A program made the translations under genes and the position numbers. The notes below the pieces were generated by a model. The model did no database searches and had not been told where the DNA came from. It saw only the letters and a list, made by a program, of their open reading frames with translations. From NCBI RefSeq assembly GCF_013822795.1, contig NZ_PNLB01000002.1, positions 62,001-126,000 on the forward strand: a stretch of 64,000 bases of DNA, written 5' to 3'. Each line of letters opens with the position of its first letter. Within the stretch, counting starts at the first letter, position 1. The stretch comes from Phenylobacterium sp. Lineage in GTDB: Bacteria; Pseudomonadota; Alphaproteobacteria; Caulobacterales; Caulobacteraceae. Shown here piece by piece: positions 1-64,000 of this stretch.

Positions 1-534
1 TCAGCCGCCGACAAGGTCGAGTTCCACTTCCGCCCCGGCCCCGACGACCAGGCCGCGGTGTTCTTCAAGGTCGACGCCGGCACGGCGCGGCTGTCGGGCC
101 TGTTCGCCCGCATCGCCGGCGACAAGCCGATCTCGATCTCCTGGGACTCGCTGCTCTCCAAGATCAGCGCTTTCCAGGGCGCCAACTGGCCCGAGGCGGT
201 CCGCGCCTGGACCACGGCCGGCGGCCGCATGACCGTGCGCCAAGCCGGGCTCACGGCCGGCGAGGCGGTCGTCGGCGCCCAGTCCGGCGTGCTCAGCGTC
301 GGCTATGACGGCCGCCTGAACGGCTCGCTCGACGTCACCCTACGCGAGGCGCCGAAAGCGTTGGGCGCCATGGCCGAGACCGGCGTCATTCGACCGGAGG
401 CCGCCATGGCCGCCTCCGCGGTCGCCGCCGCCCGCCAGGGCAACGACGACGTCGCCCGCGCCAACGTCACCTTCCAGGCCGGCCAGACCACCCTCGGCCC
501 GGTCGCCATCGGCCCCGCCCCGAAGGTCTACTAG
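1..534 (+). CDS. DUF2125-type protein, 5' truncated by window edge
   Basis: The reading frame is open from base 1 and ends at TAG 532-534, so only the C-terminal 177 residues are visible and the true start lies outside the window. The fragment has the alternating hydrophobic/polar beta-strand pattern of the DUF2125 family, with the motif SLDVTLREAP and the ending LGPVAIGPAPKVY. That family is found in alphaproteobacteria and is generally a secreted or membrane-anchored protein of unknown role. The family call is by recognition, not by a search. The gene is followed by a palindromic repeat and then by genes on the other strand, so it ends its transcription unit. Confidence 0.7.
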   Translation, partial: SAADKVEFHFRPGPDDQAAVFFKVDAGTARLSGLFARIAGDKPISISWDSLLSKISAFQGANWPEAVRAWTTAGGRMTVRQAGLTAGEAVVGAQSGVLSVGYDGRLNGSLDVTLREAPKALGAMAETGVIRPEAAMAASAVAAARQGNDDVARANVTFQAGQTTLGPVAIGPAPKVY

Positions 535-569
535 GGCCGCTCCCCAGCGGGAAGCATCCGGCCCAAAAG

Positions 570-680
570 CTCCCTCGCCCCCTTGGGGGAGTGGGTTGGG
601 GTGAGGGGGCTGCTGACTCAGCTATGCGCCGCTCCGCGTCGCCGCCCCTCACCTAACCTCTCCCCGCAAGCGGGGAGAGG
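570..680. repeat. Interspersed palindromic repeat, family A copy 1
   Basis: About 110 bases of G/C-run hairpins: CCCCCTTGGGGGAG, a run TGAGGGGG followed by CTGCTGACTC, and a closing CTCTCCCCGC..GCGGGGAGAG stem. The same architecture, in inverted orientation and with the shared CTGCTGACTC core, occurs at 63886-64000. It sits between a plus-strand and a minus-strand gene end, so it can also act as a bidirectional terminator. Confidence 0.65.
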
Positions 681-714
681 AATGAAGTGACACCAGACCG
701 CCAAAGCTCGGCGA

Positions 715-1293
715 TCAGGCCGCCAACTCCGCCGCGCACATCGCCCGGAACTGCGCCAGGCTCTCGGCCTGCTCGGGATGCAGCGCGCCCAGCACCTCGA
801 TCGTGAAGGTGACCGGCGCCGAGCCGGCCGCCGTCACCAGCGTCCCGTCGCGCACCGCCGCCGGGGTGTCGACATAGAGGTCCCAGGCCCGGTAGCTCGG
901 CGTGTAGTGGCGCATGAAGTCGAGCGCGTTGGAGGTGTGGCGCCGGCTGTCCAGCAGGCCGGCGCGGGCGGCCGCCACCGTCCCGGCGCAGATCGCCCCC
1001 ACCACCTTGCCCGCCTCGTCGGCGGCCCGCAGCACTGGGGCGATGTCGGGCGCGTCGTCGCCCGTCCAGCCGTCCGACCCGACCACGACCAGCGCGTCAT
1101 AAGCGTCCGGCGTCAGGTCCTCGATGGCCGTGCCCGGGTCGATGGTCATGCCGCCCATCGAGGTGACCGGCCGGCCGCCCGGCGTGTGGAACGACGTCGC
1201 CCCGTCGAAGTAGGTGCGGGCCGCGGCGCTGAGCTGCGCGTGCTCCCAGTCGGCGAAATTGTCGATGACGATGAAGGCGATGTGCTTGCCCAT
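715..1293 (-). CDS. DJ-1/PfpI family protein (class I glutamine amidotransferase-like)
   Basis: 192 residues, the usual length for a single-domain DJ-1/PfpI protein. The nucleophile elbow GAICAGTVAAAR places a candidate catalytic Cys at residue 102, and Glu17 (in DNFADWE) matches the conserved acid that lowers the Cys pKa in this superfamily. The motif HTSN follows the elbow, as in PfpI and ThiJ-like members. Family members include proteases, glyoxalases and chaperones, so the substrate is not predictable. It is a single gene with an ATG start at 1293; the facing M24 gene is also on the minus strand, upstream of it. Confidence 0.85.
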   Translation of the reverse strand: MGKHIAFIVIDNFADWEHAQLSAAARTYFDGATSFHTPGGRPVTSMGGMTIDPGTAIEDLTPDAYDALVVVGSDGWTGDDAPDIAPVLRAADEAGKVVGAICAGTVAAARAGLLDSRRHTSNALDFMRHYTPSYRAWDLYVDTPAAVRDGTLVTAAGSAPVTFTIEVLGALHPEQAESLAQFRAMCAAELAA

Positions 1294-1365
1294 GGCGATA
1301 CTCCAGACCCGCGATGACGGAACGCATCATCGCCGCTTCCGGCGCCAAAACCTGTCAGCAGGCTG

Positions 1366-2607
1366 TCAGCCCATCGGCTGATCGATCGCGGTCGGCGGCT
1401 TGGAGAACCAGCGCGGTCCTTGCTCGGTCATGTAGAGGCAGTCTTCCAGCCGCACCCCGAACCGGCCCGGCAGATAGAGCCCGGGCTCGTTCGACAGGCA
1501 CATGCCCGGCGCCAGCCTGGTCGCCTCGCCGCGGACGAAGTTGATCGGCTCGTGGCCCTCCATGCCGATCCCGTGTCCGGTCCGGTGCGACAGGCCCGGC
1601 AGCCCGTAGTCCGGCCCATAGCCCAGGCTCTCGTAATAGCGGCGCACAGCGTCGTCGACGGCGCCGGCGGCCACGCCGACCTGGGCGGTCTCGAAGGCGA
1701 TCTGCTGGCCGCGCGCCACCTCGTTCCAGACCTTGCGCTGGGCCGCGGTCGGCTCGCCGAACACGAAGGTCCGCGAGATGTCCGACTGATAGCCCTCGAC
1801 CGTGCAGCCGCAGTCCATCAGCACGACCTCGCCCTCGCGCACGACCTGCGGCTTCTCCGATCCGTGCGGCAGGGCCGCGTCCGCGCCGACCAGCACCATC
1901 TCGAATTCCGGCGATCCGCCCAGCGCGCGGGTGGCCTTGTTCATGATCGCCCCGACGTCGGCGTGGGTCATGCCGCGCTCGACCTTGCCGTGGGTGTAGC
2001 GATAGGCCGCCAGCGTCACGTCGGCGGCCAACTGCATCAGCGCCAGTTCGGCCGGCGACTTGATCATCCGGCAGCCGCGCACGACGTCGGCGCCGGAAAC
2101 GAATTTCGCTTCGGGCAATCGTCGGGCGAGGCCGTCGTGGACGAAGAAGCGGACCGTCTCCTCGACCCCGATCTTGCCGGCCGCCAGCTTGCGGGCCTTC
2201 AGCCAGTCGGCGACGACCAGGGCCGGGTCCTCGTCCTCCTGCCAGACCCGCACCTGCGCCGGGACCGCCAGGGTCTCGCGCACCGACGGCTCCTCGAAGT
2301 GCGGGGTGACGATCAGCGCCTCGCCCTCGACCGGGATGATCGCCGCGGTCACCCGCTCGCTGCGCCACCAGCGCACGCCGGTGAAGTAGGTCAGCGACGC
2401 ACCGGCCTCGACGACCAGCGCCGACAACCCCCGGGCCTTCATCAGCCGCTGGGCCTTGGCCATCCGCGCCAACCGCTCCTGCTCGGAAATCGGAACCGCC
2501 GCGCCGGTGATCTTGCGCAGGCCCTCGACCTGCGCGACGGCCGCGCCGCCGAGGCTCAGCGCCGCCCCGGCGCCTGCCGCTCCGGCCAAGAAGGTCCGTC
2601 GATCCAT
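1366..2607 (-). CDS. M24 family metallopeptidase (Xaa-Pro aminopeptidase-like), Tat-exported
   Basis: 413 residues. The N-terminus MDRRTFLAGAAGAGAALSLG carries the twin-arginine motif RRTFLA and a hydrophobic core ending AVAQ, so export by Tat to the periplasm is predicted. A creatinase-type N-terminal domain (about 40-175) precedes the pita-bread domain (about 180-400). All five metal ligands are visible: Asp265, Asp276, His345 (in RTGHGIGMEG), Glu374 (NEPG) and Glu388 (RLED). His248 matches the conserved substrate-binding His. The family cleaves N-terminal Xaa-Pro or dipeptides; related members act on creatine or ectoine derivatives, so the exact substrate is open. The start is ATG at 2607, with a G-rich stretch before it. 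Confidence 0.88.
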   Translation of the reverse strand: MDRRTFLAGAAGAGAALSLGGAAVAQVEGLRKITGAAVPISEQERLARMAKAQRLMKARGLSALVVEAGASLTYFTGVRWWRSERVTAAIIPVEGEALIVTPHFEEPSVRETLAVPAQVRVWQEDEDPALVVADWLKARKLAAGKIGVEETVRFFVHDGLARRLPEAKFVSGADVVRGCRMIKSPAELALMQLAADVTLAAYRYTHGKVERGMTHADVGAIMNKATRALGGSPEFEMVLVGADAALPHGSEKPQVVREGEVVLMDCGCTVEGYQSDISRTFVFGEPTAAQRKVWNEVARGQQIAFETAQVGVAAGAVDDAVRRYYESLGYGPDYGLPGLSHRTGHGIGMEGHEPINFVRGEATRLAPGMCLSNEPGLYLPGRFGVRLEDCLYMTEQGPRWFSKPPTAIDQPMG

Positions 2608-2750
2608 GGCGTATCCCCCCTTTGGGCGAAGCGCTCGCCCCGCCGCGCGCCTATCTGAGCCCGGCCGTCGACTCGCTCAAATCGATAACAACGATATTCC
2701 AGAAGCCCCCGGGCGCCGCTAGCCTGCCGCCAAAAGGAGAGGCGTCCCCC

Positions 2751-3509
2751 ATGACCACGCGCATCAGCATTCTCGCCCTCGTGTTCGCCGCCGGCCTGAC
2801 GACCCTGTCGGCTCCGGCCCAGGCCGCGCCCCCCGCCAACATCGCCGCGGCCCTGGCCGATCCGTCGCGCCCGGCCGCCGACGTCGCGCGCGACGCGGCC
2901 CGCAAGCCGGCTGAACTGCTGGCCCTGGCGGACATCAAGACCGGCGACAAGGTCGCCGACTTCGTGATCGGCGGCGGCTACGTCACCCGCATCCTGTCGG
3001 CTGCGGTCGGCCCGACCGGCCACGTCTACGCCTACCAGCCGGCCGAGTTCATCAAGTTCCAGGCCTCGTACGGCGAGAACCTCAAGAAGGTCGCCGACGC
3101 CTACAAGAACGTCACCCCGCTCGACGCCAGCTTCCAGCAGCTCGACCTGCCCGACGGCCTCGACGCCATCGTCACCGTCCAGAACTATCACGACCTCTAT
3201 CTGAAGCCCTTCCCGGCCGGCACCGCCGCCAAGGTCGACGCCGAACTGTTCAAATCGCTGAAGCCCGGCGGCGTGCTGCTGGTGGTCGACCACGCCGCCC
3301 TGGCCGGCTCGGGCATCAGCGCCGCCGACAGCCTGCACCGCATCGATCCGGCCGCGGTGAAGAGCGACCTGAAGGCCGCCGGCTTCGTGCTGGAAAGCGA
3401 AAGCCCGCTGTTCCACGACGCCGCCGATCCGCACACCACCAACGTCTTCGACCCCTCCATCCGCGGCAAGACCGACCAGTTCACCCTGGTGTTCCGCAAA
3501 CCGCGGTAG
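2751..3509 (+). CDS. Secreted class I SAM-dependent methyltransferase-fold protein
   Basis: 252 residues from ATG 2751, preceded by AGGAG about 11 bases upstream; an earlier in-frame start at 2622 would destroy the signal peptide. Residues 1-22 form a Sec signal ending SAPAQA-A. The mature part is a Rossmann methyltransferase: motif I region VADFVIGGGYVTRILSAAVG (about 65-85) followed by VYAYQP, then LDAIVTVQNYHDLY and LKPGGVLLVVDHAA. A periplasmic location is unusual for a SAM enzyme because SAM is cytoplasmic. Exported members of this group are common in Caulobacterales, with no assigned substrate known to me. The fold is clear but the activity is uncertain. Confidence 0.8.
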   Translation: MTTRISILALVFAAGLTTLSAPAQAAPPANIAAALADPSRPAADVARDAARKPAELLALADIKTGDKVADFVIGGGYVTRILSAAVGPTGHVYAYQPAEFIKFQASYGENLKKVADAYKNVTPLDASFQQLDLPDGLDAIVTVQNYHDLYLKPFPAGTAAKVDAELFKSLKPGGVLLVVDHAALAGSGISAADSLHRIDPAAVKSDLKAAGFVLESESPLFHDAADPHTTNVFDPSIRGKTDQFTLVFRKPR

Positions 3510-3628
3510 CCGCTGTCGCCGCCCAACGCGGCAACAGGTTTCCCGTGCAACTTTTTTGCGGCGAAGGGGCCTATTGCGCCATCGTCTGCGATGACCTATG
3601 CGCCGAAACTTCGTTTTCGGGGGAAAGT

Positions 3629-4435
3629 ATGGCCAAGGCCGATCCCAAGTCCGCTCCGCCCACCCTCGAGGCTGTGCGCGCGCGCATCGACGCGATCGAC
3701 GCCCAGCTGCTGGCCCTGGTCGACGAGCGCGCGGGCCTGGCCGTCCAGGTCGCCGCCGCCAAGGCCGCCGCCGGCGACTCGGGCAAGTTCGCCCTACGCC
3801 CCGGCCGCGAGGCCCAGCTGCTGCGCACCTTGCTCGACAAGCCGCGCAACGCCGCCCGTCCCAGCCTGGTCGTCCGTATCTGGCGCGAACTGATCGGCGA
3901 CAGCCTCTCGCGTCAGGGCCCGTTCCACATCTCGGTCTTCGGTGGTCGCGATCCTGGCCGCGCGGTCGAGGGCGCGCGCCTGCGCTTCGGCGCGGCTCCC
4001 TCGCTGCGCCAGGTGGCCAAGCCCGAAGACGCCATCGCCGGCGCCAAGACCCTCGGCGGCGTCGCCGTGCTCGCCCTGTCATCCGACACCCCGTGGTGGG
4101 GCCGGCTGCTGGCCGAGCCCAAGCTCAAGGTGTTCGCCGCCCTGCCGTGCCTGTCGGCCTGGGGCCCGAACGTCGCCCTGGCCGTCGCCGAGGTCGAGGT
4201 CGAGCCCACCGGCGCGGACCTGACCTACTGGGTCACCGACGCCGGCGGCACGGCCCAGGCCATCGAAAACGCGCTCGGCCGCGACGGCGTCGCCGGCGAC
4301 CTGATCGCCGAGGCCGGCGGCCTGAAGCTGTTCGCGCTGATGGGCTTCTACCAGGCCGGCGACGAGCGCCTGGCCCGCGCGCCCGGCCGGCTGACCGGAG
4401 TCATCGGGGCTGCGCCGGCGCCGATCGACGTGTAA
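3629..4435 (+). CDS. Chorismate mutase (AroQ type) with extra C-terminal domain
   Basis: 268 residues from ATG 3629, chosen because GGGGGAAAG lies just before it; an upstream in-frame start at 3545 lacks such a site. Residues about 13-97 are an AroQ/CM_2 helical domain: LEAVRARIDAIDAQLLALV..R, then LRPGREAQLLRTLL and VRIWRELI, which converts chorismate to prephenate. Residues about 100-268 form a second domain that loosely resembles the lobes of prephenate dehydratase, but I see no clear Thr-Arg-Phe catalytic motif of that enzyme. The gene is 46 bases upstream of hisC and then tyrA, giving a chorismate-to-tyrosine block. The C-terminal domain may be regulatory (inference). Confidence 0.85.
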   Translation: MAKADPKSAPPTLEAVRARIDAIDAQLLALVDERAGLAVQVAAAKAAAGDSGKFALRPGREAQLLRTLLDKPRNAARPSLVVRIWRELIGDSLSRQGPFHISVFGGRDPGRAVEGARLRFGAAPSLRQVAKPEDAIAGAKTLGGVAVLALSSDTPWWGRLLAEPKLKVFAALPCLSAWGPNVALAVAEVEVEPTGADLTYWVTDAGGTAQAIENALGRDGVAGDLIAEAGGLKLFALMGFYQAGDERLARAPGRLTGVIGAAPAPIDV

Positions 4436-4481
4436 GACGGCGCTCCCCTCCCATCGCCGCCGAGCCCCCGCCGCCGACCCC

Positions 4482-5612
4482 ATGTCCGACACCGTTCTCG
4501 ACCGCGCCTCCGCCCCGCGCCCGACGCCCAAGCCGGGCATTCTCGACATCGCCCCCTACGTGCCGGGCAAGTCGAAGGTCGACGGGGTCGAGCATCCGCT
4601 GAAGCTGTCGGCCAACGAGAACATTCTCGGCTCCAGCCCGGCGGCGCGCGAGGCGTTCTCGACCGCCTTCGACCAGCTGCAGATGTACCCGGACGGACGC
4701 TCGACCATCCTGCGCGAGGCGCTGGCGGCGACCTACGGCCTCGAACCCGAGCGCCTGCTGTTCGGCTGCGGCTCGGACGAGATCTTCCAGCTGCTCAACC
4801 AGACCTTCCTCGAGCCGGGCGACAACATCGTCCAGGGCGAGTTCGGCTTCGGCGCCTACGCCATCGGCGCGCGCGCCTGCCAGGCGGAGATCCGCATGGC
4901 CCCCGAGCCCGGTTACCGCATCAACGTCGACGAATTGCTGAGGCTGGTCGACGAGCGCACCCGTATCGTCTTCGTCGCCAACCCGGCCAACCCGACCGGC
5001 ACCTGGAACTCCGGCGAAGAGATCCGCCGCCTGCACGCCGGCCTGCCGCCCAGCGTCGTCGTCTGCCTCGACGGCGCCTATGCCGAGTTCTGCGACGACC
5101 CGGCCTACGAGGACGGCATGTCGATGGTCCGCGAGTTCGACAACGTCGTCGTCACCCGCACCTTCTCCAAGCTGCACGGCCTGGCCGCGCTGCGCGTCGG
5201 GTGGGCCTACATGCCGCCGGAGATGGCCGCCGCCGTCGACCGCATCCGCCTGCCGTTCAACGTCAACATCCCGGCCCAGCTGGCCGCCGTCGCCGCGCTC
5301 GGCGACGAGGACTTCCAGCGCCGCTCGCTCGCGCTGGTGAACCAGTGGCGGCCGTGGCTGGCCCAACAGCTCGGCGGCCTTGGCCTCGAACCGCTGCCCT
5401 CGGCCGCCAACTTCGTGCTGGTCGGCTTTCCCACTACGCCGGGCAAGACCGCCAAGGAGGCCGACGCCTTCCTCAGCGCCCGCGGCCTGATCGTCCGCTA
5501 TGTCGCCGGCTACGGCCTGCCCAACCACCTGCGCATCACCATCGGCCTGGAAGAGCACAACCGCGCCGTCGTCGAGGCCCTGGCCGAGTTCATGAAGGGA
5601 GCCGCGCAGTGA
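4482..5612 (+). CDS. hisC: Histidinol-phosphate/aromatic aminotransferase (class I/II, PLP)
   Basis: 376 residues, full length for HisC-type fold-type-I aminotransferases. Visible motifs are LSANENILGSSP (42-53), NPANPTGT (167-174), DGAYAEF with Asp197 and Tyr200 for PLP contacts, and TRTFSKLHGLAALRVGW with Lys230 as the Schiff-base lysine. It sits between chorismate mutase and tyrA and overlaps tyrA by 4 bases. In this setting HisC-like enzymes often serve as the aromatic aminotransferase that converts hydroxyphenylpyruvate or phenylpyruvate to tyrosine or phenylalanine. Whether it also serves histidine synthesis cannot be told here. Confidence 0.9.
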   Translation: MSDTVLDRASAPRPTPKPGILDIAPYVPGKSKVDGVEHPLKLSANENILGSSPAAREAFSTAFDQLQMYPDGRSTILREALAATYGLEPERLLFGCGSDEIFQLLNQTFLEPGDNIVQGEFGFGAYAIGARACQAEIRMAPEPGYRINVDELLRLVDERTRIVFVANPANPTGTWNSGEEIRRLHAGLPPSVVVCLDGAYAEFCDDPAYEDGMSMVREFDNVVVTRTFSKLHGLAALRVGWAYMPPEMAAAVDRIRLPFNVNIPAQLAAVAALGDEDFQRRSLALVNQWRPWLAQQLGGLGLEPLPSAANFVLVGFPTTPGKTAKEADAFLSARGLIVRYVAGYGLPNHLRITIGLEEHNRAVVEALAEFMKGAAQ

Positions 5613-6538
5613 GCGTGATCTATCCGCGCATGGCGGTGATCGGCTGCGGCCTGATCGGCTCGTCGGTGATCCGAGCCGCCCGCGAGGCCGGCGCCGTCGG
5701 CCACGTCTTCGTCGCCGACGCCAGCGAGGCCCACCGCGCCCGCATCCTCGAACTCGGCTACGCCGACGAGGTCACCGGCGACATCGCGCAGGCGGTGAAG
5801 GACGCCGACCTTGTGGTTCTGGCCGTTCCCGTGCTGGCGATGGGCCAGGCCGCCGCCGCCGCCGCCTCGGCGTTGAAGCCCGGCGCCACGGTCACCGACG
5901 TCGGCTCGGTCAAGGGCAGCGTCGCCGACGCGATGGCCAAGGCCCTGCCCGAAAACGTCTTCGTCATTCCCGGCCACCCGATCGCCGGCACCGAGCACTC
6001 CGGCCCCGACGCCGGCCTGGCCGAGCTGTTCCAGAACCGCTGGGTGATCCTGACGCCGCAGCCGCGCGACGACGAGGCCTATGTCGCCGCGACCGGCCGC
6101 CTGGCCGAGTTCTGGCGCGCGCTCGGCGCCAATGTCGAGCAGATGGACGCCGGCCACCACGACCTGGTGCTGGCCGTCACCAGCCACCTGCCCCACCTGA
6201 TCGCCTACAACATCGTCGGCACCGCCGCCGACATGGAGGAGGTCACCCAGGCCGAGGTGATGAAGTACTCGGCCGGCGGCTTCCGCGACTTCACCCGCAT
6301 CGCCGCCTCCGACCCGACCATGTGGCGCGACGTCTTCGTCGCCAACAAGGACGCGGTGCTGGAGATCCTCGGCCGCTTCACCGAAGACCTGCAGGCGCTC
6401 TCGCGCGCCATCCGCTGGGGCGAGGCCGACAAGCTCTACGACCTCTTCAGCCGGACCCGCGAGATCCGCCGCGGCATCATCGCCGCCGGCCAGGAAAGCG
6501 CCGAACCCAACTTCGGCCGCGACCGCGGCAAGCACTGA
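5609..6538 (+). CDS. tyrA: Prephenate/arogenate dehydrogenase
   Basis: 309 residues if started at GTG 5609, which overlaps the hisC stop as GTGA and has AAGGGAG upstream; an internal ATG at 5630 is less likely. The N-terminal Rossmann domain has MAVIGCGLIGSS for NAD(P), and VTDVGSVKGSV and PGHPIAGTEHSG are characteristic TyrA motifs (catalytic His in the latter). The helical dimerization domain includes HDLVLAVTSHLPHLIAY. No ACT or chorismate mutase domain is fused. It oxidatively decarboxylates prephenate (or arogenate) in tyrosine synthesis, consistent with translational coupling to the aminotransferase. Confidence 0.93.
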   Translation: MSVIYPRMAVIGCGLIGSSVIRAAREAGAVGHVFVADASEAHRARILELGYADEVTGDIAQAVKDADLVVLAVPVLAMGQAAAAAASALKPGATVTDVGSVKGSVADAMAKALPENVFVIPGHPIAGTEHSGPDAGLAELFQNRWVILTPQPRDDEAYVAATGRLAEFWRALGANVEQMDAGHHDLVLAVTSHLPHLIAYNIVGTAADMEEVTQAEVMKYSAGGFRDFTRIAASDPTMWRDVFVANKDAVLEILGRFTEDLQALSRAIRWGEADKLYDLFSRTREIRRGIIAAGQESAEPNFGRDRGKH

Positions 6539-6546
6539 CGCAAGCT

Positions 6547-6679
6547 GTCATCCCGGTTTGCGCAGCAAGACCGGGACCCATGAACACCAGATGGCTGAGA
6601 CACTGACTCAGCCGAGCCTCATTCCGCCGACTCGGCGCGAATGGGTCCCGGACAGGCGCTCCGCGCCTTCCGGGATGAC
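6547..6679. repeat. Interspersed long inverted repeat, family B copy 1
   Basis: A 133-base element bounded by GTCATCCCGG at the left and its exact reverse complement CCGGGATGAC at the right. It has internal matching arms: ..AGACCGGGACCCAT.. against ..ATGGGTCCCGGAC... A second, near-identical copy is at 10767-10900. It lies between the converging ends of tyrA and the EF-G-like gene and probably also terminates transcription from both sides. Confidence 0.8.
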
Positions 6680-6686
6680 ATCATTG

Positions 6687-8720
6687 CTAAGCCACGTGCT
6701 GTTCGCCGCCCTTGGTCACCTGCTCGGCCAGCTTGCCGGGCAGTTCGGCCATGTGATCGAACTCGGCGGTGAACTCGCCCAACCCCTGGGTCAAGCCGCG
6801 TAGCTCCTGGATCAGATCCTGACGCTCAGCCCGCGGCAGGCACACCTCGATCTCGTCCCAGCCGCTCCAGCCCTCGCGCGGGGAGAAGCCCAGGATCTGG
6901 CCGCGCCGGGCGCTCACCGCCTGGGTGATTTTCGAGGTCGAGGCCTGCGGCGCGTGGATGATCAGCTTCTCGACCGGCTCCAACAGATAGGGCGCGGCGG
7001 CCCGCAGACCCTCGCTCATCGCCAGCCGCCCGGCCGCCCGGAAACTCATCTCCGAGGAGTCGACGCTGTGGTACGAGCCGTCGACCAGCACCACCTCGAC
7101 ATCGGTCACCGGGAACCCGAAGGCGCCGCGCTCCATGGCGTCGCGCACCCCCTGTTCGACCGAGGGGATCCACTGCTTGGGCACCACCCCGCCGGTGATC
7201 TTCTGCGAGAACGAGAACCCCTCGCCCCGCGCCCGCGGCTTGATCTCCAGCACCACGTCGCCGAACTGCCCGTGGCCGCCGGTCTGCTTCTTGTGCCGCC
7301 CGCGCTGGGTGACCGGTTTGCGCAAGCTCTCCTGGTACGAGACCTTCGGCCGCCCGGTCGCCGCCTCGACCCCGAACCGCCGCTTCAGCCGCTCCAGCAG
7401 CACCTGCAGGTGCGCCTCGCCGCGACCGGAGACGATCGTCTCCTGGGTGACCGGGTCCTGCGCGATGACGATCGCCGGATCCTCCTCGGCCAGCTTGTTC
7501 AGCGCCGCCGACAGCCGCACGTCGTCCTTGCGGTCCTTGGCCGAGATCGACATCGAATACAGCGTCGCAGGCGGGAACGCCGGCTCGGCCAGGCTGCGCG
7601 CCTTGCCGTCCATCGAGGCGACCATGCCCGGCATCGCCGCTTCCAGCTTGCCGATCGCCACCACCTCGCCTTCGCCCGCCCTGTCGGCCTTCTTGCCGTT
7701 CGGCGAGGAGAAGGTGGTCAGCCCGCCGGCCCGGGCCTTGTCGCCGCCGCTCAAGGTCAGCTCCTGCCCGTCGGCCAGCTCGCCCTGCATCACCCGGCCA
7801 TAGGCGATCTTACCCGCCTGCCCGGCGTACGAGGTCTTGAAGATGTAGCTGCAGGGCCCGTCCAACCCCATGCGCGCGGCCGCCGCCACGACGTCCGGCG
7901 TCTCGTGCCGCAGCGCCTTCAGCAGCCGCCGGATCCCGAACCCGTTCAGCGCCGAGCCGAAGAACACCGGGGTGATCAGGCCCTGGGCCAGATCGGCCAC
8001 CAGGTCGGCGAACACCGCGTCCTGGCTGGGGCTGAGGTCCGAGAGCAACTGCTCCATCAGCTCGTCGTCGAAGTCGGCCAACTGCTCCAGCATGTGGAAC
8101 CGCGCGTCGGCCTCCAGCGCCAAGACGTCGTCGCTCAGGTCGACCTGTTGGCTCGGCTGGCCCGGCCGGTAGACGAACGCCCGCTCCAGCGCCAGGTCCA
8201 CGAACCCTGTGACATGCTCTTTGTCGACCAGCGGGATCTGCCGGGCGACCAGCCGGTTGCCCGAGGCCGGCGCCAAGGCGGCCATCAACTCGTCCAGCCC
8301 GCCGCGCGCCTGGTCGATCTTGTTGACGAACACCGCGTGCGGCGTGCGCCGCGCCTCCAGCTCCTTGAAGATCGGCTGCAGCAGATGCGCCCGCGTCGGG
8401 TTCGGATCGGCGACGATGATCGCCAGATCCACCGCCGGCAGCACATAATCCTCGGTCCCGGCGAATTCGGGCGAGCCGGGACAGTCGATCACCGCATAGC
8501 GGTCGCCCATGAATTCAAAGCCCGCGACGTTGAACTCGATGGACTGGCCGCGCGATCGCGCTTCGGGGCTGGCGTCGCCGACGCTGGCCGCGCCCACCTC
8601 GCCCTGGCGCGGAATGGCGCCGGCCGCGAACAGCATGGCTTCCATGAGGGTTGTCTTACCGGCTCCCGCCGCGCCGACGAGGGCGATGGCGCGTGCGGCG
8701 CCGGAACCTGGTCTGCCCAT
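6687..8720 (-). CDS. Elongation factor G-like GTPase (EF-G2-like, atypical G domain)
   Basis: 677 residues from ATG 8720, giving MGRPGSGAARAIALVGAAGAGKTT; an earlier start at 8798 adds an unlikely Arg/Pro-rich leader. The domain order is that of EF-G: G domain (P-loop GAAGAGKTT, NKID for guanine), a domain II-like barrel, and EF-G III-V with VSYQESLRKPV, GHGQFGDV and GFPVTDVEVVL. The G3 motif reads DCPGS in place of the canonical DTPGH, so the catalytic His is replaced by Ser, and the switch I motif is RGQSI rather than RGITI. This pattern marks the EF-G-like paralog group, not the main translocase. The role is unknown and may be ribosome-associated. Confidence 0.85.
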   Translation of the reverse strand: MGRPGSGAARAIALVGAAGAGKTTLMEAMLFAAGAIPRQGEVGAASVGDASPEARSRGQSIEFNVAGFEFMGDRYAVIDCPGSPEFAGTEDYVLPAVDLAIIVADPNPTRAHLLQPIFKELEARRTPHAVFVNKIDQARGGLDELMAALAPASGNRLVARQIPLVDKEHVTGFVDLALERAFVYRPGQPSQQVDLSDDVLALEADARFHMLEQLADFDDELMEQLLSDLSPSQDAVFADLVADLAQGLITPVFFGSALNGFGIRRLLKALRHETPDVVAAAARMGLDGPCSYIFKTSYAGQAGKIAYGRVMQGELADGQELTLSGGDKARAGGLTTFSSPNGKKADRAGEGEVVAIGKLEAAMPGMVASMDGKARSLAEPAFPPATLYSMSISAKDRKDDVRLSAALNKLAEEDPAIVIAQDPVTQETIVSGRGEAHLQVLLERLKRRFGVEAATGRPKVSYQESLRKPVTQRGRHKKQTGGHGQFGDVVLEIKPRARGEGFSFSQKITGGVVPKQWIPSVEQGVRDAMERGAFGFPVTDVEVVLVDGSYHSVDSSEMSFRAAGRLAMSEGLRAAAPYLLEPVEKLIIHAPQASTSKITQAVSARRGQILGFSPREGWSGWDEIEVCLPRAERQDLIQELRGLTQGLGEFTAEFDHMAELPGKLAEQVTKGGEQHVA

Positions 8721-8843
8721 CCTATGGGCCCTCCCAACTGGAGGCGCCCGCCTCTTGGGAGCGGGCGCTTGTGACCCCGACCGCCTATATGCTTCCACCC
8801 GCTAGGCGATCTGCACAAGCGCCGAGTTCGATGAGGAGCAGGG

Positions 8844-9176
8844 ATGAACGGTTACGCTTGGCTAGGTCTGGCCATCGTCGCGGAGGTGATCGCCACCACC
8901 GCCCTCAAGGCCTCCGACAGCTTCTCGAAGCTTGGCCCGTCGCTGATCACGGCGGTCGGCTACGGGGTCGCCTTCTACTGCCTGTCGCACTCGATGAAGA
9001 CGGTGCCGGTCGGGGTCGGCTACGCGATCTGGTCGGGCGTCGGCATCGTGCTGATCACCATCATCGCCTGGGTGCTGTTCAAGCAGCGGCTCGACCCGCC
9101 GGCCCTGGCCGGCATGGGCCTGATCGTGGCCGGCGTGCTGGTGATCAACGTCTTCTCCAAGAGCTCGGCCCACTGA
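8844..9176 (+). CDS. Small multidrug resistance (SMR) family efflux transporter
   Basis: 110 residues and four predicted membrane helices, the standard SMR size. Glu14 in LAIVAEVIATTALKAS is the proton/substrate-coupling glutamate of EmrE-type transporters. GVGYAIWSGVGIVLI is the conserved TM3 motif with Trp and GxG. A strong GAGGAGCAGGG precedes the ATG. The dimer normally exports quaternary ammonium compounds or other cations in exchange for protons. The sequence looks closer to the EmrE/QacE branch than to the guanidinium-exporting SugE/Gdx branch (recognition only). Single gene, diverging from the EF-G-like gene. Confidence 0.9.
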   Translation: MNGYAWLGLAIVAEVIATTALKASDSFSKLGPSLITAVGYGVAFYCLSHSMKTVPVGVGYAIWSGVGIVLITIIAWVLFKQRLDPPALAGMGLIVAGVLVINVFSKSSAH

Positions 9177-9182
9177 TCGGCT

Positions 9183-9647
9183 TCAGTGGGCGCCGGCCGC
9201 CTCGACCTCCAGCGCCAGCCGCTCGATCCCCTCGCGGGTGCCGTGGATGCGATCCTCCAGGTCGTCGTGGCCATCGAAATAGGCCAGCTGCTCGGTCATC
9301 CGCATGAAGGTCGCCGCGCCCTCGGCGCTGAACTCCACCGTCACCAGCGAGGCCGACAGCCGCTTGCCGCCGACCTCGACGTCGTAGGCGAAGACGATCC
9401 GCGCATCGGGTACGATGTCGAAGAACACCTTCTCCACCCGCTGGCTCACCCCGCCAGGCAGCTCGGCGCGATAGCTCTCCCGCCCGCCGACCCGGAAATC
9501 CATGGTCAGCGCGGTCTCGCCCTCCTCGACGTGGCAGTCGGACCAGCGCTTCTTGGCCTCCAGATCAGCCCAGGCCCCGAACACCGCCGCCGGCGGCGCG
9601 GCGAACCGGCGCTCGATCACGAAGCTGGTGTGGCTCGCCGACGTCAT
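9183..9647 (-). CDS. SRPBCC (AHSA1/START-like) domain protein
   Basis: 154 residues from ATG 9647, which overlaps the ArsR stop as ATGA; a start at 9710 would lie deep inside that gene. It has the AHSA1-type pattern FVIERRFAAPPAAVFGAWADLEAKKRW at the N-terminus, a central beta-sheet including FVYDVEVGGKRLS-like strands, and a C-terminal helix. These helix-grip proteins bind hydrophobic ligands. ArsR-SRPBCC pairs are very common, and the partner usually responds to unknown ligands or stress. It is the last gene of the GST-ArsR-SRPBCC operon. Confidence 0.85.
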   Translation of the reverse strand: MTSASHTSFVIERRFAAPPAAVFGAWADLEAKKRWSDCHVEEGETALTMDFRVGGRESYRAELPGGVSQRVEKVFFDIVPDARIVFAYDVEVGGKRLSASLVTVEFSAEGAATFMRMTEQLAYFDGHDDLEDRIHGTREGIERLALEVEAAGAH

Positions 9648-9976
9648 CGATCGTCTCCGCTCTTGGTCTGGGCCAGATAGGCGTCCAGCCGATCGAACTG
9701 CGCATTCCACGCCCGCTTGCGCTGGCTCACCCAGGCCTCCAGCCCGGCGAAGGCGTCGGGCGCCAGCCGGTAGGTCCGCACCCGCCCGGCCTTCTGCGAG
9801 GAGACCATGCCGCTGGCCTCCAAGATCGCCAGGTGCTTCATCACCGACGGCAGCGCCAGGGTGGTCGGCGCCGCCAGCTGGCTGGCCGAGGCCGGGCCGC
9901 TGGCTAGCCGGTCGATCATCGCCCGCCGGCCCGGATCGGCCAGGGCCGTGAACACCCGGTCCAGCCCCTCGCTCAT
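9644..9976 (-). CDS. ArsR/SmtB-type winged-helix transcriptional regulator
   Basis: 110 residues. The winged-helix motif is visible: FTALADPGRRAMIDRLASG, then SQLAAPTTLALPSVMKHLAILEASGMV (recognition helix about 44-60), then the wing KAGRVRTYRL. No Cys-based metal site (such as CxC) is present, so it is not a metal sensor of the ArsR type but belongs to the DUF2087/HTH_20-like members that pair with SRPBCC proteins. It overlaps the GST stop by 4 bases upstream and the SRPBCC start by 4 bases downstream, implying tight co-expression and probable autoregulation. Confidence 0.9.
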   Translation of the reverse strand: MSEGLDRVFTALADPGRRAMIDRLASGPASASQLAAPTTLALPSVMKHLAILEASGMVSSQKAGRVRTYRLAPDAFAGLEAWVSQRKRAWNAQFDRLDAYLAQTKSGDDR

Positions 9977-10641
9977 GCCTCCTCCAGGAAGCGCGCCGGC
10001 ATCAGCTCGCGATAGGGGAAGTAGTCGAAGAACGGCCGCGCCTCAGTCAGCGTCCGCGCCACCGACGGCCGCGCCAGCAGCCGCTCGAAATAGCCGCCCA
10101 GCTCGCCCCGTTCCGCGCCCCACGGCTCGACGATCCCGGCGTAGAACAGCGCCGGGGTCGCCGCGCAGTCAGCCAGGCTGAAGGCCTCGCCCGCCGCCCA
10201 AGTGCGCCCGGCCATGTGACCGTCGATCAGGCCATAGGCCATCTGCAGCATGTCGCGGGCGTTCTCGACCCCGCGCGGATCCTTCTCACCGTCGGCCCGC
10301 ATCCGGTCGGCGACGATCTTCTGCATCGGCGTCATCACGTACTGGTCGAACAGGCGGTCCCACAGCCGCGCCTCCAGCCGCGCCTCGGCGTCCGCTGGCA
10401 GCATCGGCGGGCCGGGATAGTGCGTATCCAGATATTCGAGCTGGATGCTGGTCTCCGGCACCACCCGCTCCCCATCGACCAGCAGCGGGATCTTCGCGGT
10501 CGGCCACATCGCCGCGAACTCGTCCGCCGTCTGCGAAAGATCGAGCACCCGCGCCTCGAACGGCGTCCCGCGCTCATAGAGCCCGATCAGCACCTTATGG
10601 CAGTAGGACGACAGCGGGTGGAAGTGCAGCACCAGGCTCAT
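9973..10641 (-). CDS. Glutathione S-transferase family protein
   Basis: 222 residues with a two-domain GST layout. The thioredoxin-like domain (about 1-78) begins LVLHFHPLSSYCHKVLIGLYE and contains AKIPLLVDG with the cis-Pro, then VPETSIQLEYLD (the ES/TS glutathione-binding turn). The helical domain (about 85-215) includes AWDRLFDQYVMTPMQ-like helices and FSLADCAATPALFY. The Ser/Cys pair at 11-14 is a candidate thiol-activating residue. It is the first gene of the operon with arsR and SRPBCC, suggesting a detoxification function under ArsR control (inference). Confidence 0.88.
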   Translation of the reverse strand: MSLVLHFHPLSSYCHKVLIGLYERGTPFEARVLDLSQTADEFAAMWPTAKIPLLVDGERVVPETSIQLEYLDTHYPGPPMLPADAEARLEARLWDRLFDQYVMTPMQKIVADRMRADGEKDPRGVENARDMLQMAYGLIDGHMAGRTWAAGEAFSLADCAATPALFYAGIVEPWGAERGELGGYFERLLARPSVARTLTEARPFFDYFPYRELMPARFLEEA

Positions 10642-10656
10642 CAGCTCGGCTCCAAT

Positions 10657-10678
10657 TAGTTTCCGCAGGAGCTAACTA
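10657..10678. promoter_or_regulatory. Candidate ArsR operator: TAGTT-N12-AACTA
   Basis: An inverted repeat TAGTT (10657-10661) / AACTA (10674-10678) lies 16-37 bases upstream of the GST start codon, in the only AT-rich part of the leader. Its position suits repression of the GST-arsR-SRPBCC operon. The arms are short and the assignment is inference. Confidence 0.35.
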
Positions 10679-10766
10679 TCCGACACCGCACGTGGCAAGG
10701 AAAACTTTTCCCAGAAGCTAAGTATCTCGCCGCCTCGCCGGAGGAGGAAAGCCCCACACCCCGAGC

Positions 10767-10900
10767 GTCATCCCGGTCTGCGAAGCAAGACCGGGCCCCA
10801 TGAGCACCGGATGGATCATATCTCGGCTCGGCCGCGCCCCATCCAGCCCCTCGGGCGCGAATGGGTCCCGGACAAGCGCTGTCGCGCTTTCCGGGATGAC
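10767..10900. repeat. Interspersed long inverted repeat, family B copy 2
   Basis: A 134-base element with the same ends (GTCATCCCGG / CCGGGATGAC) and the same right arm GAATGGGTCCCGGACA as the copy at 6547. The loop region differs between copies. It lies between the DinG-type helicase end and the promoter of the GST operon. Confidence 0.8.
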
Positions 10901-10916
10901 ACCTTGTGTGCGCCGC

Positions 10917-13730
10917 CTACTCCGCCGAGATCGGCGCCGCCGGCCCCAGGAACTCCGTCACCGCCTCGATGACCTCGACCAGGCACAGCCGGTCGACGCG
11001 CACGCCTTCGGGCAGGCCGGAGAACAGCCGCGTCGGGGCGGCGGCGTCCAGCATCACGAACACGCCCTTGTCGTCGGCCCGGCGGATCAGCCGGCCGAAG
11101 GCCTGCGAGATGCGGGCGCGGGCGACGTTGTCGTCATAGACCTTGCCGCCGAACCGGGCGCGTCGGGCCTTGTGCAGGATGTCAGGCCGCGGCCAGGGCA
11201 CCCGGTCGAAGGCCAGCAGCCGCAGCGAACGGCCTGGCACGTCGACCCCGTCGCGGACCGCGTCGGTGCCCAGCAGGCAGGCGTCCTCTTCCGCGCGGAA
11301 GATATCGACCAGGGCGCCGACCTCCAGCGGGTCGACATGCTGGGCGTAGAGCGCCAGCCCCTTGTCGGCCAACGGCGCGGCGATCCGCTCGTGCACCGCG
11401 CGCAGCCGGCGAATGGCGGTGAACAGGCCCAAGCCCCCGCCGCCGGCCGCCAGGAACAACTCGCGCATGGCGGCCGCCACCTGGCGCGGATCGTCGCGGC
11501 CGATGTCGGTGACCACATAGGCCCGGGCGTTGGCCGCATAGTCGAACGGCGAGGCCAGCTTCAGGGTCTTGGGTCGGTCGGGCAGCCGCGCCGCCCCGGT
11601 GCGCATCTCGGCCAAGGCGAACGGATCGTCCAGGGTCGGGTCGGTCAGGGTGGCGCTGGTCACCAGCACACCATGCGCCGGGGCGATGACGGCGTTGGTC
11701 AGCGGCTCGGTCGGGTCGACCCAGTGCCGGCGGCAGGCGGCGTCCACCACCCGGCCATAGAGGAAGGTCGCGTCGAACCAGTCGACGAAGTCCGGATCGT
11801 CCTCGGCGTCCTCGTCGATGGCGCGCAGCATCGAGCGCCAGGCCGGCAGCAGCATCCGGCAGCGGCGGTCGAGACCGCGCAGCGCCCCCTCGATCCGGCC
11901 GCGGTCGCTGGTGACGATCTGGCTGGCCTCTTCGTCGAGCAGGTCCTCCAGGTGCCGCGCCAGGGCCAGCAGCGGGGCCTCGATCTTGGCCAGCGCCGCG
12001 GCGGCCTCGCGGGCGGTGGCCCGCACCCGGTCCAGGGCCGGGCGCGCCGCGCACTCCATGCCGACGTCGGACGGCGCGGCCCGCGCCCGCAGCTGTTCGA
12101 TCACCGCCACCAGGAACAGCTCGATCGGCCCGATCGGATTGACCTCGCCGTTCGGCGGCGCGATGCGGCCGGACCAGCCCTCGCCCGGCAGGGCGGCGGC
12201 GGCCTGGATGGCCGCGATCAGCGCTTCGCGGGCGTCCTCGCGGTCGCCCAGCATGTCCATCAACCGCGCTTCCAGCCCGCGCCCGCGACGGCCGCGGCCT
12301 TCCGGACCGCGGATCCAGCGGCGCAGCTCGGCGGTCTCCTGCCCCGACAGCGCCGCGGCGAAGGCCGCGTCGGCGGCGTCGAACAGGTGGTGGCCCTCGT
12401 CGAAGACGATGCGCTTGAGTTGGGTGGTCTCGCCGTCGGCCTTGGAGCCGCGCGCCGCGCGGGCCCCGTCGAACGCCGCCTGGGTCAGCACCAGGGCGTG
12501 GTTGGCGATCACCAGGTCGGCCTTGCGTGAACCGCGGATCGCCTTCTCGACGAAGCAGGCGCGATAGTGCTGGCAGCCGGTGTGCACGCACTCGCCGCGC
12601 CGGTCGACCAGGTTGGCGGCGCTCGCCTGCCCCGCGGCCGGGACGGCGAACAGGGTCGGCAGCCAGGCCGGGAAGTCGCCGCCGGTCATGTCGCCGTCGC
12701 GGGTGGCCCGCGCCCAGCGCGCGGTCAGCGCCATGCCGATCAGATCGGCCCCGCCGAGCTGGGCGGTGTTGGCCAGGTCCTGGAAGTTCAGCAGGCAGAG
12801 ATAGTTCTCGCGCCCCTTGCGCACGACCGCCTTCTTGGCGCGCACCTTGGGGTCGGGAAAGATCGAATGGCTCTCGCGTTCGATCTGCCGCTGCAGGGCC
12901 CGGGTATAGGTCGAGACCCAGACCGACGGGCCGTTGGCCTCGGCCCACAGCGAGGCCGGCGCCAGATAGCCGAGGGTCTTGCCGACCCCGGTCCCGGCCT
13001 CGGCCAGCATCATCCGCGGCTCGCCTTCGCGCTCGCGCGGGGCGAAGGCGAAGGCCGCCTCCTGGGCGTACTCGGCCTGGGCCGGGCGGGTCTCGTCCAG
13101 CCCCGAGCGTTGCAGCAGCTCGGCCAGCCGCTGGCCGGCCTCCTCCGGAACGACGGGCCGCGAGCTCGCCTCGCCGGGCGGTGCCTGATCCTCCCACTCG
13201 GCGATGCGGGTCCAGACGTCCATGCCCGAGGTGCGGAACTGGTTGCCGACCGGGGCCGAGCGCAGGGCCGCGACCACCGAGGGCCCCCACGCCCAGCCGG
13301 CGCGCATCATGGTCTCGGCCAGGGCCAGCGCCTCTTCCCGGCTAGGCTGCGGCGTCGCCGCGATCTCGTTCAGCAGCAGCGTGCAGGCCGCGCGCAGCGC
13401 CTCGGCCTGCGCCTGCGCGCCCTTCGGTTCGGGCTGGCCCAGCGCCAGGGCCAGACCCACCGACGACGGCGCGCAGAAGGTCGCCGGCCGGGCGAAGGCG
13501 TAGAGCTCGAGGGCGTCGAACAGCCCGGGCATCCGCGGCGGCGCATTGAGCCCCAGCCGCCGCGCGGTCATCGAGGCGTGGGCGACGAGCACAGGGCCGC
13601 GTTGCAGCAGATCACGGGCGTCCGGCGCGCGGATCGCCTGGCCGCCGGTCGCGTCGGCGACGCCGCCCCGCGGCCCCGGCAACACCACCAGGGCGGGCGC
13701 AAGATCCAGACTCGGTGCCGGGGCGTTCAC
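10917..13730 (-). CDS. DinG/XPD-type ATP-dependent DNA helicase with degenerate exonuclease-like N-terminus
   Basis: 937 residues from GTG 13730. Residues about 240-900 form an SF2 Fe-S helicase: Walker A AEAGTGVGKT (243-252), four cysteines at 312, 381, 386 and 392 between motifs Ia and II that fit a 4Fe-4S cluster, DEGHH Walker B (444-448), VTSATLT, and motif VI QAFGRLIRRADD near the C-terminus. Residues about 10-165 resemble a DnaQ/DEDD exonuclease fold (LVAHASMTARRLGL, FDALELYAFARP), but the catalytic acids are missing. DinG helicases unwind 5'-3' and resolve R-loops and damaged forks. The gene is called dinG-like rather than named because several paralogs exist. Confidence 0.88.
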   Translation of the reverse strand: MNAPAPSLDLAPALVVLPGPRGGVADATGGQAIRAPDARDLLQRGPVLVAHASMTARRLGLNAPPRMPGLFDALELYAFARPATFCAPSSVGLALALGQPEPKGAQAQAEALRAACTLLLNEIAATPQPSREEALALAETMMRAGWAWGPSVVAALRSAPVGNQFRTSGMDVWTRIAEWEDQAPPGEASSRPVVPEEAGQRLAELLQRSGLDETRPAQAEYAQEAAFAFAPREREGEPRMMLAEAGTGVGKTLGYLAPASLWAEANGPSVWVSTYTRALQRQIERESHSIFPDPKVRAKKAVVRKGRENYLCLLNFQDLANTAQLGGADLIGMALTARWARATRDGDMTGGDFPAWLPTLFAVPAAGQASAANLVDRRGECVHTGCQHYRACFVEKAIRGSRKADLVIANHALVLTQAAFDGARAARGSKADGETTQLKRIVFDEGHHLFDAADAAFAAALSGQETAELRRWIRGPEGRGRRGRGLEARLMDMLGDREDAREALIAAIQAAAALPGEGWSGRIAPPNGEVNPIGPIELFLVAVIEQLRARAAPSDVGMECAARPALDRVRATAREAAAALAKIEAPLLALARHLEDLLDEEASQIVTSDRGRIEGALRGLDRRCRMLLPAWRSMLRAIDEDAEDDPDFVDWFDATFLYGRVVDAACRRHWVDPTEPLTNAVIAPAHGVLVTSATLTDPTLDDPFALAEMRTGAARLPDRPKTLKLASPFDYAANARAYVVTDIGRDDPRQVAAAMRELFLAAGGGGLGLFTAIRRLRAVHERIAAPLADKGLALYAQHVDPLEVGALVDIFRAEEDACLLGTDAVRDGVDVPGRSLRLLAFDRVPWPRPDILHKARRARFGGKVYDDNVARARISQAFGRLIRRADDKGVFVMLDAAAPTRLFSGLPEGVRVDRLCLVEVIEAVTEFLGPAAPISAE

Positions 13731-13798
13731 ACCGCCTTGCTAGCGGCTTTCGGCAGGAAACGGAAAGGGAACGTTGAAAACCTGCCGATAGGCCGCAT

Positions 13799-14227
13799 TT
13801 ACTCGCCGATCGCCTCGCCGGAGCCGCCGAATTCGGCCGGAAAGTCTTTCAGTTTCGGCAGGCCGTCCTTCATCCGCAGCACGGTCTCGGCATAGTTGAC
13901 GTGGACGCCGGGCTCGAATTGAAGCGTCGGGATCGTCGCGGCGAACACGTCGACCAGCTTCAGCGGCGGATGATTGGCCATCAGATGGCCGCCGCATTTG
14001 CTGCAATACTTGCGCTCGCTCATCTCGGTCTTGGCGAAGGTCGCCACATATTCCTCGCCGGCCGTCACCTTGACCGCCGACGGCTCCCAGAGACTGAAGG
14101 CGTTGACCGGCCCGCCCGACCACGATCGGCAGGATCTACAATGGCAATAGCCCATGGCTGCCGGTTGGCCCGTGACCTCGATCTTAACTGAACCGCAAAA
14201 GCACTCACCCGGATACGTCTGAGACAT
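13799..14227 (-). CDS. GFA (glutathione-dependent formaldehyde-activating/CENP-V) family protein
   Basis: 142 residues. The zinc-binding pattern of the family is present: CFCGSVKIEV near residue 9, CHCRSCRSWSGGP (about 28-40) and YCSKCGGHL (about 74-82), giving the paired CxC and CxxC ligands of the GFA fold. The family contains the Paracoccus Gfa protein, originally proposed to speed formation of S-hydroxymethylglutathione. Most members have no proven activity. It is 68 bases upstream of the helicase on the same strand but in a separate functional context. Confidence 0.88.
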   Translation of the reverse strand: MSQTYPGECFCGSVKIEVTGQPAAMGYCHCRSCRSWSGGPVNAFSLWEPSAVKVTAGEEYVATFAKTEMSERKYCSKCGGHLMANHPPLKLVDVFAATIPTLQFEPGVHVNYAETVLRMKDGLPKLKDFPAEFGGSGEAIGE

Positions 14228-14374
14228 GCTCGGCTCCTGTCAGCTTATGCGCGACGGGCGCAAGTCTACGCCCCCCGCGTGCGCCGACCACCGACTCAGG
14301 GGGCCCGCTGCGCAACCCAAACTTGACTCGAACAAATAAAGAACAAAGCTCTAGTCAATTCGTGGAGGTAGGAA

Positions 14375-14974
14375 ATGGGTTTCGCGCTAGACATGGCTTC
14401 GGTCGACGGGCTCAACAAAGACGAAGCTCTGCGACGCCTGGGATACGTGGACACTGGCCGGAAAACCGACCGCATCGGGAGTGATGTGGCGTGGGCCGCC
14501 TCCAAGGGCCGAGTTGTTCTCGTCACGCGATACGGTTGGCTCGGGCCTGCCCGCCTCGCGGAGCTCTCCGGCGGAGCCTCGCTCGTCGCCGGGCGGTTCG
14601 AGACCCGCGTCGGCGAAAGCCACGCTTGGGGCTATCGCAACGGCGTCCGTATCTGGTCAGTCCTGCGCACCGAGGAAAGACTCTACGATGACCAGTATGG
14701 CCTGACGGTCGACGGCGCGCCGCCGCCGGAGTTCGCTGTGATCCGCGACCGCCTGTTGGCCGAACGCCGGGCCGAAATCCACGAAGGCGATGAGCCTGAC
14801 GAAGACTTGTTCGATCTGCCCGAGGCCTTGGTCGACGCCCTCGGCGGCTGGACTCCAGAAGGCGAAGGCAGTGAGGATTTGCAGTTCTTCGTCGCGGCTG
14901 CGGACGGGACCGCCGAACCGCGCTACTCTGGCTTCATCAGTCGCTTACTCAAGGTCTTCGGCCGTTCCCGGTAG
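14375..14974 (+). CDS. Hypothetical protein, orphan
   Basis: 199 residues that I do not recognise. A strong GGAGGTAGGAA precedes the ATG. There is no signal peptide and no membrane segment; the N-terminal half is mixed alpha/beta (for example GRVVLVTRYGWLGPARLAELSGG, AWGYRNGVRIWSVLRTEE), with an acidic stretch EGDEPDEDLFDLPEALVD (about 138-155) and a basic C-terminal tail LLKVFGRSR. The upstream 147 bases contain an AT-rich tract (14330-14355) unlike the surroundings, which may be its promoter or a sign of acquisition. There are no co-directional partners except lhr 42 bases downstream. Confidence 0.65.
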   Translation: MGFALDMASVDGLNKDEALRRLGYVDTGRKTDRIGSDVAWAASKGRVVLVTRYGWLGPARLAELSGGASLVAGRFETRVGESHAWGYRNGVRIWSVLRTEERLYDDQYGLTVDGAPPPEFAVIRDRLLAERRAEIHEGDEPDEDLFDLPEALVDALGGWTPEGEGSEDLQFFVAAADGTAEPRYSGFISRLLKVFGRSR

Positions 14975-15016
14975 GCGACGCTTGCGCGAAACGTAACGCG
15001 AACATCATATGGGGCG

Positions 15017-17488
15017 ATGGCTGACGCAGCAGCGCTCCCTACCGACCTCCTGCCCGATAAGTTCGCCGCCTGGTTCGAAGCCCGCGGCTGGAGCCCGCGC
15101 GCGCATCAGCTGGACATGGTGGCCAAGGCTCGCGAAGGCCGCGACGCCCTGCTCATCGCGCCGACCGGCGGCGGCAAGACCCTGGCCGGCTTCCTGCCCA
15201 GCCTGATCGAGCTCGCCGAACGCCCGCCGGCCAACGCGCCGCGCGGCATTCACACGCTTTACATCTCACCCCTGAAGGCGCTGGCCGTCGACGTTGAGCG
15301 CAACCTGATGGCCCCGATCCTCCAGATGAGCCTTCCGATCGTCGCCGAGAGCCGCACCGGCGACACCGGGATCTCGCGCCGCCAGCGCCAGCGGGTGAAG
15401 CCGCCGGACATCCTGCTGACCACGCCCGAACAGCTGGCGCTGTTCTGCGCCTGGGAAGGCGCGCGGCTCTATTTCGAGAGCCTGTCCTGCGTGATCCTCG
15501 ACGAGATCCACACCCTGCACGGCTCCAAGCGCGGCGACCTGCTGGCGCTGGACCTGGCGCGGCTGCAGCAGTTCGCGCCGAACCTGCGGCGCGTGGGCCT
15601 CTCGGCGACGGTCGATGATCCCGACGTCATCCGCCGCTGGATGGGGTTTGGCCGCGCCGCCGACACCCACGAGCAGGTCGCCCTGGTCCGCGGCCCGGCC
15701 GGCGCGCCGCCGATCGTCGACATGCTGCTGTCGGAGGGCAAGGTCCCCTGGGCCGGCCACACCGCCAAGCACGCCATGGACGAGGTCTACGAGACCATCA
15801 AGCAGGCCCGGACCGCCCTCGTCTTCGTCAACACCCGCTTCCAGGCCGAGTTCGCCTTCCAGGAGCTCTGGCGGCTGAACGAGGACAATCTTCCCATCGC
15901 CCTGCACCACGGCAGCCTGGCCGCCGAGCAGCGGCGCAAGGTCGAGGCGGCGATGGCGCGCGGCGAGTTGCGCGCCGTGGTCTGCACTTCGACGCTCGAC
16001 CTCGGCATCGACTGGGGCGACGTCGACCTGGTCATCCAGCTGGCCAGCCCCAAGGGCGCCAGCCGCATGGTCCAGCGGATCGGCCGCGCCAACCACCGCC
16101 TGGACGAGCCGAGCCGCGCCCTCTTCGTGCCGGCCAACCGCTTCGAGATGCTGGAGTGCCAGGCCGCCCGCGAGGCCATCGCCGAGAACCGCTTCGACGG
16201 CGAGCCGACCCGCATCGGCGCGCTCGACGTCCTGGCCCAGCACGTCATGGGCTGCGCCTGCTCCGAGCCGTTCGACCTGCTGGCCTTCTACGACGAGATC
16301 ACCAGCGCCGGCCCCTATCGCGACCTTGCCTGGGAAGACTACGAACAGGTCGTCGATTTCGTCTCCACCGGCGGCTATGCGCTGAAGACCTACGATCGCT
16401 TCCGCCGGATCGTGAAGACCCTCGACGGTCGCTGGAGCGTGCGAAACGCCGAGACCGCCCAGCGCCACCGGCTGAACGTCGGGGCCATCGTCTCGCCGGC
16501 CATGCTGGCCGTCCGCATCTCGATGGGCCGCGGCCGCGCCGGCCGAAAGATCGGCGAGGTCGAGGAGGGCATGCTGGAGATGCTCGACCCCGGCGACACC
16601 TTCGTCTTCGCCGGCCAGGTCTGGGCGCTGGTCGCCGTCACCGGCACCGAGGTGCTAGTCAGTCCCGCTACAAATCGGGATCCCAAGATGCCGTCCTGGG
16701 GCGGCTCGAAGTTCGCGCTGTCGACCTTTCTGGCCAAACGCGTGCGCGAGCTGATGTACGACCAGGAACACTGGCAGGTACTGCCTGCCGACGTCCGCGA
16801 ATGGCTTGAAATTCAACGGGATCATTCGCTGATCCCGCCGGCCGACGACCTGCTGCTGGAGACGTTTCCCCGCGGCAAGCGCCACTTCATGGTGGTCTAT
16901 CCGTTCGAAGGTCGCCTCGCCCACACCACGCTGGCCATGCTGCTGACCCGCCGCCTTGAGCGGCTCGGCGGCGCCCCCCTGGGCTTCGTCTGCAACGACT
17001 ACGCCCTGGCGATCTGGGCGCTGAAGCCCATGGACGGCCTCGATTTCGACGAGCTCTTCGCCCAGGACATGCTGGGCGACGATCTCGAGGCCTGGCTCGC
17101 CGAGAGCTTCATGATGAAGCGGGCCTTCAAGGGGTGCGCGATCATCTCGGGGCTCATCGAGCGGCGCTTTCCCGGGCATGAGAAGAGCGGCCGCCAAGTG
17201 ACCTTTTCGACGGACCTGATCTACGACGTGCTGCGCCGCCACCAACCCGATCATCTGCTGCTGCGCTGCGCGCGGCAGGACGCGGCCACCGGCCTGATCG
17301 ACGTGGCGCGACTGGGACAGTTGCTGGAGCGGATCTCCGGCCGTATCCGCCACTCGCCGCTTGAGCACCTGTCGCCGTTCTCGGTCCCGATCCTCTTGGA
17401 GATCGGCAAGGAGCGCTCGCCCGGCGACGCCGCCGAGATGATCCTGGCCGAGGCTGAGGAAGACCTGATCGCCGAGGCGATGTCGTGA
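15017..17488 (+). CDS. Ligase-associated Lhr-like DEXH-box helicase (Lhr-core)
   Basis: 823 residues, the length of the Lhr-core family. The N-terminal RecA lobe has the Q-motif region RAHQLDMV, Walker A IAPTGGGKTLAGF (48-60), ILDEIHTLHGSKRGD (DEIH box) and GLSATV. The second lobe has VFVNTRFQAEF, LHHGSLAAEQR, VVCTSTLDLGIDWGDVDLVIQ and QRIGRANHR (motif VI). The long C-terminal winged-helix/core part includes SWGGSKFALSTFLAKRVR. In many proteobacteria this gene lies with pdeM, an ATP-dependent ligase and an exonuclease in a DNA repair operon; here only pdeM follows, with a 4-base overlap. Confidence 0.92.
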   Translation: MADAAALPTDLLPDKFAAWFEARGWSPRAHQLDMVAKAREGRDALLIAPTGGGKTLAGFLPSLIELAERPPANAPRGIHTLYISPLKALAVDVERNLMAPILQMSLPIVAESRTGDTGISRRQRQRVKPPDILLTTPEQLALFCAWEGARLYFESLSCVILDEIHTLHGSKRGDLLALDLARLQQFAPNLRRVGLSATVDDPDVIRRWMGFGRAADTHEQVALVRGPAGAPPIVDMLLSEGKVPWAGHTAKHAMDEVYETIKQARTALVFVNTRFQAEFAFQELWRLNEDNLPIALHHGSLAAEQRRKVEAAMARGELRAVVCTSTLDLGIDWGDVDLVIQLASPKGASRMVQRIGRANHRLDEPSRALFVPANRFEMLECQAAREAIAENRFDGEPTRIGALDVLAQHVMGCACSEPFDLLAFYDEITSAGPYRDLAWEDYEQVVDFVSTGGYALKTYDRFRRIVKTLDGRWSVRNAETAQRHRLNVGAIVSPAMLAVRISMGRGRAGRKIGEVEEGMLEMLDPGDTFVFAGQVWALVAVTGTEVLVSPATNRDPKMPSWGGSKFALSTFLAKRVRELMYDQEHWQVLPADVREWLEIQRDHSLIPPADDLLLETFPRGKRHFMVVYPFEGRLAHTTLAMLLTRRLERLGGAPLGFVCNDYALAIWALKPMDGLDFDELFAQDMLGDDLEAWLAESFMMKRAFKGCAIISGLIERRFPGHEKSGRQVTFSTDLIYDVLRRHQPDHLLLRCARQDAATGLIDVARLGQLLERISGRIRHSPLEHLSPFSVPILLEIGKERSPGDAAEMILAEAEEDLIAEAMS

Positions 17489-18207
17489 GCGCGATCGCCG
17501 AACCCTACGCCTTCGCCGCCAGTCCTTGCGGCGGCCTGCGCACGCGGCTGAACGGCGCGGCCGTCACCTTGCGGCCAAGCGGCGCCTTATGGATCGAGGC
17601 CGCGCGCATGCTGGTGGTCGCCGACCTCCACCTGGAGAAGGGTTCGTCCTACGCCATGCGCGGCCAGATGCTGCCGCCCTACGACACCCGCGACACCCTG
17701 CGCCGACTGCAGGCCGAAGTCGTCGCCGCCGCCCCCGAGTCCGTCGTCCTGCTGGGCGACACCTTCCATGATCGTTCCTCGGAAGACCGCCTGGCCCGCG
17801 ACGACGCCGAGGGGTTGCGCGCGCTCGGCGGCCTGACGCGCCTCGTCTGGGTGATCGGCAACCATGACGCCGACGGGCCGCGCCGCTTGCCGGGCGAAGT
17901 CGCAGACGAAATCGCGGTCGAGGGCCTGATCCTGCGCCACGAACCGACCCCCGGCCGCCAGGACGGCGAGGTCGCCGGCCACCTGCACCCCTGCGCCCGC
18001 GTGGTCGCCTCGCGCGGCAGCGTAAGGCGGCGCTGCTTCGTCACCGACGGGGCGCGCATGGTGGTCCCGGCCTTCGGGGCCTATGCCGGCGGGCTCAGCG
18101 TCCGCGACGCCGCGTTCCTAGGGCTGTTCGCGCGCCCGCCGCTGTGCGGGGCGCTGGGGGCCGGACGGGTGCATGCGGTCGGCTGGCGCTCCGTCGCCGG
18201 CGAGTAG
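17485..18207 (+). CDS. pdeM: Ligase-associated DNA damage response endonuclease PdeM
   Basis: 240 residues from GTG 17485, overlapping the lhr stop as GTGA. It is a calcineurin-type metallophosphoesterase: ADLHLEKGSSYAMRGQMLPPYDT (metal-binding DxH and the family signature), LLGDTFHD (GD motif), VIGNHDAD (GNHD) and VAGHLHPC (GHxHP). The family is a Mn/Zn phosphodiesterase acting with Lhr in DNA repair. The coupled pair with lhr confirms the assignment. The companion ligase and exonuclease genes are not in the window. Confidence 0.92.
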   Translation: MSAIAEPYAFAASPCGGLRTRLNGAAVTLRPSGALWIEAARMLVVADLHLEKGSSYAMRGQMLPPYDTRDTLRRLQAEVVAAAPESVVLLGDTFHDRSSEDRLARDDAEGLRALGGLTRLVWVIGNHDADGPRRLPGEVADEIAVEGLILRHEPTPGRQDGEVAGHLHPCARVVASRGSVRRRCFVTDGARMVVPAFGAYAGGLSVRDAAFLGLFARPPLCGALGAGRVHAVGWRSVAGE

Positions 18208-18675
18208 CTACATCCGCATCGCCTGTTCGAGCGCCAAGGCCAGCGACAGGCAGGCGCCGAGGGTCAGGGTGGTCATCAGCCGCGGATAACGCGCCGGCAC
18301 GTCGGGCGCGGCGTGGTCGTACAGCCACTGCAGGATGAAGGCGGCCAGAAAGCCGCACAGCAGCCAGGCGGTCTCCACCGAACCGCGAGCGAAGATCAGC
18401 GTCCAGGCCACAGTCGGCGACACCACCGACGTCGCCAGCCGGGTCCAGCGCGGGGTCGCCCGGCCGCTCTCCAGCCCCCAGCGGATCCCGCCCAGGAACC
18501 CCAGCATGATCGCCGACCAGGTCAACAGCACGGTCAGCGCCGGCCCGCTGAGGTCGGCGTCGCCATAGACATATGTCAGGGCGGAGATCGGGAACGGGAC
18601 CAGCCCGAACAGCGCGATCACCCAGAGCGGGCGCGGCGCGGCGGTCTCGGCGTGCACATGGCCGTCAGTTTCCAA
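18208..18675 (-). CDS. DUF3429 family membrane protein
   Basis: 155 residues from a TTG start at 18675 (GGAGGAA about 10 bases upstream). Four to five membrane helices: LWVIALFGLVPFPISALTYVY, LTVLLTWSAIMLGFLGGIRWGLE, a helix including TSVVSPTVAWTLIFARG, and C-terminal helices containing LCGFLAAFILQWLYDHA and LTLGACLSLALALE. The GGIRWG and QWLYDHA motifs are characteristic of DUF3429, related to eukaryotic TMEM69. The function is unknown. Four bases separate it from the TIGR02186 gene, so it is in the exporter operon. Confidence 0.8.
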   Translation of the reverse strand: METDGHVHAETAAPRPLWVIALFGLVPFPISALTYVYGDADLSGPALTVLLTWSAIMLGFLGGIRWGLESGRATPRWTRLATSVVSPTVAWTLIFARGSVETAWLLCGFLAAFILQWLYDHAAPDVPARYPRLMTTLTLGACLSLALALEQAMRM

Positions 18676-18679
18676 GCGG

Positions 18680-19447
18680 TCAGTTCCTCCGGAAGGCCAC
18701 CGATGCGGCCCAGCCCGCGGCCAGGGCGATCGCCACCGAAGCCAGACCGTAAGACCATGGCCGCTGATGCGCGAAAAGGTAAAGCGCCCGCTCGACGCCG
18801 GCTTTCTCGACGGTCAGGCCGCGGGTGCGGCTCGACACCGGCTGGCCGTCCTGGAACAGGAAGATGTCGGCTGAATAGACTCCGATCGGCGCCCCGGTCG
18901 GCAGATCGATCTCGGCCTTGAACAGCCCCTTGTCGACGAAGCTGACCCCTCGGGAGTCGGCGGCGTAGAGGCCGCTGGCCTCCTTCAGCCGCACCACCGC
19001 GCGCCGCCAGTCGAGATAGTCGGCCCCCAGGCCGCTGACCACCACGTCACGCACGCCATAGCGGGACTCGATGCGCTGCTCCATCGGCGCGTTGATCCGC
19101 AGATGATCGATCCCAGCGCCCAGCCGTCGCAGGGTGCTGAAGCTGGCGATCTCGTCCAGCGGGCGGGTCGAGGCGGCCATGTAGAAGCCGGGCGCGCCCT
19201 CGAACACCACCGGCCGGGAATTGACCCAGACCCCGGCGATACGGGTCTTGCGCGCCATGCGGACCGGCGCATCCGGCCCGCGCACGATCACCACCACGTC
19301 GCTCGGCTTCTGGCTGGGATCGAGCACGGCGCCATAGAGCACAATGCGCGCGCCGCGGAAGCTGGAGGTCACCCTGACATTGGTGGTGGTCAGCGCGGCC
19401 GAAACGGCGGCCGGCGGCGTCTGCGGCGGGGCGGCGTCAAGCGGCAT
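18680..19447 (-). CDS. TIGR02186 family protein, partner of TauE/SafE exporter
   Basis: 255 residues starting at ATG 19447, one base overlapping the exporter stop (TGATG). The family pattern is clear: VRVTSSFRGARIVLYGAV, VVVIVRGPDAPVRMARKTRIAGVWVN, FYMAASTRPLDEIAS, and a C-terminal membrane helix GLASVAIALAAGWAASVAF. It looks like a membrane-anchored extracytoplasmic protein, typically adjacent to TauE/SafE genes in alphaproteobacteria. I do not see a normal N-terminal signal peptide; the first 20 residues are Pro/Ala rich. Either the true start differs or export differs. Confidence 0.8.
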   Translation of the reverse strand: MPLDAAPPQTPPAAVSAALTTTNVRVTSSFRGARIVLYGAVLDPSQKPSDVVVIVRGPDAPVRMARKTRIAGVWVNSRPVVFEGAPGFYMAASTRPLDEIASFSTLRRLGAGIDHLRINAPMEQRIESRYGVRDVVVSGLGADYLDWRRAVVRLKEASGLYAADSRGVSFVDKGLFKAEIDLPTGAPIGVYSADIFLFQDGQPVSSRTRGLTVEKAGVERALYLFAHQRPWSYGLASVAIALAAGWAASVAFRRN

Positions 19448-20367
19448 CAGCCGTTCCCCGCCATCAGCACGAAGGGCTCGGACGGCGTGAAGAACAGGCC
19501 CAGCCCCATCCGCAGCCCCACGGCCAGCACGATGACCGCTAGCAACGCCCGCAGTTCCTCGGCGCGGAACCGCGACGACGCGCGCGCGCCCACCTGCGCG
19601 CCCAGCACGCCGCCGATCAGCAGCAAGGTCGCCAACACCACGTCGACGGTCTGGTTGCGACCGGCCTGCAGCACGCTGGTCAGCGAGGTGGTGATGATGA
19701 TCTGGAACAGGCTGGTGCCGACGACCACGCCGGCCGGCATGCGCAGGATGTAGACCATCGCCGGCACGAGCACGAAGCCGCCGCCGACCCCCATGATCGC
19801 CGACAGGATGCCGACGAACACCCCGAGCAAAATCGGCGGAATGACGCTGATGTAGAGCCGTGACCGGGGGAACCGCATCTTGAACGGCAGACCATAGAGC
19901 CACGGGGGGCGCCGGTCCTTGCGCGGCTTAGGCGCATCGCCGCGGCGGCGGCGCAGGATCGAGCCGAGCGACTCCCACAGCATCAGGGCGCCGATCACGC
20001 CCAAGAACACGAGATAGGACAGCGAGACGACCAGATCGGCCTGGCCCAGCAGCCGCAACCAACGGAAGACCTCGACCCCGAGCAGCGACCCCACCGCCCC
20101 GCCGGCGGCCAGCACCCCGCCCATGCGGAAGTCCACCGCCTTGCGCCGAGTGTAAGAGATGACACTGGAGGTCGAGGAGGCGGCGACGTGGTTGGCTTCG
20201 CTGGCCACAGCCACGGCCGGAGGAATCCCTAAGAACACCAACACGGGCGTCATCAGGAAGCCGCCGCCGATCCCGAACAGTCCCGAGATAAACCCCACCG
20301 CCGCGCCCAGCGCGATCAGCAGAGGCGCGTTCACCGAGACTTCCGCGATGGGCAGGTAGAAATCCAA
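19447..20367 (-). CDS. TauE/SafE family sulfite/organosulfonate exporter
   Basis: 306 residues with two repeated hydrophobic halves, the standard TauE/SafE layout. The conserved repeat signatures are ISGLFGIGGGFLMTPVLVF (N-terminal half) and LSAIMGVGGGFVLVPAMVY (C-terminal half), with ANHVAASSTSSVISY after the first. These inner-membrane carriers are linked to export of sulfite, sulfoacetate or other small sulfur anions. The start is TTG at 20367 (MDFYLPIAEVSVNAPLL). It forms an operon with TIGR02186 and DUF3429 and lies 23 bases downstream of podJ. Confidence 0.88.
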   Translation of the reverse strand: MDFYLPIAEVSVNAPLLIALGAAVGFISGLFGIGGGFLMTPVLVFLGIPPAVAVASEANHVAASSTSSVISYTRRKAVDFRMGGVLAAGGAVGSLLGVEVFRWLRLLGQADLVVSLSYLVFLGVIGALMLWESLGSILRRRRGDAPKPRKDRRPPWLYGLPFKMRFPRSRLYISVIPPILLGVFVGILSAIMGVGGGFVLVPAMVYILRMPAGVVVGTSLFQIIITTSLTSVLQAGRNQTVDVVLATLLLIGGVLGAQVGARASSRFRAEELRALLAVIVLAVGLRMGLGLFFTPSEPFVLMAGNG

Positions 20368-20390
20368 GGGCGCCCCTTACCCGGCGCGCG

Positions 20391-23300
20391 TCACCGCGTG
20401 AAGACCTGTAGCCGCGAAAGCGTGACGGGATCGAGCGAACCGGTCGCCGCCATGCCCTGATGCCGTTGATAGGCGGCGATCGCCATGGTCAGCGCCGGCG
20501 ACACACTGCCGTCCGTCGGGCCCTGGTAGTAGGCGAGGCGCGACAACGCTCTCTGCGCGGTGGCGACATCGTTGCTCGATGAGGTCGGCGTCGCGGCGGC
20601 CGAGGTGTTCGGCGACACCGGGCGGAAGCCCCGCGCCGAGCGCTCGGAGACCGAACGCGCCTCGGCTGACAGGCCCGCCCGCACCCGCGCGGCGTTGTCC
20701 AGCGCCAACTCGTCGCGGCTGCGGGCCGCGATCAGGTACCACTTGTAGGCCTCGGCGGCGTTCTGCGTGACGCCGCGTCCCTGCTCGTAAAGGACGCCGA
20801 GATTGTACTGGCTGTCGACCAAGCCAAGGTCCGCGGCCTTGCGGAACCACTCGGCGGCCAAGGTCAGGTTCTTGGGTCCGCCCTGGCCCTGGGCGAGCGC
20901 GATGCCCAGATTGTGCATGGCCGCGCGGTTGCCGCCCTCCGCGGCCCGTTCGGTCCAACGACGGGCCTCGACCGGGTCCTTCTTCAGGCCGGCGCCGCCG
21001 TCGGTGTAAAGCTTGGCGAGATAGAACTGCGCCGGCGAGTGACCGAGGTTCGCGGCCTTGCGCAATTTTTCCAAGCCGCCCGGCTCGGAGGTCTCCAGCG
21101 CGCGCAGCGCCTCGGCGTAGAGGCTGGCCACGGCGGCAGGGTCTTCCACCGACGCGGCGGCCGCCGGGGCCGGGGTTCCGGGCGCGGTGATCGGCTGGGG
21201 CGCGAGCGCCACCGCGGCGCGAACGGTCGACGGATTCGGCGCGGTATCGGCCTCGCCGCCAGCGATCTCGCCAGCCTGGTCGCTGGCGAACACGGCCAGG
21301 GCGTCAGCCACTCGCTTGGGCGGCGCGCCGCTAGGCTCGGCGTCGGTGATGAAGTAGCTGGTCGCGGCGAGGCTCAGGAAGGCCGCGCCGCCGGCCACCA
21401 GCAGGGCGGTCTGCAACGACGAGGACCCCACCGCGCGCTTGCGCAGGCTGAGACCGGAGAAGAGCGAGCGACCGCCTTCCTTTTCTCTGCGAGGCAGCTT
21501 CTCGATCTTGCCGCCCTTGCGCTTGGCGTCGCCGCCAGGGCCGGAGGCGGCGCGGGCCGCCGCGCGGGCCTGTTCGATGACCTCACGGGTCGACAGCGGC
21601 CGGGCCGGATCGCCGACTGCTTCAGCGGCGTCCGACGCCTCCTCGGCTTCGGGCGCGGAAGCCAGGTCGGCGGGCGAGGTCCAGGCGCTCTGCGCGAACG
21701 GATCGGCGCCCGCGCCCGGCTCAGACGCCGGCGGCTCGGGCAGTTCAACGTCCAGGGACTCTGATGCTGCGGCTTCGACGTCAGGCTCGACATCCGCCTC
21801 GATCAGTTCGGCCTCGGCAAGAAGCTCGGCCTCGGCAGAAGGTTCGGCCTCAGCAGAAGACTCGATCGGATCGAAACCATCGGCGGCTTCGAAGTCGACG
21901 GCGTCAAACACCGGCGCGTTCGCAGTCTCTGGGAAATCGGCGGCGACCGGCGGCTCGGCGGCTTCTTCAGACCACTCGGTACCGCTCGTCGCCTCGTTGA
22001 ACGAATCGGCGGGCGGCTCCGCGGCGGCGAAGGCCTGCAGCACGAGGCTCTCGGGCCGGGTCTCTGCGACCGGACCAAGCTCACGGAACGGATCGTGGTC
22101 GAACGGGCTGGCCGTCGGCTCCTCGCGGGTCAGCCGCGGCGCGGCCGGCGCGGCTGCGGCGGCCAGCGACTGCTCGCTGGCGCGGCGATGCGACTCGGCC
22201 AGGCTGCGGTCAATCGTCCCGCGCGCTTCATCGAGCAGACGCGCAGTGCGCTCCTCGCTCTGCCGGATGCGCTCGGCGAGATCTTCAGACGAACGCTCCT
22301 GGCGCTGACTGATCCGCTCGCTGACACGCGCGACCTGCTCGCCGACGTCATCAATGGCCTGAGCGGAGCGGCGCTCGGAGCTGCCGATCCGCTCGGTCAG
22401 CCGGTCCGTGATGCGACCAATCTCCGCGCCCAACTTTTCCAGTGCTTCGGCATGCGCGCCCTCGGAGCGGCCCAGCCGCTGCTCCATCGCCTGAGCGATA
22501 CGGGCGACTTCGCCGCCGACCTGCTCAATCGCGTCGGCGCTGCGATGTTCGGCGGCCTGAACCTGACGGTTCAGGGTGTCGGCCACGGTCAGGACCTCAC
22601 GGCCCATCCGCTCGATCGCTTCACCCGAGGCCTGCTCGGACTTGCGCACAGCCTCGGCGATCTCGCCGCGCACGTCCTCGACCCGGCGCGACAGGGTCGC
22701 GGCCAACGTCTCGATGCGGCGTTCGACTTCGGGTACGACGGCCTTCTCGCCCGCGCCCATCCTGCTGTCGAGATTGGCGAAGGCCTGGCCCAGATTGACC
22801 AGCGCCTCGGAGGTCCGCGTTTCGGCGTCGGTCAGCCGCGCATCGACGCGATCGACGACTTCCTCAAGCAGACTGGCCGGATCGCCACCGCCGGAAGCGA
22901 AGATCTGATCGATCCTCTGCTCCATCGCGTGCAGGGTGTCGCGAGTCCGCCCCTCGCCTTCGTAGAGATGGTTGGCGACCTTGCCGAGCGCCGCTTCCAG
23001 CGAGCGCAGCGCCTCGGCCGAACGCGGCCCGGCGGCTTCCGCTTCAACCCGGCGCAGCCGTTCGGCCAGGCGGGTGTTCTCGGCGCGCGCTTCCTGGACG
23101 GCGCCTTCGAAGCGGGCCGCGACCGCGATCGCATCGCGCTCGGCCGCCTCGATGCGGGCCATGGCTTCGCGCATCACGCTCTCTGCGGCGAGGGATGCTG
23201 GGTTCAAGCGCGGCTCGGCGCGATCGAACCGGCCGCTCAGCCGGTCAAGCGCCAGCGCCACACGCCCCATTTCGTCGCCGGACTGCTGGACCGGCTCATA

Positions 23301-23558
23301 GCGGCCGGCCGACGGTTCCGTCACCGCCGCGGGCGCCGCTTCAGGCGCTCGCGCGGTCTCAAATTGGGCGCGATCGCTGCGCGCTGGGCGTTCGTCGAAA
23401 TAGGACTGTGAAGTGATCTCATCGGGCGCGTCGTCCTCGAGGATCATGCGGTTCAACCATTCGCCGAGGGTCATGCCTGACCGGCGCGCGAGGTCTTTCG
23501 CGACCTCCCTCGCCTTAGGGTCGATCCCCTTGACGCTCCAGGGCGCACCCGACGTCAT
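20391..23558 (-). CDS. podJ: Polar organelle development / localization factor PodJ
   Basis: 1055 residues. Order: a conserved head WSVKGIDPKAREVAKDLARRSGMTL-type segment (7-40); long Ala/Glu/Arg coiled coil (about 95-465); a Pro/Ser/Glu-rich acidic region (475-655); basic stretch then one membrane helix (about 715-737); a periplasmic part with three SEL1 repeats (about 838-945) and a C-terminal peptidoglycan-binding domain (about 995-1052). This is the layout of Caulobacter PodJ, which organises the old/new pole and recruits PleC and pilus factors. The upstream region carries a GANTC site (23562-23566) and a CtrA box (23700-23714), consistent with cell-cycle control. ATG 23558 is preceded by GGGAGAA. 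Confidence 0.88.
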   Translation of the reverse strand: MTSGAPWSVKGIDPKAREVAKDLARRSGMTLGEWLNRMILEDDAPDEITSQSYFDERPARSDRAQFETARAPEAAPAAVTEPSAGRYEPVQQSGDEMGRVALALDRLSGRFDRAEPRLNPASLAAESVMREAMARIEAAERDAIAVAARFEGAVQEARAENTRLAERLRRVEAEAAGPRSAEALRSLEAALGKVANHLYEGEGRTRDTLHAMEQRIDQIFASGGGDPASLLEEVVDRVDARLTDAETRTSEALVNLGQAFANLDSRMGAGEKAVVPEVERRIETLAATLSRRVEDVRGEIAEAVRKSEQASGEAIERMGREVLTVADTLNRQVQAAEHRSADAIEQVGGEVARIAQAMEQRLGRSEGAHAEALEKLGAEIGRITDRLTERIGSSERRSAQAIDDVGEQVARVSERISQRQERSSEDLAERIRQSEERTARLLDEARGTIDRSLAESHRRASEQSLAAAAAPAAPRLTREEPTASPFDHDPFRELGPVAETRPESLVLQAFAAAEPPADSFNEATSGTEWSEEAAEPPVAADFPETANAPVFDAVDFEAADGFDPIESSAEAEPSAEAELLAEAELIEADVEPDVEAAASESLDVELPEPPASEPGAGADPFAQSAWTSPADLASAPEAEEASDAAEAVGDPARPLSTREVIEQARAAARAASGPGGDAKRKGGKIEKLPRREKEGGRSLFSGLSLRKRAVGSSSLQTALLVAGGAAFLSLAATSYFITDAEPSGAPPKRVADALAVFASDQAGEIAGGEADTAPNPSTVRAAVALAPQPITAPGTPAPAAAASVEDPAAVASLYAEALRALETSEPGGLEKLRKAANLGHSPAQFYLAKLYTDGGAGLKKDPVEARRWTERAAEGGNRAAMHNLGIALAQGQGGPKNLTLAAEWFRKAADLGLVDSQYNLGVLYEQGRGVTQNAAEAYKWYLIAARSRDELALDNAARVRAGLSAEARSVSERSARGFRPVSPNTSAAATPTSSSNDVATAQRALSRLAYYQGPTDGSVSPALTMAIAAYQRHQGMAATGSLDPVTLSRLQVFTR

Positions 23559-23699
23559 ATCGAATCGTTCTCCCAGCCCATCCTGGACGCTACCACCGAT
23601 CCCTGGTGTGTAAACGAAAGGTTAACACTAGATGTTGGGCCGACAGCGAAAGTCTGTGGATGGCGCCCCGTCCCCTAGAGAAAACAAGCTCCAACATGG

Positions 23700-23714
23700 T
23701 TAATGGCCAGTTAA
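23700..23714. promoter_or_regulatory. CtrA binding site, perfect TTAA-N7-TTAA
   Basis: TTAA (23700-23703), seven bases TGGCCAG, TTAA (23711-23714) exactly match the CtrA consensus of Caulobacter. The site lies 142 bases upstream of podJ and 58 bases upstream of the divergent small membrane protein gene, so it could control either or both. A CcrM methylation site GAATC is at 23562-23566, 4 bases before the podJ start codon. Confidence 0.8.
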
Positions 23715-23771
23715 GCCTTAGTGGCGGGTTCACCTTTGCACCCGCTCTACGCCTGCTGTAGGCGCTGGCGC

Positions 23772-23975
23772 ATGGATCTGAACCTCACCCTGGCGCTATG
23801 CGGCGTCCTGCTCGCGCTCGCCGCCTTCGCCGGTTGGAGGGGCGCCAAGCCCTCCGACCCGCTCAAGGGGCCGCGACTGATGCCCTGGCGCTTCATCATG
23901 GTGACGGCCAGCGCGTTCGCACTGTTCATGATTGTCCACGCCGCGAATTTGCTCGGGGTGAAGACGGGCCGCTAA
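23772..23975 (+). CDS. Small membrane protein
   Basis: 67 residues from ATG 23772. Two membrane helices: LTLALCGVLLALAAFAGWRGA (about 5-25) and FIMVTASAFALFMIVHAANLLG (about 41-62), with a loop KPSDPLKGPRLMPWR between them. It resembles short conserved alphaproteobacterial membrane proteins of unknown role (recognition only). It diverges from podJ and shares the intergenic region with the CtrA box. It ends 11 bases before the converging MprF-like gene. Confidence 0.65.
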   Translation: MDLNLTLALCGVLLALAAFAGWRGAKPSDPLKGPRLMPWRFIMVTASAFALFMIVHAANLLGVKTGR

Positions 23976-23986
23976 GCGGCCGCGCG

Positions 23987-25660
23987 TCACGCCGCGGTTG
24001 GCAGTCCCGCGGCCTCCTCGGCCTTCTTCGGCCGCTTGGCGAGACCCGCCACGCCACCCGAGGTCAGCAGCCCCATATCGGCCAGCAGCATCGGGATCGC
24101 CCACTTGTTCGGGGCCGCCATGTAGCGCGGACGCCAGACAGGATCGTACTTGCCCTTGTAGGCCCGCACGCCCTGGAAGTTGTAGATTTCCTCGCCCCGC
24201 TCGAAGATCAGCGCCCCGACCCGCGACAGCACCGGCGCCAACGGCCGATCATCCAGCCCCGACAACGGCGCCATACCGAACTCGATCGCTTGGTAACCCT
24301 CGCGCCGCCCCCACTCGATCAGCTCGACGAACAGATAATCCATGATCCGTCGCGGCCCCTCCTCGATGTAGCGCATCAGATCCATGGAGAAGGCGGTCTT
24401 GTTGGCGGTGATCCAGAGTGTGGCGAAAGCGATGATCTTGCCTTCGAAGCGCACGACCCCGACCGGGAATTCCGAGACGTAGGCCGGATAGAATCCACCC
24501 ATCGAGAAGCTCTTGTCGCCGCCAGCATGATGCACGAGCCAGGCGTCCGAGATCGCCTGCAGCTGCGGCATGATCTCGCTTACGCGCTCGGGAGGCACGA
24601 CCTCGAAGGTGGCCCCGGCCTCACCGGCCTGACGCCAGGCCCGACGCAGATTGCCGCGCTTGGTGCCCTCGATCGTGAAGGTGTCGAGCGCGACGGCCGC
24701 GCTCTCGCCCACCTTGGCGATCGCAAAGCCCAACTCGACGACGTCCGGCAGGTCTTCGGCGTCGAGGCCGTAGAAGCCCGGGCGCGCAGCGTGAGCGTCG
24801 GCCAGCTCGCGGAAGCGCCAGAGCAGGTCCATTCGCTCGTCGTGGCGACCAACCGGCGCACCCAACGAGATCCACGAGCGGCCGCGGACGCCGAACATCA
24901 GGAAACTCTCGCCGGACGGCGAGAACAGGAACCGCTTATCGCCTAGCAGAGCCAGGTTCGAGCCGGGCTCGGCCTCCTCGGCCTTGGCCAGAATGGCGCG
25001 CACGCGCCCGAGCTCGGGGTCGTCCTCACCGACCACCTTGGGCGTCGCAGCGGAAGCGAACAGTCGCCAAATCCCAAAGGCCAGCAGCAGGATCGCCGCC
25101 CCGACCCAACCACGGATGGCCCGCGCGGCATCGGCGTCGGCCATCACCACCCAGAATGGCTTGTCGCCGTAGTCGGCGTGCTGGAACGACCAGAGGCCGA
25201 GCAGCCCGGCCCCGACCATCACGGCGAACGCCGAAATCAGCCAGCCGGGGGTGACCTCCATGCTCAGCAAGCGCGCTTTGCGCGGGAAAGCGCCGTGGAA
25301 CGGCAGCAGCAGGGCGGCGAACAGCGCCAGCGCCAGCGCCTCCTCCCAGGCGAAGGCCTTGAGCAGGGCCAGCGGACTGGCGATGATCAGGGTCACGAGC
25401 GTCGCCCACCAGGCGCCGTCGAGCCGGGCGCGGAGCCCGAAGGCCAGCAGCACCAACACCAGCCCCAGGATGCTGGACAGGAAGTGGCTGACCTCGATCA
25501 GCACCACAGGGCTGATCTCGTAGATCTGGAAGAAGCGGTCGGGGATGGTGGGCGTCGCGCCCGAGGCGAGGAGCATGATCCCGGCCAGCAGGGCCAGGAT
25601 CGCTGCTGTTGACGGCGCCGCGGCGAAGGCCGCCGGCTTCAGTTCGCGCCAAAACCTCAT
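23987..25660 (-). CDS. Phosphatidylglycerol lysyltransferase-domain membrane protein (MprF C-terminal type)
   Basis: 557 residues. About seven membrane helices occupy residues 1-220 (for example VVLIEVSHFLSSILGLVLVLLAFGL, LALALFAALLLPF). The cytoplasmic LPG_synthase_C/DUF2156 domain (about 230-540) contains FLMFGVRGRSWISLGAPVG, FYGLDAEDLPDVVELGFAIAKVGE and DFLFVELIEWGR-like motifs of the GNAT-fold transferase. The full MprF flippase/synthase is near 850 residues; here the N-terminal flippase part is shorter. The family aminoacylates phosphatidylglycerol with Lys or Ala using charged tRNA, lowering membrane charge and giving resistance to cationic peptides. The amino acid used is not predictable. 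Confidence 0.85.
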   Translation of the reverse strand: MRFWRELKPAAFAAAPSTAAILALLAGIMLLASGATPTIPDRFFQIYEISPVVLIEVSHFLSSILGLVLVLLAFGLRARLDGAWWATLVTLIIASPLALLKAFAWEEALALALFAALLLPFHGAFPRKARLLSMEVTPGWLISAFAVMVGAGLLGLWSFQHADYGDKPFWVVMADADAARAIRGWVGAAILLLAFGIWRLFASAATPKVVGEDDPELGRVRAILAKAEEAEPGSNLALLGDKRFLFSPSGESFLMFGVRGRSWISLGAPVGRHDERMDLLWRFRELADAHAARPGFYGLDAEDLPDVVELGFAIAKVGESAAVALDTFTIEGTKRGNLRRAWRQAGEAGATFEVVPPERVSEIMPQLQAISDAWLVHHAGGDKSFSMGGFYPAYVSEFPVGVVRFEGKIIAFATLWITANKTAFSMDLMRYIEEGPRRIMDYLFVELIEWGRREGYQAIEFGMAPLSGLDDRPLAPVLSRVGALIFERGEEIYNFQGVRAYKGKYDPVWRPRYMAAPNKWAIPMLLADMGLLTSGGVAGLAKRPKKAEEAAGLPTAA

Positions 25661-25738
25661 CCGCCCTCCAATGGTCGCCCCTGGCGCCCGTATATATCGT
25701 GATTTGCCGCCTGGGCAGGGGCGACCCGTTCAGTCAAA

Positions 25739-25758
25739 CAAGCGTTTCGTTCCGCTTG
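25739..25758. promoter_or_regulatory. Candidate operator CAAGCG-N8-CGCTTG
   Basis: A 6-base perfect inverted repeat with 8-base spacing in the region upstream of the first acyl-CoA dehydrogenase gene, 65 bases before its ATG. The architecture fits a TetR-type dimer site. No regulator gene is adjacent. Inference only. Confidence 0.4.
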
Positions 25759-25822
25759 CTCTTGCAACGCCCGGCGCTAATGTGCCCGCGCGTAAAGCGT
25801 TTCCGATCACGGGAGGAAATAC

Positions 25823-27046
25823 ATGGCCGACTTTGGCGGCGGCGATCTCGACGCGTTCCGCGGCGAGGTGAAAGCCTGGCTCGAAGCCAACTATCCTCCC
25901 GAACTGCGCGATCCGAACGCCAAGACCGACTACGAGGCGGTCTGGGGCGGCCGCGCCTTCGCCGGCTCCAGCGACCCGCAGATCGTCTGGATGCAGCGCA
26001 TGGCGCAACAGGGCTGGACCGCGCCGACATGGCCCAAGGCCTACGGCGGCGGCGGCCTCTCGCCGCAGGAGGCCCGCATCCTCGACCAAGAGCTCAGCGC
26101 CGGCCGCTACCGCCAGCCGCTGGCCTCGTTCGGCGTCTGGATGCTGGGCCCGGTGCTGCTCGAATACGGCACCGAGGAGCAGAAGCAGGAATACCTGCCC
26201 AAGATCGTCCGCGGCGAAATCCGCTGGTGCCAGGGCTATTCCGAACCGGGCGCCGGCTCGGACCTTGCCGGCCTGCAGACCCGCTGCGAAGACAAGGGCG
26301 ACCACTGGCTGATCAACGGCCAAAAGGTGTGGACGTCGTACGCCAACAAGGCCGACTGGTGCTTCTGCCTGGTGCGGACCGATACGTCGAAGAAGCACGA
26401 GGGCATCTCGTTCGTGCTGATCGACATGACCACTCCGGGCGTCGAGACCCGGCCGATCCAGCTGATCTCGGGCGAGAGCCCGTTTTGCGAGACCTTCTTC
26501 ACCGACGTGAAGATCCCCAAGCCGGCCCTGGTCGGCAAGGTCAACGGCGGCTGGGAGATCGCCAAGCGGCTGCTGCAGTACGAACGCCAGAACATCTCCG
26601 GCGGCTTTGGCGGCGGCGGCGGCGCGGGCGGCGCGGCCGGCGACCTGGGCCAGATCGCCAAGTCCTATGTCGGGACCGACGCCTCCGGCGCCCTGGCCGA
26701 CAGCGACCTGCGCACACGCATCACCAAGAACAAGATGGACTTCGACTGCTTCTACAAGACCATCGCCCGCGTGGCGGCGGAGTCGAAGGCCTCCAACGGC
26801 CCTAGCGCCGCCACCTCGATCATCAAGTACGCCGCGGCGACCTTCGCCCAAGAGCGTTCGGAGCTGATGGTCGAGGCCATGGGCGCGCAAGGACTCGGCT
26901 GGGAAGGCGAGGCCTACACCCCGCTGGAACTGACCGCCACCCACGGCTGGCTGCGCTCGAAGGGCAACTCCATCGAGGGCGGCACATCCGAGGTGAACCT
27001 CAATGTGGTCTCCAAGCGGGTTCTCGGACTGCCCGACCCCAAGTAA
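25823..27046 (+). CDS. Acyl-CoA dehydrogenase, alpha-like paralog 1
   Basis: 407 residues, preceded by GGGAGGAAATAC. It has the ACAD fold: N-terminal helical domain, middle beta domain with WCQGYSEPGAGSDLAGLQT and WTSYANKADWCFCLVRTD, and C-terminal helical domain. Two features matter: the usual FAD-binding motif QxxGGxGY is replaced by GAQGLGW (near residue 355), while the C-terminal SIEGGTSEVN motif is present but with Gly at the position of the MCAD catalytic Glu. The paralogs at 27123, 28410 and 29716 share these traits. Its C-terminus (..KRVLGLPDPK) groups it with paralog 2. Probable role: alpha subunit of a heteromeric dehydrogenase for large or unusual acyl-CoA thioesters. Confidence 0.9.
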   Translation: MADFGGGDLDAFRGEVKAWLEANYPPELRDPNAKTDYEAVWGGRAFAGSSDPQIVWMQRMAQQGWTAPTWPKAYGGGGLSPQEARILDQELSAGRYRQPLASFGVWMLGPVLLEYGTEEQKQEYLPKIVRGEIRWCQGYSEPGAGSDLAGLQTRCEDKGDHWLINGQKVWTSYANKADWCFCLVRTDTSKKHEGISFVLIDMTTPGVETRPIQLISGESPFCETFFTDVKIPKPALVGKVNGGWEIAKRLLQYERQNISGGFGGGGGAGGAAGDLGQIAKSYVGTDASGALADSDLRTRITKNKMDFDCFYKTIARVAAESKASNGPSAATSIIKYAAATFAQERSELMVEAMGAQGLGWEGEAYTPLELTATHGWLRSKGNSIEGGTSEVNLNVVSKRVLGLPDPK

Positions 27047-27093
27047 GTGTGAACGGCGGCGCCCTGTTCTTCGGACGCCGTCCTTGATTTGAT

Positions 27094-27104
27094 CGACCTG
27101 ATTT
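27094..27104 (+). repeat. Leader 11-mer CGACCTGATTT, copy 1 (paired with 29687-29697)
   Basis: The 11-base word ends 18 bases before the start codon of alpha paralog 2. The identical word ends 18 bases before the start codon of alpha paralog 4. The equal spacing suggests that leader and gene were duplicated together, or that the word has a translational role. Confidence 0.5.
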
Positions 27105-27122
27105 CGAGAGGCGAGATTTCCT

Positions 27123-28334
27123 ATGGCTGACTTTGGCGGCGACGACCTGCAGGCCTTCCGCGGCGAGGCGGCGGCTTGGCTCGAGGCGAACTTCCCCAAG
27201 GCCCTGGCCGCCGACCCGGCCGCCCAGGTCGCCAAGGCGAGCGGCGGCGAAGAGACGCCGGACGCGCTGGCCTGGCGCAAGGCCATGGGCGCCAAGGGCT
27301 GGGGCGTCCCGACCTGGCCGGCGCAGTACGGCGGCGGCGGCCTCAGCCGTCAGCAGGCCCGCGTGCTGCACGAAGAAATGGCCAAGATCGGCGCCCGCAA
27401 CCCGATCGGCGGCATGGGCGTGATGATGTTCGGCCCGACCCTGATCGAGTACGGCACCGAGGAGCTGAAGCGCCAGCACCTGCCGGGCATCATCAACGGC
27501 GACGTCCGCTGGTGCCAGGGCTACTCCGAGCCGGGTTCCGGCTCCGACCTCGCCTCGCTGCAGACCCGCGCCGAGGACAAGGGCGAGACCTATCTGGTCA
27601 ACGGCTCGAAAATTTGGACAAGCGGCGCAAATCTCGCCGACTGGTGCTTCTGCCTGGTGCGGACGGACACGTCGAAAAAGCATGAGGGCATCTCGTTCCT
27701 GCTGATCGACATGACCACGCCCGGCGTCGAGGTCCGCCCGATCCTGCTGATCAACGGCACTTCGCCGTTCTGCGAGACCTTCTTCACCGACGTCGTCGTC
27801 CCCAAGAACCAGCTGTTCGGCCCGCTGAACGGCGGCTGGACTGTGGCCAAGCGCCTGCTGCAGTTCGAGCGCGACAACATTTCGGCCGGCCTCGGCGGCG
27901 GCTCGATCGGTGCGCCCGTCAACGCCCTGACCGTCAAGAGCGCGGCGACCAAGTATGTCGGCCTGGACGAGACCGGCCGGCTGGCCGACAGCGACCTGCG
28001 CCGCCGCATCACCGAGCACCTGATGGAGGTGCAGAGCTTCCAGCAGACGGTCCGCCGCGCCGCCGACGAAGCCAAGGCCGGCAACGGTCCGTCGGCCGCC
28101 ACCTCGATCATGAAGTACATGGGCGCCAAGGTGGCCATGGACCGCAACGAACTGATCGTCGAAGCCCTGGGCACGGCCGGCGCCGGCTGGGGCGGCGAAG
28201 GCTACGAAGACCCCGAATTGGCGGCCGTTCGCACCTGGCTGCGCTCGAAAGGCAACTCAATCGAAGGCGGCACGTCGGAGATCAATCTGAACGTCGTTTC
28301 GAAACGAGTGCTGGGCCTTCCCGATCCCAAGTGA
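27123..28334 (+). CDS. Acyl-CoA dehydrogenase, alpha-like paralog 2
   Basis: 403 residues, closely related to paralog 1: same N-terminus MADFGG.DL.AFRGE, same WCQGYSEPGSGSDLASLQT and same C-terminus SIEGGTSEINLNVVSKRVLGLPDPK. The position of the QxxGGxGY motif reads GTAGAGW (near residue 354), so the FAD pyrophosphate motif is again missing. An insertion-type segment GLGGGSIGAPVNALTVKS (about 255-275) is Gly rich, as in paralog 1. The 76-base spacer upstream contains CGACCTGATTT 18 bases before the ATG, shared with paralog 4. Confidence 0.9.
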   Translation: MADFGGDDLQAFRGEAAAWLEANFPKALAADPAAQVAKASGGEETPDALAWRKAMGAKGWGVPTWPAQYGGGGLSRQQARVLHEEMAKIGARNPIGGMGVMMFGPTLIEYGTEELKRQHLPGIINGDVRWCQGYSEPGSGSDLASLQTRAEDKGETYLVNGSKIWTSGANLADWCFCLVRTDTSKKHEGISFLLIDMTTPGVEVRPILLINGTSPFCETFFTDVVVPKNQLFGPLNGGWTVAKRLLQFERDNISAGLGGGSIGAPVNALTVKSAATKYVGLDETGRLADSDLRRRITEHLMEVQSFQQTVRRAADEAKAGNGPSAATSIMKYMGAKVAMDRNELIVEALGTAGAGWGGEGYEDPELAAVRTWLRSKGNSIEGGTSEINLNVVSKRVLGLPDPK

Positions 28335-28384
28335 TTTCATAGACCTGCCCGGAAACGGGAGCGCGAACCATAATCGTCGCTAAG

Positions 28385-28395
28385 ATAATGATTAT
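28385..28395. promoter_or_regulatory. AT-rich inverted repeat ATAAT-G-ATTAT before alpha paralog 3
   Basis: An 11-base perfect inverted repeat in an AT-rich island, 14 bases upstream of the ATG at 28410 and immediately before the AGGGAGA ribosome site. Such a run is striking in this GC-rich DNA. It could be a promoter element for an internal transcript or an operator. Confidence 0.35.
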
Positions 28396-28409
28396 TAGGG
28401 AGAATTTTC

Positions 28410-29618
28410 ATGGCTGACTTTGGCAGCCCCGATTTGGAAGCCTTCCGCGCCGAAGCCAAGGAGTGGCTCGAGGCGAATTTTCCGAAGTCCCTGGGCAAGG
28501 ACGTGGCCGGTCAAACCGCCGCGCTGATGAGCCCGGAGAAGCCCACCGGCGACCTCGCCGTGTGGAAAGAGCGCATGGGCGCCAAGGGCTGGGGCGTTCC
28601 GACCTGGCCCAAGGCCTATGGCGGCGGCGGACTGAGCGCGGCCGAGGCCCGCGTTCTGGCCCAGGAGATGGGCAAGATCGGCGCGGTGAACCCGATCGGC
28701 GGCATGGGCGTGGGCATGTTCGGCCCGACCCTGCTGGAGTACGGCACCGAAGAGCAGAAGCAGAAGTATATCCCGGACATCGCCACAGCAAAGATCCGCT
28801 GGTGCCAAGGTTTCAGCGAACCGGGCGCCGGTTCAGACCTTGCCGCCCTGCAGACTAAAGCGGAAGACAAGGGCGATCATTGGCTCGTTAACGGCTCGAA
28901 GATCTGGACCAGCGGCGGCCAGTACGCCGACATGATCTTCTGCCTGGTGCGCACTGACCAGACCCGCAAGCATGAAGGCATCTCGTTTGTTGTCTTCGAC
29001 ATGCACCAGCCGGGCGTCGAAGTCCGCCCGATCCGCCTGATCGCCGGCAACTCGCCCTTCTGCGAGACCTTCTTCACCGACGTGAAGGTGCCGAAGGAGA
29101 ACCTGGTCGGGCCGCTGCACGGCGGCTGGACGGTGGCCAAGCGCCTGCTGCAGCACGAGCGCAGCGGCATGAACGGCGGCCGCGCCGGCGGCGGGTCGAA
29201 CGTCTCGCTGGGCGTGCTGGCCAAGAAGTACGTCGGCGAGGACGAACAGGGCCGCCTGGACGATCCGGATCTGCGCACACGCATCATCCTCAACGAGATC
29301 GACCAGCGCGCCGTCGCCCAGACCGTGGTCCGCGCAGCGCTGGAATCGAAGGGCAACGCCGGCCCCTCGGCCGCCACCTCGATCATGAAGAACGCCTTCA
29401 TGAAGGCGACCCAGGACCGCGCCGAACTGACCCTCGAGGTCATGGGCCACCAGGGCCTGGGCTGGGAAGGCGACGCGTTCAGCGAGGAGGAGCGCACCGC
29501 GGTCCGCACCTGGCTGTCGGGCAAGGCCGGCTCGATCTACGGCGGCTCGAACGAAGTGCAGAGCAACATCATTTCCAAGCGTATCCTGGGACTCCCCGAC
29601 CTGACGCAGAACCACTAG
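28410..29618 (+). CDS. Acyl-CoA dehydrogenase, alpha-like paralog 3
   Basis: 402 residues. Its core WCQGFSEPGAGSDLAALQTKAEDKG and FCETFFTDVKVPKENLVG match the other three alphas. The C-terminus SIYGGSNEVQSNIISKRILGLPDLTQN groups it with paralog 4. The QxxGGxGY position reads GHQGLGW, and the aligned MCAD catalytic Glu position is Gly (YGGS). It retains an N-terminal MADFGS..LEAFRAE. Upstream is an 11-base AT-rich inverted repeat. It probably pairs with the beta-type protein encoded at 30966. Confidence 0.9.
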   Translation: MADFGSPDLEAFRAEAKEWLEANFPKSLGKDVAGQTAALMSPEKPTGDLAVWKERMGAKGWGVPTWPKAYGGGGLSAAEARVLAQEMGKIGAVNPIGGMGVGMFGPTLLEYGTEEQKQKYIPDIATAKIRWCQGFSEPGAGSDLAALQTKAEDKGDHWLVNGSKIWTSGGQYADMIFCLVRTDQTRKHEGISFVVFDMHQPGVEVRPIRLIAGNSPFCETFFTDVKVPKENLVGPLHGGWTVAKRLLQHERSGMNGGRAGGGSNVSLGVLAKKYVGEDEQGRLDDPDLRTRIILNEIDQRAVAQTVVRAALESKGNAGPSAATSIMKNAFMKATQDRAELTLEVMGHQGLGWEGDAFSEEERTAVRTWLSGKAGSIYGGSNEVQSNIISKRILGLPDLTQNH

Positions 29619-29715
29619 GGTGATCCCGAACCAGGCCGTTTGCGCCATGTCATTTCGCATGGTGCGGACGGCCGCGAGTTTTCAAACGACCTGATTTTTC
29701 TAGGAGACTATTTCA

Positions 29716-30921
29716 ATGGCAGATTTTGGCGGCGGCGATCTCGACGCCTTCCGGACGGAAGTGCGCGGCTGGGTCGAGGCCAACTTTCCGGCGGGCCTGA
29801 AGGGCAAGCCGAACCCGATGATGCGCGAAGAGCGCAGCAACCCGAGCCCCGACCAGGAAGCCTGGCGCAAGGCGGTGGGTTCGAAGGGCTGGGGCACCCC
29901 GACCTGGCCGGCCGAATACGGCGGCGGCGGACTGTCGGCGGCCGAAGGCCGCGTGATCATGCAGGAATTCCAGCGCGCCGGGGCCTACAACCCGATCGGT
30001 GGCATGGGCGTGATGATGTTCGGCCCGACTCTGCTTGAGTACGGCACCGACGCCCAGAAGAAAGAGCACATTCCGCCGATCTGCCGTGGCGATCTGCAGT
30101 GGTGCCAAGGTTTCTCCGAGCCGGGCGCCGGCTCTGACCTTGCTTCTCTTCAGTGCAAAGCTGAAGATAAGGGCGATCAATTCATTATTAACGGCCAAAA
30201 GATCTGGACCAGCGGCGCCCAATACGCTGACTGGTGCTTCTGCCTGGTGCGTACGGATACCTCGAAGAAGCATGAAGGCATCTCCTTCGTGCTGTTCACC
30301 ATGCACCAGCCGGGCGTCGAAGTTCGCCCGATCCCGCTGATCGCCGGCAACTCGCCCTTCTGCGAAACCTTCTTCACCGACGCCGTGGCGGACAAGAAGA
30401 ACCTGGTCGGCCCGCTGAACGGCGGCTGGACCATCGCCAAGCGCCTGCTGCAGCACGAGCGTTCGGGCCTGTCGGGCGCCGGCGGCGGCGGCTATGCCGG
30501 CGGCCGCGGCCTGCCGAAGCTGGCCAAGGACTATGTGGGCGTCGACGAACAAGGCCGCCTGGCCGACAGCGACCTGCGCACCCGCATCATCCTGAACGAG
30601 ATCGACGGCCGCGCCTTCCAGCAGACCGCCGTGCGCGCGATGATGGAAGCCAAGGGCAATTCCGGCCCGTCGGCGGCGACCTCGATCATGAAGAACGCCG
30701 GCACCCGCTGGATGCAGGACAAGGCCGAACTGACCCTCGAGATCATGGGTCACCAGGGCCTGGGCTGGGAAGGCGACGCCTTCACCGGCGAAGAACTGGG
30801 CGCCGTGCGCTCGTGGCTCGGCGGCAAGGCCACCACGATCTATGGCGGTTCGCAGGAGGTGCAGAACAACATCATCTCCAAGCGCATCCTCGGCCTGCCG
30901 GACCTGACGCAAAACAACTAA
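29716..30921 (+). CDS. Acyl-CoA dehydrogenase, alpha-like paralog 4
   Basis: 401 residues, most like paralog 3 (C-terminus TIYGGSQEVQNNIISKRILGLPDLTQNN). It has the same ACAD middle-domain motifs (WCQGFSEPGAGSDLASLQCKAEDKG), a Gly-rich loop GAGGGGYAGGRGLP (about 254-268) and GHQGLGW in place of QxxGGxGY. The 97-base spacer upstream contains CGACCTGATTT at 29687-29697. The beta-type gene starts 44 bases after its stop, the shortest spacing in the cluster. Confidence 0.9.
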   Translation: MADFGGGDLDAFRTEVRGWVEANFPAGLKGKPNPMMREERSNPSPDQEAWRKAVGSKGWGTPTWPAEYGGGGLSAAEGRVIMQEFQRAGAYNPIGGMGVMMFGPTLLEYGTDAQKKEHIPPICRGDLQWCQGFSEPGAGSDLASLQCKAEDKGDQFIINGQKIWTSGAQYADWCFCLVRTDTSKKHEGISFVLFTMHQPGVEVRPIPLIAGNSPFCETFFTDAVADKKNLVGPLNGGWTIAKRLLQHERSGLSGAGGGGYAGGRGLPKLAKDYVGVDEQGRLADSDLRTRIILNEIDGRAFQQTAVRAMMEAKGNSGPSAATSIMKNAGTRWMQDKAELTLEIMGHQGLGWEGDAFTGEELGAVRSWLGGKATTIYGGSQEVQNNIISKRILGLPDLTQNN

Positions 30922-30965
30922 CCCTCAGAACAACCACAGATATTTTCGAGAATAGGATTTAAGAC

Positions 30966-32102
30966 ATGGCCGTTCTGAACGAAGAACAGAGCATGCTCCG
31001 CGACGCGGCGAAGAGCTGGGTCCAGGAAAAGAGCCCGGTCACCGCCTTCCGCAAGATGCGCGACTCGGGCGTCGAGCTCGGCTACGACGCCGCCGCCTGG
31101 AACGAGCAGGCCGAAATGGGCTGGGCCGGGGTCATCATCCCGGAAGACTTCGGTGGTTCGAACTTCGGCTACCTGTCGATGGGCCTGATCCTTGAGGAGA
31201 TGGGCCGCACGCTCACCGCCTCGCCGCTGCTGGCCTCCGGCCTGGCCGCCGCCAGCGCCCTGATCCTCGGCGGCGACGACGCCCAGAAGGGCGAGTACCT
31301 GCCGAAGATCGCCGACGGCTCGCTGGTCGCCACGCTCGCCGTTGACGAAGGCGCTCACCACGCCCCGGAAAAGGTCGCGCTGGAAGCCAAGAAGTCGGGC
31401 GCCGGCTACGCCCTGAACGGCAAGAAGACCTTCGTGCTCGAAGGTCCGGCCGCCGGCCTGCTGGTCGTCTCGGCCCGCACCAGCGGCAAGCCGGGCGACA
31501 AGGACGGCATCAGCCTGTTCCTGGTCCCCGCCGACGCCAAGGGCGTGACCAAGCAGAACCTGAAGCAAGCTGACAGCCGCGGCGTCTCGAACATCACGTT
31601 CGACAACGTCGAAGTGGCGGCCGGCGCGCTGCTCGGCGCCGAAGGCAAGGGCTGGGACGTGCTGGAAGCGACCCTCGACCGCGCCCGCGCTGGCGTCAGC
31701 GCTGAAATGCTCGGCGCCGCGGTCCAGGCCTTCGAAACCACCCTCGACTACCTGAAGGTCCGCGTTCAGTTCGGCCAGGTCATCGGTTCGTTCCAGGCCC
31801 TGCAACACCGCGCGGCCAAGATGTTCACCGACCTGGAACTGGCCCGCTCGGCCGTCGAAGCCGCCCTGGCGGCGATCGACGCCGGCAGCCCGGACGTGCC
31901 GGAGCTGGTCTCGCTGGCCAAGGCCAAGATGGGCGACGTCTTCCACCTGGTGTCCAACGAGATGGTCCAGATGCACGGCGGCATCGGCATGACCGACGCC
32001 CACGACGCGGGCTTCTACATGAAGCGCGCCCGTGCAGCCGAGGCGGCCTATGGCAGCCAGTCGTATCACCGCGACCGCTACGCCAAGATCCAGGGCTACT
32101 AA
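30966..32102 (+). CDS. Acyl-CoA dehydrogenase, divergent beta-like subunit
   Basis: 378 residues and clearly a different ACAD branch from the preceding four. Its N-terminus is MAVLNEEQSMLRDAAKSWVQ, and the middle-domain YSEP motif region is poorly conserved (TLAVDEGAHHAPEKV in its place). The C-terminal domain keeps KVRVQFGQVIGSFQALQHR and a full QMHGGIGMTDAHDAGFY motif (near residue 338), the FAD-pyrophosphate motif missing in the four alphas. It lacks the final YEGTS-type motif. The two subunit types therefore complement each other's FAD-site motifs, like alpha2beta2 FadE/ChsE enzymes of steroid side-chain degradation. Confidence 0.88.
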   Translation: MAVLNEEQSMLRDAAKSWVQEKSPVTAFRKMRDSGVELGYDAAAWNEQAEMGWAGVIIPEDFGGSNFGYLSMGLILEEMGRTLTASPLLASGLAAASALILGGDDAQKGEYLPKIADGSLVATLAVDEGAHHAPEKVALEAKKSGAGYALNGKKTFVLEGPAAGLLVVSARTSGKPGDKDGISLFLVPADAKGVTKQNLKQADSRGVSNITFDNVEVAAGALLGAEGKGWDVLEATLDRARAGVSAEMLGAAVQAFETTLDYLKVRVQFGQVIGSFQALQHRAAKMFTDLELARSAVEAALAAIDAGSPDVPELVSLAKAKMGDVFHLVSNEMVQMHGGIGMTDAHDAGFYMKRARAAEAAYGSQSYHRDRYAKIQGY

Positions 32103-32115
32103 GACCTTGAGCTTC

Positions 32116-32137
32116 GCGCCCCGGCTCGCCGGGGCGC
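32116..32137. terminator. GC hairpin after the ACAD cluster
   Basis: Perfect 9-base stem GCGCCCCGG / CCGGGGCGC with a CTCG loop, 14 bases after the last ACAD stop. It is followed directly by the T-tract terminator at 32138-32193. Confidence 0.6.
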
Positions 32138-32193
32138 GGGGTCATGGAGAGCAAACGAAACCCCGCCAGCGCAAGCCGGCGGGGTTTTTGTTT
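32138..32193 (+). terminator. Rho-independent terminator, copy 1 of a 56-base duplicated module
   Basis: Stem AAACCCCGCC / GGCGGGGTTT followed by TTTTTGTTT. The whole 56-base module, including the upstream GGGGTCATGGAGAGCAAAC, recurs at 32916-32971 with 52 of 56 positions identical. It ends transcription of the ACAD operon. Confidence 0.85.
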
Positions 32194-32282
32194 CGGGGGG
32201 GATGGCCGTTAGCGCCGACCTCGAAGGGCGCGCGCAACATACATCAACACTCCCTTAGGTAGATTTCACCACACTCCCGGAC

Positions 32283-32873
32283 ATGACCAGGTCCGCGCTT
32301 CTGATCACGTTGATGCTTCTGGCGGCGTGCTCCCGCGCCCCATCGGATGGGGACACGATGAACATGCCCCCTGAGAGCGCCTCGCGCCGCGAGCCCCATA
32401 GCCTTGCCGGCCATCAGATTCGCGACCTGCCAGCTTCGACGGGGTGGAACGTCTCAAAAGCCGGCCCCATGTTCACCGCTATTCCCGTCCGGAACTTTGA
32501 AAAGCTCACGAAGCTTCCGGTCGAAGCGCGGGCTGACGACCAACGCGGCGACGTCTTGATTCATATCGCGGATGCGTCGCGGCCCGATCTCGACTTCGGT
32601 CGCCCGTACGAGCGCCGCCGCGAGCACGAGGGCCTTCAACTGTACGTTTCCACAAACCCGGATGTGCGCGGTGACCGCCTGCTGCTGCCTCAGCCGTATC
32701 AAGGCCGAATTGACTGCGTCGCCGGCGCGCTGGAGCGCGGCACGCCATCGTGCATGCTCGTGGTGACCTCGAATGGCATCCGCCACACCTTGACCATCGC
32801 TCCAGATCAAATCGCGCACTGGCGCGACTTTGTGGACGGCTATCTCCGGTTCATGGACGAGTTAGGCGCCTAA
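32283..32873 (+). CDS. Lipoprotein of unknown function
   Basis: 196 residues. The N-terminus MTRSALLITLMLLAAC is a lipoprotein signal peptide with lipobox LLAAC (Cys16), so the mature protein is predicted to be anchored in a membrane facing the periplasm. The rest is a mixed alpha/beta domain with no motif that I recognise, including VLIHIADASRPDLDFGRPYERRREHEGLQLYVS-like strands and two Cys (in RIDCVAGALERGTPSCMLVV) that could form a disulfide. It lies between the two copies of the terminator module. Base composition is lower in GC than the adjacent genes. Confidence 0.7.
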   Translation: MTRSALLITLMLLAACSRAPSDGDTMNMPPESASRREPHSLAGHQIRDLPASTGWNVSKAGPMFTAIPVRNFEKLTKLPVEARADDQRGDVLIHIADASRPDLDFGRPYERRREHEGLQLYVSTNPDVRGDRLLLPQPYQGRIDCVAGALERGTPSCMLVVTSNGIRHTLTIAPDQIAHWRDFVDGYLRFMDELGA

Positions 32874-32915
32874 CGCTTGGGCGCGTGCGACGCACCCAAG
32901 GTTTCGTCGAGGTGT

Positions 32916-32971
32916 GGGGTCATGGAGAGCAAACAAAACCCCGCCGGCGCGAGCCCGCGGGGTTTTTGTTT
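32916..32971 (+). terminator. Rho-independent terminator, copy 2 of the duplicated module
   Basis: Stem AAACCCCGC / GCGGGGTTT followed by TTTTTGTTT. It matches copy 1 at 32138 at 52 of 56 bases, including the leading GGGGTCATGGAGAGCAAAC. The two copies bracket the lipoprotein gene as direct repeats. Confidence 0.85.
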
Positions 32972-33012
32972 GGGGGCAGCTTTGCGCCAGAAGCGGATAT
33001 TGCCTCTCGGCC

Positions 33013-33174
33013 CAGTGGACAAGAGGCGCACGCATCACCCTCACTGCAACCAACCTGCTCGACGCCCAGCAACGGGTGAGGAACGCCGACGGCGTTACGC
33101 CCCTCCGCTATCAGTCGGCTTACGTCGACGCCATTGGCCGCACCCTAGAACTCGAGATCCGCAAGGCACTCTGA
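33013..33174 (+). pseudogene. TonB-dependent receptor C-terminal remnant
   Basis: An open stretch ending at TGA 33172-33174 encodes RITLTATNLLDAQQRVRNAD and then GVTPLRYQSAYVDAIGRTLELEIRKAL. This is the typical last three beta strands of a TonB-dependent outer-membrane receptor: NLLD/NLFD, a Gly-x-Thr-Pro turn, GR.., and a terminal R-K-hydrophobic end. Only about 50 residues remain, and the segment upstream is terminator sequence, so the rest of the gene is gone. It is likely a deletion relic. Confidence 0.75.
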
Positions 33175-33283
33175 TTGACCGCAAACCTGCGCGCTCGAAT
33201 TTGGCGGTCCCCGAGGAGCGCCAAGCGCCACATGCAGGCATTTGGGCAAGGCCGGGTGCGTACTCCCGACTGCCGTTTCGAGG

Positions 33284-35110
33284 TCAGATCAGGCCCTGCT
33301 CGCGGTAGACACGGCGCAGCACATCGAGCGAAGTTGAGCCGGCGTCTAAGCCCACGGCGTGGAACTGCCGAATATCGAAGGCCGAGCCCTGCCGCGCCTT
33401 CATCGCCGCGCGAAGATCCAGCCATTGGACCTTGCCGATCATGTAGCCCAGCGCTTGACCTGGCCACACGCAATAGCGGTCGATCTCAGTCTCCGCTTCG
33501 CTGCGCTTTCCGGTCACGCCGGTCATGTAGTCGACCGCCTGAGCCCGCGACCACCGCAGGTGATGTAGCCCCGTATCGACCACCAGGCGCGCGGCGCGGA
33601 ACATCTGGTCATTGAGGTATCCGATGCGGCCGAGGGGATCGTCGGCGTACATTCCCAGTTCGTCGGCCAGTTGCTCGGCGTAGAGCGCCCATCCCTCGTC
33701 ATAGGCGTTGAAGTCCGAGTTGGGCCTGCAAAGGTTGAGCTTGCGCACGAGCGGGATGGCGCGGTTCTCGATCAGCAGCGAGTTCTGCAGATGGTGCCCC
33801 GGATACGCCTCATGGAACGTGGTCGTCGGCAAGGTCCACGACGGCGTCGAGGCGGTGTCCGCAAGTTGCAGATAGTAGGCGCCAGGCCGCGAGCCATCCA
33901 CCGTGCCCGCCAGATAGTAGGGCGCGCTCGCGCCTTCGTTGATCGGCGGCGGACGACGGACGATCACCTGCGCCTTGGGCAGGGTCGAAAACGCCTCCGG
34001 CAGTCGCTTCTGGATACCGGCCATGAGGCTGCGCGCGGACGCCATGACGGACTCCCGTCCGGCGTCGGTGTTAGGCGCGATGAACCGCGGGTCGGTGAAG
34101 AGCGACGCCAGGCGGTCGCCGACCGAGCCCTGCGAAAGACCCTGCGCGCGCAGCAGCGCGTCGGCGCGCCCGCGGAGGTCGGCGACCATCTCCAGGCCCA
34201 TCTTGTGGATCTCTGCCGGCGTCAGGTTCGTCGACGTGCCGTTGCGCACCTGATGGGCGTAATAGGCGTCGCCCTCGGGAAGCCGCCAGACGCCGGCGTC
34301 GTCCGTCGCCTTCGGGAGCTCGGCTTCGAGCGCCGCGATCTGCGCCTCTAGCGCGGGGCGGATCTTCGTCGCGAGAATGGACTTGGCCTGGGCTCCCCAG
34401 GTTCCGTCGATGCCCTTCTCGTTGGTTCGCCGCACCAGCGAGGCGACGATCAGCGTCGCGTCGTCCGACTGTCCGCGCCACGCCTTCAGCGTGGCGATGC
34501 CGCGCTTGAGGATGAAGGCGGGCGGCCGGGCGCCGGCGCGCACGTCGTCATGAAAATGAGCGACCTCGTCACCAAGCACGGGGCCGAAACGCTCCAGCCG
34601 CGCGAGGTAGGCTTCGGCGTCCGCCGAGGTCGCGATCCGGTGGTTGCTGTCGAAGAAATCGGGCAAGGCCTGCGCCATGCCGCTGAGATGGCTGAGCACC
34701 CACGGCGACTGCGGCTGGGACGGCGATTTCACCCCGTAACTGAAGTCTCGCACGCCGCTTAGCAGCGTCGACCATTGCCAGGCCAGGGTGTCGTAATTGA
34801 TCCGATCGGTGGCCGAGAGCCGGCCGCGATCCAGCCGCCCCAGCCCCTTCAGCGCCGTTTCCAGGAGGCCGCGATAGGCCTCGCGGTCGGCCGGCGTGTC
34901 GCCGTCGAGCTGCGACTTCAGCGCCGCATACGGCCCGTTGTCGACGCCGAACGAAGAGCACAGGATCGGCGAGCGCCTGAGGAAGGCGTCATAAGTGCTG
35001 TCGCAGAGCGCCTGCAGCTCGGCGCTCTGCGCCTCGGCGGCATAGCCCGGCCCGCCGACGCCAAGCGCCACAGCCCCAGCGCCGGCCAACAGAAATTTGC
35101 GGCGATCCAT
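33284..35110 (-). CDS. DUF885 family protein, putative metallopeptidase, Tat-exported
   Basis: 608 residues. The N-terminus MDRRKFLLAGAGAVALGVGG is a twin-arginine signal, so a periplasmic location is predicted. The DUF885 catalytic signature FHEAYPGHHLQ is present at about residues 431-441 (HExxxGHH, a zinc site), and the C-terminal RCWPGQALGY-type element appears as YCVWPGQALGYMIGK. The family is distantly related to M3/M32 metallopeptidases, and the true substrates are mostly unknown. Start ATG 35110; it is the only gene in its unit, facing the TonB receptor relic. Confidence 0.85.
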   Translation of the reverse strand: MDRRKFLLAGAGAVALGVGGPGYAAEAQSAELQALCDSTYDAFLRRSPILCSSFGVDNGPYAALKSQLDGDTPADREAYRGLLETALKGLGRLDRGRLSATDRINYDTLAWQWSTLLSGVRDFSYGVKSPSQPQSPWVLSHLSGMAQALPDFFDSNHRIATSADAEAYLARLERFGPVLGDEVAHFHDDVRAGARPPAFILKRGIATLKAWRGQSDDATLIVASLVRRTNEKGIDGTWGAQAKSILATKIRPALEAQIAALEAELPKATDDAGVWRLPEGDAYYAHQVRNGTSTNLTPAEIHKMGLEMVADLRGRADALLRAQGLSQGSVGDRLASLFTDPRFIAPNTDAGRESVMASARSLMAGIQKRLPEAFSTLPKAQVIVRRPPPINEGASAPYYLAGTVDGSRPGAYYLQLADTASTPSWTLPTTTFHEAYPGHHLQNSLLIENRAIPLVRKLNLCRPNSDFNAYDEGWALYAEQLADELGMYADDPLGRIGYLNDQMFRAARLVVDTGLHHLRWSRAQAVDYMTGVTGKRSEAETEIDRYCVWPGQALGYMIGKVQWLDLRAAMKARQGSAFDIRQFHAVGLDAGSTSLDVLRRVYREQGLI

Positions 35111-35373
35111 TTGAACGCACCCTCCCCGACTTGAAGCTTCACTTTAGGGGCTGGCGAAAAGCCTGCGCAACAGACCACGGTCGCCACCAGCGCTTAGTCC
35201 GATTGGCCGTGATCGCCGCCAAGCAGGCCTTCGGTCTGTCAGCGACGAGCCCGACGCAGACGCACCGGATTTAGGTTCCATCGCTGTCCGAAGAGCGGAC
35301 GTCGTCACGGACCGCTGAGAGCCTAGCAGCTTCCGTGCGGGCTCCACGTCCGCTTCCGACGCCCCGCCGCGCG

Positions 35374-36162
35374 ATGATCCGCGCCATGGCCCGTCCGCCC
35401 TCCCCGCCCCTGCCCGTCATCGACCACAAGGGCGGCGCCAAGGCGAGCCAGTACCATCCCAATATCGGCTGGGAGATCTGCCAGCGGATCTGCGACGGGC
35501 TGACGATCGCGCAGATCGCGGCCGATCCGGCCATGCCGTCCTACGCGACCATCTTTCACTGGCGGAAGATGCATCCGGACTTCGCGGCGATGTACGACGC
35601 CTGCCGGGGTCAGCTGGCCCGCAAGCGCCAGCTGGAGGACGCCTCGTGGGCGCAGGCGACGGCGGTGCTGCGCGAGCGGGAGGTGGCGCGCGGCCTGCGT
35701 CGGGGGCGGCCGGCCGGGTCCGGACGCAAGAGCACCTTTACGATGGAGGCGGCGCTGGCGGTGTGCGTGCGGCTGGCGGCCGGGCAGGCGCTGAGCGCCA
35801 TCTGCGCGCGCCCGGACATGCCCTCGCTGAAGGCGGTCTACACCTGGCTCAAGCGGTTCCCGGTGTTCGAGGCCATGTACCTGGCCGCGCGCGAGGAACA
35901 GCGCATGTGGCTGGAGCTGAAGATCGAGCATGTGGCCGCCTCGTGCCACTGGACGCAGTTGGGGTCGGCCATGGCCCAGGTGGCGCAGCTTCAGGGACGG
36001 CTGGGGCGGCTGACGCCCAAGCACTATCGACCGGGCGGGCGGACCGCGTCGGTGAAGCTGGAGGGCGAGGGCGAGGCGTTCTGCGGCCCGCTGTTCGGCG
36101 ACCACGGCGGGCGGGTGGCGCGGGGGCATTGGCTGAACGGGCTGCTGGACGAGGACGGCTAG
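35374..36162 (+). CDS. Terminase small subunit-like protein with duplicated DNA-binding domain
   Basis: 262 residues from ATG 35374; a second ATG is at 35386 and a GTG at 35335, none with a clear ribosome site, so the start is uncertain. Two copies of one helix-turn-helix-like unit are visible: GWEICQRICDGLTIAQIA..MPSYATIFHWRKMHPDFAAMY (about 33-80 of the longest form) and ALAVCVRLAAGQALSAIC..MPSLKAVYTWLKRFPVFEAMY (about 140-185). Each matches the Sf6-type terminase small subunit unit. No portal, large terminase or other phage gene lies nearby. It may be a domesticated or orphan DNA-binding protein. Confidence 0.7.
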   Translation: MIRAMARPPSPPLPVIDHKGGAKASQYHPNIGWEICQRICDGLTIAQIAADPAMPSYATIFHWRKMHPDFAAMYDACRGQLARKRQLEDASWAQATAVLREREVARGLRRGRPAGSGRKSTFTMEAALAVCVRLAAGQALSAICARPDMPSLKAVYTWLKRFPVFEAMYLAAREEQRMWLELKIEHVAASCHWTQLGSAMAQVAQLQGRLGRLTPKHYRPGGRTASVKLEGEGEAFCGPLFGDHGGRVARGHWLNGLLDEDG

Positions 36163-36168
36163 CCGGCC

Positions 36169-39165
36169 TCACTGACGGGCCATGTCCGGCCGCGGCGCCA
36201 GGGCGCGGACCTGGCCGGCGATCCGCACCTGCATCGGCTCGCCCGCCAGCAGCGTCGCCTGGACCTGATCGCCGGCGATACGGACGGCCAGGGTGCGGCC
36301 GCGCCAGAACAGCTGGAACGACAGGCTGCGCCATTTGGGCGGCAGCTGCGGGTCGAGCGCCGGCATGTCGCCGGTCAGGTCGAGGCCGCCGAAGCCCATG
36401 ACCACCGCCTGCCAGATGCCGCCGAGCCCGGCGATGCGCACGCCGCCGGCGGCGCCGGGATCGGGGTCGAACTGGGCGATGCGGTGCAGGTACTTCAGGG
36501 CCAGCTCCGGGTCGCCGACCCGGGCGGCGACCAGGGCGTGCATCGCCGGGCTGAGCGAGCTGCCGTGACCGCAGCGCGGCTCGTAGTGGCGGAAGTTGAG
36601 CCGCGCGGCGTCGCCGGGGAATTCCTCGGGCAGCAGGGCCGCCAGGGCGACGACGTCGGCCTGCTTGACCACCTGCGAGCGTTGGATGCGCTCGCGGCCG
36701 AGCACGACGTCCATCGGCGCGGCGCGGCCGGCATAGGCGGACAGGTCGATGTCCTCCAGCCCGTGATAGCCGGCGAACTGCTCGTAGAGGCCGCTGGCCG
36801 GGTCCAGGCCGGTGACGAGGCGCTGGACCGCATCGCGCCAGTCGGCGAGCTCGGCGTCGGTGAGGGCGAGCTGGCCCAGCAGGCGCTCGGCGTGCGCGGG
36901 CCAGCGTGAGCGCAGCAGGTCTGCGACCTCCAGCCCGCGGGCGATGTTCCAGCGCGCCATGACGTTGGTGAAGGCGTTGTCGTCGATATCCTCGTGATAC
37001 TCGTCCGGACCGATGACGCCTCGGATGTGGCGCCGGCCGTCGGCCTCGGGCGTGGCGCGCGAGGCCCAGAAGCGGGCCGTCTCCAGCAGGATCTCGGCCC
37101 CGGCCGCCTGTAGGAAGTCGTCGTCGCCGGTGGCGCGCCAGTACTGCCAGACGGCGTAGGCGACATCGGCGCTGATGTGCTGCTCCAGCTTGCCGCAGAG
37201 GATGTCGACAAAGCCGCCGTCGGCGGCGACCACGCGCTCGGGCGTGGTCTCGACGCCGGTGTCGGCCGACTCCCAGGCATAGAGCGCGCCGCGATAGCCG
37301 AGCGCCGCGGCCTTGTCCCGCGCCGCCGGCAGGGTGCGAAAGCGGTACATCAACATCGCCCGCGCCGCCTGCGGCCAGACGGCGGTGTAGAACGGCAGCA
37401 GGTAGATCTCGGTGTCCCAGAAGACGTGACCGAAATAGCCGTCGCCGGTCAGGGCCCGCGCCCCGACCGAGACCGCCTCGTCGTCCGGGTTGGCGGCGCT
37501 GAGCAGGTGATAGGCGGCGAAGCGCACCACGCGTTGGACGTCGTTGTCGCCCTCGATCGCCACGTCGGCGCAGCCCCAGCGGTGCTCCCAGGCGCGCTCG
37601 TGGTCGGCGAGCACGCCGCGCCAGCCGGCTGAGCGGGCGCGGGCGAGCGCGGCCTCCGCGGCCGGGGCCGGATCCTCGCCCGGCGCATCGCCACGGGCCA
37701 CCGAGACCAGGCGGGCGAACTCGACGGGCTGGCCGGCGACCGAGCGCCAGCGCCAGATCCAGCGCAGCGGGAACGGCTGGTCCGCGGCGAGCAGATCCTC
37801 GCCGAGCCGCAGCTCAGCGGCGCCGGCCATCGCCACGCCCTTGTTCGCGCCTTCCGTCCGCCAGGAGCCGAGGTGCGGTTCCAGCCGATCGGGCTCCATG
37901 CCCAGGCCCGAGAGGTCGAAGCTGGCCTCGAGCTGCATGTCGACGCCGTCCTGGTCGACGGCGAACTGCAGCAGCTGCAGGCCGAGCGCGCGATCGGCCT
38001 GGGACAGCAGGCGCAGCTCGCGGCCGCTGCCGGTCACCCCGGCCGGGTTGCGATGGGTCCAGCCCGACAGCAGCGCGGCGCGGCGCATGTCCAGCTGGCG
38101 GACGCTGCGCAGCACCTCGCCCTCGCGGCCCAGCAGCACCTCGCCGTTCAGCAGCAGCCGCACCCGCGACCAGTCGGCGACCGGGACCAGGGCCGGCACC
38201 GGCGGCTCGACATTGGGCGTGTCGAACAGCCCGGCGACGTAGCAGCGCGGCCAGGAGGCCCAGCGCAGATAGCCGAGCCAGCTGACCCAGATCGGGCCGC
38301 GGCTGACCGAACGCGCCGCCCGCATGCCGAGGAAGCCGTTGGAGATCGCGAACCGGGACTCCACGCCGCTCTCGGTCAGCACCTGGTAGCCACGATGACT
38401 GAGCACCCAGCCGCGGTGCGTGGTCGGGTCCAGCGCCTGCTCCATCGGCCGGGACGGCGCCGCCGCGCAGGGCCGCAGCGCGCCGGCCGCCAGCGCCGCG
38501 ACGTCGACCTGGTCGAGACTGGAGACCACCAGCTGGGCGCCGGCCGCGTGCAGCAGGGCTTCGTCGCCGAGCCGCGCCACGCCGAGCGCGGCCATGCCGC
38601 CGGCCAGCGCCGCCAGCACCCCGGCGGGGGCGTCCTCGACCACCACGCATTCGGCCGGCGGGACGTCCAGCGCCTGGGCGGCGGCCAGGAAGATCCCCGG
38701 GTCCGGCTTGCCGGCCAGCCCCTCGCGGCCACTGACATCGGCCTTGAACATCGACAGCACCGGGCGTCCGTCCGGCAGCCACAGCTGCTGCAGCATGGCC
38801 GCGGCGTTCTTCGAGGACGAGGCTATGGCCAGCCGCACGCCGGCCGCCTCGAGCGCCGCGGCGAACCGCACCGCATCGGCGAAGGCGTCGAACTCGCCGC
38901 TGTCGATATAGCGGGCGACCAGCGCCTGCTTGGCGGCGGCGTAGGCCTGGACCCGCGCCTCGGCGGCCGATGGGGCGAGCAGCTCCAGGGCCCGGCGCGC
39001 GCCGTCGAGCCGCGGGCGACCGGCGACGTTGGCCTGGTAGAACTCGGTCGTGAAGGCGGCGGGGTCGGCGAACGGGGCCAGCGCCTCGCGCCAGGCCCGC
39101 TCATGCGGTGAGGCCACCAGCACGCCGTCCACATCGAAGATCGCGGCCCGCAAGGTCTTGCCCAT
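36169..39165 (-). CDS. Fused beta-phosphoglucomutase (HAD) and GH65 disaccharide phosphorylase
   Basis: 998 residues from ATG 39165 (a GTG at 39177 is possible). Residues 1-230 are a HAD beta-phosphoglucomutase: FDVDGVLV (nucleophile Asp11, acid Asp13), AIASSSKNA and GKPDPGIFLAAAQAL. Residues about 240-990 are glycoside hydrolase family 65: FWDTEIYLLPFY, GPDEYHED (about 718-725; Glu721 the likely general acid) and KQADVVALAAL (about 831). GH65 members phosphorolyse trehalose, maltose, kojibiose or nigerose to beta-glucose 1-phosphate, which the HAD domain would convert to glucose 6-phosphate. The fusion gives a two-step channel. The disaccharide cannot be assigned from sequence alone. Confidence 0.9.
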   Translation of the reverse strand: MGKTLRAAIFDVDGVLVASPHERAWREALAPFADPAAFTTEFYQANVAGRPRLDGARRALELLAPSAAEARVQAYAAAKQALVARYIDSGEFDAFADAVRFAAALEAAGVRLAIASSSKNAAAMLQQLWLPDGRPVLSMFKADVSGREGLAGKPDPGIFLAAAQALDVPPAECVVVEDAPAGVLAALAGGMAALGVARLGDEALLHAAGAQLVVSSLDQVDVAALAAGALRPCAAAPSRPMEQALDPTTHRGWVLSHRGYQVLTESGVESRFAISNGFLGMRAARSVSRGPIWVSWLGYLRWASWPRCYVAGLFDTPNVEPPVPALVPVADWSRVRLLLNGEVLLGREGEVLRSVRQLDMRRAALLSGWTHRNPAGVTGSGRELRLLSQADRALGLQLLQFAVDQDGVDMQLEASFDLSGLGMEPDRLEPHLGSWRTEGANKGVAMAGAAELRLGEDLLAADQPFPLRWIWRWRSVAGQPVEFARLVSVARGDAPGEDPAPAAEAALARARSAGWRGVLADHERAWEHRWGCADVAIEGDNDVQRVVRFAAYHLLSAANPDDEAVSVGARALTGDGYFGHVFWDTEIYLLPFYTAVWPQAARAMLMYRFRTLPAARDKAAALGYRGALYAWESADTGVETTPERVVAADGGFVDILCGKLEQHISADVAYAVWQYWRATGDDDFLQAAGAEILLETARFWASRATPEADGRRHIRGVIGPDEYHEDIDDNAFTNVMARWNIARGLEVADLLRSRWPAHAERLLGQLALTDAELADWRDAVQRLVTGLDPASGLYEQFAGYHGLEDIDLSAYAGRAAPMDVVLGRERIQRSQVVKQADVVALAALLPEEFPGDAARLNFRHYEPRCGHGSSLSPAMHALVAARVGDPELALKYLHRIAQFDPDPGAAGGVRIAGLGGIWQAVVMGFGGLDLTGDMPALDPQLPPKWRSLSFQLFWRGRTLAVRIAGDQVQATLLAGEPMQVRIAGQVRALAPRPDMARQ

Positions 39166-39253
39166 GCTCACCACCACTGCAGCGCGGCCCGATATTAGGA
39201 AGGGCCGCGCCAGTGAGACACTCAGGTGGAACCCTGCGCGCCGCCGCCGCGGC

Positions 39254-41074
39254 TCAGTAGTAGTCCTTCAGGGTCAGCGGGGCCTGGGCGCCGTCCTGTA
39301 GGGTGAGGGTCATCACGCTCCCGGCCTTGGCGGTGCGCAGGGCGCTGTAGCCGGCGACGCCGAGTTCTACGGCCGGGCGGCCGTCGACGGCGGTGATCAG
39401 TTGGCCGGGCTTCAGGCCCGCGGCCTCGGCGGGGGAGCCGGGCGCGACCAGGGCGATGGTGAGGCCGCCGTCGGCCGGACGGACCAGGGCGCCGGCGCGA
39501 TCCTTGACGAACGGGGCGGCCAGGGCGTCGGCGCGCGGGGTCAGCAGCAGCCGATTGCGGGCATAGTCGGTGGTCAGGCCAAAACGGCTGAGCACCGGCA
39601 TGCCGACGTTGCCTGAGGTGTGGCCGATGTTGAAGACGCTGTTGTCCTCGTCGCCGAACACGGCCGGGACGTCGCGCACCTCGATGCCGCCAAGGCTGAT
39701 GGTCCTGACCGTGGCGATGGAGCGCGTGCGCGGGCCGCCGGCCCCGACGCCGCCGGACAGGATCTTGGAGACCGGGCGACCGGTCAGCATCGCCTGCGGC
39801 TTCCAGTAGTTGGGATAGACCAGCATCGGCGAGCCATTGCCGAGGTCGAAGTGCATGAGCACCGGGGCCGCGCCTTCGATCGAGACGGGAATCGCGTGCA
39901 GGCCGCCGACATTGCTGACCGGAACGGCGACGGCGCCGGCCGGCGGCTGGTAGCTGGCCGGGTCGTGGAAGGTGATGGTCTTGCCGGCGAAGTCGAGCTG
40001 GACGGTCAGGACGTTGAGCACCTCCTTGCCGAGGATAGCCGGCAGCGGGCGGCCGATGCCGGCAGCGATCGGCGAGAGGTCCATGATCGCGACGGTGACG
40101 CCCTTCAGCTCCACTTCGCCGAGCTGCAGGGTGACGCCGCTGGCCAGCTCGGCGACGTCGCGCCCGCCGGTGCCGAGCGCGGCGACCAGGCCGTCGGGCT
40201 TGATGCCGAGCTTTTCGGCATAGGCCTTGTCGAGGACGGTGACCTCGGCCCCGCTGTCGAGCATGACCGGGGTGGCGACGCCGTTGACCTGGGCCGGGAT
40301 GACGATGCGGTTGCCGAGGAAGAGCTCGAAGCCCAGCGGCGCGGTCGCTGCGCGGCCCTGCGGGAAGCTGTAGATCCGCCGCGAGTCCGGACGGGCGAAG
40401 GCGCTCGCGTCGGCGGCCGGGTCGATTTCGACCGAGGTCAGGGTGGTGGTCAGGGTCAGCGGCTCGCCCTCGGTGGTCTGGACTTGGCGGAAGGCCATGC
40501 GCACGCCTTCGACCATGCGCCAGTCGGCGTAGCGGGTGGTGGTGGGCACGCCCTCCTCGGTGCTGCGGTCGGCGAGCAGCGCGCCGCTGGCGCGGTCGAG
40601 CAGCAGCTCGTAGGCGCCGCCCGTGGTGAAGGCCACGCGCAGCACCTGCACGCGCTTGCCGTCGAAGGTCTCGTCCGGCGCGAGGGTGACCGCGCCGTGG
40701 GCGCCGTCGAAGGCGTCGTCGAAGGCGGCGAGCCGGCGGCGGGCGGCCTCTTGCGCGGCGACCTCGCCGGCGTCCTCGACCTGGCCGCTGAAGGTGACGG
40801 TCCAGCCGCCCTCGCCGATCAGGGCGCGGCGCATGTCGGCCGAGCCGACGGCGATGTGCTCTGCGAGCCGCCCCGGTTCGATGCGGCGCTCGAGCGTCCC
40901 CTGGTAGCGACCGTTGTCCATGGTCCCGCGCACGGCCAGCCCTTGAGCACTGGCGAACGGCGCGCCGCCGCGCCAGGCGACGTAGCGAGCCAGCGCGTCG
41001 GCGGCGGGATCGGCGTGAGCAACGGCCGGCGCGAGCAGGGCGATGACGGCGGCGGCGGCGAGCAGGGACTTCAT
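39254..41074 (-). CDS. Secreted retropepsin-like aspartyl protease with PDZ domain
   Basis: 606 residues from ATG 41074, giving a Sec signal MKSLLAAAAVIALLAPAVAHA. The middle has two retroviral-type aspartyl protease units: MLDSGAEVTVLD with Asp272, and MHFDLGNGSPMLV with Asp409 (degenerate DLG). A PDZ domain follows at about 545-600 (LVAPGSPAEAAGLKPGQLITAVDGRP). The N-terminal 250 residues resemble an outer-membrane lipoprotein-sorting-like beta domain. Proteins of this layout are exported proteases or peptide-binding proteins with unknown targets. The second unit lacks the canonical DTG/DSG, so activity would depend on pairing. Confidence 0.8.
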   Translation of the reverse strand: MKSLLAAAAVIALLAPAVAHADPAADALARYVAWRGGAPFASAQGLAVRGTMDNGRYQGTLERRIEPGRLAEHIAVGSADMRRALIGEGGWTVTFSGQVEDAGEVAAQEAARRRLAAFDDAFDGAHGAVTLAPDETFDGKRVQVLRVAFTTGGAYELLLDRASGALLADRSTEEGVPTTTRYADWRMVEGVRMAFRQVQTTEGEPLTLTTTLTSVEIDPAADASAFARPDSRRIYSFPQGRAATAPLGFELFLGNRIVIPAQVNGVATPVMLDSGAEVTVLDKAYAEKLGIKPDGLVAALGTGGRDVAELASGVTLQLGEVELKGVTVAIMDLSPIAAGIGRPLPAILGKEVLNVLTVQLDFAGKTITFHDPASYQPPAGAVAVPVSNVGGLHAIPVSIEGAAPVLMHFDLGNGSPMLVYPNYWKPQAMLTGRPVSKILSGGVGAGGPRTRSIATVRTISLGGIEVRDVPAVFGDEDNSVFNIGHTSGNVGMPVLSRFGLTTDYARNRLLLTPRADALAAPFVKDRAGALVRPADGGLTIALVAPGSPAEAAGLKPGQLITAVDGRPAVELGVAGYSALRTAKAGSVMTLTLQDGAQAPLTLKDYY

Positions 41075-41271
41075 GGTTGGGGCTCCTGAAACAGCACGGA
41101 CATTTGCGCCGCCGAAACCACCCGCGTCCAATTAAGCTGCTGTAAGAGTTGGCATTTTCGTCCGCTTTCGTCGTACGAGCGGCCGGTTTCGTCGATCAGG
41201 CGCCGCGCGGGACGGTAGAGCCGGCGGCGCAGGGGGTGCTAAGGCGTCCGTTCCGACCACGGAGAGTTCGC

Positions 41272-42141
41272 ATGCACGGGCCGACGTCGCACTTCTACTT
41301 CTCGCAGCGCCTGCGCCTGCACTATGTCGACTGGGGCAACGAGGGGGCGCCGCCGCTGCTGCTGGTGCACGGCGGGCGCGACCATTGCCGCAACTGGGAC
41401 TGGGTCGCCGAGCGGCTGCGCGACCGCTATCACATCATCGCTCCTGACCTGCGCGGGCACGGCGACAGCGCCTGGGCGATCGGCGGCGGCTACGACATGA
41501 GCGCCTACCTCTACGACATCGCCCAGCTGGTGCATCAGAAGGCGATGGCGCCGGTGACGATCATTTCGCACTCGATGGGCGCGGGCATCTCTCTCAACTA
41601 CTGCGGCGCCTTCCCCGACCAGGTGAAGAAGATCATCGCCATCGAGGGGCTGGGCCCCTCGCCCAAGGTGATGGCGCAGCAGGCCAAGAAGAGCGTCGAT
41701 GCGCGGCTGCGCGGCTGGATCACCGAGCGGCGCGAGAACTCCGGCCGCGCGCCGCGCCGCTACGCCAGCCTGGACGAGGCGACGGCGCGGATGGCCGAGG
41801 AGAACCCGCACCTGTCGGCGCAGCAGGCCCGCCACCTGACCGTCTATGGCGCGCACCAGAACGAGGACGGCACCTTTTCCTGGAAGTTCGACAACCACGC
41901 CCGCTGGGGCGGGGTCGGCGGGCTGTCGCACGCCGACCAGCATCAGCTGTGGCGCAACATCACCTGCCCGGTGCTGTTGATGCGCGGTCTGGAGTCGTGG
42001 GCCTCGGACCCGGTCGAGGACGGGCGGATCGAGAACTTCGCCAACGCCCGGTTGGTCAATTTCGAGGGCGCCGGCCACTGGGTGCATCACGACAAGCTGG
42101 ACGAATTCATGCGCGAGACCGAAGCTTTCCTCGCCGAGTGA
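41272..42141 (+). CDS. Alpha/beta hydrolase
   Basis: 289 residues from ATG 41272 with GGAGAG upstream. The canonical motifs are present: LLLVHGGRDHCRNWD (oxyanion region), IIAPDLRGHGDSAW, and the nucleophile elbow SHSMGAG (Ser101). The acid would be in the segment LMRGLESWASDPVED, and the catalytic base is His269 in GAGHWVHHD. The family includes esterases, epoxide hydrolases and haloalkane dehalogenases, so the substrate is open. Followed 10 bases later by a DUF1801 gene on the same strand. Confidence 0.85.
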   Translation: MHGPTSHFYFSQRLRLHYVDWGNEGAPPLLLVHGGRDHCRNWDWVAERLRDRYHIIAPDLRGHGDSAWAIGGGYDMSAYLYDIAQLVHQKAMAPVTIISHSMGAGISLNYCGAFPDQVKKIIAIEGLGPSPKVMAQQAKKSVDARLRGWITERRENSGRAPRRYASLDEATARMAEENPHLSAQQARHLTVYGAHQNEDGTFSWKFDNHARWGGVGGLSHADQHQLWRNITCPVLLMRGLESWASDPVEDGRIENFANARLVNFEGAGHWVHHDKLDEFMRETEAFLAE

Positions 42142-42151
42142 GAGCCCGCCG

Positions 42152-42535
42152 ATGCGCAAAGCCCCGCCTGCCGCCGACCCCGACGCCTATGTCGCCGCGC
42201 TGGAGGGCTGGCAGGGGCCGCTGGTCAGCGCTCTGCGCGCGGCGGTGCGCAGCGCGGCGGTCTTCGACGAGAGGGTCAAGTGGGGCCACCTGGTCTATTT
42301 CGCCAACGGCCCGGCGCTGCTGATCCGGGCCGAGGAGAGCCGGGTGATCCTCGGCTTCTGGCGCGGCAAGCGGCTGACCGGCCTGGAGCCGCGGCTCGAG
42401 ACCGGCGGCAAGTACGAGATGGGCCGCATCGTGCTGCGGCAGGGCGAGACCCTCGCGCCGGAGACCGTCGCCGCCCTGGCCCGCGAGGCCCATCGGCTGA
42501 ACCACGACGTCGGCGATCCGACCGCCCGCACGTGA
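42152..42535 (+). CDS. DUF1801 (YdhG-like) domain protein
   Basis: 127 residues. The pattern DPDAYVAALEGWQGPLVSALRAAVRSA, VKWGHLVYFANGPALLIRAEESRVILGFWRG and YEMGRIVLRQGETL matches the DUF1801/YdhG family, a small alpha/beta fold related to frataxin-like scaffolds. The biochemical role is unknown. It begins 10 bases after the hydrolase stop and may be co-transcribed with it. Confidence 0.8.
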   Translation: MRKAPPAADPDAYVAALEGWQGPLVSALRAAVRSAAVFDERVKWGHLVYFANGPALLIRAEESRVILGFWRGKRLTGLEPRLETGGKYEMGRIVLRQGETLAPETVAALAREAHRLNHDVGDPTART

Positions 42536-42603
42536 CCACTCTGGCGGGTTTGATGTAAGGGCTGCGCACCGCTGCGAGTGTCGGGCGGAGCTCGAGGCGT
42601 CGC

Positions 42604-43356
42604 ATGCAGTCAGGTTCGCTGGGGAGTTGGTTCGGAGACGCCGGCGATCCCCAGGCGTCCTACGACGTGGCGGTGGTGACGCCGAGCGTGCTGCGCCCCG
42701 CGCTGCTGGTCAGCCTGGAGTCAGTGTTCCGCCAGGATCTGGACGGCCGCATCCAGGTGCTGATCGGGGTGGATGCGCCCAAACCCACGCCGCCGGCGCT
42801 GCTGGAGCTGCTCGCGCGGCGGCCGGCCAACATCTCCGTGCTGCTGCTCACCCTGCCCTACTCGACCTCGATCCGGCACGGCGGCGTGCACCGGGCGACG
42901 GACGGCGGGGCGCTGCGCTCGATCCTGACCTTCATGGCCGGCAGCCGGCACGTGGCCTATCTCGACGACGACAACAGCTGGGAGCCCGACCACCTGTCGA
43001 GCCTGCGCGGAGCGGTCGAGGGCAAGGCCTGGGCCTATTCGCTGCGCATGCTGGTCGACGAGGCCAGCGGCCGCGAGCTGGGGATCGACCGCTGGGACTC
43101 GGTGGGGCCCGACCGCGGCCGCTTCGCCGAACGCGGCGGCTTCGTCGATCCCAACTGCCTGATGATCGACAAGCTGTTCGCCCTGCCCACCCTGGCCCGG
43201 TGGTCGCAGGGACCGGGCATGCAGTCGGACCGGACGTTTTTCGACGGTATCCGCCGGGCCACGCACGGCCACGTGCCACGGCCGACCGCGCGCTATTCGG
43301 TGCGCCCGGACAATGACGTCTTCACCGCGTTCATGGCCCAGGGCGTCGAGTTCTAG
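42604..43356 (+). CDS. Glycosyltransferase family 2-like protein
   Basis: 250 residues. An N-terminal GT-A type nucleotide-binding half is visible: YDVAVVTPSVLRPALLVSLESVFRQ, VLIGVD, and the DxD-type motif AYLDDDNSWEPDHLSSL (metal/nucleotide-sugar binding), followed by FVDPNCLMID and WSQGPGMQSDRTFFD. No membrane helix. It may transfer a sugar during glycan or glycoprotein synthesis, but the acceptor is unknown. Its stop overlaps the converging TonB-like gene by 4 bases (43353-43356). Confidence 0.75.
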   Translation: MQSGSLGSWFGDAGDPQASYDVAVVTPSVLRPALLVSLESVFRQDLDGRIQVLIGVDAPKPTPPALLELLARRPANISVLLLTLPYSTSIRHGGVHRATDGGALRSILTFMAGSRHVAYLDDDNSWEPDHLSSLRGAVEGKAWAYSLRMLVDEASGRELGIDRWDSVGPDRGRFAERGGFVDPNCLMIDKLFALPTLARWSQGPGMQSDRTFFDGIRRATHGHVPRPTARYSVRPDNDVFTAFMAQGVEF

Positions 43357-44117
43357 CGCCGCAACGTCTTGCCATGGGTGACGGCCGAGCGGGCGTGGAT
43401 CAGGTCGCTCCAGGTCCAGTCGCCGTCGCCGAGCGCGATGTGGGCGCCGCCCCCGCCGTCGCGCAGCGAGATCAGCACCAGGCCGCGCACCCGTTCAGCG
43501 CGGCAGGCCTCGGGCGCATAGGCGATCTCCCAGGTCATGATTTCGCGCACGGCGGCCAGACCACCGCCCTCCTCGCCCGGATGCACCACCCAGTCGCCGT
43601 TCCAGACCATCACCGGACGCCCGCGATGGGCGCTGGCCATCGCCGCCTGCACCCGACGGTCGCTGCGCAGCTTGGCCTGCAGCCAGCGGAGCATGTCGCA
43701 CTCGCCGCCGCCGGCTCCGTCGCCCGATCCGGAGCCGGAACCGGCGCGGGCCGCGCCGGCGATCTGGGCGTCGGTCAGCTCGACCCCGGAGCCGACGCTG
43801 GCGGCCTCCACCCGGCTGGCCGGAACAGTCACCACCTCGGGCGGCGGCGGACGCGGGGTCGGCCGGCGCTTGGGCGGCGGCTTGGCGGGGGTGGGCTTGG
43901 GGGTCTCGACCGGCGCAGCGGCCGGGGCCGGCGAGGGTTCGGGATCGGGGGCCGGCGGCGAGAGCACCGGGATCGGCTTAGGGATCTCGACCAGCTGCAC
44001 GACCATCGGCGGCGGTTCTGGCTCGATCGGTTCAGACGGGGCCAGGATCATCGGCAGCACGATCAGGCCATGCAGGACGACGCTGAGCGCCAGCACCACC
44101 GGCCGGCGGCGACGCAT
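43353..44117 (-). CDS. TonB-like proline-rich periplasmic protein
   Basis: 254 residues from ATG 44117; an in-frame TTG at 44132 is an alternative. An N-terminal membrane helix VVLALSVVLHGLIVLPMI is preceded by basic RRRR, as in TonB. A Pro/Lys spacer follows (about residues 28-100, PEPPPMVVQLVEIPKPIP.. to PKRRPTPRPPPPE), then a domain DMLRWLQAKLRSDRRVQAAM..DGDWVVHPGEEG..MTWEIAYAP. The C-terminal domain is not a recognised TonB_C domain. It could energise a receptor, or be a TonB-derived adaptor. Confidence 0.65.
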   Translation of the reverse strand: MRRRRPVVLALSVVLHGLIVLPMILAPSEPIEPEPPPMVVQLVEIPKPIPVLSPPAPDPEPSPAPAAAPVETPKPTPAKPPPKRRPTPRPPPPEVVTVPASRVEAASVGSGVELTDAQIAGAARAGSGSGSGDGAGGGECDMLRWLQAKLRSDRRVQAAMASAHRGRPVMVWNGDWVVHPGEEGGGLAAVREIMTWEIAYAPEACRAERVRGLVLISLRDGGGGAHIALGDGDWTWSDLIHARSAVTHGKTLRR

Positions 44118-44298
44118 CAGCCAGCTGCGCAAGGCGAGCTCGGCCCGACCGATCGGGGGCAGGTCGTCGGTGATCTTCGCGCCCTCCCCTGGCGACTACC
44201 TCGTCCGAGCGGCGCAGCCGCGGCGAGCGCCCTGAATTGGGGGCGAAAGGGGCGGATTGTGGGCGGCCGCGAGGCGCCGAAAGGTCGCAGCTTGACCG

Positions 44299-44961
44299 TC
44301 AGAGCCGTCGACCGCGCGCCAGGCCGCCGACCACGCCCACGCAGATCAGGAACTGGCCGAAGTAATACAGGCCCCAGATCGCCAGCCCGACCCAGGCCGC
44401 GCCGGCCAACGGTCCGGCCCGCCCGAAGATCAGCAGGTCGGAGACCACGAACATCAGCGCGCCGAGACCGACCAGGGCGCGCGGGAAGCGGCTGGCCCAG
44501 GCGCAGGCCGCCATGATCGCCAGGCCCAGTGAGTAAAGCGCCGCCCCGCCGCCGAGCGCGCGGTCGCTCGGCAGAAAGTAGGCGGCGATCGCCGTGCCCG
44601 GCACCAGAACGGCGATCAGCAGCTTGTCGGCGAGCGTCAACCCGCGGCGGCGATTACGCAGATAGAGCCCGATGGCGACCAGGTGGCCGACCAGGAAGGC
44701 GATCGCCCCGACATTGAGGCCGTGGGTCTCGAGCAGCACGTCGCCGAGCGCCCCGAACGCCATCACCGCGCAGATCAGCCAGCCGTCCAGGCTGCGCGCA
44801 CGCAGGCCGGCATAGACCGCCAGCAGCGCCACCCCGGCCCCCTTCCAGGTGGTCGCCGCCCATTCGGGGAAGCCGGCCAGGTTCCAGGAGGCGACATAGC
44901 TGACGCCCGCGATCACCGATGCGGCCAGCACCAGCCAGGCCAGCGGACTGTTCCGCTCCAT
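44299..44961 (-). CDS. Lysoplasmalogenase/YhhN (TMEM86) family membrane protein
   Basis: 220 residues with seven to eight hydrophobic helices covering nearly the whole length. The family hallmarks are the Asp-containing helices MAFGALGDVLLE and LMFVVSDLLIFGR, which carry the conserved acidic residues, and WGLYYFGQFLIC at the end. YhhN/TMEM86 proteins include eukaryotic lysoplasmalogenase, which hydrolyses the vinyl-ether bond. The bacterial role is not settled. Single gene. Confidence 0.85.
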   Translation of the reverse strand: MERNSPLAWLVLAASVIAGVSYVASWNLAGFPEWAATTWKGAGVALLAVYAGLRARSLDGWLICAVMAFGALGDVLLETHGLNVGAIAFLVGHLVAIGLYLRNRRRGLTLADKLLIAVLVPGTAIAAYFLPSDRALGGGAALYSLGLAIMAACAWASRFPRALVGLGALMFVVSDLLIFGRAGPLAGAAWVGLAIWGLYYFGQFLICVGVVGGLARGRRL

Positions 44962-45074
44962 GGTTTTGTCTCCCCCGTCTTGTTGACCGCAAGTCTAGCT
45001 TCGCCTTGGGCGCGTCGTCACCACCGGCGCGGTCCTCGCATGCGCAAAGTTCGTAAAGCCGCAGGCCGCCTGGG

Positions 45075-45731
45075 CTAGCCGTCGCCGACAAGCTCGACCT
45101 CGTCCCCCGCCCGCACGATCGCCTCGCCGTCGCGCAGGGTGCGGTGGGCGATGCCCTGGTCAGCCAGCCAGGCGGCGCTGACCTTCGCGGCGTCGGCTTC
45201 CGGGTGCTCGGAGGCGAAGTGCGGAACGATCACGAAGTCGACCAAGCCTAGGCCCACATAGATCGGGGCCGGGTCGTAGCCCTCGGCGATCGCGTCCGGC
45301 TCGTCCATCAGGTCAATGCCGCGCAGCGAGGCGCCGGCCACGCAGGCCCCGGCGCTCCAGCCCCCATAGGCGATGTCGTCGCGGGCCAGGCGCTCGGCGA
45401 GGATACGGTCGAGGCCGCTCTGGGCCATCGCCCGGCGCAGGAGGAAGCTGTTGCCCCCGACCGCCCAGACCAGGCCGACGCCGCCCAGCGCGCGGGCCAG
45501 CCCCGCCGGGTCGCCGAAATGGTCGCGCAGATCGAGCTCGAACGGGTCGAAGCCGTCGTCGGCGAGGTCGGCCAGCGGATCGTGGACGTTGCGCGCATAG
45601 GCCCGGCGCGACTCGTCGGGGATCAGGTCGAGGGCGTTGGACACCACCGCTACACGGGCGCCGCGTCCGGCCAGATCGACCAGCCGCCCGCGCGCGTTCC
45701 CGAACCGGTAGGAGGAGAGATAAAGGCGCAT
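45075..45731 (-). CDS. pepE: Peptidase E (alpha-aspartyl dipeptidase, S51 family)
   Basis: 218 residues. The nucleophile motif is GGWSAGACVAG, with Ser the predicted nucleophile as in S51 dipeptidase E. GLVWAVGGNSFLLRRAM matches the PepE glycine-rich loop. VPHFASEHPEAD carries a conserved His. PepE cleaves Asp-Xaa dipeptides in the cytoplasm. Start ATG 45731. It is 4 bases downstream of the TonB_C-like gene, so the two are probably co-transcribed. Confidence 0.85.
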   Translation of the reverse strand: MRLYLSSYRFGNARGRLVDLAGRGARVAVVSNALDLIPDESRRAYARNVHDPLADLADDGFDPFELDLRDHFGDPAGLARALGGVGLVWAVGGNSFLLRRAMAQSGLDRILAERLARDDIAYGGWSAGACVAGASLRGIDLMDEPDAIAEGYDPAPIYVGLGLVDFVIVPHFASEHPEADAAKVSAAWLADQGIAHRTLRDGEAIVRAGDEVELVGDG

Positions 45732-45735
45732 CGCC

Positions 45736-46128
45736 TCAGCGGGCCTTCATCGTTGCGAACTCGAACGGCACCAGGAAGCGGGCCTGGGCACCCTCCTTCG
45801 CCCCGGCCGCGAGGTCGGCCCCGATCCACCGCCGCTCGGCCATCCGCAGGGCCGCCGCGCCGAAGAAGACGCCCTTGGGGTTCTCTTCGACGACCGCGCA
45901 GCGATCCAGCGCGCCAAGCCGGCCGACGTCGCAGTCGATCACCGCCGAACCGGTCGTGCGTCGGGCGACGGCGATTTCGGGATAGTAGGGGCCGACGGGT
46001 CCCAGGCGTTGATAGGCCTTTGGGCTTTCAGTGAAGCGAACGGCCAGCGGGGCCGGCGTCTCGTCGGCGCGCGCTGCGACCGGCGCCATTGCGGCCAGCG
46101 CCGCCAAGACCGTCAACGTCTTCTGCAT
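45736..46128 (-). CDS. Periplasmic TonB C-terminal domain-like protein
   Basis: 130 residues from ATG 46128, with a Sec signal MQKTLTVLAALAAMAPVAARADE. The rest resembles the TonB_C fold: YYPEIAVARRTTGSAVIDCDVGRLGALDRCAVVEENPKGVFFGAAALRMAERRWI, with two Cys that may form a disulfide. It has no N-terminal anchor helix beyond the signal, so it is a free periplasmic domain. Such solo domains are common in Caulobacterales; the function is unknown. Confidence 0.7.
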   Translation of the reverse strand: MQKTLTVLAALAAMAPVAARADETPAPLAVRFTESPKAYQRLGPVGPYYPEIAVARRTTGSAVIDCDVGRLGALDRCAVVEENPKGVFFGAAALRMAERRWIGADLAAGAKEGAQARFLVPFEFATMKAR

Positions 46129-46269
46129 GAGGTTCCCGCCCTGTCGTTGCGGCCAAGCTAGACAACTGTCGGATGGACGTCGATCTGCGCTTTCACCGGC
46201 CGGCCGTCGCGCTAGGGTGCGCCGCATAAGGGCCTAGAGCCCACCGATTCATTAGGAACGAAACACCCC

Positions 46270-47223
46270 ATGATGATCATCGATTTCGAATGCGACACCC
46301 CGACCAAGGAAGCGGTCGAGGACACGGTCCGGCTCATCAAGTCCGGACGCGGGTTCGACAAGGAAGGCTACGCCCAGCACATGGCGCCCGGCTGGGCCGC
46401 CCAGATCGGCATGAGCGTCGAGCAGTTCAACGAAGCCAAGGAGCGCGACGGGCTGACCAGCCTGGCGCTGAAGCTCTGCGAGGTCGACATGACCCGCGTC
46501 ATGAGCCACGCCGACGTCATCGGCATGCTGGACACCGCCCAGGTCCGCTACGCCTGCATCGGCAACGCCGGCCGCCGGGCCAGCAACGAGGACGTCGCCA
46601 AGTTCGCGGCCGAATATCCCGACCGGCTGATCCCCTGGTTCCGCATCTGGGGCGATGAAGGCGAGGACGGCGTGGCGGCGCTGGAACGCGGCGTGCGCGA
46701 GTGGGGCTGCAAGGGCTTCGAGATCTCGTCCTATCGCGAGGAGCGCTACATCAACGATCCGGCCTACTGGCCCTTCCTGGCCAAGTGCGTCGAGCTGGAC
46801 ATCCCGGTGCGGATCACGGTCGGCCTGCACCTGCTGTCGGACCGGCCCTACGACTATGCCCACCCGAAGTACCTGGACGAGGTGGCGGTGCGGTTCCCGG
46901 AGCTGAAGATCGTCGCCGGGCTGACCGGCTGGCCGTGGGTGGACGAGGCCTGCGCCATCGCCTCGCGGCACAAGAACATCTACATCGACTTCGCCTGCAA
47001 GCGGGTGAAGCACCTGCTGGCGCCCGGCGCCGGCTATGAGGCGCTGATCTACTACGGAGCGCGCAACCTGCAGGACAAGATCATCTTCGCCACCGGCTGG
47101 GGCACCCAGATGGTGCCGCTGCACCAACTGGTCGCCGAAACCGACGAGCTGCCGCTGAAGCAGTCCGTCCGCGAGAAGTGGATGGGCGGCAACGCGGCCC
47201 GCGTGCTGGGTCTGGACCGCTGA
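46270..47223 (+). CDS. Amidohydrolase-2 family protein lacking visible metal ligands (probable pseudoenzyme)
   Basis: 317 residues, TIM-barrel amidohydrolase-2/decarboxylase type. The beta1 motif that normally reads DxHxH is IDFECDTPTKE. The beta6 region that normally carries His before Gly reads GLTGWPWVDEAC. The final Asp-containing motif, usually GSDYP or GTDWP, reads ATGWGTQ. Thus at least three ligand positions differ from active members. A possible fourth His remains in VGLHLLS. Alternative starts are ATG 46270 and 46273. Downstream SnoaL-like gene overlaps its end. The fold assignment is by recognition and the role is unknown. Confidence 0.7.
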   Translation: MMIIDFECDTPTKEAVEDTVRLIKSGRGFDKEGYAQHMAPGWAAQIGMSVEQFNEAKERDGLTSLALKLCEVDMTRVMSHADVIGMLDTAQVRYACIGNAGRRASNEDVAKFAAEYPDRLIPWFRIWGDEGEDGVAALERGVREWGCKGFEISSYREERYINDPAYWPFLAKCVELDIPVRITVGLHLLSDRPYDYAHPKYLDEVAVRFPELKIVAGLTGWPWVDEACAIASRHKNIYIDFACKRVKHLLAPGAGYEALIYYGARNLQDKIIFATGWGTQMVPLHQLVAETDELPLKQSVREKWMGGNAARVLGLDR

Positions 47224-47696
47224 GGCTGGTCCCTCTCCTGCTGGCGGCGGCGCTGATCGCGCCGTCCGCCGAGGCTGCGCCCCGGCTAACCGAGGCGCAG
47301 GCGCGGGCCTTCGCCCAGAAGCAGGAGGCGGCCTGGAACGCGCGCGACCTGGACAGCTATTTCGCCCTCTTTACCAAGGACGCGGTGTTCATCGACCAGA
47401 CCCGCGACATCAAGAACGGCGGCATGATCCCGTATGGCCGCAGCGGCGTCGCCCAGGCCCGCGCCCAGGCGGCCAAGTTCCTGGCCGGAGCGACCTCGAG
47501 CGAACGGGGCGTGATCGACAAGGTCGAGATTGCGCGCGACGGCGCCAGCGCCAGGCTGATCGGGCGTGAGGTGACCACCATCCAGAGCAAGGGGCGCACG
47601 CGCCGGGCCTGCGCCGACACCGAGCAAACCCTGGTTCTGGTCGGCGGGCAGATCCGCTCCAAGGGCCAGACCGACACCATCACCCGCTGCCGCTAG
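47178..47696 (+). CDS. Secreted SnoaL/NTF2-like protein
   Basis: 172 residues if started at ATG 47178, inside the end of the amidohydrolase gene (46-base overlap); no other canonical start is in frame before the domain. The N-terminus is basic, followed by a hydrophobic segment LVPLLLAAALIAPSAEA, so export by Sec is plausible. The domain LTEAQARAFAQKQEAAWNARDLDSYFALFTKDAVFID matches the SgcJ/SnoaL-type NTF2 fold; then VIDKVEIARDGASARLIGREVTT and a C-terminal Cys. Activity unknown. It overlaps the DUF4239 gene stop by 4 bases on the opposite strand. Confidence 0.7.
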   Translation: MDGRQRGPRAGSGPLRLVPLLLAAALIAPSAEAAPRLTEAQARAFAQKQEAAWNARDLDSYFALFTKDAVFIDQTRDIKNGGMIPYGRSGVAQARAQAAKFLAGATSSERGVIDKVEIARDGASARLIGREVTTIQSKGRTRRACADTEQTLVLVGGQIRSKGQTDTITRCR

Positions 47697-48535
47697 CGAC
47701 TAGCGGCCGGCCGTGCGTCCTCGATGCGGAAGCGGTCGTAGGCGGACGCCGGCGTGGTCTTGAGCGACTCCACCAGCCGCTCCATCGGACCCTGGCCCTC
47801 TCGGACGCCGCCGCGGGTCGGACGGTCGATGTCCACGATCAGCAGCAGCGACATCGACAGCAGCAGCAGCATGAAGGCCGCGGCCGCACGGCCACGGACG
47901 CCGACCAGCACGTAGCCGAGCACGCCGGCGGTGACGACCATGTAGATCACCAGGATGACGAACACCTCGGTCGGCACATGGACCGTACGCGCGGCCTTGC
48001 GCGAGGCGTCGAGGTCGATGAGGGCGTTCATGCTGTCGAGATAGGCCGACGAGAAGTCCAACCCCTTGATGCTCTGGAAGGCCGAGGAGGTGGCGGCCCA
48101 GAGCTCGACCACCAGCTGGTCGTTGCGGGCCAGCCGCTCGGGTTCGCGCTGGGCGTCGGTCTTGCCCAGGGCCAGGCGGTTCTCAGCGTACTCGACCAGC
48201 AGACCGCTGATCCGACTGCGGTGCGGCTCTTCCAGCAACTGGGTCCGCAGATAGGTCGTGCCGATGGTGTTGGCCTCGTCCAGCACCAGGCTTCGGCGGG
48301 TCTCGAAGCGGTCGACGGCCAGCGCGAAGGTGAAGCCCATCAAGAGCGCCAGCAGGCCCAGCACGCCTGAGACGACGTAGCCCTCGCCTTCGGCCTCTTC
48401 CTTGTCGTCCTTGCGGAACTCACGCCGGCGCTTCAGGACGACGCCGATCGCGACCGCCGCGATCATCAACAAGATCACGGCGCCGCCGAGGATCAGGATC
48501 GGCGCGCCGTCCACCCAAGCCTTGAGAACTTCCAT
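47693..48535 (-). CDS. DUF4239 family membrane protein
   Basis: 280 residues. Membrane helices: ILILGGAVILLMIAAVAIGVVL at the N-terminus, VSGVLGLLALLMGFTFALAV (about 54-74), and two near the end, VFVILVIYMVVTAGVLGYVLVG and AAAFMLLLLSMSLLLIVDID. LDEANTIGTTYLRTQLL is the family signature helix, followed by a long charged helical region. The family has bestrophin-like membrane topology and no established role. Single gene. Confidence 0.85.
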   Translation of the reverse strand: MEVLKAWVDGAPILILGGAVILLMIAAVAIGVVLKRRREFRKDDKEEAEGEGYVVSGVLGLLALLMGFTFALAVDRFETRRSLVLDEANTIGTTYLRTQLLEEPHRSRISGLLVEYAENRLALGKTDAQREPERLARNDQLVVELWAATSSAFQSIKGLDFSSAYLDSMNALIDLDASRKAARTVHVPTEVFVILVIYMVVTAGVLGYVLVGVRGRAAAAFMLLLLSMSLLLIVDIDRPTRGGVREGQGPMERLVESLKTTPASAYDRFRIEDARPAASR

Positions 48536-48636
48536 GACCGCCTCCTGAAGCGGAGGCAGGATCGTGCGGCCAAGCCTGAGGGCCTATCGGGCGAAACCCG
48601 GAGACTGCGTGTCAGGCGACCGGGCCGTAACGAAAT

Positions 48637-48662
48637 GCGGCGCCTCCGGGGGGAGGCGCCGC
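48637..48662 (-). terminator. Terminator-like hairpin downstream of the BVMO gene
   Basis: Perfect 11-base stem GCGGCGCCTCC / GGAGGCGCCGC with a short G loop. It lies just downstream of the flavin monooxygenase on the minus strand, where it is followed by ATTTCGTT. Confidence 0.65.
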
Positions 48663-48669
48663 GGCCGGA

Positions 48670-50172
48670 TCAACCGTAGACGAGGGCTGGTTCGTCGAGG
48701 TCCACCTTCGGCAGTTCGTCTTTTTCGCTCCAGTAGTCCTGGGTGTGACGCCACTCCGGCTTGTCGAGGCTCTTCGGCAGCAAGTGCATGCCGCGCATCA
48801 GGTAGCCGGGGTTGAAGTTCTCCGCGTCGATCCAGGGCTGCAGCTCGTCGGACTGATCCTCAGGCCGTAGGGCCGGCACGACCTTCTTGAAGCCCTTGTC
48901 CTGCATGTGGGCCAGCAGGCGGGCCACGAAGTCGCCCATCAGGTCGGCGCGCAGAGTCCAGGAAGCGCGGAAGTAACCGAACACCCAGGCCAGGTTCGGC
49001 ACGCCGGTGAACATCATGCCGCGATAGGTGACGGTCTTGGACCAGTCGACCGGCTTGCCGTCGACCGCGAACGGGATGTCGCCCATGACGCTGAGGTCGA
49101 AGCCGGTGGCGCTGATGACGATGTCGGCCTTCAGCTCCTCGCCGGACTTCAGCAGGATGCCGTTCTCGGTGAAGCGCTCGATCTCGTCGGTGACGACCGA
49201 GGCCTTGCCCGACGCGATGCCGCGGAACAGGTCGCCGTCCGGGATGAAGGCGATGCGCTGGCGCCAGGGGCGGTAGCTGGGGGTGAAGTGCTTGTCGACG
49301 TCGAACTGGTCGCCCAGGAACATGCGCACGCCGGCCAGCAGCTCGGCCTTGACCGTCTCGCTCTCCTCGACCGCCCGCTTAGTGAAGGCGTCGCCGTCGA
49401 ACAGGCGCTTGCGACGCACGATCTCGTGGACCCAGGTCTCGTCGATCTGCAGCTGGCGCAGGGTGTCGGCCAGTTCGTCGACGTTGCGGCCCGGCACGAA
49501 GTAGGTCGGCGAGCGCTGCAGCAGGGTGACGTGCGCGGTCTGGTCGGCGATGTTCGGCACCAGGGTCGCGGCGGTGGCGCCCGAACCGATGACGATGACG
49601 TTCTTGCCCTTCAAGTCGATGTCGTCGGGCCAGGTCTGGGGATGGACGATGCGGCCCTTGAAGTCCGACATGCCGTCCCACTGGGGCGTGTAGCCCTGGT
49701 CGTGCTTGTAGTAGCCCTGGCACATGAAGAGGAAGTTGGTGGTGAACTGCGCCGTGGTCCCGTCGGTGCGCGCCACGTCGACGGTCCACAGGTTGTCGGT
49801 GCTGGACCAGTTCGCGTCGACGATCTTATGGCCGTAGCGGATGTGGCGGCCGAGGTCGTTCTCGTCGATCACCTCGTTCATGTAGTTCAGGATTTCCTGG
49901 GCGGTGGCGATCGGCGCGCCGACCCAGGGCTTGAAGCGGTAGCCGAAGGTGTAGAGGTCGCTGTCCGAGCGGATGCCCGGATACTTGTGGGTCACCCAGG
50001 TGCCGCCGAAGGTGTCCTTGCTCTCCAGCACCACGAAGCTGGTCCCCGGACGCTGGGTCTGCAGGTGATAGGCCGCGCCGACGCCGGAAATCCCGGCCCC
50101 GACGATGAGCACGTCGAAGTGTTGGACGGCGGCGGAAGCCGGACGCTCGGCGATCATGTCGGTGGCGGTCAT
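48670..50172 (-). CDS. Flavin-containing monooxygenase, Baeyer-Villiger type
   Basis: 500 residues from ATG 50172, with AAGGA about 5 bases upstream; a GTG at 50238 is less likely. FAD-binding IVGAGISGVGAAYHL and NADPH-binding VIGSGATAATLVPN are present. The BVMO fingerprint FKGRIVHPQTWPDD is visible between them (about residue 165). FGGTWVTHKYPGIRSDSD is the conserved pocket segment. The family inserts oxygen into ketones or oxidises S/N heteroatoms using NADPH. The substrate is unknown. The divergent SDR gene may share a pathway. Confidence 0.88.
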   Translation of the reverse strand: MTATDMIAERPASAAVQHFDVLIVGAGISGVGAAYHLQTQRPGTSFVVLESKDTFGGTWVTHKYPGIRSDSDLYTFGYRFKPWVGAPIATAQEILNYMNEVIDENDLGRHIRYGHKIVDANWSSTDNLWTVDVARTDGTTAQFTTNFLFMCQGYYKHDQGYTPQWDGMSDFKGRIVHPQTWPDDIDLKGKNVIVIGSGATAATLVPNIADQTAHVTLLQRSPTYFVPGRNVDELADTLRQLQIDETWVHEIVRRKRLFDGDAFTKRAVEESETVKAELLAGVRMFLGDQFDVDKHFTPSYRPWRQRIAFIPDGDLFRGIASGKASVVTDEIERFTENGILLKSGEELKADIVISATGFDLSVMGDIPFAVDGKPVDWSKTVTYRGMMFTGVPNLAWVFGYFRASWTLRADLMGDFVARLLAHMQDKGFKKVVPALRPEDQSDELQPWIDAENFNPGYLMRGMHLLPKSLDKPEWRHTQDYWSEKDELPKVDLDEPALVYG

Positions 50173-50218
50173 CTGTTTCCTTGCCCTGAGTGCGGACCGC
50201 TCGAAGGCGGCCTCTAAC

Positions 50219-50231
50219 TTATCGCTGATAA
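50219..50231. promoter_or_regulatory. Candidate operator TTATC-GCT-GATAA
   Basis: A 13-base inverted repeat 47 bases upstream of the flavin monooxygenase start, inside the divergent region shared with the SDR gene. Position and symmetry suit a repressor site. Inference. Confidence 0.35.
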
Positions 50232-50382
50232 TGAACAAGCCACCGACACGGCGTCAAGCGCCTGCGTGACGCACGCCAAACCCATCTTTCGAAAACGAGG
50301 CTCCGTGGGGTCAGGCTTTCGCCGTCGTCAGCGCCAGGGCTAAGCTCATCGCCAATCAAGGGATCGAAAAAGGAAGAGCACC

Positions 50383-51177
50383 ATGACCCAGGAACTGGCG
50401 GGCAAGACGGCGTTTGTGGCCGGGGGATCGAGCGGCATCAACCTGGGCATCGCCAAGCGGTTCGCCGCGGCCGGCGCCAAGGTGGCCATCATCAGCCGCA
50501 GCCCCGAAAAGATCGAGGCGGCCGCAAAGGAGGTCTCCGCTTTCGGCCCCTGCATCGGCATGGCCGCCGACGTGCGCGACTACGCGGCCATCGAGGCGGC
50601 GCTGAAGCGCACCCATGACGAGCTGGGCCCCATCGACATCGTGCTGTCGGGCGCAGCCGGCAACTTCGTGGCCCCGGCCCTGGGCATGAGCGCCAACGGC
50701 TTCAAGACCGTGGTCGACATCGACCTGATCGGCACCTTCAACGTGCTGCGCGCCTCGTTCGAGTTCCTGAACCGGCCGGGCGCGTCGCTGATCTCGATCA
50801 CGGCGGGCCAGGCCGAGCGCGCCTCGATGTTCCAGGCGCACGTCTGCGCGGCGAAGGCCGGGATCAACATGCTGACCAAGTGCCTGGCCCTGGAGTGGGG
50901 GCCGGCCGGGGTGCGGGTCAACGCCATCTCGCCCGGTCCGATCGCCGACACCGAGGGCATGGCGCGCCTGGCCCCGACCCCGGAAGCTGAGGCCCGGGTC
51001 AACAGCCGCAACCCGATGCGGCGCTATGGCCAGAAGGACGAGATCGCCGACATGGCCATCTTCCTGTCCTCCGAGAAGGCCGCCTATGTGAACGGCGCGA
51101 TCATCCCGGTCGACGGCGGCAGCGGGGCCGGCGACGCCAGCGGCAACGCCCTGGGCAACTACGCGGCGGTGTACTGA
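50383..51177 (+). CDS. SDR family oxidoreductase, 2,4-dienoyl-CoA reductase-like
   Basis: 264 residues. The NAD(P) motif is FVAGGSSGINLGIAKRF, and the NNAG equivalent is LSGAAGNF. The active-site segment reads AHVCAAKAGINMLTK: the Lys is present, but the Tyr of the usual YxxxK is replaced by Val, as in peroxisomal/bacterial DECR-type SDRs. RVNAISPGPIADTEGMARL matches that same branch. It likely reduces dienoyl-CoA during beta-oxidation of unsaturated acyl chains, which fits the large ACAD cluster elsewhere in the window. Start ATG 50383 with GGAAGAG upstream. Confidence 0.82.
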   Translation: MTQELAGKTAFVAGGSSGINLGIAKRFAAAGAKVAIISRSPEKIEAAAKEVSAFGPCIGMAADVRDYAAIEAALKRTHDELGPIDIVLSGAAGNFVAPALGMSANGFKTVVDIDLIGTFNVLRASFEFLNRPGASLISITAGQAERASMFQAHVCAAKAGINMLTKCLALEWGPAGVRVNAISPGPIADTEGMARLAPTPEAEARVNSRNPMRRYGQKDEIADMAIFLSSEKAAYVNGAIIPVDGGSGAGDASGNALGNYAAVY

Positions 51178-51184
51178 CGAGCGC

Positions 51185-51508
51185 TCAAGGCAGGAAGCGC
51201 GGGACCCGCGCTTCCAACAGCCTGATCAAGACCGGATCCATGAACTCGTAGTCATCGGGGATGTCGAGGCAGACCACCCGGGCGCGCTTGAGTTGCGCCC
51301 GGAAGCGCCTGGCCAGCTTGGTCCGATGCACCTTCTCCATCACGAAGATGATGTCGGACTCGGCGACCATCTCGGCGGTGAGCGGCTCGACGGCGTCGTT
51401 GTTGAGGCCGGCCGAGCTGACCTCGATCCCTTCCCAAGCGGCGAACACCTGCTCGGCCGTCGGGCTGCGCAGCTTGTTCTGGCTGCAGACGAACAGGACC
51501 CGCTTCAT
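51185..51508 (-). CDS. Low molecular weight phosphatase-like protein
   Basis: 107 residues from ATG 51508, which overlaps the globin stop as ATGA. The signature VLFVCSQNKLRSPTAE contains CX5R with Arg, matching the LMW protein tyrosine phosphatase active site. The general acid Asp is probably in DIPDDYEFMDP. The protein is shorter than classical LMW-PTPs (about 150), as in a known short bacterial group. The target is unknown. Co-expressed with the truncated hemoglobin. Confidence 0.8.
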   Translation of the reverse strand: MKRVLFVCSQNKLRSPTAEQVFAAWEGIEVSSAGLNNDAVEPLTAEMVAESDIIFVMEKVHRTKLARRFRAQLKRARVVCLDIPDDYEFMDPVLIRLLEARVPRFLP

Positions 51509-51894
51509 GCGGGGGACGCCCCCGCCCGATCTTCGGACGGGCGATAGAACAGGCCGAGCTTGAAGCTCTCGGCGATGCGGCCAGCCCTGGCCTGCAGCAC
51601 CTGGGCGATCTGCGGGACGTAGGTCTCGTCGGTCGCCTCCTTCCACAGCGCCAGCCAGCGGTCGAACATCGGCGGGGTGATCGGCTGGCGCATGTGCTTG
51701 GCCATCGGCCGGCCGGTGAAGCGCCCGACGCCCAGCAGGCCGGCGGCCCAGAACTGGGCGATGTGGTCGAGATGATGGTCCCAGTCGTCGATCGCGGCGT
51801 TGAAGACCGGGCCGATCAACTCGTCTTCGCGCGCGCGGCCGTAAAAGCGGCCGACCAGCTCGCGCAGGTTCTCGGGCGTCACTTGCGAATGCAT
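51505..51894 (-). CDS. Group III truncated hemoglobin
   Basis: 129 residues from ATG 51894. The fold is a short 2-over-2 globin: LRELVGRFYGRAREDELIGPVF, DDWDHHLDHIAQFWAAGLLG, and the F-helix region RPMAKHMRQPITPPMFDRWLALW, with His in AKHM as probable proximal ligand. The family binds heme and small gases such as O2 or NO. The start at 51894 avoids a Pro/Arg-rich extension. Its gene overlaps the phosphatase start downstream; its upstream region contains the 16-base palindrome at 52009-52024. Confidence 0.85.
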   Translation of the reverse strand: MHSQVTPENLRELVGRFYGRAREDELIGPVFNAAIDDWDHHLDHIAQFWAAGLLGVGRFTGRPMAKHMRQPITPPMFDRWLALWKEATDETYVPQIAQVLQARAGRIAESFKLGLFYRPSEDRAGASPA

Positions 51895-52299
51895 GACCGC
51901 CAGATAGGGGGCCGGGCCCAGCGAGGGTAGTCCGGAAATGTCCTGGGGCCGCGAACGCGGCGGTTCAGCCGCCCACGATCTGAAGCGCGGCCGATCGAAT
52001 TTCAATCTCGTTTGATATCAAACGACTGATCCGTACGGTTTTTTTGCGGGGCGGACAGCACGCGCTTGCACCGGGCCATGCGCAGGGCCGCCGATCCGAG
52101 GCCTTTCAAGGCCGAAACTTGCCGTTTCGGCGCCGGCCATAGGTCGCCCAAATCGCATTTCAAGAGGTCGCCCTCGGACTGTGACTGACCGGTCACACCA
52201 CTCGCAGACCGGTGAAATACAAGGGCTTCAGCCATTGTGACAGCGCGACGACAGGCATAGCTGGGGTCCAGTGTTTCAAGCCCAAAAGGGGACAAGAAC
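51895..52299. other. Intergenic region, 405 bases, globin/porin divergent promoters
   Basis: No convincing gene. It contains the perfect palindrome at 52009-52024, a T-run (TTTTTTTGCGGGG, 52040-52052) and the 10-base palindrome TGACCGGTCA near 52187. These make it the upstream control region of the globin-phosphatase operon on one side and of the outer-membrane protein gene on the other. Confidence 0.55.
52009..52024. promoter_or_regulatory. 16-base perfect palindrome CGTTTGATATCAAACG
   Basis: Perfect two-fold symmetry, 115 bases upstream of the globin start and 276 bases upstream of the porin start. Not an FNR site, because there is no 4-base spacer between TTGAT and ATCAA. A dimeric repressor/activator site is likely. 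Confidence 0.5.
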
Positions 52300-53097
52300 G
52301 TGAAGACCCAACTGATCGCGACGGCCGCCGCGGCCGCCTTTTTCGCGCTGACCGGCGCCGCCCAAGCCCAGACCGTCGGCCATGTCGGCGCCAACTATAG
52401 CCGCGCCGAAATCGACGCCGGCGCGCTCGGCGACACCGACGCCGACGTGTTCCAAGGCGAAGGCGCGGTGGCGTTCGACGTCGGCTCGTCGCTGCGCGGC
52501 GCCGTCGATGGTTCGGTGACGAACTTTGACGCCGACGGCGGCGACGCCACCACCTGGGCCGTGACCGGCCACCTGAACAAGACCTTCGAAGGCGGCCTGG
52601 CCGGCGGCTTCGTCGGCGTCAACAAGAGCGACGACGTGACCCTGTGGGCCGTCGGCGCCGAAGCCCAGTACAACGTCGCCCCGAAGACCACCCTCTACGG
52701 TCAAGTCGGCTACGGCCAATCGGACGACCTGGACGACGTCGACTTCTGGGCCGGCCGCGCCGAGCTGCGCTACTTCATCACCGACACCTTCAAGGTCCAA
52801 GGCACGGCCGGCTACACCAAGGCCGACGCCAAGGGCGGCGACCTCGACATCTGGAACATCGGCGCTGACGCCGAGTACCAGTTCGCGGGCACCCCGTGGA
52901 GCGTGACCGGCGCCTATGAGCACGGCGAAATGGACGACGCCGACCTGAAGGCCGACATCTTCAAGATCGGCCTGCGCTACACCTTCGGCGGCACCCTGCG
53001 TGACCGCGACCAAGCCGGCGCGTCGCTGGGTTCGACCACGAACCTGTTCGGCGGCACGCTGGGCCAGAGCGTGATCGCCGCCGCCGGCGCGTTCTAA
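52300..53097 (+). CDS. Outer-membrane beta-barrel protein (porin-like)
   Basis: 265 residues from GTG 52300, preceded by AAAAGGGG. The Sec signal is MKTQLIATAAAAAFFALTGAAQA. The rest is a string of amphipathic beta strands with short turns (for example TLYGQVGYGQSDDLDDVDFWAGRAELRYF, FKVQGTAGYTKADAKGGDLDIWN), and a terminal phenylalanine, the usual signal for the BAM complex. Codon use is highly biased, with repeated GGC/GCC/GAC codons, suggesting strong expression. Function as a porin is inferred. Confidence 0.85.
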   Translation: MKTQLIATAAAAAFFALTGAAQAQTVGHVGANYSRAEIDAGALGDTDADVFQGEGAVAFDVGSSLRGAVDGSVTNFDADGGDATTWAVTGHLNKTFEGGLAGGFVGVNKSDDVTLWAVGAEAQYNVAPKTTLYGQVGYGQSDDLDDVDFWAGRAELRYFITDTFKVQGTAGYTKADAKGGDLDIWNIGADAEYQFAGTPWSVTGAYEHGEMDDADLKADIFKIGLRYTFGGTLRDRDQAGASLGSTTNLFGGTLGQSVIAAAGAF

Positions 53098-53123
53098 GCT
53101 CAGACGCTCTAGATCGGACGCAA

Positions 53124-53156
53124 GGGCGCCCTCGGCTTCGGCCGGGGGCGCTTTCT
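53124..53156. terminator. Rho-independent terminator, porin end
   Basis: Stem GGGCGCCCTCGGC / GCCGGGGGCGC with a TTCG loop, then CTTTCTT on the plus strand. It overlaps the stop of the converging gene at its edge. Confidence 0.75.
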
Positions 53157-54280
53157 TATGCGAGGTGCAGCGGCTCGACGCTGACGGTGTTCAGGCTGGC
53201 CTCGAAATCCATGAAGATGTCGATCAGCTCGTCGACCGCGATCCGCGGCAGTTGGCCGGCCGGGAAGCGGAAGCGCCAGAAGCTGGCCACGTGCTCGATC
53301 GCCGACAACCGTTCGCCCAGGCTGTTGAACATCGCCGGGGCGCGCAGCAGGAACTCGCGGAACGCCACCGGATCGCTGCGCTCGGTCATGGCCCCGTAGG
53401 CGGTGTCGTAGGCGGCCAGGGATTCCGTCACCGCCGTCGTCGCCGAGAAGATCCAGCCGCGCAGGTCCTTCTTGATGCGAGTGATGTAGACCCGGTCGTC
53501 GTGCTCCATCGGCCCGACCGGCCGGATGAGCGCGATCTCGTCGACCACCTTGCGGATACGCGGCAGCAGGTCGCGCAGCTGCCACTTGTAATAGAGAAAC
53601 GCCTTCCAGCAGAACACGCCCTCGCGGAACTGCTGGGCGTCCATATTCATCACCCGGCGTAGCGGCTCGAGTTCGGCGCTGCCGGCGTCGGACAGCAGCT
53701 TGGACAGCAGCGTCGCCGACTTGGCCGCAAAGGCGTGACCCGAGCCGAACGACATCCGCACCAGCGGCTCGAGCTCCAGCCGCGCCGAGGCCGACATCCG
53801 CTCCACATCGCCGTCGGAGAGGTTGAAATAACAGGCGGCGGGCGTGAAGCCGTTGGTCTTCAGGCTCTCGCGCATCAGAAACGGATCAAGCGAAGGCAGA
53901 TTGGCGATGATGTCGAGCACCAGCCGGTCGCGCGAGCCGCGCCGCAGATCGTCGGCGAAGGAGGCGGCGGCCACGTCCTCGAAATCACGCTGGCCCACGA
54001 ACAGGAACCGCGCCCCGTAGCGCAGCTCGCGCTCGGCGATCGGCAGCAGGATCTTGGTCGCCGTCTGCACCGGATAGTCGAAGAGGTCGACCTCGCTGCC
54101 GCGGACCCGATGCTTGAGGATCATCGCCCGGTTCAGCAGCGCGTTGCGGAAGAACGGGTTCTCCTGATGCTCAGGCTTGCCGCCCTCGCGCTGGGCGATC
54201 TGCCAGAGATTGAGCACGCGGGACGTCGCGGCGCTTTTCCTCAGATACTCGAGGCTGCGATAGGTACGATCACGCGACAC
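53156..54280 (-). CDS. Conserved hypothetical protein
   Basis: 374 residues from GTG 54280, chosen because GGGAG lies 7 bases before it; a TTG at 54337 adds unlikely residues. No signal peptide or membrane helix. The protein is rich in charged helices, with segments such as LFVGQRDFEDVAAASFADDLRRGSRDRL, RMSFGSGHAFAAKSATLLSKLL, FCWKAFLYYKWQLRDLLPRIRKVVDEI and DFEASLNTVSVEPL. I do not recognise the family. It shows no duplication or coiled-coil pattern strong enough to name. Confidence 0.7.
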   Translation of the reverse strand: MSRDRTYRSLEYLRKSAATSRVLNLWQIAQREGGKPEHQENPFFRNALLNRAMILKHRVRGSEVDLFDYPVQTATKILLPIAERELRYGARFLFVGQRDFEDVAAASFADDLRRGSRDRLVLDIIANLPSLDPFLMRESLKTNGFTPAACYFNLSDGDVERMSASARLELEPLVRMSFGSGHAFAAKSATLLSKLLSDAGSAELEPLRRVMNMDAQQFREGVFCWKAFLYYKWQLRDLLPRIRKVVDEIALIRPVGPMEHDDRVYITRIKKDLRGWIFSATTAVTESLAAYDTAYGAMTERSDPVAFREFLLRAPAMFNSLGERLSAIEHVASFWRFRFPAGQLPRIAVDELIDIFMDFEASLNTVSVEPLHLA

Positions 54281-54384
54281 GGTTAATCTCCCAGACTCCG
54301 CGTCGTAGGATCGCCCGCGGTCCGCTTCAAGCCGCAATCAACAATTGCAACGATGCAAGCATCCAGTCGCCGAAAGCGGCGTGG

Positions 54385-54573
54385 TCAGACGCGAACGTCC
54401 AAGGCGCGGCCTTCTTCACGGCTCTCGAGCGGACGACTGGGCACGACCCGGGCCTCATCGGCGAAGCCGAGCTCCTGAAGGGTCTTAGCCAGATGCGTGG
54501 CCGCCAACTGCGTCATCGGCGCCGCGCGGGCCCAAAGCCCCTCTCCCAGAAAGTGAAACTCCACCTTGAACAT
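54385..54573 (-). CDS. Small hypothetical protein
   Basis: 62 residues from ATG 54573, with GAAAG 8 bases upstream. The sequence FKVEFHFLGEGLWARAAPMTQLAATHLAKTLQELGFADEARVV looks like a compact soluble domain with a beta strand, a helix and another strand, and a charged tail. No family recognised. Codon composition (GC-rich third positions) supports it being real. Gene density around it is normal. Confidence 0.45.
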   Translation of the reverse strand: MFKVEFHFLGEGLWARAAPMTQLAATHLAKTLQELGFADEARVVPSRPLESREEGRALDVRV

Positions 54574-54791
54574 CGGACGATCTTTCTAATCGCGACGTAG
54601 GGGAAGCTTGCGCCCGCATGGTTATCGAGAGGTTAAATATACGCAGGTTCCGCGAACTTCGTTCGCTGAACGCTTTCGGCGTAGCACGCAGGACACACCG
54701 CGAAAGGGGCCCGGCGCCCAGCCGAACCCCATGCAGCGCGCCGATCTCCCGGCGCGCTGACGACTGAACGTGATCGGCGCGCGAGGCGCCG

Positions 54792-55556
54792 TCAGGCCTG
54801 CTGGGTCGCGCCCAACGGCAGGGGCATCGGCGCGCCCGGCGGACGACCAATCCAGATCTGGCCGGAGCGGGCCATGACTTCGCCCGCGCCGTCGAACAGC
54901 GCCACGCCGGCGAAGTGCTTGCGGCCCTCGACCTCGCGGGCCCAGGCGACGACGACATATGTCTCGCCCGCCTTCGGCTTGCGCAGGACCTCGCCGGCCA
55001 TGGTGCCGAGCAGGCCGACCGGCGAGCCGGACTTGATCCACCAGGCCATTGACCCGGAGCAGTCGAGCGCGCCCCAGGTCACTTCGTCGGGAATGTTCCC
55101 GTCGGCGTCGGCGAAGTTGGCGTGCGGGGTCCAGACACCCGCGCAATGACCGGCTGGTGCGCCGTCGATCTGGCCGACGAACACGCCCAGGCCCTCGCCG
55201 GCGTCGCGCTCGACGCAGCACGAGAAGCAGCCGCGGTGCAGAGAACGGGCCGCAAACGGCGAGGCGGCGGCGAACGCCTTGGCTTCCTCGACGGTAGGCG
55301 GCGCCGGCGGCGGATTGGGAATCTGGCTGTCATCGGCCGGACGGGCCGAGCCAAGCACCGCGCCCTCGGCGTTGACCAGCAGCACGCCATCGCCCTCGCC
55401 GGGCTGCAGCGTCACCGCAGTGTCGAGGGGCACGCCGGCGCGCAGCATCGCCACGCCGCGGCCGCCGACCGCGCTGGAAAGCACGCCGCAGATGTAGCCG
55501 CCATTGGCCGTGAAGGGAGGTCCCCGAAATTGGCGGGGAACGACGATCTCGCTCAT
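54792..55556 (-). CDS. Hotdog-fold thioesterase-like protein
   Basis: 254 residues. An acyl-CoA thioesterase-type arrangement is suggested: GPPFTANGGYICGVLSSAVGG (N-terminal helix of one hotdog half), LLGTMAGEVLRKPKAGETYVVVAWAREVEGRKHFAGVALFDGAGEVMARSGQIWIG (the beta half with the GxxL.D..G.V.A turn typical of thioesterases). Two Cys-rich turns (HRGCFSCCVERD) in the middle are unusual. A fatty acyl-CoA hydrolase function is possible; not proven. Confidence 0.6.
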   Translation of the reverse strand: MSEIVVPRQFRGPPFTANGGYICGVLSSAVGGRGVAMLRAGVPLDTAVTLQPGEGDGVLLVNAEGAVLGSARPADDSQIPNPPPAPPTVEEAKAFAAASPFAARSLHRGCFSCCVERDAGEGLGVFVGQIDGAPAGHCAGVWTPHANFADADGNIPDEVTWGALDCSGSMAWWIKSGSPVGLLGTMAGEVLRKPKAGETYVVVAWAREVEGRKHFAGVALFDGAGEVMARSGQIWIGRPPGAPMPLPLGATQQA

Positions 55557-55653
55557 CGAAATGATCTCAACTTTGAATCGGCAGTCGAAAGAATTCGGAC
55601 ATCATGGCCCAGGCGGCGGCGTCCTGGGAAGCATGACCCAAGGGAAATGTGCA

Positions 55654-55678
55654 GGAACCGCGACTGTGCTTTTGGGTT
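55654..55678 (+). promoter_or_regulatory. EcfG/SigT-type general stress promoter GGAAC-N16-GGTT
   Basis: GGAAC (55654-55658) and GGTT (55675-55678) separated by 16 bases, close to the alphaproteobacterial EcfG consensus GGAAC-N16/17-CGTT. It lies about 65 bases upstream of the PNPOx-type stress gene. One base of the -10 element differs from consensus. Confidence 0.55.
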
Positions 55679-55743
55679 CAAGCTAGGGCGCGCCGAGCCG
55701 GACCGGGCGATTGCGCGCTGATTGAACCGCCGCAGGAGCCGTC

Positions 55744-56235
55744 ATGAGCATCGACATGAACGACCGCGCCGCCGTCGAACATAAGCTGTGGGACGACATT
55801 GAGCGCCATCAGACCGGCATGCTGGGTCTGGCCGAAGAGCCGGCCCTGCAGCCAATGACCGCCTTCGTTGAACGCGGCGGCGAACGGCTATGGTTCTTTT
55901 GTCGCACCGACACCGAACTCGCGCGCCGCATCGGCCAGGGCCGTGAGGGCATGTTCGTGTTCCAGCAACGTGACCTGCAGGCGACGATAACCGGCCACAT
56001 GAGCGTGCAGCACGACGCGGCCCGGATCGACAAGTACTGGAACGCCGTGGTCGCCGCCTGGCATCCGCAAGGCAAGTCCGATCCGCACCTGACTCTGATC
56101 TGTCTGGACGCGCGCGACGCCGAGGTCTGGTGTTCGCAGGCCGGCCCCGTCACCTTCGCCTGGGAGATCGCCATGGCGAACGCCAGGAAACATGAACCGC
56201 ACCTGGGCGGACGGGCGAACCTGCACTTCCACTGA
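55744..56235 (+). CDS. Pyridoxamine 5'-phosphate oxidase-family (general stress protein 26-like)
   Basis: 163 residues. The split-barrel flavin-binding type is recognised from MTAFVERGGERLWFFCRTDTELARRI, MFVFQQRDLQATITGHMSV, IDKYWNAVVAAWHPQGKSDPHLTLICLDARDAEVW. It is the stress-protein branch of the PNPOx fold, not the vitamin B6 enzyme. Start ATG 55744 with GCAGGAG upstream. The EcfG-like promoter upstream suggests induction in the general stress response. Confidence 0.82.
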   Translation: MSIDMNDRAAVEHKLWDDIERHQTGMLGLAEEPALQPMTAFVERGGERLWFFCRTDTELARRIGQGREGMFVFQQRDLQATITGHMSVQHDAARIDKYWNAVVAAWHPQGKSDPHLTLICLDARDAEVWCSQAGPVTFAWEIAMANARKHEPHLGGRANLHFH

Positions 56236-56364
56236 GACGCCGCCGCTTCCCGTCGAGGCGATGCGGTTTTACTTCCGCCCAACCTGACGCTTCCAAGAAC
56301 GGCGGTCTATATTCGCCAGTTCTCGCCGGATATTCTGGCCCGGCGGCGCAAGAACGCAAAGTTG

Positions 56365-56380
56365 TGTCGTGTTCACGACA
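56365..56380. promoter_or_regulatory. CRP/Fnr-type palindrome TGTCGTGTTCACGACA
   Basis: A 7-2-7 inverted repeat equivalent to TGTCG-N6-CGACA, the same 5-N6-5 spacing as the CRP site. It is about 83 bases upstream of the Crp/Fnr gene start, so autoregulation is plausible. Inference. Confidence 0.5.
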
Positions 56381-56462
56381 GTCATCAAGCAGCACTCGGA
56401 CTAGGTTAATCCCAAGCCGTAAGGCGACGCTTGATTCTCCGCTGCGAAGGTCTCCGAGTTCA

Positions 56463-57167
56463 GTGCAAAATCGCTTACTCGCCGCACTGCCTCCGGAGGA
56501 TTACGGGCTGGTGGCGCCGCACCTCACCCACATGGATCTGGAGCGGGCGCGCCTGTTGTACGAGCCAGGCGATCGCATCGACGTCGTCTACTTCCCCCAC
56601 GACGGCGTGATCTCGATGATGACCTTGATGGAGAACGGCGCGGCGATCGAGAGCGCCACCATCGGCTGGGAGGGCGCCGTGGGACTATCTGCGGCGGCCG
56701 CCCCGCGCCACTCGCTGTCGCGGGCGATCGTGCAAACACCCTGCCGCTGTTCACGCATCGGCTCCAGCCAGTTGCACGATGCCTGGGCCAAGAGCCCGCG
56801 CATCCGCGAACTGGTCGATCGCCACGGCGAGGCGCTGCTGGCGCACACCACCCAGTCGGCGGCCTGCAACGCCCTGCATTCGGTCGAGGCGCGGTTCTGT
56901 CGCTGGCTGTTGACCTGCCACGACCGGATCTCGACCGACACCGTCGCCCTGACCCAGGAATTCCTGGCCGACATGCTGGGCGTGCAGCGCACCACGGTCA
57001 CCGCCGCGGCCCGCAGCCTGCAGGAGAAGGGCTGGATCCGCTATCGCCGCGGCATCGTCGACATCGTCGACCGCGACGGCCTGCAGTCAGCGACCTGCGA
57101 GTGCTACGAGGCGGTGCGCCGGCAGTACGAACGGCTGGCGCCGCCGCGGCCCGCCGCCCGCACCTAG
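56463..57167 (+). CDS. Crp/Fnr family transcriptional regulator
   Basis: 234 residues from GTG 56463; no canonical ATG is available nearby. The cyclic-nucleotide-binding-like barrel occupies about 10-130 (ARLLYEPGDRIDVVYFPHDGVISMM, then a short SATIGWEGAVG in place of the canonical cNMP-binding RGE). The HTH is LTQEFLADMLGVQRTTVTAAARSLQEKGWIRYRRG (about 162-196). No Cys cluster for Fe-S as in Fnr. Effector unknown. Its stop overlaps the converging histidine kinase stop by 4 bases. Confidence 0.88.
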   Translation: MQNRLLAALPPEDYGLVAPHLTHMDLERARLLYEPGDRIDVVYFPHDGVISMMTLMENGAAIESATIGWEGAVGLSAAAAPRHSLSRAIVQTPCRCSRIGSSQLHDAWAKSPRIRELVDRHGEALLAHTTQSAACNALHSVEARFCRWLLTCHDRISTDTVALTQEFLADMLGVQRTTVTAAARSLQEKGWIRYRRGIVDIVDRDGLQSATCECYEAVRRQYERLAPPRPAART

Positions 57168-57763
57168 AGCGAGAACACCAGCTGCGCGCGGACCCCGTCG
57201 CGGGTTTCGAGCTTCAGCTCCCCGCGGACCTGGGCCGCCAGGCTGCGGACGAACCATAGGCCGAAGCGCTCGCGCCCGCCCGGCGAGGACGGGTCGAAGC
57301 CGCAGCCGTGGTCGCGGACCACCAGTTCGTAGCGCTCCCCCCCCTCGATCCGCGACAGGCTCACCTCGATCTGACCGGTCTGGCCCTCGGGGTAGGCGTG
57401 GGCCAGGGCGTTGGAGACCAGCTCGTGCACGATCAGCGCCAAGGTCGAGGCGGCCTGGTCGGGGGCGATGACCGGCTCCATAGCCACCACCACCTCGGTC
57501 GGACCGGCCGCCTGGCGGCGACGCCAGACCGGGGCCATTTCCAGCAGATACTCCTGGAAGTCGACGCCGGAGCCCCGGCGATGCCGCTCGAGCGCGCCGA
57601 GCGCGCCGATCGCATCGGCCATCCAGACCAGCTGACGGCGGGCCTCCGGCTCGGCCGTGCGCTGACCCCGCATCCGAGCGAGGGCGGAAATGAGCTGGAA
57701 GGTGTTGGCGGCGCGGTGGCGCATCTCCGCCGCTCGGACGTCGTCCTCGCCTTCGTCCGTCAT
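57164..57763 (-). CDS. Short sensor histidine kinase, HisKA_2/HWE-like
   Basis: 199 residues from ATG 57763. The HisKA_2-type phosphoacceptor segment is EMRHRAANTFQLISALA (His16), followed by the ATPase part: HELVSNALAHAYPEG (N box), VVRDHGCGFDPS (G1) and RFGLWFVRSLAAQ (G2). No sensory or membrane domain is present, so input must come from a partner. In alphaproteobacteria such kinases act in the PhyR/EcfG general stress pathway, which fits the nearby EcfG-like promoter (inference). It converges with the Crp/Fnr gene. Confidence 0.82.
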   Translation of the reverse strand: MTDEGEDDVRAAEMRHRAANTFQLISALARMRGQRTAEPEARRQLVWMADAIGALGALERHRRGSGVDFQEYLLEMAPVWRRRQAAGPTEVVVAMEPVIAPDQAASTLALIVHELVSNALAHAYPEGQTGQIEVSLSRIEGGERYELVVRDHGCGFDPSSPGGRERFGLWFVRSLAAQVRGELKLETRDGVRAQLVFSL

Positions 57764-57947
57764 GGTCTCGCTCGAAGCCCCACGTCGCCTCACCCCGAGA
57801 TGAGTATATCCACCGCTGCGCACGCCGTTTCGGCGCTTCGCAACAGTTATCCCAGGGACTCAATCAGTATGAATCACAGTATGCGGCGCCCAGGCGCCAC
57901 GAAAGCTGAATAATTCCCGCTTAGGTCGTGCAATTTGAGCGCGATTC

Positions 57948-58730
57948 TCAGCGTTCGGAAACCGACCAGGCCAGGGCAGCGGCGACACCCAGCGTAAAGC
58001 CAAGCTCGAACACCTGCTCGATCGCCCCCAGCACGTCCCCGGTGTAGCCGCCCAATAGCCGGCGCGCGACCAGGGCTAAGAGCAGGGCCAGCAATGCCCC
58101 GGCCGCCAATCCCTGGACCACGACGCCGGCCGGGGACAGCGCCAGCGGCAGGGCCGCGAAAGTCAGGGCGCTCAGCACCTCCCAGAAGCCGAGGTCGGAC
58201 GGCGCGGGCTTCCACTTGCCGCCGTCGACGTCGCGGACATAGGCCAGCGAGCGCATGGCCAGCACCGCCGCGCCGCGGCCGCCGGCGTGGGCGGCGACCA
58301 GGGTCCAGGCGCCGAGCCCGGCGGGCAGGGTCGCCAGGGCCGCGACCTTGGTCGCCAGCACCAGGCCCAGGCCGATTGCGCCATAGGTCCCGATCCGGCT
58401 GTCCTTCATGATCTCCAGCCGCCGCTCGGGCGTGGAGCCGCCGCCCAGGCCGTCGGCGGTGTCGGCGAGGCCGTCCTCGTGGAATGCTCCGGTCAGCAGC
58501 ACGCCGACGCCGATGGCGAGCAGGGCCGGCAGCGCACCGTTCCAGAGCTGCGAAGCGCCCCAAAACGTCGCCGCGCAGACCGCGCCAACCAGCAGGCCGA
58601 CGAGCGGGAAATAGCGGGCGCTGCGCGAAATCCAGTCGAGCTCGAAACCGGGCAAGGCCGGCGTCGGCACGCGGGTCAGGAACTGCACCGCGCAGAGGAA
58701 CAGCTGCAGCTGGCGGGCGGCGAAGCTCAC
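57948..58730 (-). CDS. cobS: Adenosylcobinamide-GDP ribazoletransferase (cobalamin synthase)
   Basis: 260 residues from GTG 58730, overlapping the cobT stop (GTGA). A membrane enzyme with six or seven helices; the conserved acidic motif FHEDGLADTADGLGGG is visible (about residues 85-100), along with the KDSRIGTYG loop. It joins adenosylcobinamide-GDP with alpha-ribazole (or its phosphate) in the last step of the nucleotide loop. It is the last gene of the cobalamin operon. Confidence 0.92.
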   Translation of the reverse strand: MSFAARQLQLFLCAVQFLTRVPTPALPGFELDWISRSARYFPLVGLLVGAVCAATFWGASQLWNGALPALLAIGVGVLLTGAFHEDGLADTADGLGGGSTPERRLEIMKDSRIGTYGAIGLGLVLATKVAALATLPAGLGAWTLVAAHAGGRGAAVLAMRSLAYVRDVDGGKWKPAPSDLGFWEVLSALTFAALPLALSPAGVVVQGLAAGALLALLLALVARRLLGGYTGDVLGAIEQVFELGFTLGVAAALAWSVSER

Positions 58731-59755
58731 AGGCGGCCGGCCAGCACGTCGTCGAGACTGGCGACCTCGCGCAGCATGGCCGCGGCGGCGCGCACCATCG
58801 GAAGGGCCAGCAGCGCGCCGGTCCCCTCGCCCAGGCGCATGGAGAGGTCGAGCAGCGGTTCGGCCTCGGCCGCCGCCAGCACGAGCGCGTGGCCCTTCTC
58901 GGCGGAACGGTGGGTGAAGATGCAGAAGCCGGCGCAGGCCGGGTCGAGGCGGATCGCCGCCAGGGCCGCGGTCGAAGCGATAAAGCCGTCGATCAGCACC
59001 GGCGTCCGCGCCGCCGCCGCGCCGAGGATCGCGCCGGCCATGGCGATGATCTCCAGCCCACCGAACTGGGCCAGCACCTCGCGCGGTTCGGCCGCGTCGC
59101 TGCGGGCGGCGGCCTGGCTGAGCACCGCGTGCTTGCGGGCCAGGCCCTCTGCGTCGTGGCCGGCGCCCAACCCGATGCACTCGGCCAGCGGCGCCGGGGC
59201 CAAGCGGTGCAGGATCAGGGCGGCGCTGGCGCTGTTGCCGATGCCCATTTCGCCCACCACCAGCACCTGCACGCCCTCAGCCTCGACGGCGTTGCGGGCG
59301 ATGGCCGCGCCGCGGGACAGGGCGCGCTCGACCTCGTCGGGCGTCAGCGCCGGACCGTGCTGGGCGTTGCGCGTGCCCTTGCGGACCTTGGCGTCGATCA
59401 GGGCCGGATGCGGCGCCAGGTCGGCGTCGACGCCCGCGTCGACGACTATGACCTGGGCCCCGACGGCGCCGGCGAAGGCGTTGGCGCTGGCCTTGCCGGC
59501 CAGCAGGGTGGCGACCATCGCCGTGGTCACCGCCGACGGATAGGCCGAGACCCCGGACTCGTTGAGACCATGGTCGCCGGCGAACACCAGCAGCAGCGCC
59601 TTGTCGAAGCGCGGGTCGGGGCGGCCGGCGATCAGCGCCAGACGGACGGCGAGGTCCTCGATCTTGCCCAGGGCGCCGGGCGGCTTGGCCTTGCCATCGA
59701 CGATCGCGCGGAAGGCGGCCTCCTGGCTGCGGTCGAGGGGAAGAACGGGGGTCAT
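58727..59755 (-). CDS. cobT: Nicotinate-nucleotide dimethylbenzimidazole phosphoribosyltransferase
   Basis: 342 residues, the family length. [16 protein letters not shown] is the CobT phosphate-binding signature, and [16 protein letters not shown] near the C-terminus carries the catalytic Glu. It makes alpha-ribazole phosphate from NaMN and a lower-ligand base. It overlaps cobQ by 4 bases (ATGA) and cobS by 4 bases. Confidence 0.94.
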
Positions 59756-61218
59756 ACGCGAGGCTCCAGGCCGGCGATGGCCGCCAGACGGGGGATGTCG
59801 AAGGACGACTGCAGCACGGCGGCGATCTCGTCCAGGGCCGCGTCCACCCTGGCTGTCTGGTCGAGGCCGTCGGACGCCGCGCCCAGCTGCGCCAGCAGGG
59901 CGGCGCGGGCCTCGGCGTGGTCGAACAGGCCGTGGACATAGGCGCCGGCGATACGCCCGTCGGCCGACTGCGCCCCCTCCCCCGCCCCATCCTCACGGAT
60001 CAACAGCGGACGCTGGAGCGCCGGACCCGTGGTGCGGCCGACATGGATCTCATAGCCGGTGAACGGCGCGCCAGTGGCCAGGCGGCCAGCGGCTGGGCGC
60101 AGAACCTTGTCGCCGCTGAGCACGGTTTCGAGGTCGAGCAGGCCAAGGCCAGTGGCGGCGCCGGGCGGCCCCTCGACGCCGTTAGGGTCGGCGATGGTGC
60201 GTCCCAGCATCTGGAACCCGCCGCAGATTCCCAGCACCCGGCCGCCACGGCGGACGTGGGCGGCGAGATCGATGTCCCAGCCCTGGGCGCGCAGGAAAGC
60301 CAGGTCGGCGATGGTGGCCTTGGTTCCCGGCAGGATCACCAGGTCAGCGTCGCCCGGCAGCGGCGAGCCGGGCGGCACAAAGCCGAACTCGACCTCGGGC
60401 TCGGCCCGCAGCGGGTCGAAGTCGTCGAAGTTGGCGATGCGCGAGAACATCGGCGCGACGATCTTGACCTTGCGGCCCTGGCCGGCGGCGCGGCGGTCCA
60501 GCACCACGGCGTCTTCGGCCGGCAGGCGACGGGCGGCGGCAAACCACGGCGCCATGCCCAGGTCCGCCCAGCCGGTGCGCGCGGCGATGTCGGCGCGACC
60601 GTCGTCGAACAGGCTGGGATCACCTCTGAACTTGTTGATCAGGAAGCCGGCGATCATCTCGCGGTCCTCGCGCTCCAGCACCGCATGCGCGCCGACCAGG
60701 GCGGCGATGACATGGCCGCGGTCGATGTCGCCGACCAGCACCACCGGCACCTGGGCGGCGCGGGCGAAGCCCATGTTGGCGATATCACCGTCCCGCAGGT
60801 TGGTCTCGGCCGGACTGCCGGCGCCCTCGACGATGACCAGGTCGCTCTGCGCTTGGAGGTTTGCGAAGCTCTCCAGAACCACGTCCAGCAAGGCGGCCTT
60901 GCGCTCCTGATAGCCCCGCGCCTGCCAGGTCCCGGCCATCTGGCCGCGGACCACGAGCTGGGCGCCGACGTCGGACTGCGGCTTGAGCAGGACCGGGTTC
61001 ATATCGACGGTGGCGGGGGTGCGGCAGGCGATGGCCTGGAGGGCTTGGGCGCGGCCGATCTCGCCACCGTCGACGGTCACCGCGGCGTTATTCGACATGT
61101 TTTGCGGCTTGAAGGGCCGCACTCGCAGGCCCTGGTTGGCGAACACCCGGCAGAGGCCGGCGACCAGCACCGACTTGCCGACGTCCGAGCCGCATCCCTG
61201 GATCATCAACGCGGCCAA
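59752..61218 (-). CDS. cobQ: Cobyric acid synthase, glutamine-hydrolysing
   Basis: 488 residues from TTG 61218 ([17 protein letters not shown]); an ATG at 61206 (TGATG coupled with the cobD stop) is an alternative, but the family start pattern includes the extra residues. N-terminal dethiobiotin-synthetase-like ATPase GCGSDVGKS and [11 protein letters not shown], then a C-terminal class I glutamine amidotransferase domain with the nucleophile motif [11 protein letters not shown] (Cys about residue 330). It amidates four side chains of the corrin ring. Confidence 0.94.
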
Positions 61219-62126
61219 GCAAGTCCTCCGAGAGCAAGCGCGACGGCGAGGATCGCGCAGGCGCGCAGATAGAGCCCAAGCCCCCGCCTGAGGTCCAGGG
61301 GCGACAGGCGCGGTCCTTCGCCGAAGGTCGGGCGGTCGTGGGCGACGCCGTCATAGCTGGCCGGGCCGCCGAGCTGAACGCCCAGCGCGCCGGCCATCGC
61401 CGCTTCGGGCCAGCCGGAGTTGGGCGAGGCGTGCTTTCCCGCATCGCGCAGCATGGTCCGCCAGCCGCGGCCGGCGACCAGGGCGATCAGCCCGCCGGCG
61501 ATGCGGGCCGGGATCAGGTTCATCAGATCGTCGGCGCGCGCTGCAGCCCAGCCGAAGCAACGATAGGGCTCCTCGCGGTGGCCGATCATGCTGTCGGCGG
61601 TGTTGACCGCCTTGTAGGCGAAGAGGCCGGCGACACCGCCGACCAGGAACCAGAACAGCGGCGCGACGACCCCGTCGTTGAAGCTCTCGGCCAGGCTTTC
61701 CAGGGCGGCGGCGGCGACGCCTTCCTCATTCAGCGCCTCGGTGTCGCGCCCGACGATCATCGCCACCGCGGCGCGGGCGGCCGGCAGGTTGGCGCCAGGG
61801 TCCAGCGCCCGGCTCACCGCCGCCACGTGGTCGTAGAGGCTGCGAGCGGCGAGGCCGGTGAAGGCGAGCGCTATCGTCAGGATAACCGCCCAGCCGTGCA
61901 GGAACCTGTCGAGCAGGAGACCGGCGAGGCCCGCCGCGCCGGCGACCAGCATCAAGGTCAGCACGCCGGCGGCGCGGCGGCGCAGGTCGCCGCCGTGGTT
62001 GAGCGCAGCTTCCAGCCGGCGCAGGCCTGCGCCGATCCAGACCACCGGATGGGGCAGGCGCCGCGGATAGCCGAAGACGCCCTCGACCGCCGCGGCGGCG
62101 AGGACGACCCAAGGATCAGCCGCCAC
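61206..62126 (-). CDS. cobD: Adenosylcobinamide-phosphate synthase (CobD/CbiB)
   Basis: 306 residues from GTG 62126. Integral membrane protein with about five helices; conserved HPVVWIG near the N-terminus, [38 protein letters not shown] and [14 protein letters not shown] are diagnostic. It attaches aminopropanol phosphate to cobyric acid. It overlaps btuD by 11 bases upstream and cobQ downstream. The enzyme making the aminopropanol phosphate is not in the window. Confidence 0.93.
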
Positions 62127-62892
62127 GCCCGACGATCTCGATCAGCGGCCCGCCCTGCCCTTCGACCACGCGGGCGCGCACGCCGTAGGCGCGGGCCATG
62201 ACGTCTGGAGAGAGAGCCTGCGCGGGCGGCCCATCGGCCAGCACCTTACCCGCGGCCATGACGATGACACGGTCGGCGATCCGCGCGGCGAGCGACAGGT
62301 CGTGCAGGGTGACGATAACGCCCTTGCCCCGGTCGTGCGCCAGACTGCGGAACAGCTCGCCGGCGTCGAGCTGGTGGCCGGGATCAAGACCGGTCAGCGG
62401 CTCGTCGGCCAGCAGCCACTCGGGCTCTCCGGCCAGGGCGCGGGCGATCAGCACGCGGCCGCGCTCGCCCCCCGACAGGGTGGTGACGTCGCGGTCGGCC
62501 AGATCGACCACTCCGGCGGCGGCCATGGCCCGGTCGATGGCGGCCGCGTCCTCGATCGAGAGCCCGCTGGAGCCGATGAACGGCGTGCGGCCGAGCCCGA
62601 CCAGGATCCGCGCCTCGACCGCCCAGGCGACCTCCTGGGTCTGCGGCAGCACGCCGATGCGGCGGGCGCGGGCGCGTGGGGCCATGGCCAGCACGTCGTC
62701 GCGGTCGAGTTCGACGCGGCCGGACTGGGGCCTGCGCAGCCCGGCCAGGCAGGCGAGCAGGGTCGACTTGCCCGCGCCGTTGGGGCCGAGGATGGCGGTC
62801 ACCGTGCCGCTCTCGAGGGCGGCGGTGACGCCGTCCACCACCGGCCTGCCGCCGAGGCGGACCTGAACGTCCTGGGCTTGCAGGCGGCTCAT
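62116..62892 (-). CDS. btuD: Cobalamin/iron-complex ABC transporter ATP-binding protein
   Basis: 258 residues from ATG 62892, four bases overlapping the permease gene. ABC ATPase: Walker A GPNGAGKST (about 36-44), Q-loop VLPQTQEVAW, signature LSGGERGRV, Walker B WLLADEPLTGLD and TLHDLSLAARIA (H-loop). It belongs to the FecE/BtuD class. Named by context (cobalamin genes on both sides); iron-siderophore transport cannot be excluded from this subunit alone. Confidence 0.88.
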   Translation of the reverse strand: MSRLQAQDVQVRLGGRPVVDGVTAALESGTVTAILGPNGAGKSTLLACLAGLRRPQSGRVELDRDDVLAMAPRARARRIGVLPQTQEVAWAVEARILVGLGRTPFIGSSGLSIEDAAAIDRAMAAAGVVDLADRDVTTLSGGERGRVLIARALAGEPEWLLADEPLTGLDPGHQLDAGELFRSLAHDRGKGVIVTLHDLSLAARIADRVIVMAAGKVLADGPPAQALSPDVMARAYGVRARVVEGQGGPLIEIVGRGG

Positions 62893-63875
62893 GCGATCCT
62901 CCGGCGTAGGGACAGCAGCAGGGCGAAGAAGAACGGCCCGCCGAGCACGGCCATGGCGACGCCGAGCTTCACTTCGCCGGCCGCGGGGGTCAGGCGCACG
63001 GCGATGTCGGCGGCCAGCACCAGCACCGCGCCGCCGAGGGCGCTGGGCCACAGCAGGCCGCCGGGCTGGGCTCCGACCAGCGGCCGCAGCAGGTGCGGCA
63101 CGATCAGGCCGACGAAGCCGATGACGCCGGTGACCGCGACGCTGGCCCCGGCGGTGAGCGCGACGCCGAGCGCCAACATCCAGCGGACGGCGGCCATGTT
63201 GACGCCCAGCGATCGGGCGCCGGTCTCCCCCAGGGTCAGGGCGTCCAGGCTGCGGCCGATCATGAGCAGCAGGCCGCAACCGACGACGATCAGCGGCAGG
63301 GCGGTCTGCACCTCGGGCATGCTGCGGTCGGCCAGCGAGCCCATCAGCCAGTTGACGATCTCGTTCACCGCCCAAGGGTTGGGCGCGAGGCTGAGCGCCA
63401 GGGCGACGCCGGCCCCGGCCATGGTCTGCAGGATCACGCCGGCCAGGACGAAGGTGACGATGCTGGAGGCGCGGCCCGACAGCGCCAGCAGCAGGAACAC
63501 GGCGACCAGGGCGCCGAGCATGGCGAACGAGGTGATCACCCAGGGCTCGGCGGCGCCGGCGCCCAGATAGAGCGTCAGCACCGCGCCGAGCGCGCCCATT
63601 GACGACACGCCGAGCGCGCCGGGATCGGCCAGCGGGTTGCGGGTGTAGCCCTGCATGGCGGCGCCGGCCATGCCGAGCGCAGCGCCGACGGCGATGGCCA
63701 GGATGGTGCGCGGCAGGCGCAGCTCGAAGATGATCGACCAGCGCGGATCACCGGGGTTCAGCCAGTCGGACAGCGGCACCCAGACCCGGCCGGCGGCCAT
63801 GCTGACCAGCGACAGCAGCACCAGCAGAATGCCGAGGACGAGGAGGGTCGTGCGGCGGCAGGTCATGCGGGGCAT
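62889..63875 (-). CDS. btuC: Cobalamin/iron-complex ABC transporter permease
   Basis: 328 residues with about ten membrane helices, the FecCD/BtuC family length. Conserved segments are FELRLPRTILAIAVGAALGMAGAAMQGYTRNPLADPGALGVSS near residue 50-92 and TGVIGFVGLIVPHLLRPLVG near 265-285. It forms the membrane channel for the BtuD ATPase. The periplasmic binding protein and TonB receptor are probably beyond the window. Start ATG 63875; a second ATG is at 63866. Confidence 0.88.
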   Translation of the reverse strand: MPRMTCRRTTLLVLGILLVLLSLVSMAAGRVWVPLSDWLNPGDPRWSIIFELRLPRTILAIAVGAALGMAGAAMQGYTRNPLADPGALGVSSMGALGAVLTLYLGAGAAEPWVITSFAMLGALVAVFLLLALSGRASSIVTFVLAGVILQTMAGAGVALALSLAPNPWAVNEIVNWLMGSLADRSMPEVQTALPLIVVGCGLLLMIGRSLDALTLGETGARSLGVNMAAVRWMLALGVALTAGASVAVTGVIGFVGLIVPHLLRPLVGAQPGGLLWPSALGGAVLVLAADIAVRLTPAAGEVKLGVAMAVLGGPFFFALLLSLRRRIA

Positions 63876-63885
63876 CCGCTAATTG

Positions 63886-64000
63886 CTCCCCCCTTGGGGG
63901 AGCTGTCAGCCGATCGGCTGACTGAGGGGGACTGGGGAGTCAGCAGGCCCCCTCCGTCTCGCGGCTGACGCCGCGATCCACCTCCCCCAAAGGGGGCGGA
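63886..64000. repeat. Interspersed palindromic repeat, family A copy 2 (inverted orientation)
   Basis: At least 115 bases, running to the window edge: CTCCCCCCTTGGGGGAG, TCAGCCGATCGGCTGA (16-base perfect palindrome), a GGGAGTCAGCAGG..CCCCCTCC unit, then CCTCCCCCAAAGGGGGCGG. In reverse complement it reads like copy 1 at 570. It sits just upstream of btuC. Confidence 0.65.

What the first reader, a model, noticed from the sequence alone, without database searches (positions are those of the whole stretch)
32138..33174. Lipoprotein gene bracketed by 56-base direct terminator repeats next to a decayed TonB receptor
Two 56-base modules, 52/56 identical, lie 722 bases apart and bracket the lipoprotein gene. 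Right after the second copy is the last ~50 codons of a TonB-dependent receptor without its body. A recombination between repeated terminator modules could have deleted a receptor gene and inserted or fused the lipoprotein segment. The direct repeats can also still drive loss of the lipoprotein gene.
Basis: partly seen in the sequence, partly recalled or inferred. Interest (0 to 1): 0.55.

Follow-up and report, generated by a model that had tools for sequence, protein, structure and literature searches.

The report
Stacked imported genes behind operon terminator
The two repeated terminators most likely mark where foreign genes were stacked, one import behind another, in a landing slot behind a metabolic operon that in related bacteria sometimes holds anti-phage defence genes.

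Summary
In detail: two terminator modules (73 nt, 88%; 52/56 in the core) bracket an orphan lipoprotein gene and are followed by a receptor C-terminus without a body. They are the only two copies in the genome. Four close relatives have one copy and, in the sequence at hand, neither lipoprotein nor tail. Copy 1 is the ordinary terminator of an acyl-CoA dehydrogenase gene (ACAD). Between it and a terminase-small-subunit-like gene lies a variable slot: 27 of 82 loci in the genus, 0.27-6.1 kb, low GC3. At least 10 of 67 slot proteins match defence models, 0 of 116 beyond it. The lipoprotein itself matches none. Operon-end scars also sit inside two other slots: in G024 a 212-nt copy of ACAD's 3' end plus terminator, in G023 a 41-nt ACAD piece. 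Best reading: successive imports entered at the operon end and stacked; copy 2 and the receptor stub are junction scars. Receptor deletion by recombination between the terminators is rejected on geometry.

The parts
30966..32102 (+). Last gene of a row of five acyl-CoA-dehydrogenase-like genes (25823-32102); left border of the slot (ACAD)
   Evidence: Pfam Acyl-CoA_dh domains, E 1e-31 and below 1e-6; ortholog at E<=1e-100 in 88 of 101 genus genomes
32103..32198 (+). Terminator copy 1 (T1): GC-rich hairpin, 20-nt linker, terminator hairpin with T-run; the operon's ordinary terminator
   Evidence: single orthologous copy in G022, G023, G085, G071; a strong hairpin plus T-run follows ACAD in 69 of 81 loci tested
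32283..32873 (+). Orphan lipoprotein gene, 196 aa (lipobox LAAC, motif recalled); first cargo block
   Evidence: GC3 0.77 against 0.85-0.91 for the five ACAD-like genes; no Pfam match above cut-off, no NCBIfam, PHROGs or PADLOC match; one clear homolog, 40%, E 7e-40, in G074 among 390 family genomes
32904..32976 (+). Terminator copy 2 (T2): read as the scar of an older operon end; similarity may reach up to the lipoprotein stop codon at 32871
   Evidence: 73 nt, 88% to T1; extension upstream weak: 125 of 5000 shuffles and 851 of 20000 window pieces score as high
33016..33174 (+). Last ~52 codons of a TonB-dependent-receptor-like gene, truncated at the junction with T2
33284..35110 (-). DUF885 gene, 608 aa, convergent to the stub; with it the second cargo block
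   Evidence: Pfam DUF885 E 5.6e-149; best relatives only 49% identical in 390 family genomes, 48% at best in the listed rows for the genus
35335..36162 (+). Terminase-small-subunit-like gene (TERM), right border of the slot; homology with sister species resumes at about 35339-35344
   Evidence: Pfam Sf6_terminase E 4.5e-31, phrog_1482 3.4e-29
36169..39177 (-). HAD-GH65 fusion gene, absent at this position from G022 and G023: a second variable point beyond TERM

Best explanation
The locus is a variable cargo slot between the terminator of an acyl-CoA dehydrogenase gene (ACAD) and a terminase-like gene in one genus (Phenylobacterium, inferred). Foreign DNA repeatedly enters directly behind the terminator. 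Here two imports are stacked: an older block (receptor stub plus DUF885 gene, directly behind T2) and a second block (lipoprotein gene) between T1 and T2. Most likely each import carried an ACAD end and terminator, because it came from the same slot of a related strain. It recombined by homology at ACAD and was joined on its far side without homology, or closed into a circle and integrated by a single crossover; either leaves a 5'-truncated ACAD end or bare terminator between the new and the old cargo. Shown: the repeat, its uniqueness, single-copy relatives, variable low-GC3 cargo, defence genes in the slot of other species, and operon-end pieces inside two other slots. Inferred: order of events, the recombination route, donor identity, and that T2 and the stub are scars of two events.
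For: T1 single and no lipoprotein or tail in four relatives with ACAD 96.6-97.6% identical. Slot between ACAD and TERM in 27 of 82 loci, 274-6067 bp. GC3 median 0.77 for 67 slot ORFs against 0.90 for 116 ORFs beyond TERM, p 1e-9. PADLOC at 1e-5: at least 10 of 67 slot ORFs in 7 of 27 slots, traced one by one, against 0 of 116, Fisher p 3e-5. G024: ACAD from 113 nt before its end plus terminator copied, 212 nt, 86%, 1.8-2.0 kb downstream, frameshifted, between a PEGA-domain gene and a PDC-M41 pair; its coding part is 94/102 to its own ACAD and at most 88/100 to seven other ACADs; the terminator query has 3 matches in the G024 genome, all at this locus, one hairpin-only. G023: 41-nt internal ACAD piece (38/41) between a TonB_C-like gene and an Mrr nuclease. 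The best ACAD-like match in 106 kb of control sequence is E 1.3e-6, against 4e-35 and 1e-10 for these two. The duplicated units of G000 and G024 both end at the terminator's T-run, while their left ends differ.
Against: Only 3 of 27 slots carry such scars; 24 show none by these tests. G023's piece comes from the middle of ACAD, not its end. T2 carries no ACAD coding sequence and its extension to the stop codon is weak. T2 is about equally far from T1 of G000, G022, G023 and G085 (88-89%), so it cannot be dated or assigned to a donor. No donor was found for any cargo. In 11 of the 27 loci TERM is only 28-37% identical, so orthology of the right border is uncertain there. Slot ORFs came from a simple ORF caller and some may be spurious; proteins of one system are not independent in the Fisher test. 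The window's own cargo is not known defence. One genome per species is held, so strain-level gain and loss could not be seen.
Confidence: 0.55

Rival explanations
1. Site-specific integration: an integrase uses the ACAD 3' end/terminator as its attachment site, and T1 and T2 are attL and attR of a decayed element.
For: Direct repeats at a gene's 3' end flank the cargo in G000 and G024; the 3' edge is the same, the T-run.
Against: The repeated units differ in left edge (G024 starts 113 nt inside ACAD, G000 at the terminator), and G023 has only an internal ACAD piece. Among the 25 of 33 Pfam families shown for the 67 slot ORFs the only mobility gene is an IS1595 transposase; 8 families were not shown.
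Confidence: 0.15
2. Tandem duplication of the operon end followed by deletions, with cargo inserted later between the copies.
For: The G024 fragment is closest to its own ACAD (94/102), as a duplicate would be.
Against: Needs extra steps, and in G000 the two terminators are 12% apart while T1 is 94-97% like those of G022 and G023; unconstrained decay of T2 could still explain that.
Confidence: 0.15
3. The lipoprotein gene simply came with its own terminator, which resembles T1 because terminators of these bacteria look alike.
For: Hairpin-only matches of 28-46 nt do recur among terminators in this genus; upstream extension of T2 is weak.
Against: The 19-nt identical linker stretch lies outside the terminator hairpin and the 16-mer occurs in 101 genus genomes only at this locus; the 73-nt module has no third match in the genome; a second slot (G024) repeats its own terminator too. 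The lipoprotein homolog in G074 has no similar module in the sequence read behind it.
Confidence: 0.1
4. One reading: recombination between terminators deleted a receptor gene that stood here.
For: A receptor stub does follow T2.
Against: Geometry: no terminator can lie inside the receptor gene, and the lipoprotein gene still lies between the copies; no receptor in this place in 41 other loci searched.
Confidence: 0.04

Closest known systems
Core defence hotspots cDHS1/cDHS2 of Pseudomonas aeruginosa (PMC10250203, passages seen)
   Same: Fixed flanking genes, variable cargo with diverse defence genes, no clear mobile element; the paper proposes transduction plus homologous recombination between conserved flanks.
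   Different: Much smaller (0.27-6.1 kb here; 1-224 kb, median 26 kb there); the paper expects no mobile-element scars from that route, whereas here pieces of the flanking gene and terminator lie inside some slots. Most slots here have no known defence gene.
Defence islands and 41 integration hotspots of E. coli (PMC10121019, passages seen)
   Same: Hotspot between conserved genes with exchangeable defensive cargo, some islands with no known mode of mobilisation.
   Different: There mostly prophages, integrative elements or transposons; no such element was seen here.
Homology-facilitated illegitimate recombination and single-crossover integration of circularised linear DNA (PMC3240628, abstract seen)
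   Same: Homology on one side and a non-homologous joint on the other, or a single crossover, would leave a truncated duplicate of the target as seen in G024.
   Different: Shown experimentally with marked DNA; here only inferred from scars.
Genomic islands at gene 3' ends (for example at trmE or dusA; PMC8409611, search listing only)
   Same: Cargo placed behind a conserved gene.
   Different: Those use an integrase and an att core; neither was found here.

Membership tests
Gene-flanked defence hotspot | Same flanking genes in many genomes | tested here: met
   ACAD and TERM flank the slot in 27 of 82 loci; TERM 28-37% identical in 11 of them
Gene-flanked defence hotspot | Cargo differs between genomes and looks foreign | tested here: met
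   Slot 274-6067 bp; GC3 0.77 against 0.90
Gene-flanked defence hotspot | Enriched in defence genes over the neighbourhood | tested here: met
   At least 10 of 67 against 0 of 116, in 7 of 27 slots; additionally a Drt2-like gene in G085, where the contig ends before TERM can be seen
Gene-flanked defence hotspot | The window's own cargo contains a known defence gene | tested here: inconclusive
   Lipoprotein: 0 PADLOC families. DUF885 and stub were scanned within A1, but only 25 of 143 matched families are shown; none of those shown is a DUF885 or receptor family by name
Integrase-borne genomic island | Integrase or recombinase gene in the cargo | tested here: inconclusive
   None among the 25 of 33 Pfam families shown for 67 slot ORFs, apart from one IS1595 transposase; no integrase among the window slot's ORFs
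Integrase-borne genomic island | Direct repeats of constant length at both ends (att) | tested here: not met
   Repeat units differ: 212 nt, 73 nt, 41 nt internal
TonB-dependent receptor (the stub) | Similarity to receptor C-termini | tested here: met
   33 of 60 genomes; plug domain in 1 of 4 homologs tested
TonB-dependent receptor (the stub) | Plug and barrel present | tested here: not met
   Only the last ~52 codons remain; no Pfam match
Intrinsic terminator (T1, T2) | GC-rich hairpin followed by a T-run | tested here: met
   Sequence and folds; the simple scan marks T2 on the + strand and both on the - strand; termination itself not testable here

The most novel reading that the evidence does not exclude
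A compact hotspot without a visible integrase that grows by self-stacking: alleles of the same slot pass between related strains by recombination at the border gene's end and, when the far joint falls short of the right border, accumulate one behind another, each older block marked by a decaying copy of the border gene's 3' end and terminator. The scars would be a readable record of successive imports.
Probability: 0.4. Interest if true: 0.6.

Novelty: new member of a known kind. Interest (0 to 1): 0.42.

Why it matters
How defence hotspots without recognisable mobile elements are built is called an open question in the passages seen of PMC10250203. A small slot whose border gene leaves truncated copies of itself between cargo blocks gives a testable signature of the joint and a way to order imports. 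It also points to candidate defence genes: cargo of unknown function in the slot, such as the 568-aa protein of G022 and the 562-aa protein of G071.

Tried and rejected
Rejected: receptor deletion between the repeats (geometry); dispersed repeat; assembly duplication (the copies differ at about 9 of 73 positions). Known RNA family: no Rfam match at gathering scores in the window.

Led nowhere: plasmid and phage searches (the plasmid protein search gave one Nocardia record, 33%, E 4e-3; DUF885 gave three plasmids at 41-44%); viral contigs, 8 pattern matches, none confirmed; lipoprotein in 385 class genomes, one weak match beside own; structure of the lipoprotein from one sequence, mean pLDDT 38.5, not used; promoter scan, 0 sites. 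Fragments of the TERM side inside slots: one 25-nt perfect match in G087 (E 4.6e-9), not pursued; control hits in G023 and G088 at E 4.5e-5 and 2.4e-5. The structural extension of T2 upstream (a possibly conserved first hairpin) is not supported by its lowest-energy fold.

Rows left out of counts: of 88 genomes with ACAD at E<=1e-100, 7 were not fetched (G006, G017, G026, G077, G108, G109, G116); one fetched locus (L172) held no ACAD; the 82 loci are from 81 genomes (G022 twice), and many contigs end within a few kb. For G086 the ACAD copy next to TERM was taken, not the better-scoring one. The tail search covered 41 other loci, not the 40 fetched later. The Drt2-like ORF of G085 is outside the 67 ORFs.

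No Phenylobacterium defence hotspot was seen in the listed results (one search listed 10 of 174 papers; open-licence library only).

Full report
Observation. The two modules are real and exact as described: 73 nt, 88% identical, 778 nt apart start to start, the only two matches in the draft genome and, at the level of a 16-mer, present in only 3 of 101 genus genomes, each time only at this locus. The genus is taken to be Phenylobacterium because genome G023 has a 670,238-base contig of the same length, motif and strand as a record of P. haematophilum DSM 21793; this is an inference.

Copy 1 is ordinary. It follows the acyl-CoA dehydrogenase gene 30966-32102 (Pfam). A strong hairpin with a T-run follows the orthologous gene in 69 of 81 loci tested. 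G022, G023, G085 and G071, whose dehydrogenase is 96.6-97.6% identical, have one module of this kind (G071's lacks the linker motif) and no second one downstream in the sequence searched (only 1.4 kb in G085).

The slot. DNA similarity to G022 and G023 stops at the end of the terminator and resumes at about 35339-35344, just before a terminase-small-subunit-like gene. Between these points each species has different genes: here the lipoprotein, T2, receptor stub and DUF885; in G022 a 568-aa protein with a sub-threshold ORC-CDC6-like match; in G023 a TonB_C-like protein and an Mrr nuclease. Of 82 loci from 81 genomes, 27 have the terminase-like gene downstream, at 274-6067 bp; in 11 of these it is only 28-37% identical. 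Slot ORFs (67 from 24 genomes) have a GC3 median of 0.77, ORFs beyond it (116 from 26 genomes) 0.90, p 1e-9.

Defence content. In PADLOC at 1e-5 no family matched the 116 control ORFs. Of the 67 slot ORFs, 19 were looked at one by one and 10 matched: retron type II-A RT and its NDT partner (G065), PDC-M41 pair (G024), PDC-M30-like pair (G103), an AriA/PDC-M29-like ATPase (G010), a KAP ATPase PDC-S20 (G086), an Mrr nuclease (G023, 8e-7) and a DUF559 nuclease (G115, 5e-6). A second mREase_II member is counted but was not traced. G085 has a Drt2-like gene behind its terminator, on a contig that ends before the right border. Several large cargo proteins had no match (G022, G071, G025, G112). So 7 of 27 slots have an identified defence match and 20 have none identified here.

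Scars. Besides T2, two slots contain pieces of their own border gene. In G024 a 212-nt copy, 86% identical, runs from 113 nt before the end of the dehydrogenase through the terminator and lies between a PEGA-domain gene and the PDC-M41 pair; its coding part is frameshifted and closer to the resident gene (94/102) than to seven others (at most 88/100). In G023 a 41-nt internal piece (38/41) lies between its two cargo genes. In 106 kb of control sequence the best such match is 1.3e-6, and in 55 loci without the terminase-like gene 9e-6. Terminator copies of 60 nt or more were found in 2 of 82 loci, G000 and G024.

Reading. The repeated units in G000 and G024 both end at the T-run but begin at different places, which speaks for joining without a fixed site rather than a recombinase core. 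I read the window as an older import (receptor stub, DUF885) behind T2, and a second block (lipoprotein) between T1 and T2. The stub then is where the older imported fragment was cut, not a receptor deleted in place. Homology-facilitated illegitimate recombination or single-crossover integration (abstract of PMC3240628) would give such joints; the passages seen of PMC10250203 propose transduction and homologous recombination for core defence hotspots and expect no mobile-element scars. Which route acted here is inferred, not shown.

Cargo. The lipoprotein is nearly an orphan: one clear homolog, 40% identical, in G074 among 390 family genomes, at another place in that genome, five further matches at E 6.5e-4 to 0.01 being doubtful. 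The DUF885 protein has relatives of at most 49% identity in 390 family genomes and a solved relative, 3o0y. Neither has a tested function here. T2 still folds into a hairpin with a T-run and probably ends the lipoprotein transcript (inference).

Noticed in passing
window 36169-39177: HAD-GH65 fusion gene (beta-phosphoglucomutase-like plus glycoside hydrolase 65) lies between TERM and the 39254-41131 gene here, while these two are neighbours in G022 and G023: a second variable point. Its GC3 (0.94) is not foreign-looking.
   Followed up: partly
L242 (G009) 8225-11218 and L163 (G013) 12098-12247: In G009 a receptor-like gene related to the stub sits inside the dehydrogenase gene row, between the relatives of genes 2 and 3; in G013 one lies just upstream of the row. 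The window's row has none.
   Followed up: partly
G022 C1:1790101-1791234 (L157): A second, 96%-identical copy of the last dehydrogenase gene elsewhere in G022, without a strong terminator behind it.
   Followed up: no
L054 4971-6674 (G022) and L138 4620-6305 (G071): Large low-GC3 cargo proteins (568 and 562 aa) in the same slot without a PADLOC match: candidates for unknown defence genes.
   Followed up: partly
L148 (G087), slot: A 25-nt perfect copy of sequence just upstream of TERM lies near the left end of the G087 slot (E 4.6e-9); may be a scar of the other border or a dispersed repeat.
   Followed up: no
window 35335-36162: A terminase-small-subunit-like gene found in 23 of 101 genus genomes at E<=1e-30, often downstream of the dehydrogenase: a phage-type gene that looks resident; its role is unknown.
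   Followed up: partly
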